DNA of 64,000 bases from an uncultured Desulfovibrionaceae bacterium (GCA_949741925.1 CATJOY010000048.1:1-64000), one strand, 5' to 3'. Counted from the stretch's first letter, positions 1 to 64,000 are shown. The notes: a model not told the origin generated them from the letters alone. Made by a program: numbers and translations.

Positions 1-130
1 CATCTCTGATGTTGACGTGGCCACGGAAATGACAAACTTCGTCCGGAACCAGGTGTTGACTCAAGCCGCCGTTTCCATGCTCTCTCAAGCCAACTCGCTC
101 CCGCAGATGGCCCTTAGCCTTATTGGCTAA
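1..130 (+). CDS. Flagellin, C-terminal end only
   Basis: Partial gene cut by the window edge; the reading frame begins at base 2 and stops with TAA at 128-130. The 42 visible residues, starting ISDVDVATEM and including NFVRNQVLTQAAVSMLSQAN, are the conserved C-terminal D0 helix of flagellin. In the family this helix packs in the filament core and carries the export and chaperone-binding signal. A strong terminator follows 40 bases later, so the gene ends a transcript. The variable, surface-exposed part that would carry any glycan lies outside the window. Confidence 0.93.
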   Translation, partial: ISDVDVATEMTNFVRNQVLTQAAVSMLSQANSLPQMALSLIG

Positions 131-170
131 GCTCCTGCCTGCCCTGTGGGATTTGAGAAAAGATCATACA

Positions 171-207
171 CCAGGCCGCCTTCGGGCGGCCTGGTTCGTT
201 TTTTTGT
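171..207 (+). terminator. Rho-independent terminator of the flagellin gene
   Basis: A perfect 10-bp stem (171-180 with 185-194) closes a TTCG tetraloop and is followed by a T-rich tract at 195-206. It sits 40 bases after the flagellin stop codon. Confidence 0.93.
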
Positions 208-392
208 CGTCGGATCTCCCGCGCCTTATCCCGCCGGGCAGTTCTCCAAGGTATTCCCCTCGCTCCCTCCCCCATTCCATGGCCCGTCTTACGGCAAACG
301 GCACTCCCGGCCCATACGCCCTTCTTTCTCTTTTCTCGCCACTCCCGGGCTTCCCCCACAAGGAGACCTTCTCCTTCCGGGCTCGCCAGCCC

Positions 393-435
393 TATACAGA
401 AAAGCTCCCCTTGGGCGGGAGCTTTTCTGTATACA
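393..435. repeat. Long hairpin in the flagellin-ahcY gap
   Basis: The 208-588 interval has no credible gene. Its main structure is an inverted repeat whose arms read TATACAGAAAAGCTCCC and GGGAGCTTTTCTGTATA around a short loop. It could serve as a terminator for convergent transcripts from the flagellin and ahcY sides, but no T-run follows on either strand. Confidence 0.5.
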
Positions 436-588
436 AAAGATTTTCCTCCGGAGCTGCAAACGAACTGATTGCAAACCATACCGGAGGGGCTCTGTTCTGT
501 TGCGGAGCCGGCGGATCATCCCCCGGTGAAAGAGGCCAAGGAAGGGCAGAGCCCCAACCGCCGGAGCCGGCAACAAGAAGTTTTTAAT

Positions 589-2025
589 CTAATATCTGTA
601 GTGATCGGGCTTGTAAGGACCATCCACGGTGACGCCGATGTACTCGGCCTGTTCGTGGGTCAGGGTGGTCAGCTTAACGCCCAGGCGGGAAAGATGCAGC
701 CGGGCTACATCCTCATCCAGCTTCTTAGGCAAGGTATAAACCTTGTTTTCCAATTTTTTGGAGGCCAGTTCCATTTGGGCCAACGTCTGGTTGGTGAAGC
801 TGTTGGACATGACAAAGCTGGGGTGGCCGGTGGCACAGCCCAGGTTAACCAGACGGCCTTCGGCCAGAACAATCAAGCTACGGCCGTTGGGAAGAACCCA
901 GCGGTCTACTTGGGGCTTGATATTGGCCTTGCGGCAATCCTTGTGGCTTTCAAGAAAGCTCATGTCGATCTCGTTATCAAAGTGCCCGATATTGCAGATA
1001 ATGGCCTCATCCTTCATGCCCATCATATGCTGGCCGGTGATGACATGGTAGTTGCCGGTAGCCGTAACAAAAATATCCGCCTCAGGCAGTGCGTCTTCCA
1101 CGGTGGTCACTTCAAAGCCTTCCATGGCCGCCTGGAGGGCACAAATGGGATCTATTTCGGTAACCAATACCCGGGCGCCGAAACCGCGCATAGATTGGGC
1201 ACAGCCCTTGCCCACATCGCCGTACCCGCAGACCAATACCACCTTGCCCGCAATCATAATATCCGTGGCCCGTTTGATGCCGTCGGCCAACGATTCACGG
1301 CAGCCATAAAGGTTGTCGAACTTGGATTTGGTAACGGAATCGTTAACATTGATGGCCGGGAAGAGGAGCGAGCCTTCCTTTTCCATCTGGTAAAGGCGGT
1401 GCACGCCGGTGGTGGTCTCTTCGGAAACGCCCCGAACCTTGGCGGCAACCCGGGTCCAGTGCCCGGGATCTTCCTTATAGCGCCGGGCCAGACGATCCAT
1501 AATGATCTGCATTTCCTTGACATCGTAAGATTTTTCCAAAAGTTCCGGATTCTTCTCTACGGCAACGCCCTTGTGGATCAACAAGGTGGCGTCGCCGCCA
1601 TCATCCACAATGAGGTCAGGGCCGGAACCATCGGGCCAGGTGAGGGCCATTTCCGTGCACCACCAGTATTCTTCCAGGCTTTCGCCCTTCCAGGCGAACA
1701 CCTTGGCCAGCCCGGCCTCAGCCACAGCGGCCGCGGCATGGTCTTGGGTGGAGAAGATGTTACAAGAAGCCCAACGCAGATCAGCGCCCAGACTGTGCAG
1801 GGTTTTAATCAGCATAGCAGTCTGGATGGTCATATGCAAAGAGCCGGTGATCTTAAGCCCCTGAAGCGGTTTTTTATCTTTGTAAAGACGGATCAGCTCC
1901 ATCAATCCCGGCATCTCGCGTTCGGAAAGCTGCATTTCCTTATGGCCGAAATCGGCCAGCTTCATATCCGCCACCTTGCATTGCAAGGCAAGATCCAGGG
2001 CTTGCGCCCGAAGAGAATCAGTCAT
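589..2025 (-). CDS. ahcY: Adenosylhomocysteinase
   Basis: Reversibly hydrolyses S-adenosylhomocysteine to adenosine and homocysteine, removing the product inhibitor of methyltransferases. The 478-residue protein has the NAD-binding [12 protein letters not shown] motif, the VTEIDP strand after it and the family C-terminus ending DHYRY. Its length fits the bacterial type that carries an internal insertion of about 40 residues. The start is the ATG at 2025, with GGAGGAG five bases upstream; an in-frame GTG two codons earlier is less well placed. The gene follows sahR by 14 bases on the same strand and is probably co-transcribed with it, a pairing known in Desulfovibrio. Confidence 0.96.
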
Positions 2026-2039
2026 GTACACTCCTCCGC

Positions 2040-2960
2040 TCAGCGGGCCAGACCCGCTTCGATAAGATGAATTACCAGCCCTTTTTCCACGGGGAACCGG
2101 GAGGCTGAAGACACGGCAAAGCCCGCCCGTTCCAGGCCGGCGGCGAGCATATCCCCGGTAAAGCCGAGCCAGCGGTCCCCATAGGAAACCCGCATAGACT
2201 CATTATCGTGCTTATCAAAATCCGTTACTACCAGTTTTCCATCCGGTTTAAGCACCCGGCGGACCTCTTGCAGGGCCGCTTCAGGTGAGGAAAGGTGGTG
2301 CAGCACCATGTTAATGGCGATAAAATCCGCCTCGCCATCCCGCAACGGCAGATGCTCTAAATCGCCGATACGCAAGGAAACCGCCTTTGATTTGTCGGCC
2401 AGACGGCGCCGGGCCAACTCCAGCATGCGGGCTGAACCATCCACGCCGATAAGCTCTTTGGCCTTGGGCAGCATAGTTTCCAACACATGCCCTGTACCGC
2501 AGCCAAGATCCGCCGCCACGCCTCCTTCGGGCATACGGGCGGCAATCTGAGCCGGCAAATCGAAGCTCCCCAGAATATCCCTGGAGAGATCATCCCAATC
2601 TTCAGCAATGGCATTAAAAAACTGGCGGGTGGTACGAATACGTTCTTCAATCACCCCGGCCGCCATACTGGCATCTGCCCGGAACATCTCCTGCTCAGCA
2701 ACAAAGGGCAGCACGGCATCAATAAAAGCCCTGCCCTGCCCCTCGTGGACAGCTCCGTAAAAAACCCACAACCCATCCCGTCTCCAGGAAAGTAACCCAG
2801 CTGAAGTGAGAATTTTGAGATGCCTGGATATACGCGACTGCCCCATATCCAAGATGCTCATCAACTCGTTAACGTTCAATTCGTACCGGTTCAGCACATG
2901 TAAAAGCCGTAGCCGCGTCTCATCGGCCAAAGCTTTAAAAAATTGGATGGTCTCCGCCAT
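2040..2960 (-). CDS. sahR: ArsR-family regulator fused to a methyltransferase-like domain (SahR-like)
   Basis: A two-domain protein of 306 residues. Residues 1-90 form an ArsR winged helix ([20 protein letters not shown], then a recognition helix near [11 protein letters not shown]). Residues about 105-300 form a class I SAM-methyltransferase fold with the glycine-rich [14 protein letters not shown]. SahR in Desulfovibrionales is described as an ArsR-family repressor that senses S-adenosylhomocysteine and controls ahcY and methionine genes. Position next to ahcY and this architecture support that identity. The ATG at 2960 matches the family N-terminus; a GTG at 3047 would add 29 unconserved residues. 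The C-terminal domain is more likely a ligand sensor than an active enzyme, which is inference. Confidence 0.85.
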
Positions 2961-3120
2961 AACTGGTTCCGCTGGTGCGAATCTGGAACAGATTAACGGC
3001 GCAACGCCCCGCAAAAGGAACGACAAACGCGGGCTGATACAACCCACATCCTCTCTGACCGTCCTTCACGACGTGCCCGCGCCATAGGGTTATTTTTTCT
3101 TCCTGAAACATTATCGACTT

Positions 3121-3157
3121 AGGGCTTTTCAGCCCTGTTCCAGGGCGAAACGCCCTA
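3121..3157. repeat. Two adjacent short hairpins upstream of sahR
   Basis: AGGGC-TTTTCA-GCCCT (3121-3136) and AGGGC-GAAAC-GCCCT (3142-3157) lie back to back in the sahR leader. They fall between the candidate operator and the start codon, so they would be in the minus-strand 5' UTR. Function is unknown. Confidence 0.4.
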
Positions 3158-3161
3158 CTGA

Positions 3162-3186
3162 ATCAATATTTCTTGATGTATCGATA
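3162..3186 (-). promoter_or_regulatory. Candidate SahR operator
   Basis: ATCAA-6-TTGAT (3162-3177) is a perfect inverted repeat. It is followed at once by the palindrome TATCGATA (3179-3186). The pair lies about 200 bases upstream of sahR. ArsR-type repressors bind such dyads, and autoregulation of sahR-ahcY fits. The match to the published SahR motif is from memory and not computed. Confidence 0.5.
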
Positions 3187-3239
3187 TTCGCTTTCCTCAA
3201 AAGAGTCAACCCGCAGAATACCGCTGCCCTCTGCCGCTC

Positions 3240-3325
3240 CGGGGGAGCACTTTGGATGCTCCGGCAGTCGGGGCCTTGCCCCGAAGCCCGGCGGGGGGGG
3301 CTCCAAGGGATGGCAGGGCCCCTTA
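3240..3325 (-). repeat. Divergent copy of a dispersed GC-rich intergenic repeat
   Basis: On the minus strand this stretch contains a C-rich run, then GGGGC-AAG-GCCCC, then a tail like CTGCCGGAGCAT. It resembles the better copies at 25828-25893 and 49728-49800. It lies in the gene-free interval between fusA and the sahR leader. Confidence 0.35.
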
Positions 3326-3356
3326 GGTAGAATCCGTGACGGAGCCTCATACGATT

Positions 3357-3395
3357 CAAAAAACGGCCGTCCGGTTGCTCCGGACGGCCGTTTTG
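3357..3395 (-). terminator. Terminator of the str operon (after fusA)
   Basis: A perfect 12-bp stem (3363-3374 with 3380-3391) with a 5-base loop. Read on the minus strand it is followed by six T residues (A-run at 3358-3363 on the plus strand). It lies 25 bases after the fusA stop. Confidence 0.92.
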
Positions 3396-3415
3396 GATGC
3401 GGTAAACTCTTTATC

Positions 3416-5491
3416 TCAGCTTCTCTTTTTGACCACTTCTTCGGCGATCTGTTGGGGAACGCGCTCATAGTGATGGAACTGCATGGTAAAGCTGGCGCGG
3501 CCCTGGGTTTTGGAACGCAGGTCCGTAGCGTAACCAAACATTTCCGAGAGAGGCACTTGAGCACGCACAACCTGGGAACCCGCCCGGGCTTCCATGCTCT
3601 GAACACGGCCGCGGCGTCCGTTGAGATCGCCCATGACTTCGCCAACATAGTCATCCGGGGTAACCACTTCCACATCCATGATGGGCTCAAGAAGAATGGC
3701 CGAGGCTTTTTGCATGGCGTCTTTAATAGCCATGGAACCAGCGATAAAGAACGCTTGTTCGGAGGAGTCCACATCGTGGTAAGAACCGAAGGTCAAGGTA
3801 ACTTTCACGTCCACCACGGGGAACCCGGCAACAACGCCGCTCTTAAGGGCGGATTGAATACCTTTATCCACAGCCGGGATATATTCCTTGGGAATAACGC
3901 CGCCGACAATGGCGTTGACGAACTCGTAACCCTTCTCCGGATTCGGTTCCACATCAATCACCACATGGCCGTACTGACCACGTCCGCCGGATTGCTTGGC
4001 GTACTTGAGATCAGATTTCGAGGGCTTGGTGATCGTTTCGCGGTAGGCCACCTGGGGTTTGCCCACATTGGCGTTAACGCTGAATTCGCGAGTCAGGCGA
4101 TCAACAATGATTTCCAGGTGCAGTTCACCCATGCCCGCAATCAGGGTCTGGTTGGTTTCCTCGTCGGTTTTAACCCGGAAGGAGGGGTCTTCTTTGGCCA
4201 ACTTGCCGAGAGCGGCGGAAAGCGCATCGCGGTCGGTTTTGGTCTTGGGCTCAATAGCCACTTCAATAACCGGCTCGGGCACATCCAAAGATTCCAGAAC
4301 CACAGGGCGGTTCATATCGCACAAGGTATCGCCCGTGGAAACCTGCTTGAGGCCAACCAGGGCCACAATATCGCCAGCTCCGGCCCACTTCACATCTTCC
4401 CGCTTATTAGCGTGCATCTTCAGAAGGCGGCCGACGCGCTCTTTTTTGCCTGTGTTGGCGTTGAGCACGGTCATGCCGGATTCAATGACGCCGGAGTAAA
4501 TACGGCAGAAGGAAAGGTGCCCGATGAAGGGATCTGAAAAGAGCTTAAAGATCAAGGCTGCCAGGGGTTCTTTATCATCAGCCTTACAGGCAACAACCTC
4601 ATCTTCATTATCAGGGTTACGCCCTTCCATTTGATCGATATCCAAAGGAGAAGGCAGAAACTCCACCACAGCGTCAAGCAAGGGTTGCACGCCCATGTTG
4701 CGGAAGGCGCTGCCGCAGACCACCGGCACAATGTTTCGAGCAATGGTGGCTCTACGCACACAGGAAAGAATTTCAGCCTCAGTCAGAGCTTCGCCGCCGA
4801 GATATTTTTCCAGCAGCGCCTCATCTTCTTCAGCCACGGCATCAAGCATGGCAGTATGAGCCTCGGCATAGCGCTCCTTGAGGTTGGCCGGAATATCAGT
4901 GATGGTGATCTCAGCGCCTTTGCTCTCCTTATCAAAGATCATGGCCTGACCTTTGATCAAATCCACGATGCCTTCAAATTTATCTTCGCTGCCGATGGGA
5001 ATTTGCAGAGGGATAGGTTTCGCTTTAAGGCGATCCCGGATCATATCCACGCAGCGGTCAAAGTTGGCGCCGATACGGTCCATCTTGTTGACAAAGCAGA
5101 CGCGGGGCACATGGTAGCGATCAGCCTGCCGCCAAACGGTTTCAGACTGGGGTTCAACACCGGCAACGGCGTCAAAAACGGCAATGGCGCCGTCAAGCAC
5201 CCGCAGGGAACGCTCTACCTCCATGGTAAAATCCACGTGGCCGGGGGTATCGATGATGTTCATGCGATAGCCCTTCCAGAAACAGGTGGTGGCGGCGGAG
5301 GTGATGGTAATACCGCGCTCCTGCTCCTGTTCCATCCAGTCCATAGTAGCTTCGCCATCGTGCGTTTCGCCGATCTTGTGGGAAACACCGGTATAATAAA
5401 GTATCCGTTCGGTCGTGGTGGTTTTCCCGGCATCAATGTGGGCCATGATGCCGAAGTTCCGCTGCTTGTTCAGGGGAGTTTCTCGTGCCAC
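3416..5491 (-). CDS. fusA: Elongation factor G
   Basis: Translational GTPase that drives ribosomal translocation. The 691-residue protein begins [20 protein letters not shown] and shows P-loop [12 protein letters not shown], switch I ([11 protein letters not shown]), DTPGHVDF and [10 protein letters not shown], followed by the EF-G domains II-V. The family is normally 690-704 residues. The start is GTG at 5491, supported by GGAG seven bases upstream; the upstream in-frame extension is not conserved. Third gene of the str operon after rpsL and rpsG. No tuf or rpsJ follows; transcription ends at a strong terminator. Confidence 0.97.
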
Positions 5492-5614
5492 TGGTATCTC
5501 CAAAATAAGTAAAGAATTGGCATTAGCATAAAGCGAGCCGCTCGATGGCGGCTCCAACGAGCCCCTGCGTCAAGCGGGGACCAAAAAATCACGGGAAAAA
5601 TCGGCGGAAAAAAG

Positions 5615-5648
5615 ACGAACACGGCGGCCCCGCGAAAGCCGGGCCGCC
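5615..5648 (-). terminator. Hairpin between rpsG and fusA, possible attenuator
   Basis: An 8-bp GC stem (5641-5648 with 5623-5630 read on the minus strand) lies directly after the rpsG stop. A looser T-rich tract follows on the minus strand near 5610. It would lower read-through into fusA or protect the rpsL-rpsG message; either is inference. Confidence 0.5.
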
Positions 5649-5654
5649 ATAGCA

Positions 5655-6125
5655 TTACCAGCGGTAGTGAGCAAAGGCTTTGTTGGCCTCAGCCATGCGG
5701 TGGGTATCTTCGCGTTTTTTCACGGCCCCGCCGCGCCCGTTATAAGCATCAAGGAACTCGGCGGATAGTTTGTTGATCATGCCCTTCTCGCCTCTAGCCC
5801 GGGCGTAGCTAATAAGCCAACGCACGGAAAGAGAAATCTGGCGGTCAGGGCGCACATCCATGGGCACCTGATAGGTGGCGCCGCCAACACGGCGGGCCTT
5901 GACTTCCAGATGGGGCTTCACGTTATCCAGGGCCTTTTCAAAGGCGCGCAGAGGATCTTCGCTAGTCTTTTCCCCAAGCTGCTCGAGAGCGGCGTAAAAA
6001 ATCTTCTCGGCCACACCCTTTTTCCCATCGTACATAAGACGGTTGATAAAGCGGGCGGCCAGCCGGCTGTTATAGACGGGATCCGGCAGCACTTCGCGTC
6101 TGGGAATCGGTCCTTTACGGGGCAT
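5655..6125 (-). CDS. rpsG: 30S ribosomal protein S7
   Basis: Primary 16S rRNA-binding protein that nucleates the 30S head. The 156-residue protein begins [20 protein letters not shown] and contains the family features [13 protein letters not shown] and [15 protein letters not shown]. Length is exactly typical. AGGAG lies seven bases before the ATG. It follows rpsL by 12 bases and precedes fusA. In other bacteria free S7 represses this operon; no repressor-binding structure was resolved here. Confidence 0.97.
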
Positions 6126-6137
6126 GATAAACTCCTA

Positions 6138-6509
6138 TTATTTCGGCCGCTTGGCGCCGTACTTGGAGCGGCTCTTACGACGATCCGCAACACCGGCGGT
6201 ATCAAGGGTGCCGCGTACAATATGGTAACGGACGCCGGGAAGGTCTTTGACCCGGCCACCGCGGATCATGACCACGGAGTGCTCCTGCAGGTTATGCCCT
6301 TCACCGGGGATATAAGCAGTCACTTCCATACCGTTGGTCAGCCGCACGCGGGCGACTTTCCGCAGGGCGGAGTTAGGCTTTTTCGGCGTATTGGTATACA
6401 CGCGGGTGCACACGCCGCGCCGTTGGGGGCAGGCTTGGAGAGCAGGGGTTTTACGGCGTTTAATGACCGCTTTGCGCTCCTTCCTGATGAGCTGGTTGAT
6501 GGTGGGCAT
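6138..6509 (-). CDS. rpsL: 30S ribosomal protein S12
   Basis: Decoding-site protein of the small subunit. The 123 residues begin [20 protein letters not shown] and include [11 protein letters not shown] and GVRYHIVRG. Lysine residues in the PKKPNS and GRVKDLPG loops, the usual streptomycin-resistance positions, are the normal sensitive-type residues. The ATG at 6509 has a perfect GGAGGA eight bases upstream; a longer reading to 6590 is not conserved. First gene of the operon. Confidence 0.97.
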
Positions 6510-6549
6510 GAGTCCTCCAAAATTCTTATATATGATGCCAAAGAGGTGC

Positions 6550-6578
6550 TTCATATGCCGGAAGGCACGGCATGTCAA
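6550..6578 (-). promoter_or_regulatory. Housekeeping-sigma promoter of the str operon
   Basis: On the minus strand TTGACA (6573-6578) is separated by exactly 17 bases from TATGAA (6550-6555). The predicted start near 6543 leaves a leader of about 35 bases before rpsL. This is one of the two strongest promoter matches in the window. Confidence 0.85.
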
Positions 6579-7110
6579 GAAAAGAAACAAAAAAACGGAA
6601 CCTGGTTCCTATACAGCAGCTTCCGCCAAAATCATATGCAACACACGAGAAAAGGAAACCGAAAAGCCCGGCCGGGTTCCGAAGGCGCTTTCTCGGTGGC
6701 ATCACGCTCCGGCGAAACTTCGCCTGAAAGGGATCGCCCCGGTGCGGTCCAGCGCCTCCTAAACCAGCCGGAGTGAAAATATACCAGGCCCGATAAAAAG
6801 CAAGAAAATTTTCTGCCCCACCAAAAGCCCCGGCCCCGGGAGCGCTCCTTGAAGAGGAGGACAGCCCCGGGCGGATCTGGATATCGTCGGCAACCGCCGC
6901 CTAAGCCACGCTGCTTTTCTCAGGCTCTTCCGCCAGAGAAAAAAGAACAGGGACGCGGGGGATTCGCCCCTTTACCCGCCGCTAAGGAAGAGCCTGTAAA
7001 AAAATAAGCCACCTCTCCATTATGAAGGCTGCAAAGAGAGCAAGGGGGGGGATTTAAAGAGCCTCGGCTCTGAAAAAATAGCCCTTCGTTCGGTTGCTGC
7101 TTCCTTGGTC

Positions 7111-7131
7111 ATCGACAGTTGTACTGTCGAT
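7111..7131 (+). repeat. Palindromic site, copy 1
   Basis: TCGACAGT-TGT-ACTGTCGA is a perfect 8-bp dyad (7112-7130) inside a 21-base unit. An inverted copy lies at 7273-7293, with one mismatch over 21 bases. The pair borders an AT-rich 141-base segment upstream of the glycan operon. It could be a double operator or the ends of a small mobile remnant. Confidence 0.75.
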
Positions 7132-7272
7132 TTTCAGGTTGCCTAAAGGAGCAAACACACCGTAACAGTATGATATACTATGATTATTTGGTAAGGGGAA
7201 AAGTGTAGATATTTTTATCGAAACAGCAAACTTGCCAAAAAGTGTTCTTAGTTGTAGGAACAAACACGATTC

Positions 7273-7293
7273 ATCGACAGTACAACTGTCAAT
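7273..7293 (-). repeat. Palindromic site, copy 2 (inverted)
   Basis: TCGACAGT-ACA-ACTGTCAA (7274-7292) is the reverse complement of the site at 7112 except for one base. It lies about 90 bases before the first glycan-island start codon, a position suitable for an operator. Confidence 0.75.
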
Positions 7294-7383
7294 AAGCATT
7301 AGGGAAAAATATCCGAAATCCGCCCCGAGGCTCCACGCTCCCTATGCCGGATTTGGCCTCCATACTGTACGCAACACCTTGAT

Positions 7384-8508
7384 ATGACAGCAAAAAATCC
7401 TTTATATATCACCAAAACCAGACTCCCTGAGCCGGTAGTTTTTTCACGATATTGCAAGGATATCTTGCAACGCGCGTGGCTCACCAACAATGGGCAATGC
7501 GTGCAGGATCTTGAACACTCTCTGAGTAAGTATCTCGGTTTATCGCAGGTGCTTGTTTGTAACAACGGAACAACAGCTCTCATGCTGGCTCTCCAGTGCG
7601 CCGGGCTGTCCGGAAAAAAAGTTGCGGTCACACCCTACACCTACGTAGCAACGCTCTCTGCCTTACTTTGGCTGCGTTGTACGCCTGTTTTTGTGGATAT
7701 TGAACCGGATACGTTCTGCCTCTCGCCGGAACTGTTGCGGGAGCGCTTTCAGCAAGAACCGGATATTGCCGGTGTACTGCCGGTGCATATCTACGGCTTG
7801 GCCTGCGATGTGGAAAGCCTGGAGGCCATTTGCCGAGAATACGGCGCTGTTCTCCTCTACGATGCGGCACAGGCCTTCGGCTCCCGGTATAAGGGCAAAA
7901 GTCTGTTAGAGTATGGCGATTACAGTGTATGCAGCTTTCATGCTACAAAAATTTTCCATACGGTGGAAGGCGGCTGCGTTGTTTCCCATACGGCGGAGGC
8001 CCAGGCAGCCCTATCGCTTGCCCGCGCCTTCGGCCATATTAACGACAGACATTACAGCTTGGGCATCAACGGCAAGATGAGTGAATTCCATGCCGCAATG
8101 GGATTATCCCTTTTACCGGGCACGGAAAAAGAAATAGCTCAACGGCGGCATCTGCACGCGCTGTATGATGCTGCTCTGGAGGAGCTTTCTCTGGTTCGTC
8201 CTGCCCGCCTGGCGGGCCTGGAGTACAACCATGCCTATTATCCCATTCTGTTCCCTGATGAGGCCTCGCTATTGCGGGTACAACGCGTTCTCCGTGAGCA
8301 CAACGTATACCCCCGTCGCTATTTTTATCCCGCGCTCAATACCCTGCCCTACCTCAAAGCGGCCTGGCGCTCGCCCTGTCCTATCGCCGAAAACGCCGCG
8401 CGGCGAGCGCTCTGTCTGCCCCTTTACGGAGCATTCCCCCCGCAGGATGCCGAGGCTGTAGCAGCATTGCTCATACGCGCCTGCCGTACTGGAGACACCC
8501 ATGCCTGA
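7384..8508 (+). CDS. PLP-dependent sugar aminotransferase, DegT/DnrJ/EryC1 family, VioA-like
   Basis: Expected to transaminate the C4 ketone of a nucleotide-linked 4-keto-6-deoxy sugar using glutamate. The 374-residue protein has the usual length. Visible features are LTNNG near residue 33, the cofactor aspartate in YDAAQAFGS (D160) and the Schiff-base lysine K189 in SFHATKIFHTVEGG. That lysine context is of the VioA type, which makes dTDP-viosamine, more than the WecE type. The ATG at 7384 is the only start preserving the family N-terminus, although its ribosome site is weak. First gene of the island; it overlaps the next gene by 8 bases. The keto-sugar substrate could come from the dehydratase at 16987. 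Confidence 0.88.
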   Translation: MTAKNPLYITKTRLPEPVVFSRYCKDILQRAWLTNNGQCVQDLEHSLSKYLGLSQVLVCNNGTTALMLALQCAGLSGKKVAVTPYTYVATLSALLWLRCTPVFVDIEPDTFCLSPELLRERFQQEPDIAGVLPVHIYGLACDVESLEAICREYGAVLLYDAAQAFGSRYKGKSLLEYGDYSVCSFHATKIFHTVEGGCVVSHTAEAQAALSLARAFGHINDRHYSLGINGKMSEFHAAMGLSLLPGTEKEIAQRRHLHALYDAALEELSLVRPARLAGLEYNHAYYPILFPDEASLLRVQRVLREHNVYPRRYFYPALNTLPYLKAAWRSPCPIAENAARRALCLPLYGAFPPQDAEAVAALLIRACRTGDTHA

Positions 8509-9649
8509 CGCGATTCTTTCCCATGTGCGCCTTGAGGCCGTATATGCCGCCGTGCCGGAGCGGGAAATCTGTATTGAAGACGAACTGGAACACTATGGGG
8601 GCAGCCGAAAAAAAGCGGAACGCGCTCGAAAAATCATCGGCACGGATAGACGACGCGTCGCTCTGCCCGGCCTGAAAACCTCTGATCTCTGCCTTGCCGC
8701 CGCCAAGCGTCTGCTTGACGAGCGCAACGTGGATCGGGCCTCCGTGGATGCCCTTATTCTGGTCACGCAGTCGCCGGACTTTGAGCTGCCGGCCACCGCC
8801 TGCCGCTTGCAGGAGGCCTTGGGTCTTTCCCGGCGCTGCGCGGCATTTGATGTCAACCAAGGCTGCTCCGGCTATGTGTACGGTTTATGGATGGCCGCAG
8901 GGCTGATTGCCTCCGGAGCCTGCGCCAAGGTTCTGCTGCTGGCCGGCGATGCAGCCTATATACCGCGTCCGATAACCAACCGCATCATTGCCCCCATTTT
9001 CGGCGACGGCGGCAGCGCCAGCCTGCTCACACGGGAGGAGGGGCTCTCCCTGGCCTTTACTCTGGGCACCGATGGTTCCGGATACAAGCACATCATTATT
9101 CCCGGCGGCCGGGCTGCTCTGCCGTATCGCCGCATATTTGAAGAAAACAAGGAATTTTTCGAGGATATCGTTGATGCCTCCGGCACTGCCTGGCGGCTGA
9201 ATGAAGTGTTTATGAACGGCAGCGCAATTTTTGATTTTACCCTCAACACCATCCCGGAACATATCAACAATGTGCTGCATCGATATAACCTCAGCCCTGA
9301 AAATATAGATTGGCTCTTTCTGCATCAGGCCAACAAACAGATTGTGGAGAGCATCGCAGATAAGGTGGGCTTTGCTCGGGAAAAAGCGCCAAGCGTTGCC
9401 TTTAGCCGCTACGGAAATCTCTCCTCAGCCTCTATTCCCGCATCGCTGTGTGAACACTTCGGCCAGAAGGGTAACAGCGGTGGAGCAGCCATGCTGCTTT
9501 GTGGGTACGGCGTGGGCCTTTCCTGGGCCTCGTGCCTTGTGCGCGGGCAGCATGTAGCCTGTGCCCCGGTCATCAACGTGCCCAACGGCGAGGATGATAC
9601 GCAAGGCGCAATGCGCTACTGGCGAAACTTCGTGCAATCGCCCGTATAG
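8501..9649 (+). CDS. 3-oxoacyl-ACP synthase III (FabH-like, VioS-type)
   Basis: Condenses an acyl-CoA starter with malonyl-ACP to give a 3-ketoacyl-ACP. The KAS III triad is complete: C122 in NQGCSGYVYG, H275 in LFLHQANKQ and N306 in SRYGNLSSAS. At 382 residues it is longer than housekeeping FabH (about 317). It sits with a sugar aminotransferase, a lone acyl carrier protein and a ketoreductase-like SDR, so a role in making the acyl group of a modified amino sugar is more likely than membrane lipid synthesis. Overlaps the preceding gene by 8 bases, implying translational coupling. Confidence 0.87.
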   Translation: MPDAILSHVRLEAVYAAVPEREICIEDELEHYGGSRKKAERARKIIGTDRRRVALPGLKTSDLCLAAAKRLLDERNVDRASVDALILVTQSPDFELPATACRLQEALGLSRRCAAFDVNQGCSGYVYGLWMAAGLIASGACAKVLLLAGDAAYIPRPITNRIIAPIFGDGGSASLLTREEGLSLAFTLGTDGSGYKHIIIPGGRAALPYRRIFEENKEFFEDIVDASGTAWRLNEVFMNGSAIFDFTLNTIPEHINNVLHRYNLSPENIDWLFLHQANKQIVESIADKVGFAREKAPSVAFSRYGNLSSASIPASLCEHFGQKGNSGGAAMLLCGYGVGLSWASCLVRGQHVACAPVINVPNGEDDTQGAMRYWRNFVQSPV

Positions 9650-9675
9650 GCGGCGTCCGGATAAGGAGAACAGGA

Positions 9676-9900
9676 ATGCACCTTGATAAATTTATACCTA
9701 TATTCCAGGATTTACTCCAACGCGATGAACCTGTTTTCGCCACAGATACGCTGGCGGATATGGAAGAATGGGATTCCCTGGCCATTATGGCGCTCATTGC
9801 CTGGTTCGACAAAAATTGTAACCTGCATCTTACCTTCCCTGATTGCAAAGCCTTGCGCACTGTGGCGGATGTGGCCGCTTTGGCGAAAATCAGGGCATGA
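9676..9900 (+). CDS. Stand-alone acyl carrier protein
   Basis: A 74-residue acyl carrier protein that would carry the growing acyl chain as a phosphopantetheine thioester. The attachment serine is S34 in MEEWDSLAIMAL, a DSL motif followed by the usual hydrophobic helix. It is distinct from a housekeeping AcpP in sequence and setting. AAGGAG precedes the ATG. The stop overlaps the next start as ATGA. Its partner enzymes are presumably the adjacent KAS III and SDR. Confidence 0.85.
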   Translation: MHLDKFIPIFQDLLQRDEPVFATDTLADMEEWDSLAIMALIAWFDKNCNLHLTFPDCKALRTVADVAALAKIRA

Positions 9901-10649
9901 ACATGTTCCAGGGCAAAGATGTCATCCTGGTCACCGGAGCCAGTTCCGGCATTGGCCGCGCCACAGCCCTGCTCTGTAACCGGGCCGGGGCCACCGTCAT
10001 TGCCTCCGGACGCAACACAGCAGCCTTACAGACCTTAGGCGACATCTGCGCCGCGCCGGACCGTCTGCACGCGGAACCATACGACCTATGCGCGGATCTC
10101 AACAATCTGCCCGTCTGGATTCAGGATTTGCGCCGACGCTACGGCAAATTGCGGGGGATGGCCTTCTGCGCCGGGCAAACCTGGAACCTGCCCATGAGCC
10201 AATACTCGCCGGAAACGGCTAACCAGGCTTTTGCTATCTGCTGCCACGCCCCGCTTATGGCCGCGCGCGGCTTTTGCGACCGCCGCAACAATACGGGACA
10301 GGGGGCGGCTCTGGTTTTTATTGCCGCAGCGGCAGCTCTTGATCCTAATCCTGCTCAGGGCGTTTACGGCGCGGCCAAAGCGGCGTTGGTCGCGGGCGCG
10401 CGTTGTCTTTCCAAGGAAGTGGCCGGGCGCGGCATCCGGGTCAACTGTATTTCTCCCGGTCTGGTGCAAACGCCCATGATGGAAGAAACGGTGCGCCAAC
10501 TGGGCCGGGAGTTTCTGGAGCAGGAGGCCCCCCTGTACCCTCTGGGTTTTGGCAACGCCGAAGATGTAGCGCATCTGGCAGCCTTTCTGCTCTCGGACGC
10601 GGCGCGCTGGATCAGCGGGCAGAACGTGCCCTTAACAGGAGGACGCTGA
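9897..10649 (+). CDS. Short-chain dehydrogenase/reductase, 3-oxoacyl-ACP reductase-like
   Basis: A 250-residue classical SDR with the NADP site VTGASSGIG (residues 12-20), YGAAK (Y157, K161) and the FabG-like RVNCISPGLVQTPM. Beside KAS III and ACP the expected reaction is reduction of 3-ketoacyl-ACP to 3-hydroxyacyl-ACP. One oddity: the catalytic serine normally 13 residues before the tyrosine is alanine (A144, within FIAAAAALDP), so activity may be reduced, altered or absent. Start taken as the ATG overlapping the previous stop; a second ATG lies two codons downstream. Overlaps the next gene by one base. Confidence 0.82.
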   Translation: MNMFQGKDVILVTGASSGIGRATALLCNRAGATVIASGRNTAALQTLGDICAAPDRLHAEPYDLCADLNNLPVWIQDLRRRYGKLRGMAFCAGQTWNLPMSQYSPETANQAFAICCHAPLMAARGFCDRRNNTGQGAALVFIAAAAALDPNPAQGVYGAAKAALVAGARCLSKEVAGRGIRVNCISPGLVQTPMMEETVRQLGREFLEQEAPLYPLGFGNAEDVAHLAAFLLSDAARWISGQNVPLTGGR

Positions 10650-11311
10650 TGCGACGCGTATTGATCATCGGCAACAGCGGCGCGGCGCGGGAGTGCTACT
10701 GGCTATTCAACGACATGATACAGGCGAATCCCGCTCTGGGGCAAAGCCACCACTTTGGCGGTTTTCTCTCTTGGCGGGGGTTTCCGGCCAATCTTAAGAG
10801 CCTGGAAAGGCTGCTGCTCGGTGAGGCTGAGGCGCACGAAATCCGTGAGGATGACCGCTTTGTCATTGGCATTGCTGATCCGAGCATACGACGTGCCGTC
10901 TTCGATTCGTTCAAGGCCCGGGGAGCGCGCTTTATGACCCTGTGCCACCCCTGGGCGGATATCTCCCCCACGGCCGCCCTGGGCGAAGCCAATATCTTTC
11001 AGCGCGGCAGCACGGTTTTTTGCGATGTAACCGTGGGCAATGCCAATTACTTCAACGGAGCCGTCAATTTATCCCATGATGTGGCAATAGGGAATTACAA
11101 TTTTGTGGGCCCCTTTTCCCTTTTTCTCGGCGGTAGTCGCGTGGGCGAAGAAAACATGATCGCCACGCAATGCACCTTGCTGCCCAAGGCCCGTATCGGC
11201 AACCGCAATATTCTTGCTCCGGGCAGCTTTGTGTACAAAGGCTGCCGCGATAACTGCCGCCTGGCAGGGAACCCCGCCCTCAACCTGGGGCCTGTGGAGG
11301 AAACGGCATGA
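10649..11311 (+). CDS. PglD-like hexapeptide-repeat sugar N-acyltransferase
   Basis: A 220-residue protein with an N-terminal Rossmann half (RRVLIIGNSGAARECY) and a C-terminal left-handed beta-helix built of hexapeptides (region about 115-205, for example IGNYNFVG and IGNRNILAPG). PglD-type enzymes acylate the C4 amine of a UDP-sugar, and the histidine in NLSHDVAIGNYN occupies the expected catalytic position. Here the acyl donor could be the hydroxyacyl-ACP made by the three preceding genes instead of acetyl-CoA; this is inference. AGGAGGA precedes the ATG, which overlaps the preceding stop, and the stop overlaps the next start. Confidence 0.82.
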   Translation: MRRVLIIGNSGAARECYWLFNDMIQANPALGQSHHFGGFLSWRGFPANLKSLERLLLGEAEAHEIREDDRFVIGIADPSIRRAVFDSFKARGARFMTLCHPWADISPTAALGEANIFQRGSTVFCDVTVGNANYFNGAVNLSHDVAIGNYNFVGPFSLFLGGSRVGEENMIATQCTLLPKARIGNRNILAPGSFVYKGCRDNCRLAGNPALNLGPVEETA

Positions 11312-12498
11312 GCGCCCCCCATCTTGTTCTGTTCATGGGCAGCGAGTGCAGCGGCATGTACACTCTGGCCAAAACCTTCGATACTATGGGCCTGCGCTGC
11401 GGCCTGCCGTTCGCCTCGTTGCGCAATCCGCTGACAATACGGCATATGCCCCCGCATGGGGGGCTATGGTATTGGTCGGCCATCCGTCGTTTTTTTGAAG
11501 ATACGGGCCTGCCCCCCATTGCCGAAGTGCCGGATGAACGTATCAGCCCGGAAGAACGGGAGTATTACATCCGCCTTATAGCGCGCTGCCTTGGGCAACT
11601 TCTGCAAGAGGGCTCCTTTCTCTGCGCCGATCACCTCACCCCCCTGGTTTTGCCGCTGGTCCTCCAGGCCATAGAAAAACTCAATATTCGCACAGAAATG
11701 TATTTTTTCTTTTCCCATCCGGCGCGCGAAATGGCTGCTTTGCGGCGGATCCAGGGGCAGGCGGCCCGGTTAAGCGAATACGCTTGGCGCAACACGGCGG
11801 CAGCGGCCATCCGCCATGGCGGTCGGCGGGTGCGTTTTATAGAGGCGGATGCTTTGGAGCTCGCCGCCTGGCGGCCTGTGGCGCGCGAGATTGCGGCGTT
11901 TTTTGGCCAGGATGCGGCAGCCTTAACAAAACATTATAGTGTACCATCCGCGGAACCTCTGCCCTCATCGGAAGAAGCAATGCTCTCGCCGCTATCGCAT
12001 CAGCTTTATGAGGCCTTGCGCAGCTATACCCAGGGAGGAGACTGGCAACCCCTGGAAGCGGCGGCCCACACCGTTTACTCCGCCCAGGTGGAACAAAGCG
12101 GCTGGCAGTATGTGGATTGTCTTGACTGCGGCGCCCTGGATGCCCACGCCCGGCGGCTGCTGGCCCGAGCCGGGAAGCCATCGCAACCTGACGGGAAGGA
12201 GCCCTCTGCCGTCTATTCTGGCCTCCCCCTGCTGCCGGAGGAGCAGGCCGACTGGCTGGCGCTGTTGGATACAACGGAACGTAAGCTGCTGGAAGCCCGG
12301 CAGGATTTTGAAAGCAGGCTTTTTCTGCACAGTGATAGCCTGCACCGCCACTACATGCACTGCCTGGAGGATGAACGCCGCTTACAGGAACAGGCTGCTT
12401 GCCGAGAAAAAGAAAAAATGCGGCAGCGCCGCCATCGACACAGCGCGCGGCTGCGGGCTCTATGGGAAAAACTGCATGCGCGGCAGGGCGAGGCATGA
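11308..12498 (+). CDS. Sulfotransferase-like protein with a C-terminal coiled coil (tentative)
   Basis: A 396-residue protein with no clear named family. Residues 5-30 (LVLFMGSECSGMYTLAKTF) resemble the 5'-phosphosulfate-binding loop of glycan sulfotransferases, which usually reads like GMHRSGTSL. Residues 131-150 (FFFSHPAREMAALRR) resemble the 3'-phosphate-binding segment. The loop is non-canonical, so activity with PAPS is uncertain. Residues about 330-396 are rich in charged heptads and likely coiled. It sits mid-operon with ATGA overlaps on both sides, so it is expressed with the glycan genes. It could instead be a structural or scaffold protein. Confidence 0.45.
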   Translation: MSAPHLVLFMGSECSGMYTLAKTFDTMGLRCGLPFASLRNPLTIRHMPPHGGLWYWSAIRRFFEDTGLPPIAEVPDERISPEEREYYIRLIARCLGQLLQEGSFLCADHLTPLVLPLVLQAIEKLNIRTEMYFFFSHPAREMAALRRIQGQAARLSEYAWRNTAAAAIRHGGRRVRFIEADALELAAWRPVAREIAAFFGQDAAALTKHYSVPSAEPLPSSEEAMLSPLSHQLYEALRSYTQGGDWQPLEAAAHTVYSAQVEQSGWQYVDCLDCGALDAHARRLLARAGKPSQPDGKEPSAVYSGLPLLPEEQADWLALLDTTERKLLEARQDFESRLFLHSDSLHRHYMHCLEDERRLQEQAACREKEKMRQRRHRHSARLRALWEKLHARQGEA

Positions 12499-14345
12499 TT
12501 ATTCGCAAATCATCCGCCCGAAGCCGGCTGTTGCGTTTTGGTTGTAGCGGGGATTGTGTCGATGTGCCCCCGGAGGCATTGAATGCCCTGCTGTATTCCC
12601 TGCCCTCGTCCATGGAGCGCCCCCTCTCCGCCCTGCCCGTAAAATGCCGCCGCCTGGCCCGCGTAGCCATGATTGCCAGCCCGCGCGTGCATGACGGCTT
12701 TGCCTGGCACAACACCTGTTACGAGCTCATGCCGAGCACATGGCAAGCTATCTTGCGTCTGGCCCGTCCTGATTATCTGCTGGTGGAATCCTGCCTGTAC
12801 GACAGCGCCCGTGCCTGGCCTCTGGCCGGCTATACTCCCGCCTATGCCGGGCACCTTCGCGCTTTGGCGGAAACGGCGCGCAAAGCAGGCGTGCCCTGCG
12901 TCTTCTGGTACACGCTGGGCGAGGACATGCTGGATTTCTTTATGGAAGGCATGCGCGCCTTTGATGTTGTGGGCTGTGCCGACGCGCGAGCCCTAGAGCG
13001 CCTGAATTGCAGCGGCATAGCAGCCCGCCCTCTGCCCTGGGCCTTCGCTCCCGAACAGTTTAACCCGCTGACCAATTTCAAATTGGCGGAATATCCGCCC
13101 CTTCTGCTCTTTGACGGCATTGCCCGCATGCTGCGCTTTCCCCACATCAGCAATACGCTGGAAGGCCTGCGAAAGGCTGATTTACACATCATAGATACAG
13201 GTATGCTGAGTTCTCCCTATAACCTAGGGCACTTTCGGCATAAAGCCCTGGCAGCCCGCGTTCACGGCATTGTTTCGCAAACCGTTGCACAAGAACTCTA
13301 CAAGACGGCCGGAGCCTATCTTTCCATAGAGGATGCGCCGGGCAGCTTTCCCCCAGCCCAGCAGTGGCGCTGTCTGGAAGCCGCGGCATGCCGCTGCCCG
13401 GTATTACACTGCGGCAGCGCCGGAGACAATGCAGCCTTGCTCAAGGAAGTGGCCGAGATTCTTCCCTCCGCGGAGGCTGTAACCATACGTTCTGCGGATT
13501 TGTTTTCCCGGCCGCTGGAGCGGGAACGGGCAGGCCATTTGGCCTGGCGGGCAGCACACAGCCGCCATACCTTTGCCCACCGCATGGAAGCCATCCATAG
13601 CTGGCTCGGCATCGCAGGCACTCCGGTGCCCATGCCGCCGGTAAGCATCATCACCCCCAGCATGCGGCCTGAAAATCAAAACCACGTCTTGCGGCAATAC
13701 GAGCGCCAGACCTACCCCCATAAAGAACTTATCTATGTCTTTAACGGCGATGCGGCACATGCTCCATCGCTACCGGCAGGCAGAGAGGATATGCATATTC
13801 TCTGTGTGCCGCGCGAATATTCCACGGGCATGGTCATGAATGCCGGTTTGCAGAAGGCCACAGGCGAATATGCCTTTAAGCTGGATGACGATGATCTGTA
13901 TGGAGATCAGTATGTTGCTGACAGAATGATTTATTTTCGGGAATTTTCCATCGCGGCTTTGGGCACCACCCGATCCTTTTTTGTATTTAAAGGCGACTCG
14001 GAAGCGTTTTCAATCAATAAGCAAAAGCCTCGCCAAGATTGTATTGCCAGCAGCCTTGGCAATGTAGAGTATACACTCTCCAGTTTTACCGGAGCTACCG
14101 TCGCTATGTCGCGTGCTCACGCCCTGGCTATAGGCTATCAGGAGCAGACCTATGCTAATGCGGATGTGAGCTTTTTATTTAAAAATATTTTTTTTGCGCC
14201 ACACTTGGGCTGCGTCAATATGGACAGGCTGAATTTCTGTGTTCAGCGGGGTAATCCTCAAGAACACACATGGGCAGCCAGCCGTGATGAACTGCGCCTC
14301 ATGGGCAGTGGTGAAAGTGCACGGCTGGAAGAAATCTTTCTGTAA
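12495..14345 (+). CDS. Two-domain glycosyltransferase: CgeB-like GT-B domain plus GT2 domain
   Basis: A 616-residue protein with two transferase units. Residues about 55-370 resemble CgeB/spore-maturation-type GT-B proteins (LVESCLYDS, LGEDMLDFF, RCLEAAACRCPVLHCG). Residues 382-610 are a GT-A family 2 domain with VSIITPSMRPENQ and the metal-site acidic run FKLDDDDLYGDQY (D464-D467). Two units could add two sugars or one repeat. The start is the ATG overlapping the previous stop (ATGA). Cytosolic; no membrane segment is visible. Confidence 0.75.
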   Translation: MIIRKSSARSRLLRFGCSGDCVDVPPEALNALLYSLPSSMERPLSALPVKCRRLARVAMIASPRVHDGFAWHNTCYELMPSTWQAILRLARPDYLLVESCLYDSARAWPLAGYTPAYAGHLRALAETARKAGVPCVFWYTLGEDMLDFFMEGMRAFDVVGCADARALERLNCSGIAARPLPWAFAPEQFNPLTNFKLAEYPPLLLFDGIARMLRFPHISNTLEGLRKADLHIIDTGMLSSPYNLGHFRHKALAARVHGIVSQTVAQELYKTAGAYLSIEDAPGSFPPAQQWRCLEAAACRCPVLHCGSAGDNAALLKEVAEILPSAEAVTIRSADLFSRPLERERAGHLAWRAAHSRHTFAHRMEAIHSWLGIAGTPVPMPPVSIITPSMRPENQNHVLRQYERQTYPHKELIYVFNGDAAHAPSLPAGREDMHILCVPREYSTGMVMNAGLQKATGEYAFKLDDDDLYGDQYVADRMIYFREFSIAALGTTRSFFVFKGDSEAFSINKQKPRQDCIASSLGNVEYTLSSFTGATVAMSRAHALAIGYQEQTYANADVSFLFKNIFFAPHLGCVNMDRLNFCVQRGNPQEHTWAASRDELRLMGSGESARLEEIFL

Positions 14346-14388
14346 ATCTTTCTTTGAATTTTTTGATGCTGTAACCCGGCGAGGTATC

Positions 14389-15216
14389 ATGCCTACTGTC
14401 AATGAACTCTATCTTGATGCTATACAAGGACAACTTCTTGCACAGTCCTCATGGTACGATCTCCATAATATGGATAGGCGCCGCTCCGTATCAAGGCGTC
14501 TTGCCAATCAGTTCCTTAAAATGCAAAAGCCGCTCGGAGCCACCTGTTTTCTAGAAGTCGGAGCCCATGAAGCCGCCTTTTCTCTCGCCGCGCGGCAGAG
14601 ATATCCGAATGCCTCTATCTATGCCTTTGAAGCCAATCCCCACGTCTATAAAAAATATTGCACACAGTTCGCCCCGGAAAGCGGCTTAACCATTCGATAC
14701 GAAAATATCGCCGTAGGCAATAACGACGGCATGATTGATTTTTTGCTGGCCGAGGAAATCAACGGCCTCGAAGAACCTTTTGAAAGCAGCAGAAACAGCA
14801 TTCTGCCGCGCGTCGGCACAGGGCATAGGTATCAACGCGCCGCCGTCCCTATCACCCGCCTCGCTACCTTTGCTGCAAGAGAATCCTTACACAAGGAAAC
14901 ATTCTGCTTATGGATTGACGCGGAAGGCTCCAGCCGCCAGGTCCTGGAAGGGGCACAACCATTACTGCCGCGCGTTGCATCCATGCTCATAGAAGTAGAG
15001 CTTGAACCCATATGGGAAGGGCAATGGACTGTAGGACCGCTGATACTTTGGTGTAGAGAGCAGGGGTTTATCCCTGTGCTTCGTGATTTTGCTCGGCCAC
15101 GTCAGTACAATTGTCTCTTTGTAAATCTTGCCTTCTATCCACGGGTGGAAAACAGTATTTGGCACTATATTCAAGATACAATTACAGAGCGGTTACAGTA
15201 TATTAAGGAATCATAA
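14389..15216 (+). CDS. FkbM-family methyltransferase
   Basis: A 275-residue SAM-dependent methyltransferase. The AdoMet site is visible in CFLEVGAHEAAFSLAARQ and the acidic strand IYAFEANPHVYK, followed by the FkbM-type WIDAEGSSRQVLEGA, which in the family follows the pattern DxEGxExxVLxG. FkbM enzymes O-methylate sugars or polyketides, and one occurs in several flagellin glycan islands. The ATG at 14389 has GAGG upstream; 43 bases separate it from the preceding gene, the largest gap in the first half of the operon. Confidence 0.8.
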   Translation: MPTVNELYLDAIQGQLLAQSSWYDLHNMDRRRSVSRRLANQFLKMQKPLGATCFLEVGAHEAAFSLAARQRYPNASIYAFEANPHVYKKYCTQFAPESGLTIRYENIAVGNNDGMIDFLLAEEINGLEEPFESSRNSILPRVGTGHRYQRAAVPITRLATFAARESLHKETFCLWIDAEGSSRQVLEGAQPLLPRVASMLIEVELEPIWEGQWTVGPLILWCREQGFIPVLRDFARPRQYNCLFVNLAFYPRVENSIWHYIQDTITERLQYIKES

Positions 15217-15217
15217 A

Positions 15218-16930
15218 ATGCGTATTGCATTGGTAACATTTTATGATGGCGCGGGTAGCGGCGTTCGAGTTCTTGGCTCGCTTGCCCAAAGCAAAGGGCA
15301 TGAAGTCCGGCTTTTCATACTTCATCACTTCAGAATTATAGAAAACAACACCCCTCTCCAGTGCCCGAATGCTATGCAAAGCATTTGTAACGGCTCCTTT
15401 CGAGTAAAAAAAAGCGATGTGTACCCCATTACGGAGCATGAAATAGAGCTTTGCATCGCGGCGCTGGTTGAAGGGCAGTACGATCTTATTGCCCTCTCCA
15501 GTCGCAGCACAGATATGCCCGAAGCCTTACGCCTCATTACTCGACTCCGGCAAACGCTGCCACAAGTCCGGTTGATCGCGGGCGGTCATGGCCCTACATA
15601 TAATCCCGAGGCATATCTAAAAAGCGGCGTGTCATGGATCGTCAGGGGCGAGGGGGAAGGGGCTTTTCTTGATATACTCGATGCTCTGCATCAACAGAAA
15701 GATTGCGCGGCCATCAAAAATTTAGCCTTTCTCACCCCCGGTGGTCTCCAATGCAATGAACTGCGCCCTTTTATCCGCCATTTTGACGCATTGCCCCTCC
15801 CCCTCATCAGCAACGATCATGTTGTTTATATTGAAGACAATACGGCTTCCTGCAAAGATCCTCAAGCCGGCCTGCGCCGGTACGGCACGGCCTTAGGTCG
15901 GGGCTGCATCGGCAAATGCACCTACTGCGGCTCCGAATCGTGGAACAGGCTGGTATCCGCAACCTCAGGTTGCGGCGCTCTTTACCGCCATAAACCTTTT
16001 GATAAGTTTTTGGACGAACTGGAGCAGGCAAAAGAAAACGGCGCACAGTATATTGTTTTTAATGATGAGTACTTAGTGCTTTCATTGCCGGACATGCTGC
16101 GCCTGTTTACGGCATACAAAAAACGTATTGATTTGCCTTTTTCCGTCAACCTCCATCCCCGGCAGCTCCTGGACAACACGGAACTTTTTGAAGCGGTTCT
16201 GGAAGCTGGTCTGGATGCTTTTACTATCGGTTTTCAATCGGGATCTGAAGAATTCTCCCGAACTATCTTCCATAGAGCATTACGCTTTGACCAGCTCTTG
16301 ACTCTTGCTTCTCGTCTCTATGAACGTGATATTGCCATTGCCTCGCATTTTATTAGCGGCGCTACGTTCAATACTGATGAAGAATGGTACAGCAAGCTGC
16401 GTCTTGTATCTCAAATTCCCTTTGATCCCATGAATTCACGGCATTCCATGATAATGGATTTTCAATATATGCCAACGCCGGGTTCCAGATTGTGCGAGGC
16501 GACGAATCATAGGCGCATACCAACGGAAGAATGGGCTCAGAGGGCACTCTGTGTGCAATTGCGCCATATTGCCACCGATTCGGAATTTGAGGAAACAGTA
16601 CAGAGCCTGAACGGCACTTCCCCCCAAGAGCTTGCCCGGCGCTATGCGCTGATAAAACAAAAAAGAGCCGAGGAATATCGGCAAAACGTCATTGCCCTTT
16701 GCAAAACAGCCGAAACCGCCATTATCTATGACGACACGGCTTCGGCAGACCACCGAAAACATCTTGCCGATCTACTGCCCAAAGCTCGCCTGCTGCATGT
16801 GCGAGGGCTGTCGTCTTCCTCTTTCTCCTCCGGAACAACGGTCATTTGCCTGAGTAAAAATACGCTGGCACTCAGTAAAACAATAAAAAAGTATTCCTTT
16901 CGGAAAGTATTTGCTTGGGCAAGCGAATAA
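15218..16930 (+). CDS. B12-binding radical SAM protein
   Basis: A 570-residue class B-type radical SAM enzyme. The N-terminal 150 residues form a cobalamin-binding Rossmann fold lacking the DxHxxG lower-ligand motif. The cluster motif CIGKCTYC (C230, C234, C237) starts the radical SAM barrel, followed by GFQSGSEEF. Such enzymes usually methylate unactivated carbon or phosphorus centres. In this island a C-methylation of a sugar or of the acyl chain is a reasonable guess; the substrate cannot be read from the sequence. AAGGA precedes the ATG, one base after the FkbM stop. Confidence 0.78.
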   Translation: MRIALVTFYDGAGSGVRVLGSLAQSKGHEVRLFILHHFRIIENNTPLQCPNAMQSICNGSFRVKKSDVYPITEHEIELCIAALVEGQYDLIALSSRSTDMPEALRLITRLRQTLPQVRLIAGGHGPTYNPEAYLKSGVSWIVRGEGEGAFLDILDALHQQKDCAAIKNLAFLTPGGLQCNELRPFIRHFDALPLPLISNDHVVYIEDNTASCKDPQAGLRRYGTALGRGCIGKCTYCGSESWNRLVSATSGCGALYRHKPFDKFLDELEQAKENGAQYIVFNDEYLVLSLPDMLRLFTAYKKRIDLPFSVNLHPRQLLDNTELFEAVLEAGLDAFTIGFQSGSEEFSRTIFHRALRFDQLLTLASRLYERDIAIASHFISGATFNTDEEWYSKLRLVSQIPFDPMNSRHSMIMDFQYMPTPGSRLCEATNHRRIPTEEWAQRALCVQLRHIATDSEFEETVQSLNGTSPQELARRYALIKQKRAEEYRQNVIALCKTAETAIIYDDTASADHRKHLADLLPKARLLHVRGLSSSSFSSGTTVICLSKNTLALSKTIKKYSFRKVFAWASE

Positions 16931-16986
16931 CAGGGGCAAACAGATAGGCATTTGAGCGATGTGGGGAATGTAAAGGAACACCACTC

Positions 16987-18015
16987 ATGAACAAAAAAAA
17001 TATTGTCGTTACCGGATGTTGTGGCACGATCGGGCACGCGCTCCTGCATGCGCTGGACGAGTATCCCCAGTACGCAAATGTCTTAGGCATAGATAATGAT
17101 GAAAGCGGATTGTTTGCTCTGGAGCAGATGTTTCATGGAAAATTTCGCTTCGCCTATGGCGATATACGCGACAGGCAGCGCCTTGAAATCCTGTTTGGCG
17201 GTATGGATATTGTCTTGCACACGGCAGCTCTCAAACATGTAGCCTCCTGCGAGCTGGCTCCTTCCGAAGCGGTCAAGACCAATATCCTTGGCGTGAACAA
17301 TATTATCGAAGCTGCGCGGCGCGCCGGAGTGAAGCGTGTGCTTTTCACCTCCTCGGATAAGGCGGTCAACCCTACCAATGTTATGGGAACCAGCAAGCTC
17401 ATGGGCGAACGCCTGATGAGCGCCGCTCAGGCCTCGTCCGGCAGTCAGGAAACAGGCGTGTTTTTCTCCACGCGATTCGGCAATGTACTGGGTTCACACG
17501 GCTCTGTTTTTCCGTTGTTCCAACAGCAGATCGCCCGGGGCGGCCCCGTGACGTTGACCGACCCGGAAATGACCCGCTTTGTCATGAACACACGCGATGC
17601 CGTAAGGCTGGTTCTGGAAAGCTTGGATCTGGCCCGGGGAGGAGAGGTTTTTGTCTCTAAAATGCGCGCCCTGCGCATAGCGGATTTGGCGGCGGTCATG
17701 ATCGATTGCCTGGCGCCTCACTACGGTCTGCAGCCGAAAAACATTGCCGTCAACGTCATTGGGCCCAAGCCCGGAGAAAAGCTTTACGAAGAACTGCTGA
17801 CGGAAGAAGAAAGCCACCGTTCTTTGCAACTCGCGAATTTTTATGTTGTTCTGCCTGCCTTTAGAAATTTGTACGGCGTAGACTACACGTATGAGACCGC
17901 GCACCCCCGCGGGAAAGGCCAAACCTATCGCTCGCACGAGCAACCCCTCCTCAACCGAGAGGAAATAGCCGTCTACTTGCGCGAGAGCGGCTTGTTGCCG
18001 CGGGAGGAGGCATAG
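16987..18015 (+). CDS. Nucleotide-sugar 4,6-dehydratase, CapD/FlaA1-like SDR
   Basis: A 342-residue extended SDR, the soluble short form of the CapD family. Visible are VVTGCCGTIG at residue 7, the catalytic S-D-K in LFTSSDKAVNPTNVMG (S123, D124, K125), methionine M133 in place of tyrosine as in this family, and K137. Related enzymes turn UDP-GlcNAc into a 4-keto-6-deoxy sugar, sometimes with C5 inversion. It probably feeds the VioA-like aminotransferase. AAGGAA lies before the ATG. Its preference for UDP or dTDP sugars cannot be told here. Confidence 0.85.
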   Translation: MNKKNIVVTGCCGTIGHALLHALDEYPQYANVLGIDNDESGLFALEQMFHGKFRFAYGDIRDRQRLEILFGGMDIVLHTAALKHVASCELAPSEAVKTNILGVNNIIEAARRAGVKRVLFTSSDKAVNPTNVMGTSKLMGERLMSAAQASSGSQETGVFFSTRFGNVLGSHGSVFPLFQQQIARGGPVTLTDPEMTRFVMNTRDAVRLVLESLDLARGGEVFVSKMRALRIADLAAVMIDCLAPHYGLQPKNIAVNVIGPKPGEKLYEELLTEEESHRSLQLANFYVVLPAFRNLYGVDYTYETAHPRGKGQTYRSHEQPLLNREEIAVYLRESGLLPREEA

Positions 18016-18016
18016 T

Positions 18017-19225
18017 ATGGGCAAACATATCTGCATTCTTGGCGGGGACGGCTATTTGGGCTGGCCTTCGGCTATGCGTTTCAGCGCTCTGGGCTATGAC
18101 GTTACCGTGGTGGATAACTATCTGCGCCGGGAACTCTGCGCGCAGTATGGATTGGATTTTCTCTACCCCGTACCGCGTCTGAAGCAGCGCGTTGCCCTGT
18201 GGGAAGCAGTAAGCGGACGGCGTATCCACTTGGCTGAACTTGATCTGGCAGATCCTGAGAACATGCGCGCCTTGTTCAACCCCACCGGCTACGAGCGGCT
18301 CTGCGACGCGCCGTGGCCGGGAGCGCCCGAAGCCGTGCTGCACTATGCGGAGCAGCCTTCCGCTCCGTTTTCGCAACGGGATTACCGCTGTACCGATCTG
18401 ACTCTTGTTAACAACCTGCGCGTCACCTCCAATTTGCTCTGCGCTGTACGCGATTTGAGCCCGCGCAGCCATATTGTTCATATCGGCACCATGGGGGAAT
18501 ACGGCACACCCAATATCGACATTGAGGAAGGGTGGCTGGATATTGCCCACAAGGGCCGTCATGATCGTTTTCTCTTCCCCCGGCAAGGGGCTTCCGTCTA
18601 CCACACGACCAAAATCATGGATACGGATTTGATGTGGTTTTTTGTTCGGGCCTGGAAACTCCGGGTGACGGACCTCATGCAGGGGCCGGTCTATGGTCTG
18701 GAAACGGAAGAAAGCCGCGCTACCCCCGAACTGCGTCCCTATTTCAACTATGATGACCAGTTCGGCACAGTTATCAACCGCTTTATTGTCCAGGCTGTGG
18801 CGGGGCATCCTCTGACCGTTTACGGCAAGGGTGGGCAGACTCGCGGTTACATCAATATCACCGACACCCTGCAATGTGTGGTTGCGGCTGTGCAGCACCC
18901 GGCCCAAGCCGGAGAGTTGCGCATTTTCAACCAGATTACAGAAACCTTCAGCGTGCGGGAACTAGCCCGACGCGTCCGGGAGGTCGGGCGGAAGCGAGGC
19001 CTCAAGGTGGCTATAGAGCATGTGGAAAACCCGCGCACTGAAGCCGAAGAACACTATTATAACCCCACCTACCAAGCCCTACGTGAATTGGGCGTTGTGC
19101 CGCACCCCCTGGATAATGCAACACTGGACAGCATGTTTGACATCGTACAGGGGTATGCCGCCCGTATTCATCCGGAGATTATTTTTCATCCTCTACAGCA
19201 ACGTCAACCAAGAGAACAGGATTAA
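18017..19225 (+). CDS. UDP-sulfoquinovose synthase (SQD1/SqdB-like)
   Basis: Expected to convert UDP-glucose plus sulfite into UDP-6-sulfoquinovose with bound NAD. The 402-residue protein matches plant and cyanobacterial SQD1 from end to end: GGDGYLGWPSAM, IGTMGEYGTPNIDIEEG with T158, SVYHTTK with Y195 and K199, the run GHPLTVYGKGGQTRGY (residues 263-278), and NPRTEAEEHYYNPTY near the C-terminus. This near-identity at the diagnostic motifs separates it from generic epimerases. GGAGGAGG precedes the ATG one base after the dehydratase stop. No sulfolipid synthase (SQD2) is in the window, so the product more likely enters a surface glycan. Confidence 0.9.
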   Translation: MGKHICILGGDGYLGWPSAMRFSALGYDVTVVDNYLRRELCAQYGLDFLYPVPRLKQRVALWEAVSGRRIHLAELDLADPENMRALFNPTGYERLCDAPWPGAPEAVLHYAEQPSAPFSQRDYRCTDLTLVNNLRVTSNLLCAVRDLSPRSHIVHIGTMGEYGTPNIDIEEGWLDIAHKGRHDRFLFPRQGASVYHTTKIMDTDLMWFFVRAWKLRVTDLMQGPVYGLETEESRATPELRPYFNYDDQFGTVINRFIVQAVAGHPLTVYGKGGQTRGYINITDTLQCVVAAVQHPAQAGELRIFNQITETFSVRELARRVREVGRKRGLKVAIEHVENPRTEAEEHYYNPTYQALRELGVVPHPLDNATLDSMFDIVQGYAARIHPEIIFHPLQQRQPREQD

Positions 19226-19230
19226 CGCCC

Positions 19231-21201
19231 ATGCCCAGACTTTTGCTGTATACTGATCTCTCTGCTCGTTATGGCTCCACATTCACAGCATTGGCGGGAC
19301 AACGCCTTCTGCTTGAGCAGCAGGGTATTTTCATGCCGTTTCTCCTATCTGACTTTGGTGTGCCGTCGCATAGCCGATTATGGGCGTATGCAAATAAACT
19401 GCAGGAATGCCCTCCGGAAGATATTACCAAGATGCTTCAAGAGCTGCAGCATCTTGCCGATGAAGGGCGGGATATCCTGCTGTATTGTGCATCGGTGCGA
19501 CCCGTATTGCATCAGAATGTGCTTAATCGACTTCGGCACATACCGGCACTAAAATCATATCAGCTCCACATGCTGTTCACCCTAGGGCGTATGGCCTGCG
19601 GTGTTGAACAGGACATACGCAGAATACAGTATAGGCGGGGAGCCATGCCTCCGCTTTCAGCCATGATCGATCTTGTTCGACGCCGGTATCTTGTAGCGGA
19701 TTTGCTTGTTCTGGCGAACGAAGAATGCGGCAACGATCGGGTTGACGTGGTGGTGGACAACAGCGTTTCGTGTGTGGATAAAGGTGATCCCGCTCTGCTG
19801 GAAAAAGTCTTTAGCCGCCTGGGATGTCCAACGCCGGAGAGCATACCGCCGCGCTCCATCGCAGGACTTGCCTCACAGCGAAACGCACATTTCGTTACCC
19901 TGCTGGGCACACAGAATAACCAATGGCCGCCCATAGACGAGGCCGCCGTCATTCAGCGCTTACAGCGGCAGGAGGCCGGCGGGTCTTTTGAAGCCTGGTT
20001 GGCAAGCCCGTCTGCTGTACGAGCCCAAGCCTTGGAGCGGGAACAGGAGGTCTTGCCTCGCCTGGTGGAACTTGCTGCGTGCTCCGCGGAGGATCTCTGT
20101 ATGCCCCCAGCCTTGTATCCACACATGCCGCACTCCGTATGCTCAGCATTGACAGAGCGGGAAGCGCGGGATTTTGTCGCTGTTTTGCCGTCCGAGGCCA
20201 GGGCAGCGCTGCAACGCCTTTTGGCGCAGAACATATCTGTATTGTCGTCGGAAGAACGTCTGCTGGCCTCCGTCCTTGTTCCTGAAGCCCTCTGCCGCCC
20301 GGAGCCGCTGCTCACCGTGCTCACTCTGGCCTACAATCAGGCAAGGTACATAGGTGAAGCCATTGAAAGCGTTTTGGCGCAACAAACGGATTTTCCCGTG
20401 GAACATATTATTGTTGACCATTGCTCCACGGACGGCACCCAAGATATTATTACGGCCTATGCAGAAAAACATACAAGCATCAGGCCTGTATTGCTGCCGC
20501 GCAGAACCGGCAATGGGGTCAACGTACAGGCCCTGTTCAGCCGCTGCCGTAGCAAATATGCCGCTCTCTGCGATGGCGATGATTACTTTACTGATCCGTT
20601 GAAACTGCAAAAGCAAGTAGATTTTCTGGAGGCCCACCCGGAATGCAGCCTCTGCTTTCATCCTGTAGACGTGGTCTATGAGGATGGTTCACCCTCGCGG
20701 GTTTTCCCTCCGGTAGATATTTTGCCCGGCGGTATACGTAAATTCTATACTCTCAAAGACCTTTTGTTCACGAACCTTATCCAGACAAATTCCGTTGTCT
20801 ATCGCTGGCGTTTTCGCGAAGGACTGCCGGAGTGGTTTGACGCTTCCCTGATTCCCGGCGATTGGTACTGGCATCTGCTGCACGCGGAAACAGGCCTTAT
20901 CGGCTATCTCCAAGACCATATGGCGGTCTATCGCCGCCATGCAACTTCACTGTATGCCACGGCGGAAGTCGATCACGTCACCCACCGGGGAGTGCACGGC
21001 CTCAATGAATTACGCGCCTACAGCGTCTGCAACAGGCATTTCCGCGGTCGCTACGCTAAGGATTTTCAACAACTGGCTTTTGGAGTCTTTGCGGACCTTC
21101 TGCACATATATATCGAAACAGAGGACAATACACTCTTCGAGCAAGCTTGTTCCCTTTGTCCGGACTTTGCCCGGGGCTTTCTGGCGCATCTGGATATGTA
21201 A
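19231..21201 (+). CDS. Large GT2-type glycosyltransferase
   Basis: A 656-residue protein and the last gene of the island. Residues about 364-600 form a family 2 GT-A domain: LLTVLTLAYNQARYIGEAIE, HCSTDGTQDI and the metal-site CDGDDYFTDPLK. The substrate end has PGDWYWHLLHAE. The first 350 residues match nothing I recognise; they are globular, with no signal peptide or membrane segment, and could bind the protein or glycan acceptor. Five bases separate it from the SQD1 gene. Confidence 0.75.
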   Translation: MPRLLLYTDLSARYGSTFTALAGQRLLLEQQGIFMPFLLSDFGVPSHSRLWAYANKLQECPPEDITKMLQELQHLADEGRDILLYCASVRPVLHQNVLNRLRHIPALKSYQLHMLFTLGRMACGVEQDIRRIQYRRGAMPPLSAMIDLVRRRYLVADLLVLANEECGNDRVDVVVDNSVSCVDKGDPALLEKVFSRLGCPTPESIPPRSIAGLASQRNAHFVTLLGTQNNQWPPIDEAAVIQRLQRQEAGGSFEAWLASPSAVRAQALEREQEVLPRLVELAACSAEDLCMPPALYPHMPHSVCSALTEREARDFVAVLPSEARAALQRLLAQNISVLSSEERLLASVLVPEALCRPEPLLTVLTLAYNQARYIGEAIESVLAQQTDFPVEHIIVDHCSTDGTQDIITAYAEKHTSIRPVLLPRRTGNGVNVQALFSRCRSKYAALCDGDDYFTDPLKLQKQVDFLEAHPECSLCFHPVDVVYEDGSPSRVFPPVDILPGGIRKFYTLKDLLFTNLIQTNSVVYRWRFREGLPEWFDASLIPGDWYWHLLHAETGLIGYLQDHMAVYRRHATSLYATAEVDHVTHRGVHGLNELRAYSVCNRHFRGRYAKDFQQLAFGVFADLLHIYIETEDNTLFEQACSLCPDFARGFLAHLDM

Positions 21202-21260
21202 GACGATAAGATCCCAACGGGCGACTCACTTTACCCAGACCAGAAACACAACGTCGGCAC

Positions 21261-21282
21261 GGCAGGCCGAAATCGGCCTGCC
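21261..21282 (+). terminator. Hairpin after the glycan island
   Basis: A perfect 10-bp GC-rich stem GGCAGGCCGA/TCGGCCTGCC with a 2-base loop, 60 bases after the last stop of the operon. No T-run follows, so it may be a transcript-end stabiliser more than an intrinsic terminator. Confidence 0.5.
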
Positions 21283-21382
21283 GTTCGCCGGCGGCATGGT
21301 CCTTGCCGGGGCCTGTTCTGCATCCTCTTTGGCAGAATGCCCCCTGGCGCAGTTCCGCTCTGGCCGGTTTTGCCGCCGGAGT

Positions 21383-21646
21383 TCAGCTCAACGATTTATC
21401 GATACGAGCAACTTCTCCCTTGAGTCCCAAAGAGTTAGCCATTTTGCGCAGTAGCGTGCAAGGCTCTTTTTCCAACGCTCTGCCCTTGACCACCAGGATA
21501 TCCACCAGGGCTTCCAGGGCAACGCCAAACTCATTAACATTGATATACTCCCGGATCTCCTTTTTTTCGGAGGCATCGAGAGAGGGCTGCAAAAGACCAA
21601 GGAGCTTGCCGAACTGTTTTTCCAGCTTATCGAAATCTTCTTCCAT
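21383..21646 (-). CDS. MafI-like immunity protein
   Basis: An 87-residue, helical, acidic protein. The core KKEIREYINVNEFGVALEAL followed by LVDILVV matches the pattern of the MafI immunity family (acidic residues, then ...EYI..NE.G.ALE.L.D...). MafI proteins neutralise MafB polymorphic toxins in Neisseria and have relatives in other bacteria. The ATG at 21646 is preceded by GGAAGAGG; a longer reading to 21751 adds unconserved residues. No toxin or adhesin gene lies next to it, so it looks like an orphan immunity gene. It could have another role. Confidence 0.55.
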   Translation of the reverse strand: MEEDFDKLEKQFGKLLGLLQPSLDASEKKEIREYINVNEFGVALEALVDILVVKGRALEKEPCTLLRKMANSLGLKGEVARIDKSLS

Positions 21647-22168
21647 AGCAAAAGCCTCTTCCTTGCGCTCTGTATCTTTTTGGCAAAACATACGTACAAT
21701 GGCAGCATTGGCCGCAATCGGACCATGCCTGAAGCGCCGACCATACGCCAATCCTCGTTATGGCGAGCCCGGAAACGGCCCCGCCAGCATCTATTACCTC
21801 AAAAAAGCCGTTACGGGAAGTTTTTGATGCCGCCTCTGTAAAAAATTGCGCCTCAAAAAAATAGAAAGAAGCATCACTAACAGACGGCATGCCTCCCCTC
21901 CGGGCTATGACAATTTTTTCCGGAGCGTTCCACAGGGAACCCCCTTAGCAAAGATATATCGCCATATCCTCGCCATTGCCTGGTTGCAGAACAGCGCTGC
22001 CCTCCGTCAAGCAAGCATGGGCAATAGGAAATGCCGAAGCATTTTTCCTTTGCCGTTGCTTGGCATCATAACGCTGCCCGGCCTGTGCAATAGGCACACA
22101 CAGGCTTAAGGTTTTTGCAGAGGAAACAAACCCGCTGTTACAAAAAACGGCATAGGGAGCGGCCAGGT
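21647..22168. other. Gene-free interval before miaB
   Basis: I see no supported gene in these 522 bases. The composition is mixed and short reading frames on both strands lack ribosome sites or family features. The left side should contain the promoter of the MafI-like gene, and the right side any miaB terminator, but neither is clear. Confidence 0.5.
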
Positions 22169-23515
22169 CTATCGGGCTTCTCCGACTTGCTCCGCGCGCA
22201 GGGAATGCATGGCGGCCGCGGTAATCTGCGCGGGCACCAAGCTTCCTTTCCACCCCCTGGCCGGTTCGGGCCCGGTCAAGGTCACATTGACCGTATGGCC
22301 TCTCGGTTCCTTGCCCTGCCAGATGACCAGCCCCGCCTCGGGCTTGGGGCTGAGCTCCTCCAAAAGCACCTCTACCGTCTCGCCTTCAAGGGCACGAAGC
22401 ATTTCCCCGGCATGGGCATACTGCCATTCCTGAAGCCGGGAAAGGCGCTCAAGCTTCTCCTTGCGGGGCAGTTCATCCTGCAGTAAAGCTGCCCGGGTGC
22501 CCGGCCGTTGGGAATAAACAAAGGAAAAGCTGCCCACAAAATTCGCCTGGCGCATAGTCTCCATGGTTTCCTGAAAATCCTCTTCGGTCTCTCCAGGGAA
22601 TCCCACGATAATATCCGTAGAAAAATGCATCTCCGGCCGCGCCGCCCGCAATTTGGCCACCAGGTCAAGATACTGCGCCCGGGTATAACGCCGCCCCATG
22701 CGCTCAAGGATACGGTCTGATCCGGATTGCAGCGGCAGGTGCAACCTTGGAGCCAACACGCTAAGTTCACCAAAGGCCCTGATCAGCTCCGGAGCAAGAT
22801 CTTTGGGATGCGGCGTGATAAAGCGCAACCGCGCCAGCCCGGGGAGCGCCGCCACCTTGTACAAGAGATCGGTAAACCCCATGCCGCCCGAATCATGGCC
22901 ATAGGAGTTCACATTTTGGCCCAACAGGGTAATCTCTCGAGCGCCGGCATCCAGAACCGCCCGGCACTCCTCCAGCACCGCCTCGGCGCGACGCGATTTC
23001 TGCCGCCCCCGCACATAGGGCACAATGCAATAGGAGCAAAAATTATCGCACCCCTGCATAATGGCAACAAAGGCCGAAGCCGGAACCCGGGTTCCGGCGT
23101 ACAGAGGTCCTTCCCGCTCCGGGTATTCCGCACTGAAATCCACCAGGCTAAGCCGCCGGAAACGCTCTCGGGTCAGCCGAACAATGGCGTCAGGGGCTTG
23201 GGCGATGCCGTCCGCCCCAAAAACAAGCCGAACCTGAGAAAAACGGCTAAATAATGCATTTCCGACCTGTTGCGCCACGCAGCCGCCAACACAGACCAAA
23301 ACATTCGGATCATTACCGGTCAGGCTACGAATACGGCCAATCTCGCTGTAGACTTTCTGCTCGGGTTTATCCCGCACCGAACAGGTATTCAGAATATACA
23401 CCGAAGCCTGACCGAACGGCGCTTCGCTGAACCCTCGAGCCTGCATGGCTCGGGCCAACCACTCTGAATCGCCGGCGTTCATCTGGCAGCCGAATGTCGT
23501 GATATGAAAGCTCAT
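22169..23515 (-). CDS. miaB: tRNA-2-methylthio-N6-(dimethylallyl)adenosine synthase
   Basis: Radical SAM methylthiotransferase acting on A37 of tRNAs that read UNN codons. The protein has the N-terminal UPF0004 domain with cysteines in TFGCQMN, LNTCSVRDKPE and CVGGC, the radical SAM triad in MQGCDNFCSYCIVPYVRG, LLGQNVNSYG, and a C-terminal TRAM region. NTCSVRDK and QNVNSYG favour MiaB over RimO or MtaB. About 448 residues, a normal length. The start is uncertain: ATG 23515 matches the family N-terminus, ATG 23524 and GTG 23536 lie just upstream, and none has a strong ribosome site. Confidence 0.93.
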   Translation of the reverse strand: MSFHITTFGCQMNAGDSEWLARAMQARGFSEAPFGQASVYILNTCSVRDKPEQKVYSEIGRIRSLTGNDPNVLVCVGGCVAQQVGNALFSRFSQVRLVFGADGIAQAPDAIVRLTRERFRRLSLVDFSAEYPEREGPLYAGTRVPASAFVAIMQGCDNFCSYCIVPYVRGRQKSRRAEAVLEECRAVLDAGAREITLLGQNVNSYGHDSGGMGFTDLLYKVAALPGLARLRFITPHPKDLAPELIRAFGELSVLAPRLHLPLQSGSDRILERMGRRYTRAQYLDLVAKLRAARPEMHFSTDIIVGFPGETEEDFQETMETMRQANFVGSFSFVYSQRPGTRAALLQDELPRKEKLERLSRLQEWQYAHAGEMLRALEGETVEVLLEELSPKPEAGLVIWQGKEPRGHTVNVTLTGPEPARGWKGSLVPAQITAAAMHSLRAEQVGEAR

Positions 23516-23910
23516 GTCGCGCATATGGAGAGGCACCTACGTCATTCCCGCGCATATGGCAAGTTTTCCCGGCAAACTCTTACCGGCGCCCCTCTCCTTA
23601 TACCGCAGTATTCGCCCCATGGCGCCGCGCGGAACTCCCCCTGGCCGCGCCATAGCGGGAGGTCGCCGGGATGCAATTTCGCGGGCAGCCATCCCCCCCC
23701 CGGCTCCCGGCAGGGGGATACTACTCTACGCCTCTGCAATGCCGGCGACGCTATAGGCGGGACTCCGCCCCAACGAGAAGGCCGGGAAAATGGCGCTTCA
23801 GGTCGGTTTCCGGAGGCAGCTTGCGCAAAGGAGCCCGATACCGCCGTTTCCGGGGCTGGCGTCCCCCGGTCTTTTAGCATATACTCCCTGATTCCCTACC
23901 GGAGGATACC
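23516..23910. other. Divergent intergenic region miaB / gltX
   Basis: No gene is supported in these 395 GC-rich bases. CCGGGG (23850-23855) can pair with CCCCGG (23864-23869) and is followed by TCTTTTA, a weak terminator-like element in the gltX leader. TATACT at 23880 is a possible -10 for gltX with no good -35. Confidence 0.4.
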
Positions 23911-25323
23911 ATGAACGTTGTCACTCGCTTTGCCCCCAGCCCTACAGGGCACCTGCATATCGGCGGCGCTCGCACCGCCGTTTTCTGCTGGCTTCTGGCT
24001 CGCCACTACAACGGCAAGTTCCTGCTCCGCGTCGAAGATACCGACCGCGAGCGTTCTAAGCAAGAATATACCGATTCCATCCTGGCCTCCATGCGCTGGC
24101 TGGGCCTCGATAGCGACGGCGGCCCCTATTACCAGAGCGAACGCATGCCTTTTTACAAGGCCTGTGTTGACCGCCTTCTGGCCTCGGGCCATGCCTACTG
24201 GTGCTCGTGCCCGCCGGAGGATGTCGAAGCCATGCGGGAAAAAGCCCGGGCCGAAGGGAAAAAACCCCGTTATGACGGCCGCTGCCGTGAACTCGGCCTT
24301 GGCCCCGGCCCCGGTCGGGTCGTACGCCTCAAAGCGCCGCTGAACGGCGAAATCAAGTACGAGGATATGGTCAAGGGCCCGCTCAGCGTGGCCGCTGAAG
24401 AACTGGATGATATGGTTCTCTACCGCTCGGACAACACCCCCACCTACAACATGGCCGTGGTGGCCGACGATGTGGATATGGGCGTTACCCACGTGCTGCG
24501 CGGTGACGACCACGTCAACAACACCTTCAAGCAGATCCTTATCTATCAGGCCCTCGGTGAAAAGCTGCCCGTCTTTGCCCACGTGCCCATGATTCTCGGC
24601 CCGGACCGGCAAAAACTTTCCAAACGCCATGGCGCCAAAGCCGTTATCGAATACGAAAAGGACGGCCTGTTGCCCTCGGCTATTCTCAACTATCTGGTCC
24701 GCCTGGGCTGGTCTCACGGCGACCAGGAACTGTTCACCGTTCCTGAACTCATTGCTGCCTTTGACGGCCACAACCTGAACAGCTCCCCTGCCGGATTCGA
24801 TCCGGAAAAGCTGCTCTGGGTCAATGCCCACCACATGCGCGAAACCCCGGCCGCCGCGCTGGCAGAGCAGGTCATTCCTTTCATGGACAACGCGAACCTG
24901 GATCTCACGGCTTTGGCGGGGACGGATAAAGCCCGTCTGACGATCGCCGTTTCCCTCTACCAGCCGCGGGCTGACAACCTTAAGGATCTGGCCGCAAAAA
25001 TCCGCCCGCTGCTTCTCAGCAGCGAACACCTGGAATATGATCCCAAGCTCCGAGCCAAGGCTCTCACCGACGAAGGACGCGCCCACCTTGCCGGGCTGGC
25101 CGAAATCCTGGAAACCGCGGATTTCACCGAACAAGCCCTGGCCGAAGCCATCAAAAGCTATCTCGATACAACCGGCGCGGCCTTTAAAGCTATTGGCCCG
25201 GTCATGCGTCTCGCCCTGCTTGGTGTTTCCGGCGGCCCGGAACTCGCCGCAATCATGCAGGCCCTCGGCAAACCCGAAACCCTGGCCCGCATCCGTCGGG
25301 CTCTGGCGCTTCCCGCCGCCTAG
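23911..25323 (+). CDS. gltX: Glutamate--tRNA ligase
   Basis: Class I aminoacyl-tRNA synthetase that charges tRNA-Glu. The 470-residue protein has the HIGH-type motif in APSPTGHLHIGGARTA, the LRVEDTDRERS binding segment, DVDMGVTHVLRGDDH and the KMSKS-type DRQKLSKRHGA. The C-terminal anticodon-binding helices follow from about residue 330. Length and motifs fit a discriminating GluRS. GGAGG lies before the ATG. A long hairpin follows the stop. Confidence 0.96.
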   Translation: MNVVTRFAPSPTGHLHIGGARTAVFCWLLARHYNGKFLLRVEDTDRERSKQEYTDSILASMRWLGLDSDGGPYYQSERMPFYKACVDRLLASGHAYWCSCPPEDVEAMREKARAEGKKPRYDGRCRELGLGPGPGRVVRLKAPLNGEIKYEDMVKGPLSVAAEELDDMVLYRSDNTPTYNMAVVADDVDMGVTHVLRGDDHVNNTFKQILIYQALGEKLPVFAHVPMILGPDRQKLSKRHGAKAVIEYEKDGLLPSAILNYLVRLGWSHGDQELFTVPELIAAFDGHNLNSSPAGFDPEKLLWVNAHHMRETPAAALAEQVIPFMDNANLDLTALAGTDKARLTIAVSLYQPRADNLKDLAAKIRPLLLSSEHLEYDPKLRAKALTDEGRAHLAGLAEILETADFTEQALAEAIKSYLDTTGAAFKAIGPVMRLALLGVSGGPELAAIMQALGKPETLARIRRALALPAA

Positions 25324-25383
25324 GCAGAAACAATCAGGAACGCCTCACCGCTCCAAGGCCCCCGGCGTCCTCTCGTTCCGAAC

Positions 25384-25423
25384 ACCATGGCCTTCACGGC
25401 AACGCCGCCGTGAAGGCCATGGT
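25384..25423 (+). terminator. Long perfect hairpin after gltX
   Basis: A perfect 17-bp stem (25384-25400 with 25407-25423) and a 6-base loop, 60 bases after gltX. The following tract is only TTGCT. It probably ends or protects the gltX message. Confidence 0.7.
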
Positions 25424-26021
25424 TTGCTAACAGCCCCCAAGCCGAGGCTGGTAAAAAAGGCGTAACGACGGCAGCCATTACCGCCTACGCCTCCGGAGGA
25501 AACCGCTCCCCAAAAGGTTGCCTCAACTTTACGGTAAAAAAATCCCTGGGCCCTCTTTCGCTCTTCTGCTAAATAGCCCCCCTGATGGGGTCTAGGGCAA
25601 CGCCCAACCATGGTGAAAGCGGCTTGGTCCGGAGAGGATGCCCATCGCGGTACCGGCCATCAGCGCGGCGAGCGCAGGAGCGCGAGCGCAACGCGGCATA
25701 TGCACGGAAGGGGGTGACTGTGGTTTTCGGCAGAGCCTTTTTTCCTCTCGAGGGGCTTAGTTGTATCCTTCGGGATCAGGGGAAGGTGGTCTCAGGCTTT
25801 CTGAACGCATATTCACCCTCCTGTTGGGGGGTCCAGGGGGAATCATTTCCCCTGGCGGGGTCCGGGGCAGCGCCCCGGCCGCCGGAGGCATTCCTTAACG
25901 GAGCATCAGCGCCCCACGGCTATCCACATAGTGGGTGTTGCCAGCCCGGATAGCCTCAAAGGCCGCTTCACAAACGGGCGGCTCGGTATCGAAAAGGAGT
26001 TCTTTTCAAAAGCAAAGCGTT
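25424..26021. other. Gene-free interval gltX / aldolase
   Basis: No gene is supported. It contains a partial GC-rich repeat near 25578-25604 (GGGGTCTAGGGCAACGCCC), the full dispersed repeat at 25828-25893, and a small hairpin GAAAAG-GAGTT-CTTTTC near 25995, a possible weak end signal for the aldolase transcript. Confidence 0.5.
25828..25893 (+). repeat. Dispersed GC-rich intergenic repeat, best copy
   Basis: The unit has a G-run with CCAGGGGGAATCATTTCCCC, then CTGGCGGGGTCC, then the hairpin core GGGGCAGCGCCCC and CGGCCGCCGGAGG. A copy in the opposite orientation lies at 49728-49800, and weaker ones near 3240-3325 and 40003-40021. Such hairpin-rich units are consistent with a REP-like family. 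Confidence 0.65.
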
Positions 26022-26783
26022 CTATTTCCTGATACAGGCAGCAAGAAAGGCCTTGCTTCCGGCAGCGAAGAGCCCGGGCATGGAGGAAAACACCAACTGA
26101 AATCCCTGGGCCAGGATATCCGCCGGGCGTTGCCCTCCGGCAACGATGGAGCCCGCAAACTTGCCCTTTTCCCTGGCTATGCCCGCCACCTTCACGGCCG
26201 CCTCAACCACGCGCGGATCCTTAACCTGACCGGGAATCCCCATATCCAAGGAAAGATCGTTCACCCCCAAGAACACGCCGTCCAGACCGGGCACGGAAAG
26301 AATCTCTTCGGCATGAGCCACAGCCTGCCGCGACTCGATACAGGCAATGACCAAGGTCTCTTCGTTCGCCATGCGCACATATTCCGCAGTGGGCAGACCA
26401 TAGCCGAAATCCGCCGCCCGGCACCCGGCGATGCCTCGCTTGCCCAAAGGCGCGTACTTGGCTCTGGCCACCAGCTCCTCGGCCTCCCTGGCCGTGGAAA
26501 GATCGGGCACAATGATTCCGCCTGCGCCGCAATTCAACACAGTCGTCTCGTTGGCCGACCCCGGAATAACCCGAACCAAACTAGTTATCCCCCGGCACTC
26601 GGCAGCCAAGAGCATTCGGGTCAGGGATTGGGGAGCGAGCACAGAGGCTTCGCAATCAATAAAAACAAAGTCAAAGCCCACCAGGGCCGCGACTTCCACT
26701 ATGGCCGGGGCTTCTTCAGTGAAAACAACGCCGGCGGCATGTGCTCCCCCGGCGATTTTGGCTTTTAACGCGTTTTTCTTCAT
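26022..26783 (-). CDS. HpcH/HpaI-family aldolase-like protein
   Basis: A 253-residue TIM-barrel protein of the class II pyruvate aldolase family, which cleaves 4-hydroxy-2-oxo acids. Visible are R71 (TSLVRV), GGIIVPDLSTAREAEELV, KRGIAG, and the metal ligands E150 (IACIES) and D176 (FLGVNDLSLD). One oddity: the DxxH pair of HpaI reads FIDCEAS here, so the catalytic histidine is replaced by alanine A46. The reaction may therefore differ. The ATG has GGAGGAG seven bases upstream. It lies 52 bases after a truncated IclR-type gene, its likely ancestral regulator. Confidence 0.83.
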   Translation of the reverse strand: MKKNALKAKIAGGAHAAGVVFTEEAPAIVEVAALVGFDFVFIDCEASVLAPQSLTRMLLAAECRGITSLVRVIPGSANETTVLNCGAGGIIVPDLSTAREAEELVARAKYAPLGKRGIAGCRAADFGYGLPTAEYVRMANEETLVIACIESRQAVAHAEEILSVPGLDGVFLGVNDLSLDMGIPGQVKDPRVVEAAVKVAGIAREKGKFAGSIVAGGQRPADILAQGFQLVFSSMPGLFAAGSKAFLAACIRK

Positions 26784-26835
26784 GACTGGTTCTCCTCCAT
26801 ACAGAAAAAAGACGGCTGGAAACCGGCGGCAAACA

Positions 26836-27234
26836 TCAGGAAAACAATGCCCCGGCCAGCTTGATACTATCTTCGGTCTCGTGCCGGTCGATATACAAAC
26901 CCTCAAGGCCATCGGCCACGGCCAGATTCACGGTTTCTCCGGTCACTTCGGACAGGCGCTTCAACTCGAGCCGCAATAACGGGTTGACGTTGTGCCGATC
27001 CAAAATCCCCTGCCCCAACATAAAAAATTTGCCGCTGTTGGCATATTTCTGCGTCTGCGGGTTCGTAACGATATACCCCCGTTCTTTGAGCGTGGCCAGC
27101 ATGCGAAACGTGGTGCTCTTATCCAAGCCCCGCAAAAGACCGATTTCGGTCACTCCCAGCTCGCCGCGCTCGTTCAACAGTTCGATGACGTCCAGAGCTT
27201 TGAGCACACTTTTGACATATTTTTTATCCGACAT
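26836..27234 (-). pseudogene. IclR-family regulator, truncated
   Basis: A 132-residue reading frame with a clear IclR winged helix (YVKSVLKALDVIELL, then LDKSTTFRMLATLKERGYI) and the first strands of the effector domain (VNLAVADGLEGLYIDRHE). It then stops with SIKLAGALFS, where full proteins of about 250 residues continue. No continuation in another frame was seen before the aldolase gene begins. The DNA-binding part is intact, so it might still bind its operator without responding to a ligand. Deletion is the simplest explanation. Confidence 0.7.
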
Positions 27235-27379
27235 AAAAAAACACCGCTCATACTCCGTCCGCACAGCCGTTGTGCAACGCCGCTCCAAATTTCCCCTTCC
27301 CTCCCAGACCACAGGACAGCCCAGAACAGGCAGAAAAGTTCTTAGCGCTTGGGGAAAAACCCTTAGCATTCCCCGAATA

Positions 27380-27396
27380 ACGGTACACTATACCGT
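27380..27396. promoter_or_regulatory. Candidate operator upstream of the IclR-type gene
   Basis: ACGGTA-5-TACCGT is a perfect dyad 146 bases upstream of the truncated regulator, in an AT-rich stretch. IclR proteins bind such palindromes, so autoregulation is plausible. Confidence 0.4.
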
Positions 27397-27443
27397 AATA
27401 CGGCATATATCAAAATTTTCTCAGTATTCCCAAGCTGTCTTTA

Positions 27444-27710
27444 TGGAGGTTCCATGTCCCCCACAACCGCGCCGCCCGTCCGGCTAACGAGGTCCGCTAC
27501 GCCGCCCTCCACAAGCAGGCTCCCGAGCGGGCCGAAGCCCTCTACGCGCAAGCCGAACAGGCCGCCCTGGAGCGCTCCACAGCCTATGCCCGGCTGGCCG
27601 GTAAGGAAGAGCAAGAAAGGCTGTTGCAACAAAGCGGCGTTCCGCTGGCTCATCGGGCTCTGCCGGTCCCCCCCCTCCTGTGCCCATCCACCTCAGTGCA
27701 GCGCAATTGA
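27444..27710 (+). pseudogene. Possible C-terminal gene remnant (oxidoreductase-like)
   Basis: A start-less frame ending TGA at 27710 reads like real protein in its middle: NEVRYAALHKQAPERAEALY followed by an alanine-rich, charged helix to about LAGKEEQERLLQQ. From memory this resembles the C-terminus of pyruvate:ferredoxin oxidoreductase, but the match is weak. No upstream part of such a gene is present. The last 30 residues look non-coding. Confidence 0.25.
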
Positions 27711-27929
27711 CAACCTGAAGCCTGATGCCCTAACCAATCCGTGAGCCAGGTTATCCCGGCCTTCCCTCTTGCCGGATACGGCAATTGCGTTCCTGTAGCG
27801 CCTTGCGCTCCCCTGCACAATGCCCCCGGCCGCCAAAAGAATACGAAAAACTAGGGGCATATGTTCGCCGTCTCGGCAACAACTCTTTTCCCCCTGAAGG
27901 GGAGGTTTCAAACCATAAAGGAATTTTTG

Positions 27930-29258
27930 ATGAATCGCTTTGCAACGCTGCTAAACAGCTATTTCGCCATTGAGCGCAACGGTTCTTCCATCAAACAGGA
28001 ATGCATCGGCGGCTTGACCACCTTTATGGCCATGGCCTACGTTATTTTTCTGGTACCCTCCATGCTGCATGACGCGGGCCTTCCCAAAGAGGCCGCTTTT
28101 ACCGCTACCATTGTGGTCACGGCCCTCAGCACGCTGGCCATGGGCCTTTTTGCCAACTTCCCCGTAGCCCTGGCGCCGGGCATCGGCATTACCGCCTTTT
28201 TTGCCTACTATGTCTGCGGGACCATGGGGCTTGCCTGGCAAACGGGGCTCGGAGCGGTGTTTATTTCCGGCATCGTCTTTCTGTTCCTCACCGTCACCCG
28301 CCTGCGCCAACTGATCATTGATTCCGTGCCTATGGATTTAAAATATGCCATTGTCGTGGGCATCGGCATGTTCATTGCCTTTATCGGCCTCCGCAACTGC
28401 GGTCTGATCGTGGCTGATGCCGCCACTCTTGTTGCCCTGGGCAATCTTACTGACCTCAAAGTTCTGCTCGCCGCCTCGGGCGTGTGCATTATTGCCGGGC
28501 TGATGGCCCGCAAGGTAAGCGGCGCTCTGCTCCTCGGCATTCTCATGGTTACGGGTCTCGGCATGCTGGCCGGCGTAACGCCTGCCCCCACATCCCTTAC
28601 AAGCGTCGCCGGATTCGATTTCCCCGACATAGCCCCCGTACTTCTGCAACTGGATATTATGGAAGCCGTACATTACGGCCTCTTCACCATCATTTTTTCC
28701 CTGACCATGGTTGATCTCTTCGACAGCATCGGCACCCTCATCGGCCTTTCACGCAAAGCCGGCCTCATGGACGCCAAGGGGCATGTACCGGGCCTGGATA
28801 AAGCCCTGCTCACGGATTCCCTGGCCACCATGGCCGGGGCCTGTCTGGGCACGAGCACCGCCACCAGCTATATTGAAAGCGCGGCCGGAGTTGCCGCCGG
28901 AGGCAGAACAGGGCTCGCCGCCGTGGTTACGGCCCTCCTGTTCCTGGTTTCACTCGTCTTTGCCCCGCTGGTTGCCCTTGTGCCCGGTTTTGCAACAGCG
29001 CCGGCCTTGGTCATTGTGGGAGCGCTGATGATGCAGGAGGTGACACATATCAACTTCGGAGATACCACCATTGCCGTGCCCGCCTTCCTGACCATTGCCG
29101 CGATGCCCCTGACCTACAGCATTACCAGCGGCTTCGGCCTGGGCTTCATCAGCTACGCGCTGATTAAAACCCTGGCCGGACGGCCCAAGGAGGTAAGCCC
29201 GGTTATCTGGATTGTGGCGCTCTCGTTTGCAATCAATTTCTCCCTGCGTCTGCATTAA
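27930..29258 (+). CDS. NCS2-family purine permease, AzgA-like
   Basis: A 442-residue inner-membrane transporter, probably importing hypoxanthine, guanine or adenine by proton symport. It has about 12-14 membrane segments, begins MNRFATLLNSYFAIERNGS and carries the AzgA hallmarks VALAPGIGITAFFAY, SLTMVDLFDSIGTLIG and GTSTATSYIESAAGVAAGGR. AAAGGA precedes the ATG at 27930. Single-gene unit. No purine-riboswitch core was found in the 180-base leader, which contains a small hairpin TTCCCCCTGAAGGGGA near 27889. Confidence 0.9.
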   Translation: MNRFATLLNSYFAIERNGSSIKQECIGGLTTFMAMAYVIFLVPSMLHDAGLPKEAAFTATIVVTALSTLAMGLFANFPVALAPGIGITAFFAYYVCGTMGLAWQTGLGAVFISGIVFLFLTVTRLRQLIIDSVPMDLKYAIVVGIGMFIAFIGLRNCGLIVADAATLVALGNLTDLKVLLAASGVCIIAGLMARKVSGALLLGILMVTGLGMLAGVTPAPTSLTSVAGFDFPDIAPVLLQLDIMEAVHYGLFTIIFSLTMVDLFDSIGTLIGLSRKAGLMDAKGHVPGLDKALLTDSLATMAGACLGTSTATSYIESAAGVAAGGRTGLAAVVTALLFLVSLVFAPLVALVPGFATAPALVIVGALMMQEVTHINFGDTTIAVPAFLTIAAMPLTYSITSGFGLGFISYALIKTLAGRPKEVSPVIWIVALSFAINFSLRLH

Positions 29259-29324
29259 GAGCTGTTCCGGAAAGCATTGCTGTTAAGCCGCCCTGCAGGA
29301 GAAACTATTTTTATGCTCCGGACG

Positions 29325-29346
29325 CAAAAAAGCCCCTTGCGGGGCA
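29325..29346 (-). terminator. Terminator of the flgNKL-csrA-fliW transcript
   Basis: GCCCC-GCAA-GGGGC followed by six T residues on the minus strand (A-run 29326-29331). It lies about 90 bases after the fliW stop. Confidence 0.85.
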
Positions 29347-29432
29347 TGAATGGAAAGAAACGGAACAGGCTCTCCCGGCATGTGACGGAAACCATCCGCC
29401 CGCGCCGGTACAGCCGACGAGCGGCAAGCGTG

Positions 29433-29894
29433 TTATGTGGCGTTTTGCGGCTTTACATTTTTCAGGTACAGCTTTTCCGGGGCTTCGCCATCAGCCTGGG
29501 GGGCCTGAAGCCCGATGCGGGCTTCATGATTGATTAAAATCGGACCGGTTAAGTTGAGGGCGGTTTCTTCGGGTTTGCCCGGGGGAATCGCCACGGTGAC
29601 CAACACCGTCAATTGCTCCTGGCGTTCCACCCGGAGCAATTTTTGTTCGGTATCGCCGACCTTGACGGTATATTCAGGCAAAAAGCCGTAGGGTTCAGCC
29701 ACCAGCAGGCCGAGACCGGATTCTTCCACGCTTTGCAGCACCAGGAAGGGCACATCAGGCTTGATCTGCAGTAGGGTAAAATCTTTCCGATTCTCGAAAC
29801 CAATAAGGCCGCGAGGAAAGTGGATCACCTTATCCCACTGCACCACCTGTCTGCCAAGACGGGTTTCTATTACTTTTTCGCTGTACTCTGCCAT
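29433..29894 (-). CDS. fliW: Flagellar assembly factor FliW
   Basis: Binds CsrA and flagellin alternately, so translation of flagellin mRNA is tuned to flagellin secretion. The 153-residue protein has [32 protein letters not shown] and [14 protein letters not shown], all typical. Its start lies inside the csrA gene (25-base overlap), so the two are translationally linked. An extension after residue 130 is slightly longer than in Bacillus FliW. Confidence 0.94.
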
Positions 29895-30109
29895 AGTTGC
29901 GTTGCCGCCAACAAATCGTGGTTATTGGTTTCCAGGGCCTTTCTGTTCTCATCCTTGACGCGCAGGTACACTTCTTCCCTGTAGACCGTCATCTCCCCGG
30001 GGACGCTGAGCCCCAGCTTCACCTGCTTGCCCTGCACGCTGAAGACGGTGATGATGATGTCATCGCCCAGGTGGAGGCTTTCACCGGCTTTTCTTGTCAG
30101 GATCAGCAT
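29870..30109 (-). CDS. csrA: Carbon storage / translational regulator CsrA
   Basis: Small RNA-binding dimer that represses flagellin translation until sequestered by FliW. The 79 residues begin [20 protein letters not shown] and include [11 protein letters not shown], which forms the RNA-binding strands together with the [10 protein letters not shown] region. The C-terminal tail is longer than in gamma-proteobacterial CsrA, as usual where FliW is present. It starts 13 bases after flgL, and no strong ribosome site is visible, suggesting coupling to flgL. Confidence 0.95.
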
Positions 30110-30122
30110 AGCGCCGCATTGC

Positions 30123-31700
30123 CTATATGAAGTTCATGAGGTTCATCTGCATGATCATGGAAGATGACTTCAGCACCATATTATAGGCCAGTTGTTGTTG
30201 GGCCAGGCGGGTCATCAACATGGTCACGTCCACGTCCTCAATCTTGCTCAGGTTATCCGTTTCGGAAAGTTCCCGCATGCCAAGGTTTTCCTGCACCACA
30301 GACACACGAGTTTCCCGGCCGCCTACCTCGGCGGCCTTGGTCAAAACCACCTGAAGACTATCGTTCAATTCATCAAGGCAGCTCTGAAGCCCCTGCTGGT
30401 TGTTGGTCTCGGCATACGTGATGGCCTTGCCCAGCATTTCAAACAGGTTGCCGCTCTTGCCATAGCGCGAACTGGTCACGGGTTCGGCGTATTCCGCGAA
30501 CGGTGCTTTATACAAGCCGCCGAATATATCCTTGCCGACCATATTGATGGTTACATTCTGCCCCGGGGATACTTCCAGATTGATATCTGCCCGGTGGGGA
30601 CGGATAACGAACTGATCGCCCATTGTCGGCGGCGTGGTCGTCAAATCCTCGCCCTTGATGGGTCCGTTCAAGGTCAAGTAGCCGCCGGGAACAGCCAGAC
30701 GCGTATCAGCCGGGGAAGAGTCGGTAGCGGTCAGACCGCCGACCCACGTGCTGCCGTCATCCGTACTGTACGAATAGGTGATTTTTCCACCGGCCACGCT
30801 ATCGATGCGCACGGCCACATCCCGGGTAAAGTAGCCGTCGGCGGTGCCTGTGGCGGCGGAACCGTAGCCCTGCACAACCTGGGCATCATTATCGTCGCCC
30901 TGATAGACAGCCGTGGGATGAACATAAAACCACGTACCGTTATCGTTTTCGTTGGGGTTGTCAGTATCCACCGGCGTCACGGTCTGGGGCGGATCCTCGG
31001 CCATGATCTTCATTTCCACCCCGCCCATAGTCAGCACGGACCAAGCGTTGCCGTTGGCATCAATTTCTTGGGTGCTGGTTCCGGTTTGCCAGGTCTTGCC
31101 CCCATCCTCGCTGTAGCGGAAATCAAAGGGAGCTGCGTCGCCGATGGTTCCGGCGCTGGTCGCCTGAACCACAACGCTCTTATTATACGAGCCGGTAATG
31201 CTCTGGGCCACAAAGCGGGTATTTTCAAATCCCGTGGAATTGCTGTGCGCTCCGACACCTTCGATATAGGCGGCCGAACCGGTTTTGTGCCCGGCAAAGA
31301 TGTGCTGGCCCTCGAACTGGGTATTGGCCAATCCGATAAGTTTACCCAAAGCCTGCCGTAAGGCGTAGCTGACCTGTTCACGGTTTTCAGCGGTCACAGT
31401 GCCCGTGGCGATCTGTTGTATATTGGATTTGATCTCGCTGATAGCTTCATCTACCTGGATCAGGGTCGTATCCGCCGTATTCAGCCAGCCAAGGGCCGTG
31501 CCCGCGTTCTGCTTGTACTGGGCAATATTCTCCAATGAAGAACGGTACTGAAGAATACGGGAGATGCCCGCCGGATCATCCGAAGGCTTATTGACCCGCT
31601 TCAATGTGGCACCCTGCATATGCGATTCCATGAGCTGGGAGAGATTCATGTTCATCTGCCCGGTCATGGTGTAGTACATCTGGCGCTGTGATACTCTCAT
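30123..31700 (-). CDS. flgL: Flagellar hook-filament junction protein FlgL
   Basis: Second junction protein between hook and filament. N-terminal residues [20 protein letters not shown] and the C-terminal helix [19 protein letters not shown] are the conserved coiled-coil ends. At 525 residues it is well above the 317 of E. coli because of a large central insertion (about 150-395). That insertion carries two Asp-box motifs, YSEDGGKTW (196-204) and YSTDDGSTW (311-319). These would be surface exposed. The ATG at 31700 has GGAGG six bases upstream. It follows flgK by 13 bases. Confidence 0.93.
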
Positions 31701-31713
31701 GCCGTCCTCCGGC

Positions 31714-33906
31714 TTATTGCTTGAGCTCAAGAAGGGTTTGCAGCATCTGATCCGCCGTGGTGATCAGTTTGGCTGCGGCCTTGTAGGAGTTCTGGAATTT
31801 TACCAAGTTTGTCATTTCTTCATCCAGGTTCACCCCGGAATTTTCATCCTGCTTATCGCGCAAATCCTGGGCCATGGCCCCTTGAAAGGCATAATTCAAC
31901 TTGGCCTGCTGGGTATCCGAACCGACGCGCGTTACCAAAAGCCCGTAATAGCCGATCAGGGTCTGGTCGGTTTTGGCCTGTCCGGGGGAGCCGATGCTCA
32001 AGGTTTTGTTGGCCAGGGCCGCGATCTCCGTAGCTATCTGCACATCGCCGGAGTTGCCCTCAGCGCCGCCGTTGACCCGGCCCGCATTGATCATATTCAG
32101 GTTCGCTTCGATGCGGCTGGATACAGCGATGGTCTGGGCGGAATCTCCCTGGAAAAAGGTGTTCACGCCAAGACCAGCCAAAAGCCCCGTCGTGTCTGCC
32201 TCAAAGGCAAACGTATAGGCGGGATCGCACGTAATTTGCAGCCTGCCGTCGCTCACCGTGGCCGTGATCGGGTGGACCGTGGAGCCATCCGCCAAAGTAA
32301 AGGAGACATTGTTGATTTTCTGAGCCACATCATCAAGAGAATCCGTGGCCGGATCAAAGTTCACGCTCAGGCCGGATTGCACGCCGGGGGCCATCAATGC
32401 GGGCTCGCCCGTAACGGCATCATAAATGGCGAAACTGAAGTTCCCGGCCTGAAGGCGATCCGCCCATGTCAGTCCCGAGGTGACGCCGCCCAGGGGCTGA
32501 TCCGCACGCGGCACCTGATTTTCACCCAGGATATAAGAGTTCTTTTCCAGGCCCACGCCCTGGCTGTGGATGCGGTTGACCTCCCAAATCAAGGTCTTAG
32601 CAAAAGAATTCAAGCGCTCGCGGTATTCGCCAATCTGCTGATCGCGGAAGATGAAATCCGCGGCCATTTTGCCGCCGGTCAGGCGACGGTCGTTATCAGT
32701 GCCGTCAGGAAACTTCTGGGGCGTCACATTAATCAGACCTGTGGTCGGAGAACTCCAGTACACGGCTGATTTGGGCACAATCTCAAAGCGATCACCCACG
32801 GACAGAGTTTTTTCAGCCGTGGTCGCACCCTGCGGAAGGGCGAAGGAAATGTTCAGATCCTTCACGTACGGGGCGTTGTTTTCCGTGGTTGCCGGAAAAT
32901 ACATGTCGTTTCCAGCGTCATCCTTCAACCAGGTCCGCCCGCCGTCCAAAGAGACGCGGAACATGGCCGTGCCCGCCGCCGGGGGGTTCGTTCCGGAACT
33001 ATCCACCGTGCCGGAGGTCGCGCTTGTGTCAACCTTGGTGCCATCCCACGCGCCGGCGATCTCCACGGTGTATTCGTATTCGTCGCTTCCCTTAAACTGG
33101 ATGTCGCCCGCAAAGCTCGATTGGGTTGTCAAAAACTTTTGGCTCTGGGCGCCGTGGAATTCAAAACCAAAGGAAACACGGCCATCCACCAAAGTCTGGC
33201 CGGCCTTGGTGTTAACCACATAATCGCCGCCGCCCCGGTCGATAACATCAACATCCACGATGGTGGCCAGTTCCCGCACCTTGGTGTCACGCTGGTCCAG
33301 CAGGGTATTGGGGTTATTCTGCCCCTGAACGTAATGGAGGCTGATCTGCTGGTTGAGTTCCGCTATTTCCGCCATCAGCTTGTTGGCCCGTTCCACATTG
33401 GTCTGAATCAGGCCGTCCATCTGTTTTTGCAGCGAACTCATGGTGTTATCGGTATCTTTGATCATACCGGCCAGAGTCTGGGCCTGCGCCAGCAGGGCTG
33501 CCCGGTTGGAAGGGCTGCCGCCGTTGGTGGCAATAGTATGCCACCCGTCAAAGAAGGAGCTCAAGGAAGAACCGATGCCGGTGGAATTGGATTCATTGAA
33601 CAACGTCTCCACCGATTCCAAAAGCCCTAGTTGCTCGTTCCAACGGCTCTCGGCCGAGGATCTGGAGAGATAATTTTTCTCCACAAAGCGGTCGAACATG
33701 CGGTAAACTTCCGCCGCCCGCGCCCCCTGGCCCATCTGGCCCGGACTGTAATCCAGAGAGGCGTATTCCTCGAAACGCACTTTCTGCCGTGAATACCCGA
33801 TAGTATTCACGTTGGCGATGTTATTGCCCGTAACCTGGATGGCGGACTGGTTCGCAAAAAGCGCGCCGGTCCCCATATTCAAGAGAGCACCTATACCACT
33901 GGCCAT
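31714..33906 (-). CDS. flgK: Flagellar hook-associated protein FlgK
   Basis: First junction protein on the hook. The N-terminus has the rod/hook family helix (ALFANQSAIQVTGNNIANVN, then TIGYSRQ) and the C-terminus the matching helix NLVKFQNSYKAAAKLITTAD. At 730 residues it is longer than the usual 550 or so. The central region contains one Asp-box, VSLDGGRTW (318-326), like those of the neighbouring FlgL. Start ATG overlaps the flgN stop by one base (TAATG). Confidence 0.95.
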   Translation of the reverse strand: MASGIGALLNMGTGALFANQSAIQVTGNNIANVNTIGYSRQKVRFEEYASLDYSPGQMGQGARAAEVYRMFDRFVEKNYLSRSSAESRWNEQLGLLESVETLFNESNSTGIGSSLSSFFDGWHTIATNGGSPSNRAALLAQAQTLAGMIKDTDNTMSSLQKQMDGLIQTNVERANKLMAEIAELNQQISLHYVQGQNNPNTLLDQRDTKVRELATIVDVDVIDRGGGDYVVNTKAGQTLVDGRVSFGFEFHGAQSQKFLTTQSSFAGDIQFKGSDEYEYTVEIAGAWDGTKVDTSATSGTVDSSGTNPPAAGTAMFRVSLDGGRTWLKDDAGNDMYFPATTENNAPYVKDLNISFALPQGATTAEKTLSVGDRFEIVPKSAVYWSSPTTGLINVTPQKFPDGTDNDRRLTGGKMAADFIFRDQQIGEYRERLNSFAKTLIWEVNRIHSQGVGLEKNSYILGENQVPRADQPLGGVTSGLTWADRLQAGNFSFAIYDAVTGEPALMAPGVQSGLSVNFDPATDSLDDVAQKINNVSFTLADGSTVHPITATVSDGRLQITCDPAYTFAFEADTTGLLAGLGVNTFFQGDSAQTIAVSSRIEANLNMINAGRVNGGAEGNSGDVQIATEIAALANKTLSIGSPGQAKTDQTLIGYYGLLVTRVGSDTQQAKLNYAFQGAMAQDLRDKQDENSGVNLDEEMTNLVKFQNSYKAAAKLITTADQMLQTLLELKQ

Positions 33907-34376
33907 TACAATCTCCCGTTGATGAGCGCCGCGCCCGGACGAGGTTCACGGTAGGCGCCGCTGGCGTCATAAACAACCTGTTGTTTGGGGGTTACCTGCT
34001 CGTAGAGGTAAGTCATCAAAGAATGGTTCTGGTCCAAAAGGGCCAAGGAAAGCTCACAGTTATGGGTGGCCTGGCGCGCCGCGGCTTGTTCTGCATCGTC
34101 AATTTTCTGTGCCAAGTCGCGGATGGCCTCGCCCTCTTCAGGGGCGAGCATATCCGCGTATTCGCTGAGCTTGGTGCCCTGCATCACATTTTTGACGGCC
34201 ACGCGCTCGACAGCCAATTGACGGAGCAATTCGTGGATGGAGAATTCAAGGCTTCCCACAGCCTCGGTATCGCCAACGCGCAGCAGCTCGAATTCCTCAT
34301 GCAAAAGAGATTGGAGGAGCTCAAGCCCCTTCCGTTGCCGGACCAAGTTGCTGTATATCAGTACGTAGCTGCTCAT
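33906..34376 (-). CDS. flgN: FlgN-type export chaperone
   Basis: A 156-residue helical protein expected to chaperone FlgK and FlgL before export. It begins MSSYVLIYSNLVRQRKGLEL, has the FlgN-like helical pattern (LLQSLLHEEFELLRVGDTEAV) and ends in a disordered PRPGAALINGRL tail. Sequence conservation in this family is low; the position directly before flgK is the best support. GGAGA lies before the ATG at 34376. It is first in its transcript, behind an RpoN-type promoter. Confidence 0.85.
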   Translation of the reverse strand: MSSYVLIYSNLVRQRKGLELLQSLLHEEFELLRVGDTEAVGSLEFSIHELLRQLAVERVAVKNVMQGTKLSEYADMLAPEEGEAIRDLAQKIDDAEQAAARQATHNCELSLALLDQNHSLMTYLYEQVTPKQQVVYDASGAYREPRPGAALINGRL

Positions 34377-34456
34377 GACGATTCTCCTGAAAATATCTTT
34401 TTTCCGAGGCCCTGCCCCGGGCCACACCCGGCAGACTTTGCCCGTATCGCATATCC

Positions 34457-34472
34457 TGCAAGTTCCATGCCT
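34457..34472 (-). promoter_or_regulatory. RpoN (sigma-54) promoter for flgN-flgK-flgL-csrA-fliW
   Basis: On the minus strand AGGCATGGAACTTGCA places GG and GC exactly 10 bases apart and matches TGGCACG-N4-TTGCA at most positions. It lies 81 bases upstream of flgN and just after the flgJ terminator. Confidence 0.7.
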
Positions 34473-34542
34473 ACTTCAAAACACACCAGGTCCGATCGAC
34501 GCGAGAAAAAACGCCGGATATCCGGCACAAACGGCGGTAAAC

Positions 34543-34574
34543 AAAAACCGGGCGGAACTTACGGATTCCGCCCG
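34543..34574 (-). terminator. Terminator after flgJ
   Basis: A 10-bp stem (34565-34574 with 34548-34557) followed on the minus strand by TTTTTGTTT. It separates flgI-flgJ from the flgN transcript. Confidence 0.88.
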
Positions 34575-34600
34575 GCCTTATCTTCAAAGGAAAAGCGGCT

Positions 34601-35632
34601 TCAGGCGTTGAGATCAATGCCGCCTTGGGAATTCAGGCGGGCGCCTCCCGATGGGTAGAAGCGGGCTGCCGCTTGCGGGCTGAAGGATGCGCCGCCGGTT
34701 TGCGGATCGGGCAGCGCCGCCTGCGCGGCAGCTCGTTCAGGAGCAGCGGCAGAGGGGAAGGCGGACCGGGAGGGCTCCGCTTCCGCTGCCTGCCCGTAAG
34801 CCTGCGCTCCGGCCGAGGGAGAGCCGCTCCGGAAAGGCGCTTCAGCACTCCCGGCCTGCGCGGACTGCGCAGCGAGTTCAGGTTGCGCCGAAACGGCTTT
34901 GGATTGCAAAGCCCGAGAACGCACTCTGCTTTGCGAAGGCAGCCCCTTGCCCGGCGCGCGCACCTTGCCGGAAATTTGCGTTACCGGCATACTCCGCGGT
35001 TCTGCCCCGGGGGCCACATAGTGGGCCGGGCTGGAGATAACCGGACCCACCGCCACCAGTTCCTCCGGCATCTCCAAAGCGGCTCTGGTTTCATCTTCCA
35101 GTTCCCGCAACGCTTTTTGCAGCACCATATCCGGGGCCTCTTCACTCGCTTCCGCAGGGCCGGTTTCTTCCTCCACGGGCGTGTAAAGATCCTCCACAAC
35201 CTCCCCCCGGCTCTGCCCGGCCAATAAGCTTTCGCGCACGGTGCCGATAGGAATGGGCTGTATGCCCGAAGAGGCCGTAGTCCGGCTGGCGCTGGTCAGT
35301 TGCCGGCTGAGCTGTTCCTTGAGCATGGCCGCCAGCCCGATGCCGCCGGCCGAGGTCATTTTTTTGGCCAGTTCCTGGTCGAACATGGATTGGTACGTTT
35401 CCTCATCCTTGCTATGCAGGTAGCCTTCCTTGTTCACGTTTTTGCGCATCTGCTCCCACATCTTCTGGATGAAGATGGCCTCAAAGCCTTCGCAGGCCTC
35501 TTGGAGCCTTTCATCTTCGGTTCGGGAATCCCCCAGGCGCTTGCGTAGGGAATCAATGGCGATCTTTTTCTGTACCGGATCCTGCTGCATGGCGCTATCA
35601 AGAGCCATCCGGGCATCAACGGGCAGAGACAT
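34601..35632 (-). CDS. flgJ: Rod-binding protein FlgJ, without muramidase domain
   Basis: A 343-residue protein. Residues about 35-115 are the rod-capping domain (EACEGFEAIFIQKMWEQMRK, then DQELAKKMTSAGGIGLAAML). The peptidoglycan hydrolase domain of enterobacterial FlgJ is absent. In its place is a tail of about 220 residues rich in alanine, proline, glutamate and serine, likely disordered, perhaps spanning the periplasm. A separate hydrolase must open the wall. Start overlaps the flgI stop by one base. Confidence 0.88.
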   Translation of the reverse strand: MSLPVDARMALDSAMQQDPVQKKIAIDSLRKRLGDSRTEDERLQEACEGFEAIFIQKMWEQMRKNVNKEGYLHSKDEETYQSMFDQELAKKMTSAGGIGLAAMLKEQLSRQLTSASRTTASSGIQPIPIGTVRESLLAGQSRGEVVEDLYTPVEEETGPAEASEEAPDMVLQKALRELEDETRAALEMPEELVAVGPVISSPAHYVAPGAEPRSMPVTQISGKVRAPGKGLPSQSRVRSRALQSKAVSAQPELAAQSAQAGSAEAPFRSGSPSAGAQAYGQAAEAEPSRSAFPSAAAPERAAAQAALPDPQTGGASFSPQAAARFYPSGGARLNSQGGIDLNA

Positions 35633-36753
35633 TATATCACCTCCAGGGTAGCATGCAGCGCTCCTGCGGACTTGAGCGCCCGGAGAATGGAAATCAGGTC
35701 GCGAGGAGTGGCTCCCAGAGCATTCAGCCCATCAACCATTTCCTGAAGCGTAGCGCCTTCAACGATATTCAGATTACGCTGTTCTTCGTAGGTATTGATA
35801 TCGGTACGCGGCGTGACCACCGTTTCCCCCCCGCTAAAGGGCGCGGGCTGGGAGACATCGGCCCCTTCGGAGACCACCACCTGCAAATTGCCGTGGGCCA
35901 CAGCCACGCGGGAAATACGCACATCGCGCCCGAGCACGACAGTGCCGGTGCGTTCATCCACCACCACCCGGGCGGCGCTATCGGGCATGATTTCCACGTT
36001 TTCCAGGGTGGCCATCAGGGGAACGATGTTGCCCTTGAAATCCGGGGGAATGCTCAGTTCTACGGTGGAAATATCCAAAGCCCGGGCAAAGGTGCCGCCG
36101 AGCACTGTGTTGATCCTATCCACCACCTGGTTGGTAGTAGAAAAATCCGCGCCGTGCATAGCCACAGTCAGCGTATCCTGACTGTTGAATTCATAGGGAA
36201 TAGCGCGCTCAACAATAGCCCCGCCCGGTATCATGCCTACGGTGGGGATATTCTTTTGGGCGGAGGCGGCGGCCCCGGTAGCTGCATAGCCGCCGATGGC
36301 CAGGGACCCCTGGGCCAGGCCATAGATTTTGCCATCCACGCCCTTGAGCGGGGTTTGCAGCAAGACGCCGCCAAGCAGGCTGGTGGCATCGCCCACAGAA
36401 GAAACGGTCACATCCAGGCGGCTGCCGGGCTTGGCCGAAACAGGCATTCTTACCGTGACCATAACAGCGGCCACGTTTTTGGGCCGCAAAACGCGGGGAT
36501 CTACCGAAACGCCCATGTTTTCCAGCATGTTAGCCATACTGCTCATGGTGAACGTGGAATCACGCTTATCCCCTGTGCCCGCCAAACCCACTACTAAGCC
36601 ATATCCTACCAGTTGATTGTCACGCACACCGCTGAAGGAAGCTATATCTTTAATGCGCACGGCCTCCGCCGTGGCCGGGAGGAATATGCCCACCGCCAGC
36701 AAAAGCGTTGCCATCGCCCGTATCACAGTATGTAGGGAGGATCTGTTATCCAT
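35632..36753 (-). CDS. flgI: Flagellar P-ring protein FlgI
   Basis: Periplasmic P-ring subunit around the rod. A signal peptide is clear (residues 1-32, hydrophobic core [18 protein letters not shown]). Family motifs follow: [44 protein letters not shown] and [15 protein letters not shown]. About 373 residues, typical. ATG at 36753 has GAGG six bases upstream; TTG at 36759 is less likely. Unlike flgH in many genomes, it does not directly follow flgH but lies 480 bases beyond. Confidence 0.95.
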
Positions 36754-37233
36754 GGTCAACCTCGTATGCTCTCCACGCCGTCCTCGGGGGGATGCCTCCG
36801 GCGTCCGACGGGATCAAATATGGTGGAACCGTTCGCAAAGGAAACGGCCTGTTCTCGCAGCGCCTCTTCAGAATACCTCGAAGCGGCACGAACCGGCGGG
36901 AGAAACCCGCCTCGCCGCCAAAGGCGGCGGGAAGACAGCAAAGGCCACCTTTTTAATCCATCCTCAGGGAAGGCGGAAGGCAACCGGGGCTCCTCTCAAG
37001 GATGCCGCACAAGGACGGTATGCCCGGAACCCCTGCGTCTTTTCTCTCTTGAGCGCCGGGAGGGGGATCATCGCCCTCGGGCCATCCTGACCCTCGAGCC
37101 CGCGGCGGACAGGAACAGGGTTCCTGTGTTCCCTTTCGCTTTCCTATGAAATCCCCTCCCGGGCGCTCTTCTGATGCGGACCGGGGAGCGCCCCGGAAGC
37201 CAAAAGGATACAAAAGTAAAGAAATACAGGCCA
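36754..37233. other. Gene-free interval between flgH and flgI
   Basis: These 480 bases interrupt an otherwise compact flagellar operon. No supported gene is present. Two hairpins are visible: CGCCGCC-AAA-GGCGGCG near 36913 and CAGGAAC-AGG-GTTCCTG at 37110. An internal promoter for flgI-flgJ is possible, but no -24/-12 or -35/-10 pair stood out. It may be a decayed insertion. Confidence 0.5.
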
Positions 37234-37974
37234 CTAGAACGGCCAGATAGCGTCCAGCAGGCGGGTCAGCCAGCCGGCCTTCTGCTTATCGGCCAGAGCG
37301 CCGCTGCCCCAATATTCTATATTCATGTCGGACATCTCCGTTGAAAGGACGGAGTTATCTACGCCCACGTCCCGCTGGCGCACCAGCCCGGTGACAATCA
37401 TATACTCGGTTTCGTTGTTCACCCGGATCTCACGGGCCCCCTCGACCTGCATCAGGCCGTTGGGCAGCACCTGCACAACCCTGGCGCCCACGGTGGTTGT
37501 AAGCTTGCTCTCGCGCGACGTTTCGCCGGTAGCTTCATTGGTGCTTTTGGTATTGGCGGAAAGCAGGGGATCAACGCCGATGCCGCCGGAGAGGAAGCCG
37601 CCAATGCCGCCCAAGGGGTTCATGGAGCTCCGCCCGAAGGCCGCCCCCACCTGAAGTTGGTGGCTGTTGGTGCGTTCGGCCGTGGTATCGACATTGTGCT
37701 CGCCCCGGCTGGTTTCCACGACCTTAATAACCAGAAGATCGCCAACGTTGCGGGCCCGGTTATCCGAAAAAAGATATTGCTGCCCGGAATCGCTGAACAG
37801 AGAACCAGGGTTCTCGTAACGCTGTTCGGGCTCAGTATACGCCTGTGGGGTGACCATCGGAGGCATCATGGTTCTGGCCTGACGCTCGGCGCCGTTGCAG
37901 CCGGTCAGCATAAAACCGGCCAGGGCCAGCAAAGAAATGCCGCGCAAGGTCTGAGTAATGGTATGGTGCTTCAT
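37234..37974 (-). CDS. flgH: Flagellar L-ring lipoprotein FlgH
   Basis: Outer-membrane L-ring subunit. The N-terminal signal ends in a lipobox, FMLTGCNG, with the lipidated cysteine at 26. Family motifs include SLFSDSGQQYLFSDNRARNV, GDLLVIKVVE and LPNGLMQVEGAREIRVNNE. At 246 residues it is a usual length. It follows flgA by about 125 bases. Confidence 0.95.
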   Translation of the reverse strand: MKHHTITQTLRGISLLALAGFMLTGCNGAERQARTMMPPMVTPQAYTEPEQRYENPGSLFSDSGQQYLFSDNRARNVGDLLVIKVVETSRGEHNVDTTAERTNSHQLQVGAAFGRSSMNPLGGIGGFLSGGIGVDPLLSANTKSTNEATGETSRESKLTTTVGARVVQVLPNGLMQVEGAREIRVNNETEYMIVTGLVRQRDVGVDNSVLSTEMSDMNIEYWGSGALADKQKAGWLTRLLDAIWPF

Positions 37975-38098
37975 ATATATTCTCCGTTTCCGGTCCTCGG
38001 CTCTGCCTGTACTTTGTTGCGAGCGCTTCGCGGAAACGCCGTTGTTTTTTTCAATCTATGCGGCAAGGATTCCTCGCCGCGGGCAGGGGCAAAATGCT

Positions 38099-39106
38099 CT
38101 ACCGGACGACAACCGTTAAGGGATCACGCACAACGCCGTGGACCTGCTTCTTACTTTGCAAATTACGTACCGCGACGCTCTCGCCAAGAGCGGCATCCCC
38201 CAGGGCCTCGCCGGGAATAGCCAAATGAAAATTCTTGCCTTCGTACACCATGGTCACGGTCGCTCCCTTCTTTACCGCGGGCACCACGGCGAGATCACTT
38301 TGTAAAATGGGCTGACCGATGCCAAGGGGCCGGAGCACCCTCCAGGGACCGCCCCTACCATCCCAAGGCGTATCCCGCATATACGCCAGATTCTTCCGTT
38401 CAAAGCGAACCTGGCCGGGCATGAGCGTATCGTTGCGGTTCATCGGGCTGGCCGCGCAGGGTACGTCGCTCCAAAGGTCGATGAAGACCGACCCGGTCAA
38501 ACGGCGAACAATAACCCCATCCATTTCTTTGACCGCAAAGCGGAGAGAATTACGGCCGGCCCCAATTGTATCAGCGCCCTCGAGCTCCACCCGCTGGCCC
38601 GCATGGCTAAGGAAGATCGACCCGGGCAGACGGAAATCCGTCAACTCCGCCTCGCCGGGCAGATTGCGGATATATGGGGTCAAAGTTTTGACCACCAGGG
38701 AGCGCAGGTCGTCTTCCCGCAAAATAGCCCCCCCCCGCTGCACAGTCATGGAAGCCGGATAGATGCATAAAGAAGAGAGCTCCCCGGCGTAAGCGGCCAT
38801 GGCCTGTTGGAGTTTCGGCCGGGTGATGTTCATGGGACGGCCCTCGGCCGGAGCGGGCCAAAGCGGACTTGCCGCAAGTTTCGCCCAAAGACCGGGCTCC
38901 ATGGGGCCGATGGGATCGGCGATTTCGCCGAGTGTGACGGTCTCGCCGGCCACTACAGCCGCTTCGCGCAAGCGCAGGCGGAAAGCAAGCCGATCCTGGC
39001 CGCCCTCCGCGGCCGCGGCGCACTCGTGCAGCAGCAGCCCCAGCAGCAGAACCACCGCGGCAAATACGGCCGCGCGCGCCCCTCCGTATTGTTCCGACAC
39101 ATGCAT
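38099..39106 (-). CDS. flgA: Flagella basal body P-ring assembly chaperone FlgA
   Basis: Periplasmic chaperone for FlgI. The 335-residue protein has a signal peptide (AAVFAAVVLLLGLLLHECAAA) and the C-terminal SAF-type domain with LRPLGIGQPILQSDLAVVPA, VKKGATVTMVYEG and VAVRNLQSKKQVHGVV. The N-terminal half is longer than in E. coli FlgA, as common in deltaproteobacteria. GGGAGGG lies seven bases before the ATG. It sits between flgG and flgH. Confidence 0.92.
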   Translation of the reverse strand: MHVSEQYGGARAAVFAAVVLLLGLLLHECAAAAEGGQDRLAFRLRLREAAVVAGETVTLGEIADPIGPMEPGLWAKLAASPLWPAPAEGRPMNITRPKLQQAMAAYAGELSSLCIYPASMTVQRGGAILREDDLRSLVVKTLTPYIRNLPGEAELTDFRLPGSIFLSHAGQRVELEGADTIGAGRNSLRFAVKEMDGVIVRRLTGSVFIDLWSDVPCAASPMNRNDTLMPGQVRFERKNLAYMRDTPWDGRGGPWRVLRPLGIGQPILQSDLAVVPAVKKGATVTMVYEGKNFHLAIPGEALGDAALGESVAVRNLQSKKQVHGVVRDPLTVVVR

Positions 39107-39147
39107 AACTATACCCTCCCTTACAGATATGCGCCGAAAACGCCGCC

Positions 39148-39936
39148 TTAACGCTTGAGCTGCACCGCCGTCTGCAGTATCTGGTCAGAGGTCTGAATGG
39201 ATTTGGAGTTCATTTCATAAGCCCGCTGGCCCACGATCATGTTGACCATTTCGTCCACCACCTCGACGTTGGACATTTCCAGGAACCCCTGAGCAATGGT
39301 GCCCACATTTTCCTCTCCCGGCACGCCCTCGATGGCGTCTCCGGAAGCTTCCGTGGGGGTATAGAGGTTGCGGCCCCTGGCTTCGAGACCGGCCGGGTTA
39401 ATAAAGGTATACAGCGGAATATCGCCCGCGGCCACTTCTTCACCCGCGGCGTCCAGGGCCGAGAAGTGCCCGTTTTCGGTAACCACAATGCTTTTGGCGT
39501 TGGTAGGAACGGCTATTTCCGGTTGCAGCACGTAGCCGTTGGCCGTGACCACAGTGCCATCCTGGTTGAGCTTAAAGGCGCCGGCCCGGGTGTAGACCTG
39601 CTCGCCGTTGACATCAACTTGAAAGAAGCCTTCGCCTTCAATGGCCAAATCCAGAGGGTTCGAGGTATTCTGATAATCCCCCTGGGAAAAAAACTTGTGT
39701 ACGGTGGTCGGGCGCACGCCAAGGCCGACCTGAATGCCCGTGGGGATGCGCTGATCCCCGGCTGTGCCGGTAATGGAGCCGGCGATACGGGTATTCTGGT
39801 AGATCAGATCTTCAAATTCGGCCCGGCTCTTTTTAAAGCCGATGGTGTTCACGTTGGCCAGGTTGTGGGCGATGACGTCAATATTGAGCTGTTGGGCGAC
39901 CATGCCCGTGGCGCCGGTCCAAAGGGAACGCATCAT
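39148..39936 (-). CDS. flgG: Flagellar distal rod protein FlgG
   Basis: Distal rod subunit, 262 residues, the family's usual length. It begins MMRSLWTGATGMVAQQLNID and shows HNLANVNTIGFKKSRAEFED, the 39-residue FlgG-type segment near TRIAGSITGTAGD, FFQVDVNGEQVYTRAGAFKL and the C-terminal VNMIVGQRAYEMNSKSIQTS. Follows flgF at 118 bases, with a GC-rich hairpin between them. Confidence 0.96.
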   Translation of the reverse strand: MMRSLWTGATGMVAQQLNIDVIAHNLANVNTIGFKKSRAEFEDLIYQNTRIAGSITGTAGDQRIPTGIQVGLGVRPTTVHKFFSQGDYQNTSNPLDLAIEGEGFFQVDVNGEQVYTRAGAFKLNQDGTVVTANGYVLQPEIAVPTNAKSIVVTENGHFSALDAAGEEVAAGDIPLYTFINPAGLEARGRNLYTPTEASGDAIEGVPGEENVGTIAQGFLEMSNVEVVDEMVNMIVGQRAYEMNSKSIQTSDQILQTAVQLKR

Positions 39937-40002
39937 GTGTCTATCCTCCTCGCTGCGGTGAGCGGTTATGAGAGCGTTGTCAGAGTAAAGGGAGCGATAC
40001 GC

Positions 40003-40021
40003 GCCGGGGCAACGCCCCGGC
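40003..40021. repeat. GC hairpin between flgF and flgG
   Basis: GCCGGGGC-AAC-GCCCCGGC, a perfect 8-bp stem. It equals the core hairpin of the dispersed repeat at 25828. It has no T-run; it may modulate the flgF/flgG ratio. Confidence 0.55.
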
Positions 40022-40054
40022 TATCGCAAGAATAAAAAATAAGAGCTTCAGGCC

Positions 40055-40846
40055 TTACCGGTTGCGGCCGACCTTGCCGTAAGATTCCTTATCCAAAGCA
40101 TCGGCAGTTTGCATAACCTTCTGGTAGGCTTCAAACTGGCGCTGGGTCTCAATCATGTTGACCATTTCATACACCGGGTCCACGTTGGCGGATTCCAGAA
40201 ATCCCTGGGCCATCCAGCTCCGGTTATAATCCACATCCATCTCATTGACCTCAGCGCCCTGACGCGGAACAAAAAGGTTATTGCCGCGCTTTTCAAGGTT
40301 GCCAGGTTCATCCACAACGACCAGCGCTATCTGGGCCACCTGAACCCCATCAGCGAACACGCGGCCGTTTTCGGCAATAACCAAATTTCTATACCCCGGC
40401 GGCAAAGTGATATCCCCGCCTTCTCCCTGCACGGCAAAACCCTGTTCGGTGATCAGCAGCCCTTCGGCCGTGGTGCGGAAATGACCGTTACGGGTGTAGT
40501 ATTGGTTGCCATCCGGAGCGGTAACCCTGAAAAACCCTTCGCCGTTGATGGCCAGGTCAAAGGGAGCGCCCGTCACTTTGAGACCGGCCTGTTGGAAATC
40601 GGTCACCGCCGTGGCGATGCGCGGCCGGGCGAAATGGGTGGGCTCCGGGAACATTTTCTTATCCCGGATGCTGGAAGCGGCCTCCATCATCATATCATGG
40701 GCATACATATAAAATGTATCCTGGAAGGCGAGCTGATCCCGCTTGTAGCCCGTGGTGTTCACGTTCGCCAAATTATTGGCGATGCTGTTCATCCGGTGCT
40801 CGTTGGTCAAAGCGCCGAAAAGCGCGCTGTACATGGCGGTTTGCAT
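40055..40846 (-). CDS. flgF: Flagellar proximal rod protein FlgF
   Basis: Rod subunit of 263 residues, begins MQTAMYSALFGALTNEHRMN and has the rod-family NSIANNLANVNTTGYKRDQL. It also has FFRVTAPDGNQYYTRNGHF and the C-terminal VNMIETQRQFEAYQKVMQTA. The large FlgG-type 39-residue segment is absent, which favours FlgF. GGAGGAAA precedes the ATG at 40846; the upstream in-frame extension is unconserved. First gene of the flgF-G-A-H transcript, behind an RpoN-type promoter. Confidence 0.93.
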   Translation of the reverse strand: MQTAMYSALFGALTNEHRMNSIANNLANVNTTGYKRDQLAFQDTFYMYAHDMMMEAASSIRDKKMFPEPTHFARPRIATAVTDFQQAGLKVTGAPFDLAINGEGFFRVTAPDGNQYYTRNGHFRTTAEGLLITEQGFAVQGEGGDITLPPGYRNLVIAENGRVFADGVQVAQIALVVVDEPGNLEKRGNNLFVPRQGAEVNEMDVDYNRSWMAQGFLESANVDPVYEMVNMIETQRQFEAYQKVMQTADALDKESYGKVGRNR

Positions 40847-40908
40847 GGTTTCCTCCTCGGAACGGGCGTACCTCTTGGCCGCGCCGTTCTCCTTGCCGCT
40901 ATAGCAGG

Positions 40909-40924
40909 TGCAACATACGGGCCA
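40909..40924 (-). promoter_or_regulatory. RpoN (sigma-54) promoter for flgF-flgG-flgA-flgH
   Basis: On the minus strand TGGCCCGTATGTTGCA departs from the consensus TGGCACG-N4-TTGCA at a single defined base, with GG and GC 10 bases apart. It lies 63 bases upstream of flgF. Confidence 0.82.
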
Positions 40925-41157
40925 AAACCATCCCCCAGGAGGAAATATGCCGGCTTGAAAAACAAAAGATATTCCCTTGACATACTCTATTGCCAAGCGT
41001 ACAAGGCCGGTACACAATGGTTCTGAATATGTACCGAGGTACAATCGGATCTTGTGGGAAAAGGCGATTTTTATACTTTTTTGTTTCGTTGGAAAATTCT
41101 CCAATGTCCTGAATCGGTACGTCTTTTCACATCCTGGAGGCCCGTTGAGGTCTGTAC

Positions 41158-41188
41158 GGGGTGGGCTTTTAGCCCCCCTTTTTTTTGG
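41158..41188 (+). terminator. Terminator-like hairpin in the rimP-nusA-infB leader
   Basis: GGGGTGGGC-TTTTA-GCCCCCC followed by eight T residues, 45 bases before rimP. No gene precedes it on the plus strand, so it looks like a leader attenuator of the operon. TTGACA at 40977-40982 with TACAAG 18 bases on is a possible promoter for this leader. The interval 40847-41233 holds only these elements and the minus-strand RpoN promoter. Confidence 0.7.
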
Positions 41189-41233
41189 CTGAAAAATCGG
41201 CCCTATTGCCCCTGGAGAATCCGTACTTTTTTT

Positions 41234-41845
41234 ATGATGGATACACCCGTCTCTTCCCCGGTTACCGGACGCATTCGCAGCCTGGCTGAGCCGCTGGCCC
41301 GATCCATGGGGCTTGCTCTCTGGGGCGTGGAATTCCAACCCGCCGGCCGCAGTATCCTCCGTATTTACCTGGAAGGCCCTGAGGGAGTCGGCATCGACGA
41401 GTGCGCCGAGTTTTCCCGTCTTATCGGCCTCACCTTGGAGGTTGAGGATCCTATTCCCTCCGCGTATACCCTGGAGGTATCCTCACCCGGGCTGGAACGG
41501 ATATTTTTTGAACCGGAGCAACTCGAGCCCTATGCCGGCTCTGAAGATCTTCTGGATCTGAGCCTCCACCAGCCTCCGCAGGGGTGGCCCGGCCGCAAAA
41601 AATTCACCGGCCGCCTCGTTTCCATCGCTGAAGGCGGGTTTCTCTTCCAGCCCGTAGATAAAGAAACCATGGCCCCCCAGGGTGAGGCCTTCCGCTTCAC
41701 CTGGCCGGAAAGTAAAAAAATCAGGCGTGTTTATTACGCCCCGCCCCCTCAAAAGCCGGCCGGGCGCAAAACCGCCGCCAAGAAAACGCCGCTCGTCGCC
41801 GGCGATAGAACAGAACCCGGCAACGGTTCCGGAGGATCCCTATGA
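41234..41845 (+). CDS. rimP: Ribosome maturation factor RimP
   Basis: Assists 30S subunit assembly. The 203-residue protein has the RimP N-terminal domain (LAEPLARSMGLALWGVEFQP, ILRIYLEGPEGVGIDECAEF, YTLEVSSPGLER) and the Sm-like C-terminal domain (FTGRLVSIAEGGFLFQP). A basic 30-residue tail is added. Start ATG 41234 or 41237; GGAGAA lies about 15 bases upstream, more distant than usual. Stop overlaps the nusA start (ATGA). Confidence 0.92.
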   Translation: MMDTPVSSPVTGRIRSLAEPLARSMGLALWGVEFQPAGRSILRIYLEGPEGVGIDECAEFSRLIGLTLEVEDPIPSAYTLEVSSPGLERIFFEPEQLEPYAGSEDLLDLSLHQPPQGWPGRKKFTGRLVSIAEGGFLFQPVDKETMAPQGEAFRFTWPESKKIRRVYYAPPPQKPAGRKTAAKKTPLVAGDRTEPGNGSGGSL

Positions 41846-43242
41846 GCTTGGAGCTTAAAAAAGCCATTGATCAGATCAGCAAGGATAAAGGCCTGGACAG
41901 GGATATGCTGATCGATACCCTTGAAGAGGCCGTCCGGACCTCCGTTATCCGCAAATACGGCGACGATGCCGATCTTGAAGTCAGCTTCAACGAGGAAACC
42001 GGGGCCATAGATGTTTACCAGTTCAAAATCGTTGTTGAAGAGGTGGAAGATCCGGCCAGCCAGATCTCCTTATCTGAAGCGCGGGAGCACGATCCCGGCG
42101 TGCAGTTGGATGATGAAATGGGCTTCAGGCTCAAAGTGGAGGATTTAGGGCGCATTGCCGCTCAATCCGCCAAGCAGGTCATCATCCAACGCATGCGCGA
42201 CGCTGAACAGGAAATTATCTACGAGGAATATAAAGACCGGAAGAACGAGATTGTCTCCGGCATCATTCAGCGCCGGGATAAAGCCGGCTGGATCATTAAC
42301 CTCGGCCGAACCGAAGCGCTGTTGCCCAAAGAAGAGCAGATTCCGCGCGAACACTATAAGCGCGGGGATCGGGTTCAGGCTATTCTTATCGAAGTGCGCA
42401 AAGAGGGCAGGGGCCCGCAGATTATCGTCTCTCGTTCCCATCGGGATTATATGGCCGCTCTCTTCCGCCGGGAAGTCCCCGAAGTGGATGACAGCACCGT
42501 GCAGATCATGGGCATTGCCCGCGACCCGGGCAGCCGGGCCAAGGTTGCGGTGATGAGCCGCGATAGAGATGTAGATCCTGTGGGGGCCTGCGTGGGGATA
42601 CGCGGCTCGCGCATCCAGAATATTGTGCAGGAACTCAGGGGCGAGCGCATCGATATTGTGGTTTGGAGCCAGGATATTGCCACCTATGCCAAAAACGCCC
42701 TCTCTCCGGCGGTGATCACCCGTATTGTGGTGGATGAGGATGAGAACTTTTTGGAAGTTATCGTACCCGATGATCAGCTGACCAACGCCATCGGCCGTAA
42801 AGGCCAGAACGTCAAACTGGCGGCTAAACTGCTGGGCTGGAAAATCGATATCTATACGGAAACCCGCTACAACGAGGCAAACGCCATTGGGCGGGGTCTG
42901 GAGCAGCTCGCCAGCGTTGCGGAAGTTTCCATGGAAAACTTTATTGCCGCGGGCTTTACAACAGTGGAAGCCATCCGCGAAGCCGACGATGCTTCCCTCC
43001 TGGCGATAGCCGGCATGAGTTCCGGGAAAATTAACGACATCAGAGCGGCCATTCGTTTCTTGCATACCGGAAACGAATCCTCAGGGAACGACGCCTCGCC
43101 GGAGGGCGATGTCTCGGCGCAGGATATTCCCGAAAACGAGGTTTCCGGCCATTCCGACAGCGCTTCCGGAGCCCGGGAAGCCGCATCCGGGGAAGAGGAA
43201 CAAGCCGAGGCTGCCGAAAAGGCCGGGGAAGAGCGTGTCTGA
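41842..43242 (+). CDS. nusA: Transcription termination/antitermination factor NusA
   Basis: RNA polymerase-binding factor for pausing, termination and antitermination. The 466-residue protein has the N-terminal domain ([20 protein letters not shown]), S1 domain ([20 protein letters not shown]) and two KH domains ([37 protein letters not shown]). One C-terminal helix-hairpin region is followed by a 50-residue acidic tail rich in E, S and A. Overlaps rimP and ylxR. Confidence 0.96.
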
Positions 43243-43474
43243 AACCAGGAACACACGACACGTTCCCATAAGGATGTGCGTTATCTGCAGGCGGCGGCTG
43301 CCTAAAGAGGCTCTGCTGCGATTTGTTGCACCTGAGGGGAGTAACGCCCCTCTTTCTGATCCGCGTCAGGTTTTGCCCGGCCGCGGACGCTATATCTGTT
43401 CTCTTGCCTCCTGCCGTGAAAAATTCGCCAAAAAGGGGGCCGGAAAAGGCAAAAGGGGTTTTGCGCATGACTGA
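43235..43474 (+). CDS. YlxR-family (DUF448) RNA-binding protein
   Basis: A 79-residue protein between nusA and infB, the classical position. Motifs are [19 protein letters not shown] and [19 protein letters not shown]. YlxR relatives are implicated in RNA binding and, in some species, in acting on RNase P. The start is GTG 43235, overlapping nusA by eight bases, with GGGGAAGAG just upstream. The stop overlaps infB by eight bases. Confidence 0.88.
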
Positions 43475-46400
43475 GGAAAAGGTCCGAGTGAAAGAACTTG
43501 CCGCCGAACTCGGCGTATCCAACAAGGATATGCTGAGCGCCCTGCGGGAGCTGAACATCACGGCCAAGAGCCATATGGCGGCCCTCACCGACGAGGAAAC
43601 CGCCAAGGTGCGGGAACACTTTGCCGCCCCGGTCAACGAGGCTGAACGGCGCGAGACCCGTAGCGGCGTCATCGTGCGCCGCCGGCGGCGCGAGACGCCG
43701 GTAGAAGCCCCGGCGGCTGAAACCGCTTCCGACCGCTCCGTGCACACGCCCACCCAGGCCGCCCCGGCCCCGGAGGCTCCGCTCCCGGAAGTTTCCGGCG
43801 AGGCTCAGGCCCCCCGGGAAGATCAGGAGGCCGCTGCGTTCCAGGGCCCGTCAGATAGGAGCGCCCCCGGCGAGAGCGCATCCGGAGAGCCCGCGCCTGT
43901 ACCAGCTCCGGTGGAACAGACGGAGCCGCAGCAATTTGCCGGAGAGGCGCTCGCGCAAACCGGCGCCAAACGCTCAGGCAGGAAATCCCCGACGGGAGAA
44001 CCCCGGTTCGATAAGCCCGCTCGGATTATCCAACGCCCCGGAGAGGCCACGCCCGTTTCCGGCGGTGCTGTATCCGAACCCGCTGTTACGGCCGTGGAAG
44101 AAGCCTTGCCCACCGAGCCCGAACAGGATACGGCCGAAGCCGCGGCCCCGGCTCGAGAGCAGGAAAGCAGCGGCAAGGATGCCCCGGCGGCGACTAAAAA
44201 GCCGGAAAAACCGGGAAAAAGCTCCCGTTCCGGTTCCATGGCCAATCTTTCCGCAGAGCCCGAACGGGATGCTTCCGGCCAGGCTCTTTCTTCAGCTCCG
44301 GTGCTCCCGCCGCGCAGCGAGCGGGAAACTGCCGCGGAGGGTGAAGACAGCGGAACCAAGTCTTCCCAAGTGCGTGTTATCTCCCGGCCTGATCCCAACC
44401 AGGCCCGTGTTGTGGAGCGGCCGCGCAGCCCCTCCCCCCGTGGGGACCGGCCCGGCGAAGGCGGCCGCTTTCAGCCCCGCGGCGAAGGCCGAGGGCCGGC
44501 ACCCCGGGGAGATCGCCCCGGCGGCGACCGGGGAGGCGCTTCCAGGCCTTTCAATGCCCGACCGGGAGGAGGCAGACCGGGCTTTCCGCCTGCGGGAGGG
44601 CCTGTTCCTCCCTCTGATGCGGATAACCGCAGGAAGCGGCAGAAAGACAAGCGTACCGTGGATTTCGGCGGCAATGACGACTTCAGCAGGCGTCGCCAGG
44701 AACTCGCGGGTGATGACGGCGCTTGGACCAGGGGGCGCAGAGCCAAGGGACGCAAGAAAGAAAACAAAGTCCCTGTGGCCACCCAGCCGCTCAAGGCAGC
44801 CAAGCGGAAAATCCGTATGGATGAATTCATCCGCGTTTCGGATCTTGCCCATCAAATGGGCCTGAAATCAGGCGAAATCATCAAGGTGCTCTTTGGTCTT
44901 GGCGTCATGGCCACCATCAACCAGAGCCTGGATGTGGATACCGCCACCTTGGTAGCCGCCGAATATGAATATGAAGTGGAAAGCGTGGGCTTTTCCGAGG
45001 AGGCCTTCCTCGAGGAGCAACAAAAGCAGGATGATCCTGAAGCCCTGGCCACTCGCCCGCCCGTGGTGACCATCATGGGACACGTTGACCACGGCAAAAC
45101 ATCGCTTTTGGACGCCATCCGCAAATCTTCCGTGGTTTCCGGCGAAGCCGGAGGCATTACCCAACACATCGGGGCCTATCTCGTCAAAACCAAGAAGGGC
45201 GAAATTGTCTTTCTGGATACGCCGGGGCACGAAGCCTTTACGGCTATGCGGGCCCGCGGCGCTGAAGTCACGGATATCGTCGTTCTGGTCGTGGCCGCCG
45301 ATGACGGGGTGATGGAACAAACCCGCGAAGCCATCAGCCACTCCAAGGCGGCGGGCGTGCCGATCATGGTCGCCGTCAACAAAATGGATAAAGAAGACGC
45401 CAACCCCGACAGGGTCAAGCGTGAACTGGCCGAGCAAGGTTTGGTGCCCGAAGAATGGGGCGGCGATACCGTTTACTCCTATGTTTCCGCTAAAACCCGT
45501 CTGGGAATTGATGAGCTGATGGAGCTGCTGGCTCTGCAAGCCGAAATCCTAGAACTCAAGGCCAACCCGGATAAGCCCGCTCGCGGCCATATCGTGGAAG
45601 CCAAACTGGATAAGGGGCGCGGCGCTTTGGGAACCGTGCTGATCCAGGAAGGTTCGCTCAAGGTAGGCGATCCCTTTGTTTGCGGCGTGCATTTTGGCCG
45701 AGTGCGGGCCATGCGCGATGACCAGGGGAAAAAAGTTAAGGTGGCCGGGCCCTCTATGCCCGTGGAAGTGCAAGGTTTCGAGGGCGTGCCTGAAGCAGGG
45801 GATGAATTCATCAGCATACCCGATGAAAAGGTAGCCCGCCGCATTGCCGAAACCCGTAGCCTGAAGCTGCGTGAAAAGACCCTGGCCAAGGAATCCCGGG
45901 TTACCCTGGAAACCTTCCTCTCGCGTTCCGCCAGCGATATCGAGGCTTTGGTGCTCAACCTGGTGGTCAAGGCGGACGTGCAGGGTTCTTTGGAAGCCAT
46001 CAGCGACGCGCTCTTAAAACTCTCTACGGATAAGGTCCGCTTGAACATCATCCATGGCGGCGCAGGCGCAATTTCCGAATCTGACGTGCTGCTGGCCTCG
46101 GCTTCGGAAGCTATCATCATCGGTTTCAACGTACGGCCGACTCCCAGTGCTAAGGCTTTGATTGAACAGGAAAAAGTGGATATTCGGTTCTACGACATCA
46201 TCTATAAACTCGTTGATGAGATGAAGAGCGCTATGACGGGCATGCTCGCTCCGGTGGAGAAAGAAGTCTACCTCGGGCTTGCCGAAGTGCGGGAGCTTTT
46301 CAGCGTGCCCAAAGTCGGCACCATCGCGGGCTGCCATGTTGCGGACGGCAAAATTACCCGCAACGCTCAAATCCGCCTCTTGCGCGATAACGTGGTCATC

Positions 46401-46559
46401 CACACCGGCAAAATCGCCTCCCTCAAGCGGTTTAAAGATGATGCGCGGGAGGTGCTCAAAGGCTACGAGTGCGGCATTGGCCTTGAAAAATATAATGACC
46501 TCAAGGTCGGCGACGCCATAGAAGCCTTTGAGGTTGTGGAAGAAGCGGCAACACTGTAA
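43467..46559 (+). CDS. infB: Translation initiation factor IF-2
   Basis: GTPase delivering initiator tRNA to the ribosome. The 1030-residue protein begins [20 protein letters not shown]. Residues about 50-420 are a long low-complexity region rich in A, P, E, R and G. The G domain shows [28 protein letters not shown] and [12 protein letters not shown]; domains II-IV follow. The ATG overlaps the ylxR stop. The long linker is typical of deltaproteobacterial IF-2. Confidence 0.96.
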
Positions 46560-46566
46560 CATTCTC

Positions 46567-46594
46567 GGCCCGGCCTGCTTTAAGCGGCCGGGCC
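46567..46594 (+). terminator. GC hairpin after infB
   Basis: A perfect 9-bp stem GGCCCGGCC/GGCCGGGCC with a 10-base loop, directly after the stop codon. No T-run follows, so read-through to the next genes is likely. Confidence 0.45.
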
Positions 46595-46607
46595 TTCGGC
46601 ATAGAAC

Positions 46608-46829
46608 ATGGAACTGCTCCGTACTCTTTGGGGCTCGCCTCCGTTATGGTTCCCCATCGCTTTGGGTTTTGCCGGGATGGCCGCAGCACTGGCAGGCTCT
46701 CTTCTTCGTGGTCGGCTGAAGCCCGGCTTGCGCCGCTTGGGCGCCTGCTGTTGTGTAACGGGCCTGGGCCTCATGACCATCAGCCTGGTCTGTCTGGTAT
46801 CGCGGTTCACCGGCGGTTCCCCTATCTGA
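46608..46829 (+). CDS. Small membrane protein of unknown function
   Basis: A 73-residue protein with two predicted membrane segments (about residues 13-34 and 45-66), joined by a basic loop RGRLKPGLRR. I do not recognise a family. It lies between infB and a DUF503 gene, 48 bases after infB. Codon usage looks like that of neighbours, but no clear ribosome site is visible, so its reality is moderate. Confidence 0.5.
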   Translation: MELLRTLWGSPPLWFPIALGFAGMAAALAGSLLRGRLKPGLRRLGACCCVTGLGLMTISLVCLVSRFTGGSPI

Positions 46830-46878
46830 CCCGGAGGCCTGCCGCGTATCGGGCAGGCATACGCCCGCGAGGTGAGGT

Positions 46879-47175
46879 ATGGCCATGGTTATCGGACTTT
46901 TGCGGGTCGAATACCGCTTGCACGGCAACACCTCCCTCAAGGATAAACGCAAGGTTGCCAACAGTCTGAAGCAAAAAGTGCGCAACAAGTTCAACGTCTC
47001 CATTGCCGAAGACGGCAGTGAAGATGATATGGACAGACTCGCCCTTGCCGTTGTCAGTGTCAGTAACGACGGCAAGCATATGCAAAGCCGGCTGACCAAC
47101 TGCCTCTCCATGATGGAAGCGGTTTGCCCGGAAGAAATGGTTTACAGCGATATTGAATTTCTAGGGCCGGAGTAG
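46879..47175 (+). CDS. DUF503 (YlxP-like) protein
   Basis: A 98-residue protein: VIGLLRVEYRLHGNTSLKDK followed by RKVANSLKQKVRNKFNVSIAED is the family signature. YlxP-type genes usually sit between infB and rbfA and are linked to ribosome maturation, without a settled function. GAGGTGAGG lies before the start. Confidence 0.85.
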   Translation: MAMVIGLLRVEYRLHGNTSLKDKRKVANSLKQKVRNKFNVSIAEDGSEDDMDRLALAVVSVSNDGKHMQSRLTNCLSMMEAVCPEEMVYSDIEFLGPE

Positions 47176-47519
47176 CGCAATCTCCCTTTCCCGTATTCCG
47201 TTGTCGAATATGAGGGCAGGACACCGGGCTCCGAAGGGGTACAGAGCGCTTCTCCGTCTGCTCAGAGCCGCGAGGAATGCCGGAGCTGGCTCCGGTTCAG
47301 CCATAGAGGCAATAATCGCTCCGGCAACGGGAAAAGCATCCCCATAACGGCATACAGATGGAGGCTGCTTCCCTCTTGTAGCCCAACGTATCTCTCCTGA
47401 TACAATGCCCGGCCCTGTGAAATGGGATGCACCAAGACCAGCACAATTTTCGTAGACGGACTTGCCCGCCGTTACGTGAACATCAAAAGACGGAACATGC
47501 TCTAACGGATGGAACACCT
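47176..47519. other. Gene-free interval where rbfA is expected
   Basis: Between DUF503 and nrnA related genomes usually carry rbfA. All three plus-strand frames were read; none gives RbfA-like sequence, and stops interrupt them. A minus-strand open frame of 118 codons (47161-47517) has no family match. The stretch may be a remnant of a replaced or lost gene. Confidence 0.55.
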
Positions 47520-48530
47520 ATGGCCTTTACCTTTGCTTCGGAACATCTGCTGGATGCCTTAGATCGCTCGCGCCGCATCCTGGCCACTACCCACGCCAAC
47601 CCCGATGGCGATGCTCTCGGCTCGCTAACCGCCTTTGCCAGAATTATGCAAGCCCGGGGGAAAGAACTCCGTCTCTATTGCCTCTCCCCGCTGCCGGATC
47701 ACCTGACCTGGCTCCCCCTGCCCTCTCCGCTGACGGCCTCGTTGGATGCTCTTGAGGACTGGCAGCCGGATACCGTAGTGCTGGTGGATTGCGCCGATGA
47801 AAAAAGAGCCGGCGAGGCCATCAGAGAACTGGTCATGCGGCCGAAGGCAGAACGCTCTTTCAAGACAGTGTGCATAGACCACCATGTAGGCAACTCCCTT
47901 TTTGCGGATTTTTCCTGGGCAGATCCCGCCTATTGCGCTACCGGGGCCATGATGGGCGAACTGGCTCGATACTACGGACTGCCTCTCACTGCGGACCTCG
48001 GCGAAGATATTTATCTGGCCTTGGTCTCGGATACCGGCAGTTTCACTTACGCAAACACCAACGCTCAAGCCCTGGAAATGGCCTCTGAGATAGTGCGCGG
48101 CGGGCTCTGTTTGGCCTCCTTCTCCGAGCGCAGTAATAACAACTGGTCACTCGGACGCATGCATCTTTGGGGGCAATTGATGCGCGAGGTGCGCATGGAA
48201 TGCGGCGGCAGCGTTGTAGTCAGCATCGTGACGGACGATCATTTGCGGCGTTTCAATCAGCCTGCAAGCGCTCTGGAAGATTTTGCCTCCTGGTTGCGGC
48301 GTCTCAAGGGCGTCAAGGTAGTCCTCTTTGTCAGAACGGCTCCTCGCGGCAGTAAGGTCAGCCTGCGTTCCATGGGCGACGTGGATGTACGGGAAATTGC
48401 CGCTTCTTTGGGAGGCGGCGGCCATACCGCGGCAGCGGGCGTGGATATGGCCGGCCCTCCTGAGGAGGCGGCCGCCCTGGCCCTCAAGGCCATATGCCGC
48501 GCCATGGGATTGGAACGGAGCAACCTGTAG
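47520..48530 (+). CDS. nrnA: DHH-family bifunctional oligoribonuclease / pAp phosphatase
   Basis: Degrades short RNA oligomers and 3'-phosphoadenosine 5'-phosphate. The 336-residue protein has the DHH-domain metal motifs THANPDGDALGSL, VDCADEK and CIDHHVGN, plus the DHHA1 GGGGHTAAAG. pAp removal is useful where PAPS-dependent sulfation or sulfate assimilation occurs. ATG 47520 is preceded by GGATGGAA. Confidence 0.9.
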   Translation: MAFTFASEHLLDALDRSRRILATTHANPDGDALGSLTAFARIMQARGKELRLYCLSPLPDHLTWLPLPSPLTASLDALEDWQPDTVVLVDCADEKRAGEAIRELVMRPKAERSFKTVCIDHHVGNSLFADFSWADPAYCATGAMMGELARYYGLPLTADLGEDIYLALVSDTGSFTYANTNAQALEMASEIVRGGLCLASFSERSNNNWSLGRMHLWGQLMREVRMECGGSVVVSIVTDDHLRRFNQPASALEDFASWLRRLKGVKVVLFVRTAPRGSKVSLRSMGDVDVREIAASLGGGGHTAAAGVDMAGPPEEAAALALKAICRAMGLERSNL

Positions 48531-48551
48531 TAACATAAAGGAGAATGGGTA

Positions 48552-49712
48552 ATGGCCTACCAGGATTTCCCGTGGCAGCCGGGGGGCTCGCAGAGTTTCA
48601 ACAAGCTTCTGGCCCTATCCTTGCCTGCTCTGCAAGGCAAATCAGTGCTGGATGTGGGCTGCAATGCAGGCTTTTTCTGCGGCTGGGCGGCTTTTCAAAA
48701 GGCCTCGCGGGTCAAAGGCATCGACAAGAGCCCAAGCTTTATTGACCAGGCCAGAACCTGGTTTCCCGAATGCTCCTTCAGTTGCATGGATTGGAACAAT
48801 CTTGGCCGAGAACGCTTTGACGTTATCCTCTGTCTCTCCGCTATCCACTACGCCGAAGATCAGAAACAGATGATCGATCTCCTGATGAGCCGCTGTAATC
48901 CGGAAGGCCTTCTGGTACTCGAACTGGGTGTGGCCGAAGGAGACGCGGAAGAATTTATCCCTGTGGAACGGCGCATCACTGCCACAACCACGGATACGCG
49001 GCTCTTCCCCACAGAACCCATGCTGCGCCGCTTGCTGGCGGACTACTCCTTTAAATACATGGGCCGAAGCGTCTCCCAGGCAGGCGATCCGACGCCCCGC
49101 CACGTTTACCACATCCACCATAAAAAGCCCCTGGCCGTGCTCCTTCTGGATGAGCACTATGCGGGCAAATCCAGTTTTGTCGAAGCCGTTATCAAGCCCG
49201 GCCTTACCCGTATTTTCAGGGAACGCGTCTACCATCAAATTGCAGACGGCGAACTCCCCGCCAGCCCCGCCCTGCAAAATCTTATGGTTTACGAACCGGG
49301 CACCCGGCACATGATCCCGCCCCGAATCACCCGGGCCGTGTGCAAAGCCGGGCTGTTGCCTGAACTGATGGCGGTCTTCGCTTCCCTGACCGGCAAAAAC
49401 GATGCCGTTATTGAACACTACATCCCGGAGGAATACCGGCTGGAAGCCTGTGAACTCTTGGAGCAGGCCGGGTTTTATGTGGTTGATATCGCCCTTTTCG
49501 CTGCCCGAAAAAAGCCCTGGTTCACCCGACGGCCGCCCTATGCCCGCTATCTTTCCTACCTGGAATACCTGAAAGAGATCAGCACCATCGACGAAGATGC
49601 CTATCTTGCGGCCAATCCGAGCGTGGCTCAAGCGGTGGCCGAAGGAATCATGCCCAGCGGGCAATACCACTACTGGCACTTCGGCAAACGGGAAAAGCGC
49701 AAAGTAAAATAG
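48552..49712 (+). CDS. Multidomain protein: SAM methyltransferase, P-loop-like domain, C-terminal surface-glycan motif
   Basis: A 386-residue protein with three parts. Residues 28-195 form a class I methyltransferase (SVLDVGCNAGFFCGW, CLSAIHYAED). Residues 193-330 resemble a P-loop domain; the loop LLLDEHYAGKSSFVE has GKS but lacks the first glycine of Walker A. Residues about 350-380 (DAYLAANPSVAQAVAEG, then HYWHFGKREKR) match a short motif found in glycan-cluster proteins of other proteobacteria. AAGGAG precedes the ATG; it follows nrnA by 21 bases. Function unknown, perhaps glycan modification. Confidence 0.6.
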   Translation: MAYQDFPWQPGGSQSFNKLLALSLPALQGKSVLDVGCNAGFFCGWAAFQKASRVKGIDKSPSFIDQARTWFPECSFSCMDWNNLGRERFDVILCLSAIHYAEDQKQMIDLLMSRCNPEGLLVLELGVAEGDAEEFIPVERRITATTTDTRLFPTEPMLRRLLADYSFKYMGRSVSQAGDPTPRHVYHIHHKKPLAVLLLDEHYAGKSSFVEAVIKPGLTRIFRERVYHQIADGELPASPALQNLMVYEPGTRHMIPPRITRAVCKAGLLPELMAVFASLTGKNDAVIEHYIPEEYRLEACELLEQAGFYVVDIALFAARKKPWFTRRPPYARYLSYLEYLKEISTIDEDAYLAANPSVAQAVAEGIMPSGQYHYWHFGKREKRKVK

Positions 49713-49727
49713 CGTCCATGCCGCCAG

Positions 49728-49800
49728 CGGCCGGGATTGTCCCGGACCCCGCCAGGGGAGGGGGAATCATTTCCCCCTATCCCCCCTCAGACGGAGGAGT
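49728..49800 (-). repeat. Dispersed GC-rich intergenic repeat, inverted copy
   Basis: Read on the minus strand it repeats the 25828 unit in order: G-run, GGGGGAAATGATTCCCCC, CCCTGGCGGGGTCCGGGA, then the CCCGGCCGCTGG end. The core hairpin has mutated. The rest of the 49713-50097 interval, between two convergent units, has no supported gene. Confidence 0.6.
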
Positions 49801-50097
49801 TCTCTATTCTCCCGCGGAAGGGAGACGCAACAACCTCGTTTCTCTCCCTGTAAAAAACCTAGGGGAAGATACGGGGCAGAGAGCATATGCCCGGGGCAAG
49901 ACAATGCACCACGCGGGGCGGCTTACAAAGCGTAGAAAGGCAATACCCTTTGCTGCAAAGCCGCCTTTTCCTCCGGCAACATCAGCCGGGAAAAGCAGAT
50001 GCGGCATACCCTCATGAAGCGTTTGTCCGCTTTTTCCATCTCCTTTACTGAAAAAATATGCGGCTTTTTGCGGACACAACGTCTTTCGGAGCCGCCC

Positions 50098-50844
50098 CTA
50101 AAGAATTTGCTTGAGAAACTGCCGCAACCGCGGATGCCGTGGATTGCCAAAGAGTTCAGCAGGCGGGGCGATTTCCAGAATTTCACCGTGATCCATGAAC
50201 ACGATGCGATCAGCGACTTCCCGGGCAAAGCCCATTTCGTGGGTGACTACAACCATGGTCATGCCCTCCCGGGCCAGCGTCACCATCACATCCAGCACCT
50301 CGCCGATCATTTCCGGATCCAGCGCCGATGTCGGCTCATCGAAAAGCATAATTTTGGGCTGCATAGCCAGAGCTCGGGCTATGGCCACGCGTTGTTGCTG
50401 GCCTCCGGAAAGCGTGGCCGGGTATGTTGCGGCCTTATCCAGCAGGCCTACTTTCAACAGAAGCGCTTTAGCTCGTTCCTCCGCCTCCTTCCGCGATACG
50501 CCTCGCAGCTTGAGGGGAGCAAGCGTAAGATTTTGCAGCACGGTTTTGTGAGGGAACAGGTTAAAGCTTTGGAAGACCATACCCAGATCTTGACGAATAG
50601 TATTGATGTCGTTCCGCGGATCATTGATATCCAAGCCTTCGACCACAATGGACCCCGCGCTTATGGTTTCCAGGCGGTTGATGGAGCGCAGCAAGGTGGA
50701 TTTGCCCGACCCTGAAGGACCGATAATCACTACCCGTTCTCCGGCGGCCACGTCGAGGCTTACGCTCTTTAAGGCCGCCAGAGTACCGTACAATTTGCTA
50801 ACCTGCCTGATGGCAATCACGGGATCATTTGCGATTTCGCTCAT
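50098..50844 (-). CDS. Amino-acid ABC transporter ATP-binding protein (GlnQ-like)
   Basis: Cytoplasmic ATPase, 248 residues, of a polar amino-acid importer. Walker [11 protein letters not shown]-loop [18 protein letters not shown], signature [15 protein letters not shown], Walker [15 protein letters not shown] and H-loop VVTHEMGFA are all present. FQxFNLFPHxT is diagnostic for the polar amino-acid family. Its start overlaps the permease gene by 20 bases. Last gene of the three-gene unit. Confidence 0.94.
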
Positions 50845-51673
50845 AGTAATTCAGCTTTCCTTCCATAAGGCTGACCGCCTTGGACAGAAGCAGGGTAATA
50901 ATAAGGTAGAGCAGGGCAACAACGGTGTAGGTTTCAAAGTAATCAAACGATTCGGCCGCGTATTCTCGAGCACGCCGGAAGAGATCCGTCACGGCCATAA
51001 TCGAAACCAAAGAAGTATCCTTGAGCATAGCGATGAATTCGTTCCCCACCGGCGGCAGGATGGTCCGCAAAGCCTGGGGCAGCACAACATGCCACATGGT
51101 CTGTGCGCCGTTGAAGCCCAAGGAACGTGCGGCTTCGGTCTGCCCGGGAGAAACGGCCAGAATGCCGGCGCGGACAACCTCGCCCATATAGGCGCCGTAA
51201 CAGATGCTTATCGCCACCACGGCCGAGACTAAGGGCGGAACCTGAATGATTTTGCCCAAGGCATAGTAAATGTAAAAAAGCTGCACCAGCAACGGCACGC
51301 CGCGAATTACTTCCACATACGTGGAAGTCAAAAGATTGAGGCACCGGTTGCGGGATAAACGCCCCAGCCCTGTGAGTATGCCCAAAGGAATGGTGCACAA
51401 AAATGAGAAAAACGTGATCTGGAAGGTCACCAGCAACGCATCCGGCATGAAGTTGAACGGGAACATCCGGGAACGATCCGGCTCAAAAAGAAAGGCCATA
51501 ATGTTCCGATAGGTATATTCACCGCTCTCCGCCTCTTGGTGAAACCACAGGTACACCATGGCGATAACGGCCGCGCCAAAGGCTAAAGACCAAGCATTCA
51601 ACCCTCGCTCGCGGGGATCAGGGATGGATGCCCCGTCGGTTACTTCAATACGTACTGGATGCTGGTTGCTCAT
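50825..51673 (-). CDS. Amino-acid ABC transporter permease
   Basis: A 282-residue inner-membrane protein of the HisM/GlnP type. It has an extra N-terminal membrane segment (about 30-45) with a loop to residue 75, then five segments from [20 protein letters not shown]. The ATPase-contact EAA loop reads [21 protein letters not shown]. It lies 63 bases after the binding-protein gene. Substrate cannot be inferred. Confidence 0.93.
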
Positions 51674-51736
51674 GATGGCTCCCCGGCCGTGAAAAACTCC
51701 GGAGCCGGCAAAAAGACCGGCCCCGGCTTATAAACG

Positions 51737-52480
51737 TTACTCGCCCAACCATTTTTCAATAATGGGTTTATCCAGTCCTTTGGTTTTTACAGCTTTGATG
51801 CCCGCGTTGAGTTTATCCAAAAGCTCAGTATCGTTTTTACGCAGGGCAAAACCGTAGTATTCCACATCGTCAGTAACAAAGGCTATCTGAAGCGTATCGC
51901 GGTATTCGGCTTTCTTGTTGGCGTAGTATTTGGCTACCGGATCATCACAGATAACCGCATCCAAATTTCCTCTGGCCAGATCTTCAAGGGCCAATCCCAC
52001 TTCATCGTAACTTTTGACAACAGCTTTAGAGCGAGCCTTGGGCAAAGCCTGGATAAGCCCGGTCGTGCCAATTTGGCCGCCCACCTTTTTGCCGTCCAAA
52101 TCTGCCATCGTTTTGATATCCGAGCCGGCCGGAACCACCACGGCCTGGCGGATTTCACAGTAGGGTTCAGAAAAGGCCATGGCCTTCTTGCGTTTATCGG
52201 TGATGGTCACGGAAGAGGCGATAATGTCAGCCTGGTTAGAACCTAAAGCGGCAAAAATACCATCCCACGCCGTGTTGCGCACGTCCACCGCAAAGCCACC
52301 TTCTTTGGCCGCCGCCTTGATATAGTCAACGGAGTATCCTTCTACCTGCTTTTCAAGGCTCATGCTTTCCATGGGCGGCCATGTGGCGTCGGAGGCCACG
52401 ATATAAACCTTTTCGGCGGCAAAGGCTCCGGAAACCATCAGAAAAATCGCCGCCAAGGCGGCGCATATACTGTTTTTCAT
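51737..52480 (-). CDS. Amino-acid ABC transporter substrate-binding protein
   Basis: A periplasmic binding protein of 247 residues. The signal peptide is clear (MKNSICAALAAIFLMVSGAF, cleavage after AFA). The mature SBP_bac_3 domain has DATWPPMESMS, VEGYSVDYIKAAAKE, DIIASSVTITDKRKKAMAFS and GTTGLIQAL. Such proteins bind polar or basic amino acids. GGAGT lies before the ATG at 52480; a longer reading is not needed. First gene of the transporter unit. Confidence 0.93.
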   Translation of the reverse strand: MKNSICAALAAIFLMVSGAFAAEKVYIVASDATWPPMESMSLEKQVEGYSVDYIKAAAKEGGFAVDVRNTAWDGIFAALGSNQADIIASSVTITDKRKKAMAFSEPYCEIRQAVVVPAGSDIKTMADLDGKKVGGQIGTTGLIQALPKARSKAVVKSYDEVGLALEDLARGNLDAVICDDPVAKYYANKKAEYRDTLQIAFVTDDVEYYGFALRKNDTELLDKLNAGIKAVKTKGLDKPIIEKWLGE

Positions 52481-52903
52481 GTGGGACTCCTTGCGTTTGT
52501 ACCCTATGAAACAACGTCCAGCCCGAACACCTTCCACAACCTTGCGCGGAAACCGTGTTCTCCCGGGCAAAATTATATTCTTGGAGGAATACTTCTTGCC
52601 TGTCAATACGCTATATACTGTCTGAACAAATACTCTTTAAGGAGGAGTGGATCACGATAAAATTTTGAGGGCTGCTCTTTCCTTCCTGCAGGGAAAAACC
52701 TCCTCTCCCACCAGGCGTTATAGATCACTCTTGTATCTGCGCCGCCCAGCAGGGCCGGCGGAATCTGAAAGCGCCGGCCGTAAGCAGAGCATGAGCCGCC
52801 TTGCCGGGCATAGCTCCGCCTTCTTCAGAAGCCCCCATCCGCGGGCGGGATATAAGGCAGCGCCCCCATCGCCCTTTAATCCGCTGCCGCGCCTGATGAG
52901 GCA
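52481..52903. other. Divergent intergenic region transporter / trpB
   Basis: No gene is supported. A GC hairpin GGCCGGCG/CGCCGGCC spans 52753-52779. AT-rich sequence near 52575-52630 probably holds the minus-strand transporter promoter, but TTGACA (52611-52616) and TATAAT (52582-52587) on that strand are 23 bases apart, too far for a standard promoter. Confidence 0.5.
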
Positions 52904-52932
52904 TTGACAAACAGCGTTCTTAAGGGTATGAA
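52904..52932 (+). promoter_or_regulatory. Promoter of the trp leader and trpB
   Basis: TTGACA (52904-52909), 17-base spacer, TATGAA (52927-52932). Transcription should begin near 52939, so the ATG inside the -10 box cannot start the leader peptide. No TrpR operator was recognised. Confidence 0.85.
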
Positions 52933-52951
52933 AAACGGCATGAATATGAGC

Positions 52952-52987
52952 ATGAAAGTTTCCGGTCAGTGGTGGCGGCTCTCATAA
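52952..52987 (+). CDS. trpL: trp operon leader peptide
   Basis: An 11-residue peptide MKVSGQWWRLS with two adjacent tryptophan codons (TGG at 52970 and 52973). In-frame ATGs at 52946 and 52940 could lengthen it slightly. Ribosome stalling at the Trp codons when charged tRNA-Trp is scarce would favour the antiterminator. The downstream pairing pattern is that of a classical attenuator, which makes a chance reading frame unlikely. Confidence 0.85.
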   Translation: MKVSGQWWRLS

Positions 52988-53066
52988 AGAGTGCCGCGCT
53001 GAATTCGTGTCCTGAAAACACATCCAATAAACGCGGCAGTGGCTTACTGACCGCGTTTCTTTTTTC
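52970..53066 (+). promoter_or_regulatory. trp transcription attenuator
   Basis: Four pairing segments are visible. Segment 1 GCGGC (52975-52979) pairs with segment 2 GCCGC (52993-52997). Segment 2 TGCCGCG (52992-52998) can instead pair with segment 3 CGCGGCA (53032-53038). Segment 3, from AAACGCGG (53029-53036), also pairs with segment 4 CCGCGTTT (53051-53058), which is followed by CTTTTTTC to form a terminator. Pairings 2:3 and 3:4 exclude each other. This is E. coli-like attenuation, here placed directly before trpB. Confidence 0.85.
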
Positions 53067-53102
53067 GTGTGTCATGGCCCTGCCGCCCAAAGGAGCAAGT
53101 CC

Positions 53103-54311
53103 ATGTCCGCGATACCACACTATGATCAAATGCCTGATGCCCACGGTTTTTTCGGCGCTTTCGGCGGCCGCTTCGTACCCCCGGCCCTTGAAGGCGTGCT
53201 GGAAGAACTTGAAAAAGCGTACGCCCAATATGGTCAGGCCCCGGATTTCCTCCAAGAATTTCATTTCCTTTTGGAACGCTATTCCGGCAGACCCACCCCC
53301 CTGTTCTTCTGTGAAAACCTAACCCGGAGCCTTGGCGGCGCGCAAATCTACCTCAAACGCGAAGACCTCAACCACCTGGGCGCGCATAAGATCAATAACG
53401 CATTAGGCCAAGCCCTGTTGGCCAAGCGCATGGGCAAGAAAAAGCTGGTGGCCGAGACCGGCGCAGGCCAACACGGGGTGGCCTCGGCAGCGGCCGCCGC
53501 TCTGCTGGGGATGGAATGCGTCGTCTATATGGGCGAAGAAGACATGAAACGCCAGGAACTCAATGTCTTCCGGATGCGCATGATGGGCGCCGCCGTGGTT
53601 CCGGCCATGTCCGGCCAGCGCACCCTCAAGGAAGCCGTAGATGAAGCCCTGGAATACTGGACCCGAAACGCTGCGGATACCTTTTATCTGCTGGGCTCGG
53701 CCGTCGGCCCCCACCCCTACCCTTTGATAGTCCGCAATTTTCAATCCGTCATCGGTCGTGAGGCCCGGGAACAAATCCTCAAAGATCATGGGAAACTTCC
53801 CAAGGCCTGCGTTGCCTGCGTCGGCGGCGGCTCCAACGCCATCGGCTTGTTCCATGCTTTTGTTCCGGACCAGGATGTAGCTCTTATCGGCGTCGAACCC
53901 GGCGGCAAGGGCAACAACCCCGGTGAACACGCCGCCACCATGAACCATGGCACGCCGGGCACCATCCACGGCTTTCGCTCCTATCTTCTCCGTGATGAAG
54001 CCGGCGAGGTGCTGCCGGTCCATTCCATTTCGGCCGGGCTGGATTATCCCGGCGTCGGCCCCGAACACGCCATGCTGCACGATGCCGGCCGGGCCGAGTA
54101 CGTGACTGCTTCCGATAAAGAAGCCTTGGACGCCTTTTTCCTGCTCTCGCGCAGTGAAGGCATCATACCGGCTCTGGAATCGGCCCACGCCCTGGCCCAT
54201 GCCGTAAAAATCGCTCCGAAAATGACGGCGCAGGATGCCCTGCTCATCGCCCTTTCGGGCAGGGGCGATAAAGATGTAACCCAGGTTGCGGCGATGGGCA
54301 AAAACGCCTGA
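53103..54311 (+). CDS. trpB: Tryptophan synthase beta chain
   Basis: Condenses indole and serine to tryptophan with PLP. The 402-residue protein has [19 protein letters not shown], the Schiff-base lysine in [25 protein letters not shown], the phosphate loop VGGGSNAIG, and [13 protein letters not shown]. This is the TrpB1 type that normally partners TrpA. No trpA or other trp gene adjoins it; the next gene is on the other strand. AAGGAG precedes the ATG. Expression is controlled by the attenuator in its leader. Confidence 0.96.
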
Positions 54312-54344
54312 TCCGGCTTCCTCGTCCGTACATGATGCGAACGT

Positions 54345-54366
54345 CCCGGGCGGTTTCCCGCCCGGG
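54345..54366. terminator. GC hairpin between trpB and the tct unit
   Basis: CCCGGGCGG-TTTC-CCGCCCGGG, a perfect 9-bp stem lying between convergent genes. The adjacent A-run is on the 3' side of the plus strand, so it is not a standard intrinsic terminator for trpB. Confidence 0.5.
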
Positions 54367-54499
54367 AAAAAACCTGCCATGACGCTGGTTGCAGATGGGC
54401 GGCACCCGGCAAAAACGCATGGTTCGCCGGGTGTGGCTGTGTATGGCGCAGCCCTTTCAGACTGCGGCATTGTGCCGCCTGAGGCGGCACGGAGGCTCT

Positions 54500-55459
54500 C
54501 TATTGAGGCAGCAGCCCGCCGACCTTGGCCAGGTCGTACAACTCCTTATCAAGATGCTGCAGCATGGCGGCGAACGCTTGAGATTCCCTATAGGCGGGAT
54601 ACAGGGATTGTTTAGCCAGTTCGGCCTGGAGGTCGGTATCGGCCAGGACCTGCCGCACGGCCTCCTCCCACCAGCGTACGATATCCTCAGGCAACCCCTT
54701 AGGGCCGTAAAGACCAAGATTGAACGTGGTAATGATGTCATAACCAAGCTCGCGGAACGTCGGCACATCCGGCAACTTGGGGTCCCGTTCTTCCGCGCCG
54801 ACCGCAATGGGAATAATGGTGCCTGCCTCAATGTGCGGCAGGGTCGGGGGAATGGATTGAAAGACCACGTCGACACGACGGCCAAGCTGCTCGTTCAGCC
54901 GATCCATGTCGCCGCCGCTGGCAATGATGTGGAATGTAACACCCCCGGCCTTTTCCACGGCCAACGCGCCAAAGTGCGCCCCGGCGCCGATCTGTACCGG
55001 AAAGCGCAAGCTTTCGGGATTCTCTTTAGCCTTTTCCAGCAAAGCAGGCATGGTGCTGATAGCGGCGTTATCCTTGTGAACATGCAACACTTCATTGAAC
55101 AATAACACATTGCAAATGGGCGTAAAGGCATCCCAGTTCAGAGCCGAAACGCCGGTATGGTGGGCCGTGATCAGGGTCTTATGTTGCCAAAGCAAAGTAT
55201 AGCCATCCGGCCGGGCCTTAGAAGCTTCCAGGTTTCCCGGCGCAGTGCCGCCCCCGGCGATATTGACCACAGCGATACTGACGCCCTTATCCTTTTCAAT
55301 GGCTTTGGCAATAAGACGCGCCGACATATCCGAGGAACCGCCGGCCCCGAAAGGCACAATGATCTTGACGGGTTTTTCCGGATAGGCGGCCAAAGCCGTG
55401 AGCGGAGCCGCCAGCGCAATGCCAAGAGCCAACAGCACCAGACGTGAGAGGTTCAGCAT
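54500..55459 (-). CDS. Tripartite tricarboxylate transporter substrate-binding protein (TctC/Bug)
   Basis: A periplasmic Bug-type binding protein, 319 residues, with signal peptide (LVLLALGIALAAPLTALAA). Family motifs are YPEKPVKIIVPFGAGGSSDM, NIAGGGTAPGN and LPDVPTFRELGYDI. These proteins bind carboxylates for a TctA/TctB membrane pair. Last gene of the unit, after tctA, giving the order B-A-C. Confidence 0.92.
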   Translation of the reverse strand: MLNLSRLVLLALGIALAAPLTALAAYPEKPVKIIVPFGAGGSSDMSARLIAKAIEKDKGVSIAVVNIAGGGTAPGNLEASKARPDGYTLLWQHKTLITAHHTGVSALNWDAFTPICNVLLFNEVLHVHKDNAAISTMPALLEKAKENPESLRFPVQIGAGAHFGALAVEKAGGVTFHIIASGGDMDRLNEQLGRRVDVVFQSIPPTLPHIEAGTIIPIAVGAEERDPKLPDVPTFRELGYDIITTFNLGLYGPKGLPEDIVRWWEEAVRQVLADTDLQAELAKQSLYPAYRESQAFAAMLQHLDKELYDLAKVGGLLPQ

Positions 55460-55558
55460 GAGTCATCTCCTCTAAGGGTTATCACGGACTCGCCGTGGTG
55501 TCGGGCCGAAAAAAGGTCAGGCCGCCGCCGCCCGCGAACCTCCCGTGACGGTCGGGCA

Positions 55559-57070
55559 TTACGCTGGGTGGGCCTGGCGCGCTTGGGAGCGCTTTTTCAG
55601 ATACTGTCGAATAAAGGGATAGACCATAACAATGAAAGCGATTCCTAGAAAGACCAGGCAAACCGGCCGTTCCAACAGCGGCATAAAGCTGCCTTTGCTG
55701 GCGGTCAGTCCCCGACGGAGCTGCATCTCTGCGATGGGGCCGAGAATGAGGCCTAAAACCATCGGGGCAAGCGGATACCCCTTTTTTTCCAGCGCATACC
55801 CCAGCAGCCCGAAGCCGAATACCACCCAGATATCCATAAAGCGGTTGTTGCTGCCATAAGCCCCGATGACACAAAAGGCCAAAATCGGCGGAATCAGCAA
55901 GTATTTAGGAATCTTCAGCACCATAGCAAAGGGCTTGATAAAGAGAAGCATGAGCAGGAACATGGCGATATTGGCGGCAATAAAGGCCAACATGAAACCA
56001 TAGGTCACTTCGGGCGCGTTGATGAAAAGCTGTGGCCCGGGCGCCAGATCGTTGATCATCAGACCGCTCAAAAGAAGCGCTGCGGCCGGGCAACCAGGCA
56101 GGCCCAGCGTCAACAAAGGAATTTGTGCCCCGCCGGTAACTGCGTTATTGGCCGCTTCGGAAGCAATAATCCCGTCTTTGAGGCCGGTACCGAATTTTTC
56201 CGGGGTGTTAGAAGAAAGTTTAGCCTGATTATAGGCCAATAAGGAAGCCGTACTGGCCCCGACACCCGGCACCAAACCGATCAGCGTGCCGATACATGAA
56301 GAACGGATGATGTTGAGAGCAGACTCCCTAACCTCCTGCAAACGCGGGATAATATGTCTATACGCAACACTGAAGGTCTTCAAGGGTTCTCGCACCGAAC
56401 CCACGTCATCGAGCAGTTGCGGAATGGCAAAGAGACCAATCAACAGGGAAAGCTCGGCAAAGCCGCTGGTCAGATGGTCGGAACCGAAACTGAAGCGGGG
56501 CAACCCCATGATGGGGTCCGGTCCGACACAGCCGATAAACAGCCCTATCAGCCCGGTTGTCAGGGCCTTGCTGAGGGGAGCCTGGCTGGTATCCGCGATC
56601 ATGACCAGCGCGCACATGACGATGGCAAAAACCTCAAAGGATGAGAGTTCCAGGGCTACTGCAGCTAGAGCCGGGGCCAGGAAAAGCAAACAGAGGTAGC
56701 TAAAGCCGCCGCCAAGGAACGAAGCGGTGATGCCGTAGCCCAAGGCCTTACCCGGCTCGCCCGCCGCAGCCATGGGATGCCCGTCGTAGGTCGTGGCGAT
56801 ACTAGAGGGGGTGCCCGGAATATTCAACAGCACCGCCGAAACCAGCCCGCCGGTCATGCCGCCCACATAGACCGAGATCAGGAGGGAAAGGCCCTGCATG
56901 GCGTCCAAGCCATAGGTCACGGGTACGGCCATGGCAATGGCCATGGTCGCCGTCAGCCCGGGGATCGAACCCACACAAATGCCGATAGCGGTGCCCGTAA
57001 CAATAATCAGAAGGATGTCAGGCTGACAAAGCAGTGCAAAACCGCCAGTAATAGCGCTAAGGATATCCAT
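55559..57070 (-). CDS. Tripartite tricarboxylate transporter large permease (TctA)
   Basis: A 503-residue inner-membrane protein with about 12 segments. TctA signatures are IPGLTATMAIAMAVPVTYGL, NIPGTPSSIATTYDGHPMA, and the second repeat LVPGVGASTASLLAYN with LGLPGCPAAALLLSGLMI. The ATG at 57070 has GGAG seven bases upstream; an ATG two codons earlier is too near that site. Substrate is unknown; citrate or other carboxylates are typical. Confidence 0.93.
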   Translation of the reverse strand: MDILSAITGGFALLCQPDILLIIVTGTAIGICVGSIPGLTATMAIAMAVPVTYGLDAMQGLSLLISVYVGGMTGGLVSAVLLNIPGTPSSIATTYDGHPMAAAGEPGKALGYGITASFLGGGFSYLCLLFLAPALAAVALELSSFEVFAIVMCALVMIADTSQAPLSKALTTGLIGLFIGCVGPDPIMGLPRFSFGSDHLTSGFAELSLLIGLFAIPQLLDDVGSVREPLKTFSVAYRHIIPRLQEVRESALNIIRSSCIGTLIGLVPGVGASTASLLAYNQAKLSSNTPEKFGTGLKDGIIASEAANNAVTGGAQIPLLTLGLPGCPAAALLLSGLMINDLAPGPQLFINAPEVTYGFMLAFIAANIAMFLLMLLFIKPFAMVLKIPKYLLIPPILAFCVIGAYGSNNRFMDIWVVFGFGLLGYALEKKGYPLAPMVLGLILGPIAEMQLRRGLTASKGSFMPLLERPVCLVFLGIAFIVMVYPFIRQYLKKRSQARQAHPA

Positions 57071-57115
57071 AGGCATTCTCCGGAGTAAAGTTGATCATCC
57101 GGAATCCGCGTGCTT

Positions 57116-57601
57116 TCAGGGGAAGAACGTGCCGAGGAGCAGACCGAAAACCAAGTACATGGCAGCCACAACCCCCGCCGCGCTCAAAACGGCAGGTAGC
57201 CAACAGCTCCGCACGCTGCCGTTCAACACGCAACAAAGAACGCAGATAAACAGGAAGGACAACAAGAGAAAATGAAGATCAGTGAAGACTATAAGGAGGA
57301 TATAGCCGGCAAAAAGGGCTACCGTCACAGCCGGCAGCAGATTCCCGCGGCCGGATTGCGCTGTCTTAAAGGCCTCAGAGCTGGATTGCTCCCGTCTCCC
57401 TGTTTTCCAGTAGATGTAGAGCGCCTTGATAATGGTGTAGGACGCCAGGACAATAATCCCTTTGAGAACCAGTTGCGGGAAAAAGGCCGGTCCCATGGGC
57501 TCGAAGCGCGGTGGCGGCAACTGCCGGGAATGATGAAACAGCGCCGCGGCGGCGGCAAGAATCAAAAACGGCGCACTGATTTCGGAGAGCAGCCTTTTCA
57601 T
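57116..57601 (-). CDS. Tripartite tricarboxylate transporter small permease (TctB)
   Basis: A 161-residue protein with four predicted membrane segments and the family pattern RFEPMGPAFFPQLVLKGIIV near residue 32, the conserved core of TctB. GGAG precedes the ATG at 57601. First gene of the B-A-C unit, 45 bases before tctA. The function of TctB is auxiliary to TctA. Confidence 0.88.
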   Translation of the reverse strand: MKRLLSEISAPFLILAAAAALFHHSRQLPPPRFEPMGPAFFPQLVLKGIIVLASYTIIKALYIYWKTGRREQSSSEAFKTAQSGRGNLLPAVTVALFAGYILLIVFTDLHFLLLSFLFICVLCCVLNGSVRSCWLPAVLSAAGVVAAMYLVFGLLLGTFFP

Positions 57602-57967
57602 GGAGACTCCAGAGGAAACAGGTGCGAACCAGAAGCGGGACCATACGATCGGCGCGATGGCTCTGCCGGCAAAGCGACAGCGCGAAATATCCAAATATAT
57701 GTTATTACATTAAATTTGCCATACAATTTTTACAAAGTCAAGGTCCTTGGAACATTCCGTATTCTCTTGTGAGAGGATGAGAACCCATACAGAGCAAACG
57801 ATCTGGTAAAAGGGAACACCACGTTGAATTAGCGGCGGCGGACCGGGCTCTCTTGCAGCGTCCAAAGGCTTTGAAAGCTATCTTATGAATTTTTCATTGA
57901 ATGTTATCCCGGAACGCGTATGGTAATGACCATAGATGAATCTGTTTTTTGCCGGACATAATAACGC
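57602..57967. other. Divergent intergenic region tct / desulfoferrodoxin
   Basis: No gene is supported. The stretch 57690-57760 is AT-rich and should hold the tct promoter (minus strand). A dyad CAAGG-T-CCTTG (57739-57749) is a possible operator. Confidence 0.45.
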
Positions 57968-57996
57968 TTGTCTTTTTTATTACCAGGAATTATTCT
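57968..57996 (+). promoter_or_regulatory. Promoter of the desulfoferrodoxin gene
   Basis: TTGTCT (57968-57973), exactly 17 bases, TATTCT (57991-57996). The start near 58003 leaves a 69-base leader. The surrounding AT-rich sequence could hold a PerR- or Fur-type site, but I see no good dyad. Confidence 0.65.
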
Positions 57997-58071
57997 CATT
58001 AAAAAGTTCGGCATTTCTTAAGAACCATATACCGCCGGCCGGGTCAATCCGGCTGCAACAAGGAGATCACT

Positions 58072-58452
58072 ATGGCCAAACAATTTGAAGTCTATAAATG
58101 CGAGCGCTGCGGCAATATTATTGAAGTGTATTTCGCCGGAGAAGCTACCCCCGAGTGCTGTGGCCAGCCCATGAAACTGCTGGTTGAAGGCACTACCGAC
58201 GGCGCCCGGGAAAAACATATTCCTGTTATCGAAAAAACGGCTACCGGCTTCAAAGTGAAGGTGGGTTCCGTGCCCCATCCGATGGAGGAAAGCCACTGGA
58301 TTCAATGGATTGAGCTTTTGGCTGACGGCCGTTCTTACCATAAGCTCCTCAATCCCGGAGATGCCCCCGAGGCAGAATTCTGCATCCAGGCCTCCAAGGT
58401 AACCGCCCGGGAGTACTGCAACTTGCACGGCCATTGGAAAGCCGAACTCTAA
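58072..58452 (+). CDS. dfx: Desulfoferrodoxin (superoxide reductase)
   Basis: Reduces superoxide to hydrogen peroxide without releasing oxygen, using electrons from rubredoxin. The 126-residue protein has both iron sites. Centre I is a desulforedoxin-type FeCys4 site (C10, C13 in CERCG; C29, C30 in PECCGQ). Centre II uses H49, H69, H75, C116 and H119 ([22 protein letters not shown]). AAGGAG precedes the ATG. It leads the oxygen-defence cluster. Confidence 0.96.
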
Positions 58453-58611
58453 AATCTGTTCACCTTGCGCTGCCTGCCTGAATGCAGGCTCAAGCTGCCG
58501 CCAAGCGGCATAGGCCAAGGCTGCGTGAGCCCATCATTGGAGAGCGGGCATACCGCCTTAAGGGAGCCCGTGTTCATGAGCGCCGCGTATCCCAAACTAA
58601 AGGAGCATCCT

Positions 58612-58770
58612 ATGAAAAAACATGTCTGCACCCTCTGTGGTTATGTGTATGATCCCGCCGAAGGCGACCCCGATAACAACGTTAAGCCCGGAACAGCCTG
58701 GGAACAAGTGCCCGCCGACTGGGTCTGCCCCGTCTGCGGAGCGGGCAAAAGCGATTTTGAAGAAGAATAG
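58612..58770 (+). CDS. Rubredoxin
   Basis: A 52-residue FeCys4 electron carrier: [19 protein letters not shown] and [14 protein letters not shown] provide the four cysteines. Typical full length. It is the expected donor to both the superoxide reductase upstream and the oxygen reductase downstream, and the gene order supports this. AAAGGAG lies before the ATG at 58612. Confidence 0.97.
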
Positions 58771-58822
58771 CGCGACCTTCCCCCGGCTGCCGATCGGGGC
58801 ATAGGGCGCTGAGGCCCATCTT

Positions 58823-58862
58823 CCGGAGCATTCCTCCCCTTGACAGGACGGGAATGCTCCGG
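58823..58862 (+). repeat. Hairpin between rubredoxin and ROO genes
   Basis: A perfect 12-bp stem CCGGAGCATTCC/GGAATGCTCCGG with a 16-base loop. No T-run. It may set relative expression of the two genes or stabilise the upstream message. Confidence 0.6.
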
Positions 58863-58972
58863 CTACGTACGGCGTGGCAGCAAAATGCCCTCTCCGGAAC
58901 GGCCGGCCAAAACGCCTTTGCCCGGATCGACCGGAGAGCGATTGTATCACTTTGCGCTAAGGATTGCCTGTT

Positions 58973-60184
58973 ATGAAACCATTCGCGATCAAGGAAGATA
59001 TTTTTTGGATAGGCGACGTTGATTATTCCAGCCGGGATTTCCACGGCTATTCCCGTTCGCCCATGGGAACGACGTACAACGCCTATCTAATCAAAGATGA
59101 AAAAAACGTCGTCTTCGATTCAGTCAAGGCCGAAGCTGCAGATACTATGCTCTGCCGCCTAGCCCGAAGCATAGAACCACAAAAGGTTGACTATCTCGTG
59201 GTCAACCATGTGGAACTCGATCATTCCGGAGCACTGCCCCGGCTGGTGGAAGCCTGCAAGCCCGAAAAAATCTTCTGTTCGACCATGGGCCTTAAATCCA
59301 TGCAAGGGCACTTCGATACCAGCGGCTGGCCGGTACAGGCGGTAAAAAACGGCGAGACCATATCTATCGGCAAGCGTTCGATAACCTTTATCGAAGCCCG
59401 TATGCTCCACTGGCCGGACAGCATGTTTTCGTACATTCCCGAGGAAAAGCTGCTCATTTCCAACGATGCCTTTGGCCAAAATATCGCCACATCCGAGCGG
59501 TTTTTCGATGAAATAGATCGTGATATCATGCTCCACGCCATGAAGGAGTATTATCATAACATAGTCCAGCCCTATGCCCCGCAAGTGCTCAAGGTTCTCG
59601 AAGAAGTAGGGAAGCTGGGTTTGGATATCGAGATGCTGGCCCCGGATCACGGCCTGATCTACCGCCGCAAAGAAGACGTAGCATTTGCTCTGGATTGCTA
59701 CAAAAATTTTGCGCTCCAACCTTGGAAGAAAAAAGCCCTGATCGTTTACGACACCATGTGGCACAGTACCGAAAAAATGGCTGAAGCTATTGCTGAGGGC
59801 TTGGTTGCGGCAGGGGTTCCCACCCGGCTCATGTGCATGAAGGCCAACCACCACAGCGCGGTTATGACCGAACTGGCCGACTGCGGCGCGCTAATCGTAG
59901 GTAGCCCTACCCACAACAACGGCATCATGCCTGCCATGGCCGATGTTCTCACTTACATGAAAGGCCTCCGGCCACAAAATAAACTCGGGGCGGCCTTCGG
60001 CTCGTTCGGCTGGTCCGGGGAAAGCGTCAAGGTTCTCCAGGAATGGCTCACCGCCATGGGCATGGAGCAGCCCGTCCCCCCGGTGAAGTGCCAGTTCGTG
60101 CCCAAGCACGAAACCTTCAGCCAATGCTATGCTCTGGGTGAAGCACTGGGGGCGGCACTGACCGCTCGCTGCGAAAAGGCCTGA
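58973..60184 (+). CDS. roo: Rubredoxin:oxygen oxidoreductase (flavodiiron protein)
   Basis: Cytoplasmic flavodiiron enzyme reducing oxygen to water (or NO to N2O) with electrons from rubredoxin. Of 403 residues, 1-250 are the metallo-beta-lactamase-like diiron domain: HVELDHSG gives the HxExDH ligands, then MLHWPDS, SNDAFGQN and APDHGLIYR. Residues about 255-400 are a flavodoxin domain (VYDTMWHSTEKMAEAIA, VGSPTHNNGI). Length equals that of D. gigas ROO. AAGGA lies nine bases before ATG 58973. Confidence 0.95.
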   Translation: MKPFAIKEDIFWIGDVDYSSRDFHGYSRSPMGTTYNAYLIKDEKNVVFDSVKAEAADTMLCRLARSIEPQKVDYLVVNHVELDHSGALPRLVEACKPEKIFCSTMGLKSMQGHFDTSGWPVQAVKNGETISIGKRSITFIEARMLHWPDSMFSYIPEEKLLISNDAFGQNIATSERFFDEIDRDIMLHAMKEYYHNIVQPYAPQVLKVLEEVGKLGLDIEMLAPDHGLIYRRKEDVAFALDCYKNFALQPWKKKALIVYDTMWHSTEKMAEAIAEGLVAAGVPTRLMCMKANHHSAVMTELADCGALIVGSPTHNNGIMPAMADVLTYMKGLRPQNKLGAAFGSFGWSGESVKVLQEWLTAMGMEQPVPPVKCQFVPKHETFSQCYALGEALGAALTARCEKA

Positions 60185-60236
60185 GGGGGTGTGATCCCCG
60201 GTTTTCTCCGGCCACATTGGTTTTTTCAAAAAATAC

Positions 60237-60266
60237 TTGACGAATATGCCCGTTAAAGGATAACAA
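60237..60266 (+). promoter_or_regulatory. Promoter of tRNA-Val
   Basis: TTGACG (60237-60242), 18-base spacer, TAACAA (60261-60266), 23 bases before the mature tRNA. Confidence 0.65.
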
Positions 60267-60288
60267 ATGCATCTTGCCTCACTGGCGT

Positions 60289-60363
60289 AGGCGCGTAGCT
60301 CAGGGGTAGAGCACTTCCTTGACACGGAAGGGGTCAGCAGTTCAAAGCTGCTCGTGCCTACCA
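60289..60363 (+). tRNA. tRNA-Val (GAC)
   Basis: A full cloverleaf of 75 bases. The acceptor AGGCGCG pairs with CGTGCCT (one G-T pair), the D stem is GCTC/GAGC, the anticodon arm CTTCC-TTGACAC-GGAAG gives anticodon GAC, and the T arm is AGCAG-TTCAAAG-CTGCT. The CCA end is encoded. It reads GUC and GUU codons. Confidence 0.97.
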
Positions 60364-60375
60364 AATAGGAACACT

Positions 60376-60406
60376 GAAAGGGAGGTTCGCCTCCCTTTCT
60401 TTTTTA
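60376..60406 (+). terminator. Terminator after tRNA-Val
   Basis: A perfect 10-bp stem GAAAGGGAGG/CCTCCCTTTC with a TTCG loop and a six-T tail, 13 bases after the tRNA. The remaining 195 bases before thrS carry a weak stem AGCGCC/GGCGCT near 60425-60454 and no T-box features. Confidence 0.95.
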
Positions 60407-60601
60407 TATGGGGTATCCAGGTAAGCGCCGGGAATCATCCCCGAAGGGGCGCTGCGGCGTGCTACAGGGGCTTTTTCTGTTGCGCAATGCCCACCTGGAG
60501 GCGGCGGCGCGGCCTGCTCTCTTTCCGGGATGGAGAGGCCCCCTCGCGGTTGTTGTTTTCGACCTTATTTTCACAGGATTCCAGCAGTAAGGAGCAATCT
60601 C

Positions 60602-62551
60602 GTGAACGTACGCATTGAAGGCGAAGTCAAGGAAATGGCGGGGGCCCTCTCGCTGGGCGAAGCCCTGCGCGGCTCCCTTTCGGGCAAACGCGGCAAGGCT
60701 CTGGTCGCCGCCGAAGTCGGCCCTGAGCTGTTCGACCTTTCCACCCCTCTCTCCGCCCTCAACACAACAACCGAGACTCCCGAAATAACGCCTGTGTTCA
60801 TTGATTCCCCTAAGGGCCTTGAAATTTTGCGCCACTCGGCGGCCCACATCCTGGCTGAGGCGGTGTTGCGCCTTTACCCCGACGCCAAGGTGACCATCGG
60901 CCCGGCCATTGAAACCGGCTTCTATTACGATTTTGACGTAAAAAAACCCTTCACGCCTGAAGATTTTCCGGCCATCGAAGCGGAGATGCGCAAGATCGTC
61001 GAGGAGAACCAGCTCTTCGCGCGCAAGGTCGTTTCCAAGGAAGAAGCTGTAGCTCTCTTTAAGGATAAGGGTGAAGACTACAAGGTAGAGCTGATCAATG
61101 ATATTCCTGATGCTACGGTGAGCCTGTATACCATTGGTGAGTTTATCGACCTTTGCCGCGGCCCGCACCTGCCGGCTACCGGTCTGGTCAAGGCGTTCAA
61201 GTTGCTCTCTGTAGCCGGAGCTTACTGGCGCGGCGATGAAAAAAACCGCATGCTCAGCCGTATCTATGCCACTGCCTTTGCCGATCCAAAGGAGCTGGAT
61301 CGTTACCTGCGCCAGTTGGAAGAAGCGAAAAAACGCGATCACCGAAAATTGGGCAAGGATCTGAACCTCTTCGCCTTTCATGAGGATGTGGCCCCGGGCA
61401 TGGTCTTCTGGCATCCCAAGGGCATGCTGATCCGGACTATTCTTGAAGATTTTTTGCGCAAGGAGCACCTGCGCCGTCATTATGATATTGTACAGGGCCC
61501 GCAGCTTTTACGCCGTGAACTCTGGGAACGATCCGGGCACTACGCCAATTACCGCGAAAATATGTATTTTTCGGAAATCGATGGCGATGCGTACGGCATC
61601 AAACCCATGAACTGCCTCTCACACATGCTGATCTACGGCTCCGAAACCCGCAGTTACCGGGATTTGCCCCTCCGCATGTTTGAACTCGGCGTGGTGCACC
61701 GCCATGAAAAAAGCGGCGTCATGCACGGCCTTTTGCGGGTGCGCCAGTTCACCCAAGATGATGCCCATATCATCTGTCGCCCGGATCAGTTGGAAGAAGA
61801 AATCGTCAGCGTGATCAAGCTGGTTCAGGATCTTTTTGGCCTCTTCGGCTTCAGTATTAAATTCGGCGTGGCCACCAGGCCGGAAAAGTATATCGGCACT
61901 GAAGAAGCCTGGGATAAGGCCACGGCAGCCCTCAAAATGGCTTTGGAACACCAGGGTATAGATTACGTCATTAATGAGGGCGACGGCGCCTTTTATGGTC
62001 CTAAAATCGACGGTCGGGTTACGGATAGCATCGGCCGCGAATGGCAGTGCTCCACCATCCAGGTGGATTTCACCCTGCCCGAGCGCTTTGACCTTACCTA
62101 TGTAGGTCAGGATGGCGAAAAGCACCGCCCGGTTATGGTCCACCGGGCCATTCTGGGCTCTCTCGAACGCTTTATCGGCGTGCTTATTGAGCACTGCGCC
62201 GGCAATTTCCCAACCTGGTTGGCTCCGGAACAAGCCAGAATCATGACTGTGACCGAGGCCCAAAACGACTTTGCCCGCAAGGCCCTGGAAACCCTCAAGG
62301 CAGCAGGCATTCGTTGCGGCATCGACCAGCGCAACGAAAAACTGGGTTTCAAGGTCCGTGCCGCTCAAACCGAAAAAATACCGTACATCCTCGTTGTCGG
62401 GGATAAGGAAGTCGAGGCCGAGGGCGTCAATGTACGCCTCAGGGGAGACGAGAGCCTTGGGCTCAAGTCTCTTGAGGAAGTAAAAAATCTCATCCTCGAA
62501 GATTGTGATCAACCCTTTACGAATGGAGGCATGCGCTATCGTTTCTCCTAA
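60602..62551 (+). CDS. thrS: Threonine--tRNA ligase
   Basis: Class II synthetase charging tRNA-Thr. The 649-residue protein has an N-terminal TGS domain, the editing domain with [18 protein letters not shown] and the motif DLCRGPHLP, the catalytic core ([34 protein letters not shown]) and the anticodon-binding domain. The start is GTG 60602 with AAGGAG eight bases upstream. The 3' end overlaps infC, an arrangement conserved in many bacteria. Confidence 0.96.
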
Positions 62552-63089
62552 TCCACGGCCCCGCCGTAACGAGCCCCAGGATCTGGTCCGCCGCAACGAG
62601 CAGATTCGCGCCCGCGAAGTTCGGGTTATCGGCGCCGAAGGCGAACAGCTTGGCATCTTAAGCCGCATGGAGGCCATTGCCACGGCCCGCGAAGCCGGTT
62701 TTGACTTGGTTGAGGTGGCAGCCGCCGCTGATCCGCCGGTTTGCCGCATCATGGATTACGGCAAGTTCAAGTACGAGGCCCAGAAAAAAAAGCAGGAAGC
62801 CAAAAAGCGGCAGACCATCATCCAGATCAAGGAGATCAAGCTGCGGCCCAAGACAGATGAGCATGATTACCAAACAAAGCTCGGGCATATCCGCCGCTTC
62901 ATTGAAGGCGGCGACCGCTGCAAAGTGACCATCTTTTTCCGTGGTCGGGAAATCGTGCACAAAGACCGTGGCCAGGCCATGCTGGATAGAGTGGTGGAAG
63001 ATACCAAGGAAATCGCCAAAGTGGAGCAGGAAGCCAGAGCCGAAGGCCGTACCCTGTTCATGATGTTGGTGCCTCTGCCCAAGAAGTAG
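62538..63089 (+). CDS. infC: Translation initiation factor IF-3, probable AUC start
   Basis: IF-3 proofreads start-codon choice and keeps subunits apart. The protein has [40 protein letters not shown] and [22 protein letters not shown] at 62525-62529 lies eight bases before ATC 62538, which starts [14 protein letters not shown]; the in-frame ATG at 62523 lies on top of that ribosome site and cannot use it. Non-standard starts (AUU or AUC) are known for infC and permit autoregulation. With AUC the product is 183 residues. Overlaps thrS by 14 bases. Confidence 0.9.
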
Positions 63090-63303
63090 AGAGCATTTTT
63101 GACGGTCCGTCGGGGATTTTTGCGTTCCTTTTCCGGCGGAAAGGTGTGCGGATTCCATTCTTCCGGTTTTTTTCTTGCCTTTCCGCGTGCTTTGGCGCAT
63201 TATGCCCCATCTTTTGGCAGGCGCAGGGTCTTCAAGCCCCGTGATTCTGCCTCTTGCCGCCCGCCGGAGCGCTGATCCGGTCATTTGCGATAAGGAGTCA
63301 ACC

Positions 63304-63501
63304 ATGCCCAAAATGAAGACCAAGCGCGCCGCGGCCAAGCGTTTTGAAGCTACCGGCAGCGGCAAGTTCCGCCGCCGCAAGCAAAACCTGCGCCACATCC
63401 TGACCAAGAAAAATGCTAAGCGTAAAATGCGCCTCGGTCAGGGCGCCATTGTAGACGGCGCCAACGAAAAAGCCGTGCGCCGCATGCTGCCTTACGCCTA
63501 A
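63304..63501 (+). CDS. rpmI: 50S ribosomal protein L35
   Basis: A 65-residue basic protein: MPKMKTKRAAAKRFEATGSG with a C-terminal GAIVDGANEKAVRRMLPYA. Length and ends match the family. AAGGAGT lies before the ATG. The 214 bases after infC hold only the palindrome GACGGTCCGTC near 63101 and T-rich tracts; an L20-binding leader could be here but was not resolved. Confidence 0.95.
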   Translation: MPKMKTKRAAAKRFEATGSGKFRRRKQNLRHILTKKNAKRKMRLGQGAIVDGANEKAVRRMLPYA

Positions 63502-63627
63502 GCGGCCCCTTGTTCTGCCCTGGCGGCAACAATTTTTACATGGCAGCGGCCAACGGCCCTGCCCCTCAACTTTTAGCGCCCGGTTGGCTTCTCTCCGCCT
63601 CGCCGGGTCACCAGATGGAGACGTAGT

Positions 63628-63981
63628 ATGCGCGTGAAGCGAGGGATGGCGAGCCACAGACGCCACAAAAAATATCTGGATATGGCCAAAGGGTTTCGCG
63701 GTGGTAGAGGCGTTTTATACCGTACCGCCCGCGAGGCCGTTGAGAACGCCCTGGCCTATGCCTACCGGGATCGTAAGGTTCGCAAACGTGATTTTCGCGC
63801 CCTATGGATAGTGCGCATTAATGCGGCAGCGCGCGAGTACGGCCTTTCGTACAGCCGCTTCATGAACGGCCTAGCTAAAGCGCAAGTGGGCCTTGACCGC
63901 AAGGTGCTGGCTGATCTGGCTGTTCGAGCCAAGGAAGATTTCGCCAGGCTGGCTGAGGTGGCCAAAGCCCACCTGGCCTGA
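63628..63981 (+). CDS. rplT: 50S ribosomal protein L20
   Basis: A 117-residue 23S-binding protein needed early in 50S assembly. It begins [20 protein letters not shown] with [39 protein letters not shown] and [20 protein letters not shown], all typical. GGAGA precedes the ATG. In other bacteria L20 represses its own operon. Last gene; the window ends 19 bases later. Confidence 0.96.
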
Positions 63982-64000
63982 AGCAAGCACGTTCTCTAGC

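Follow-up and report, generated by a model that had tools for sequence, protein, structure and literature searches.

A twelve-gene island at positions 7384-21201 of the 64-kb window analyzed here (the window being the whole stretch of DNA examined) would build and attach a short surface glycan with two unusual sugars, one of them made by a CapD-like dehydratase and a Pro-type SQD1 homologue acting as a single sulfonating unit, a reading whose chances we put a little short of even. It draws on the genes present and their homologues, on a residue pattern, on the statistics of pairing, and on linkage to PAPS reductase, and from these we infer the substrates, the order of the steps, and the acceptor. 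Of the leads that follow, the Pro-type SQD1/CapD pair is the most valuable. Comparison of the sequences suggests that this SQD1 clade and its partner dehydratase make a sulfonated surface sugar by a route not described before.

The window makes up the first 64 kb of a contig 174 kb long, in a 2.79-Mb genome that is 98% complete. All 12 open reading frames of the island lie on the + strand, start with ATG, and have no internal stops, and most adjacent pairs overlap by 1 to 8 bp or stand 1 to 60 bp apart. This bears out a previous sequence-only reading, which had described 12 co-directional genes, many of them overlapping. The island is flanked on the left by fusA/rpsG/rpsL (− strand) and on the right by miaB (− strand)/gltX, its GC content runs from 0.50 to 0.60, and no Rfam elements were found in the 6- to 23-kb interval. 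Most of the gene labels proposed in that reading are backed by profile matches; two are weaker, the sulfotransferase-like protein lacking a Pfam match and the CgeB/GT2 protein falling below the cut-offs.

Genes 1 to 5 form a consecutive vioA-vioS-acp-vioR-vioB set in which all five functions are represented. The VioA-like DegT/PLP aminotransferase (7384..8508; PF01041, 269 bits) has DesI, a dTDP-4-dehydro-6-deoxyglucose aminotransferase, as its nearest curated match (best NCBIfam, 214 bits), and it is predicted to be a dTDP-4-keto-6-deoxyglucose 4-aminotransferase; RmlB, the source of that substrate, is encoded elsewhere in the genome (TIGR01181, 457 bits versus a cut-off of 365). The VioS-like KAS III (8501..9649; PF08541/PF08545) has intact Cys/His/Asn catalytic residues in an alignment of 17 homologues, and the acyl carrier protein (9676..9900; PF00550, 21.3 bits, just above cut-off) has an intact serine in its aligned DSL phosphopantetheine site. 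Alignment of the VioR-like SDR ketoreductase (9897..10649; PF13561, 137 bits) shows that Tyr and Lys are kept and that the Ser of the triad is replaced by Ala, as it is in the nearest homologue (locus L063). The VioB/PglD-like hexapeptide N-acyltransferase (10649..11311) matches the NeuD/PglB/VioB-type profile TIGR03570 at 111 bits, below the cut-off of 161, and its PDB relatives include PerB and VioB.

A relative of the KAS III occurs in 13 of the 198 genomes searched, spread over 5 genera; several of these genomes have a complete vio set in identical order, and the gene order seen here recurs in other Desulfovibrionaceae. The likely product, judged from these predicted functions, is an N-(3-hydroxyacyl) 4-amino-4,6-dideoxy sugar. 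The acyl-amino-sugar pathway proposed previously is thus supported by the genes present, their order, and the conservation of catalytic residues. The large GT2 glycosyltransferase at the end of the island (19231..21201; PF00535, 83 bits) has its closest homologues alongside the vio sets of two relatives (L064 and L203) and is therefore probably part of this half, even though it stands beyond SQD1. The CapD-like enzyme was also considered as the supplier of the VioA substrate and was ruled out: none of 16 comparison loci (other glycan or genome loci, KAS III or vio sets being present in 13) holds a CapD homologue, so that gene is not required for the acyl-amino-sugar half.

The SQD1 homologue (18017..19225) gives a full-length, 370-bit match to the Arabidopsis SQD1 structures. 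It has the extended SDR fold and keeps the NAD-binding GGDGYLGW, TMGEYGTPNIDIEEG, and YHxxK; the catalytic Thr/Tyr/Lys, His95, Met145, Tyr148, and the GEYGTPN motif are all present and near-invariant across 116 homologues, and the residues to which catalysis has been assigned in SQD1/Agl3 (Met145, Tyr148, Tyr182, His183, and Lys186) are almost invariant in the alignment. The UDP-sulfoquinovose synthase profile NF041015 is matched at 378 bits, under its cut-off of 575, which we discarded as a test because Arabidopsis SQD1 itself, at 479 bits, falls short. UDP-sulfoquinovose synthase was the only profile that it matched strongly.

One residue departs from the characterized enzymes. SQD1, SqdB, and Agl3 have Arg at position 101, whereas the window protein (AEQPSAPF) and the entire bacterial clade to which it belongs have Pro; changing Arg101 to Ala leaves Agl3 inactive (PMC4388408). 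A scan of 84,980 genomes returned at least 585 relatives of the SQD1 homologue, of which the best 80 loci were examined. Among the 116 aligned homologues, 102 have Pro at this position and 14 have Arg. In the tree, a single branch (support 90) separates 100 bacterial Pro sequences from the 14 Arg-type sequences; two haloarchaeal Pro sequences fall outside the bacterial Pro clade, and the window protein is on a long branch (0.99). The Arg group includes Arabidopsis SQD1, the SqdB proteins of sqdBDC-like operons (Marinovum and Sinorhizobium), and one copy adjoining a PAPS reductase. According to record titles and tree labels, the Pro clade extends over Pseudomonadota, Thermodesulfobacteriota, Bacteroidota, Chloroflexota, Planctomycetota, Nitrospirota, Nitrospinota, Actinomycetota, Acidobacteriota, Myxococcota, and Fidelibacterota. 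The SQD1 assignment made previously has to be revised: the protein carries the signature of the SQD1 fold together with YHxxK, yet it is a member of a Pro-for-Arg101 sister clade rather than of the characterized SQD1/SqdB set. A sulfonated-sugar pathway is plausible, though not in the form first proposed. The protein is a widespread, unstudied SQD1 relative.

Immediately upstream in the island stands the CapD-like dehydratase (Polysacc_synt_2; 16987..18015; PF02719, 292 bits), and this arrangement is usual in the clade. A CapD-like homologue is found in 74 of the 80 Pro-type loci, directly upstream of SQD1 in 56, and in none of 12 Arg-type loci (Fisher P = 5e-11), the Arg-type sample being small and half of it consisting of plasmid records with 3- to 5-kb flanks. 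Some of the six Pro-type loci without a CapD homologue are ended by contig edges. The partners in relatives are 47 to 55% identical and usually lie just 5′ of SQD1; co-divergence of the two proteins is significant but modest (Mantel r of 0.32). A third, epimerase-like SDR stands within 2.5 kb in 35 of the 80 loci. With the clade fixed to such a partner, the product need not be sulfoquinovose.

The nearest solved relative of the CapD-like protein is Pen (6BWC), a UDP-GlcNAc 5,6-dehydratase, at 254 bits versus at most 194 for 4,6-dehydratases (148 for PglF). The partner from Desulfatibacillum alkenivorans, a second independent member, is likewise closest to Pen (273 bits versus 204). The Pen signature [ST]DK...Yx3K is, however, not present, its Tyr being Met in the window protein and in nearly all partners, which have SSDK/STDK...Mx3K (SSDK...Mx3K in the window). 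The Mx3K portion agrees with the WbpM/PglF signature TDK...Mx3K, although SDK replaces TDK in most partners. Since Met at this position is the signature of WbpM/PglF 4,6-dehydratases, the CapD-like enzyme may instead yield a 4-keto-6-deoxy sugar. No pseudaminic acid genes were recognized in the island.

The genes that accompany the pair elsewhere bear on its use of sulfur. PAPS reductase (CysH) scores above its curated cut-off in five Pro-type loci, within the operon of the pair and usually in the order CysH-SDR-CapD-SQD1 with genes touching. These loci come from Histidinibacterium, two Saprospiraceae/Saprospirales, and two Chloroflexota (Alphaproteobacteria, Bacteroidota, and Chloroflexota). 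About 0.25 to 0.5 such loci would be expected by chance (P of 7e-6 to 2e-4), if one or two copies per 3.5-Mb genome are assumed. PAPS reductase adjoining the pair in five loci of the clade makes it likely that Pro-type SQD1 uses sulfite. Seven further Pro-type loci have CysC/CysN-type sulfate activation genes, which could serve sulfotransferases too.

The window genome itself encodes CysD-CysNC beside an SsuA-type transporter, which suffices for PAPS but not for sulfite. Profile searches of this 98%-complete genome found no dsrA, Sat, NIR_SIR sulfite reductase, CysH, or cut-off-grade AprA, and the dissimilatory sulfite supply expected from the family is ruled out here by the absence of dsrA, Sat, and sulfite reductase.

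Between the two halves of the island lie four other genes. The orphan at 11308..12498, which ends in a C-terminal coiled coil, has no Pfam match, not even to a sulfotransferase family at an E value of 5, so that neither a sulfotransferase domain nor an intact PAPS P-loop was found, and it has no homologues in 198 relatives. Comparison by hhalign with the sulfotransferases of related SQD1-CapD loci gave 86% at 16% identity, with a degenerate P-loop in which GSECSGMYT replaces GSGRSGTS; its ab initio fold (pLDDT of 43) was set aside. It is probably a diverged sulfotransferase. The two-domain glycosyltransferase (CgeB-like plus GT2; 12495..14345; PF13524/PF00535, both just under cut-off) has homologues beside other SQD1-CapD pairs (L004, L006, L088, L093, L114, and L137). 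The FkbM methyltransferase (14389..15216; PF05050, 50 bits) is 37% identical to a homologue in L066, a vio/SqdB locus described below. Relatives of the B12-binding radical SAM enzyme (15218..16930; PF02310 and PF04055, with CxxxCxxC) are rare, occurring in 8 of 297 genomes including its own, and in three of these (G042, G086, and G113) a relative lies within about 17 kb of a KAS III set.

Flagellin or another surface structure had been proposed previously as the probable target of the glycan. The sole link to flagellin is a flagellar operon (29 to 41 kb of the window) 8 kb off and behind housekeeping genes; flagellin itself is on contig C38, and no flagellin, FlgK, FlgL, or FliW homologues were found near the vio loci or radical SAM homologues of the relatives examined. 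The flagellin proposal finds no support here.

Where relatives have the vio set, it mostly stands without SQD1, and the other SQD1-CapD loci examined lack the vio set. L066, from another genus (genome G042), has KAS III, ACP, SDR, PglD, FkbM, B12 radical SAM, GT2s, and an Arg-type SqdB running in one direction within 12 kb, and it adjoins an integrase-like ORF. The pairing of an acylated amino sugar with an SQD1-family enzyme thus appears twice, with different SQD1 types. The previous statement that no described system has this combination holds in the searchable literature, while in a second genus L066 shows the acyl genes together with an SqdB of the Arg type. No paper was found that names sulfoquinovosamine, pairs CapD with a UDP-sulfoquinovose synthase, or evidently describes the combination in Desulfovibrio; the search covered few subscription papers, and its outcome is weak evidence.

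In the proposed pathway, the chromosomal RmlB would supply dTDP-4-keto-6-deoxyglucose, which the VioA-type enzyme would transaminate to a 4-amino-4,6-dideoxy sugar. A 3-oxoacyl-ACP formed by KAS III and ACP would be reduced by the SDR to 3-hydroxyacyl-ACP, whose acyl group the PglD/VioB-type enzyme would transfer to the 4-amine. Methyl groups would come from FkbM and the B12 radical SAM enzyme. For the second sugar, the precedent is SQD1 itself, which oxidizes C4, eliminates water to form a 4-keto-5,6-ene, adds sulfite, and reduces C4, and which without sulfite is a 5,6-dehydratase (PMC8987622). A Pen-like partner can supply the 5,6-ene. Pro-type SQD1 may have handed dehydration to its partner and kept oxidation, sulfite addition, and reduction, and the inactivity of Arg101Ala Agl3 fits such a transfer. 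The CapD/Pen-like enzyme would dehydrate a UDP-hexose to the 5,6-ene, perhaps UDP-GlcNAc, a guess made because this is the substrate of Pen. Pro-type SQD1 would then oxidize C4, add sulfite at C6, and re-reduce C4 to give a UDP-6-sulfo sugar, perhaps 6-sulfo-QuiNAc rather than sulfoquinovose, and the two glycosyltransferase proteins would link both sugars.

Several observations were counted against this scheme: there is no recognized sulfite source in the window genome, the CapD-like enzyme has Met, 6 of the 80 loci are without CapD, Ser is Ala in the VioR-like protein, the SQD1 branch is long, and the co-divergence is modest.

Other explanations must be weighed against a sulfonating pair. Pro-type SQD1 could be a non-sulfonating epimerase, oxidase, or isomerase acting after the CapD-like dehydratase in the way that Pal acts after Pen, two SDRs that set a precedent for such a pair, and the product would then be an ordinary 4-keto-6-deoxy or deoxy-amino sugar, with sulfate present only as an ester through sulfotransferases. 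An arginine essential in Agl3 is replaced in all bacterial members of the clade, the window genome makes PAPS and has no known sulfite route that we found, and use of PAPS would suit the CysC/CysN genes and the sulfotransferases that occur in several clade loci. Yet the five PAPS reductases in CapD-SQD1 operons yield sulfite, not sulfate esters, and the SQD1/Agl3 catalysis residues are almost invariant. We consider this explanation somewhat unlikely.

It is less probable still, to the point of being improbable, that the enzyme is the plain UDP-sulfoquinovose synthase supposed earlier, acting on UDP-glucose while CapD serves another sugar of the same glycan. The fold and signature, the 370-bit structural match, and the single strong profile match all suit such an enzyme, and UDP-glucose is universal, but the clade-wide change of Arg101 to Pro does not suit it, and a CapD that is fixed to the Pro clade across phyla and was not seen at any of the Arg-type loci is hard to square with an unrelated sugar. 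The island might also be a patchwork of two independent pathways with separate acceptors, joined by horizontal transfer only, for which the usual separation of the vio set from SQD1 and of the SQD1-CapD pair from the vio set, and the range of GC along the island, could be cited. We judge this very improbable in view of the single strand and overlapping genes, of L066, where a single run holds the acyl set with FkbM, B12 radical SAM, and an SqdB of another type, and of the vio-linked type of the terminal GT2 beyond SQD1.

Sulfoquinovose is among the largest organic sulfur pools, and to our knowledge all of its synthesis proceeds by one enzyme type acting on UDP-glucose. Extending the sulfonating-pair reading beyond this island, Pro-type SQD1 and its Pen/CapD-like partner could be a split UDP-sulfosugar synthase that in at least eleven phyla provides capsules, O-chains, or protein glycans with a sulfonated amino sugar (e.g., UDP-6-sulfo-N-acetylquinovosamine) and that is combined here with an acylated viosamine-like sugar, a generalization we regard as doubtful. 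If it is true, nonphotosynthetic bacteria in many phyla would be equipping their surfaces with a second class of sulfonated sugar, so far unrecorded, and gut and marine sulfonate degraders would have new sources and substrates.

Among known systems, the viosamine island of Pseudomonas syringae, with its vioA, vioM, vioT, vioS, vioB, vioR, and acp, and orfA-orfN of P. aeruginosa PAK share with our island functions A, S, ACP, R, and B plus a methyltransferase and a glycosyltransferase (PMC3927599), whereas a sulfonate enzyme, CapD, FkbM, and B12 radical SAM are unreported there and present here; the P. syringae island targets flagellin. Pro-type SQD1 shares the SDR fold and signatures with SQD1, SqdB, and Agl3 but differs in having Pro for Arg101, in its separate clade, and in its near-constant CapD-like neighbor. 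The sqdBDC-like operons of Marinovum and Sinorhizobium likewise join an SQD1 relative to glycosyltransferases, and L066 joins one to an acyl-amino-sugar set, but in both cases the enzyme is of the Arg type and CapD is missing. The Pen/Pal pair of Bacillus thuringiensis has the same two-SDR arrangement, and Pen is the solved structure closest to the CapD-like protein; there, however, the second enzyme is Pal-like and the dehydratase has a catalytic Tyr, whereas here the second enzyme is SQD1-like and the Tyr is Met.

Immediately 5' of the island, the 12-gene predicted surface-glycan operon, lies a paired-palindrome element (window 7106-7298) made up of two 21-bp palindromes, ATCGACAGTTGTACTGTCGAT at 7111-7131 and ATCGACAGTACAACTGTCAAT at 7273-7293, each of which is the inverted repeat of the other, with a spacing of 141 nt. 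The chance expectation for this pair is 0.01. The same genome carries a further copy of the paired element at C20:35722/35886, with a related, AT-rich inner sequence, and a single arm at C35:108; both are at contig ends and neither adjoins glycan genes. The element could be MITE-like, invertible, or regulatory. Beyond the island's other end, at a distance of 8 kb, lies a minus-strand series of flagellar genes (29433-41338), identified by reading as FliW, FlgL, and FlgK, together with FlgJ-, FlgI-, FlgH-, FlgA-, and FlgG-like genes.

Searches of this Desulfovibrionales genome, which is 98% complete, found neither dsrA nor Sat, no NIR_SIR sulfite reductase, and no AprA over the cut-off; the organism does not appear to reduce sulfate. 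On contig C56 (about 90.8-97.2 kb; L174 6840-13190), the genes for CysD, CysNC, and an SsuA/SsuB-type transporter form an operon, in which they are preceded by the gene for a 596-aa protein that has no NCBIfam match.

In another genome (G184, locus L034), two neighboring SQD1 homologues with Pro at the Arg101 position (7404-8549 and 11767-13005) flank a CapD gene, and the second is strongly divergent, with the catalytic Tyr148 replaced by His. SQD1-like proteins encoded on Natrinema and Haladaptatus plasmids (L167 and L169) have Arg101 replaced by Pro and Met145, also assigned to catalysis, by Thr; these haloarchaeal genes form a separate lineage without CapD, and two more SDR genes follow in both loci. 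The Halomonas and Pseudomonas SQD1-CapD loci (L088 and L093) contain CysNC/CysC, WecB-like, WecC-like, CapD, SQD1, a CgeB-like glycosyltransferase, a sulfotransferase bearing a coiled coil, and a 775-aa protein, and they share with the window the CapD-SQD1-CgeB-sulfotransferase block.
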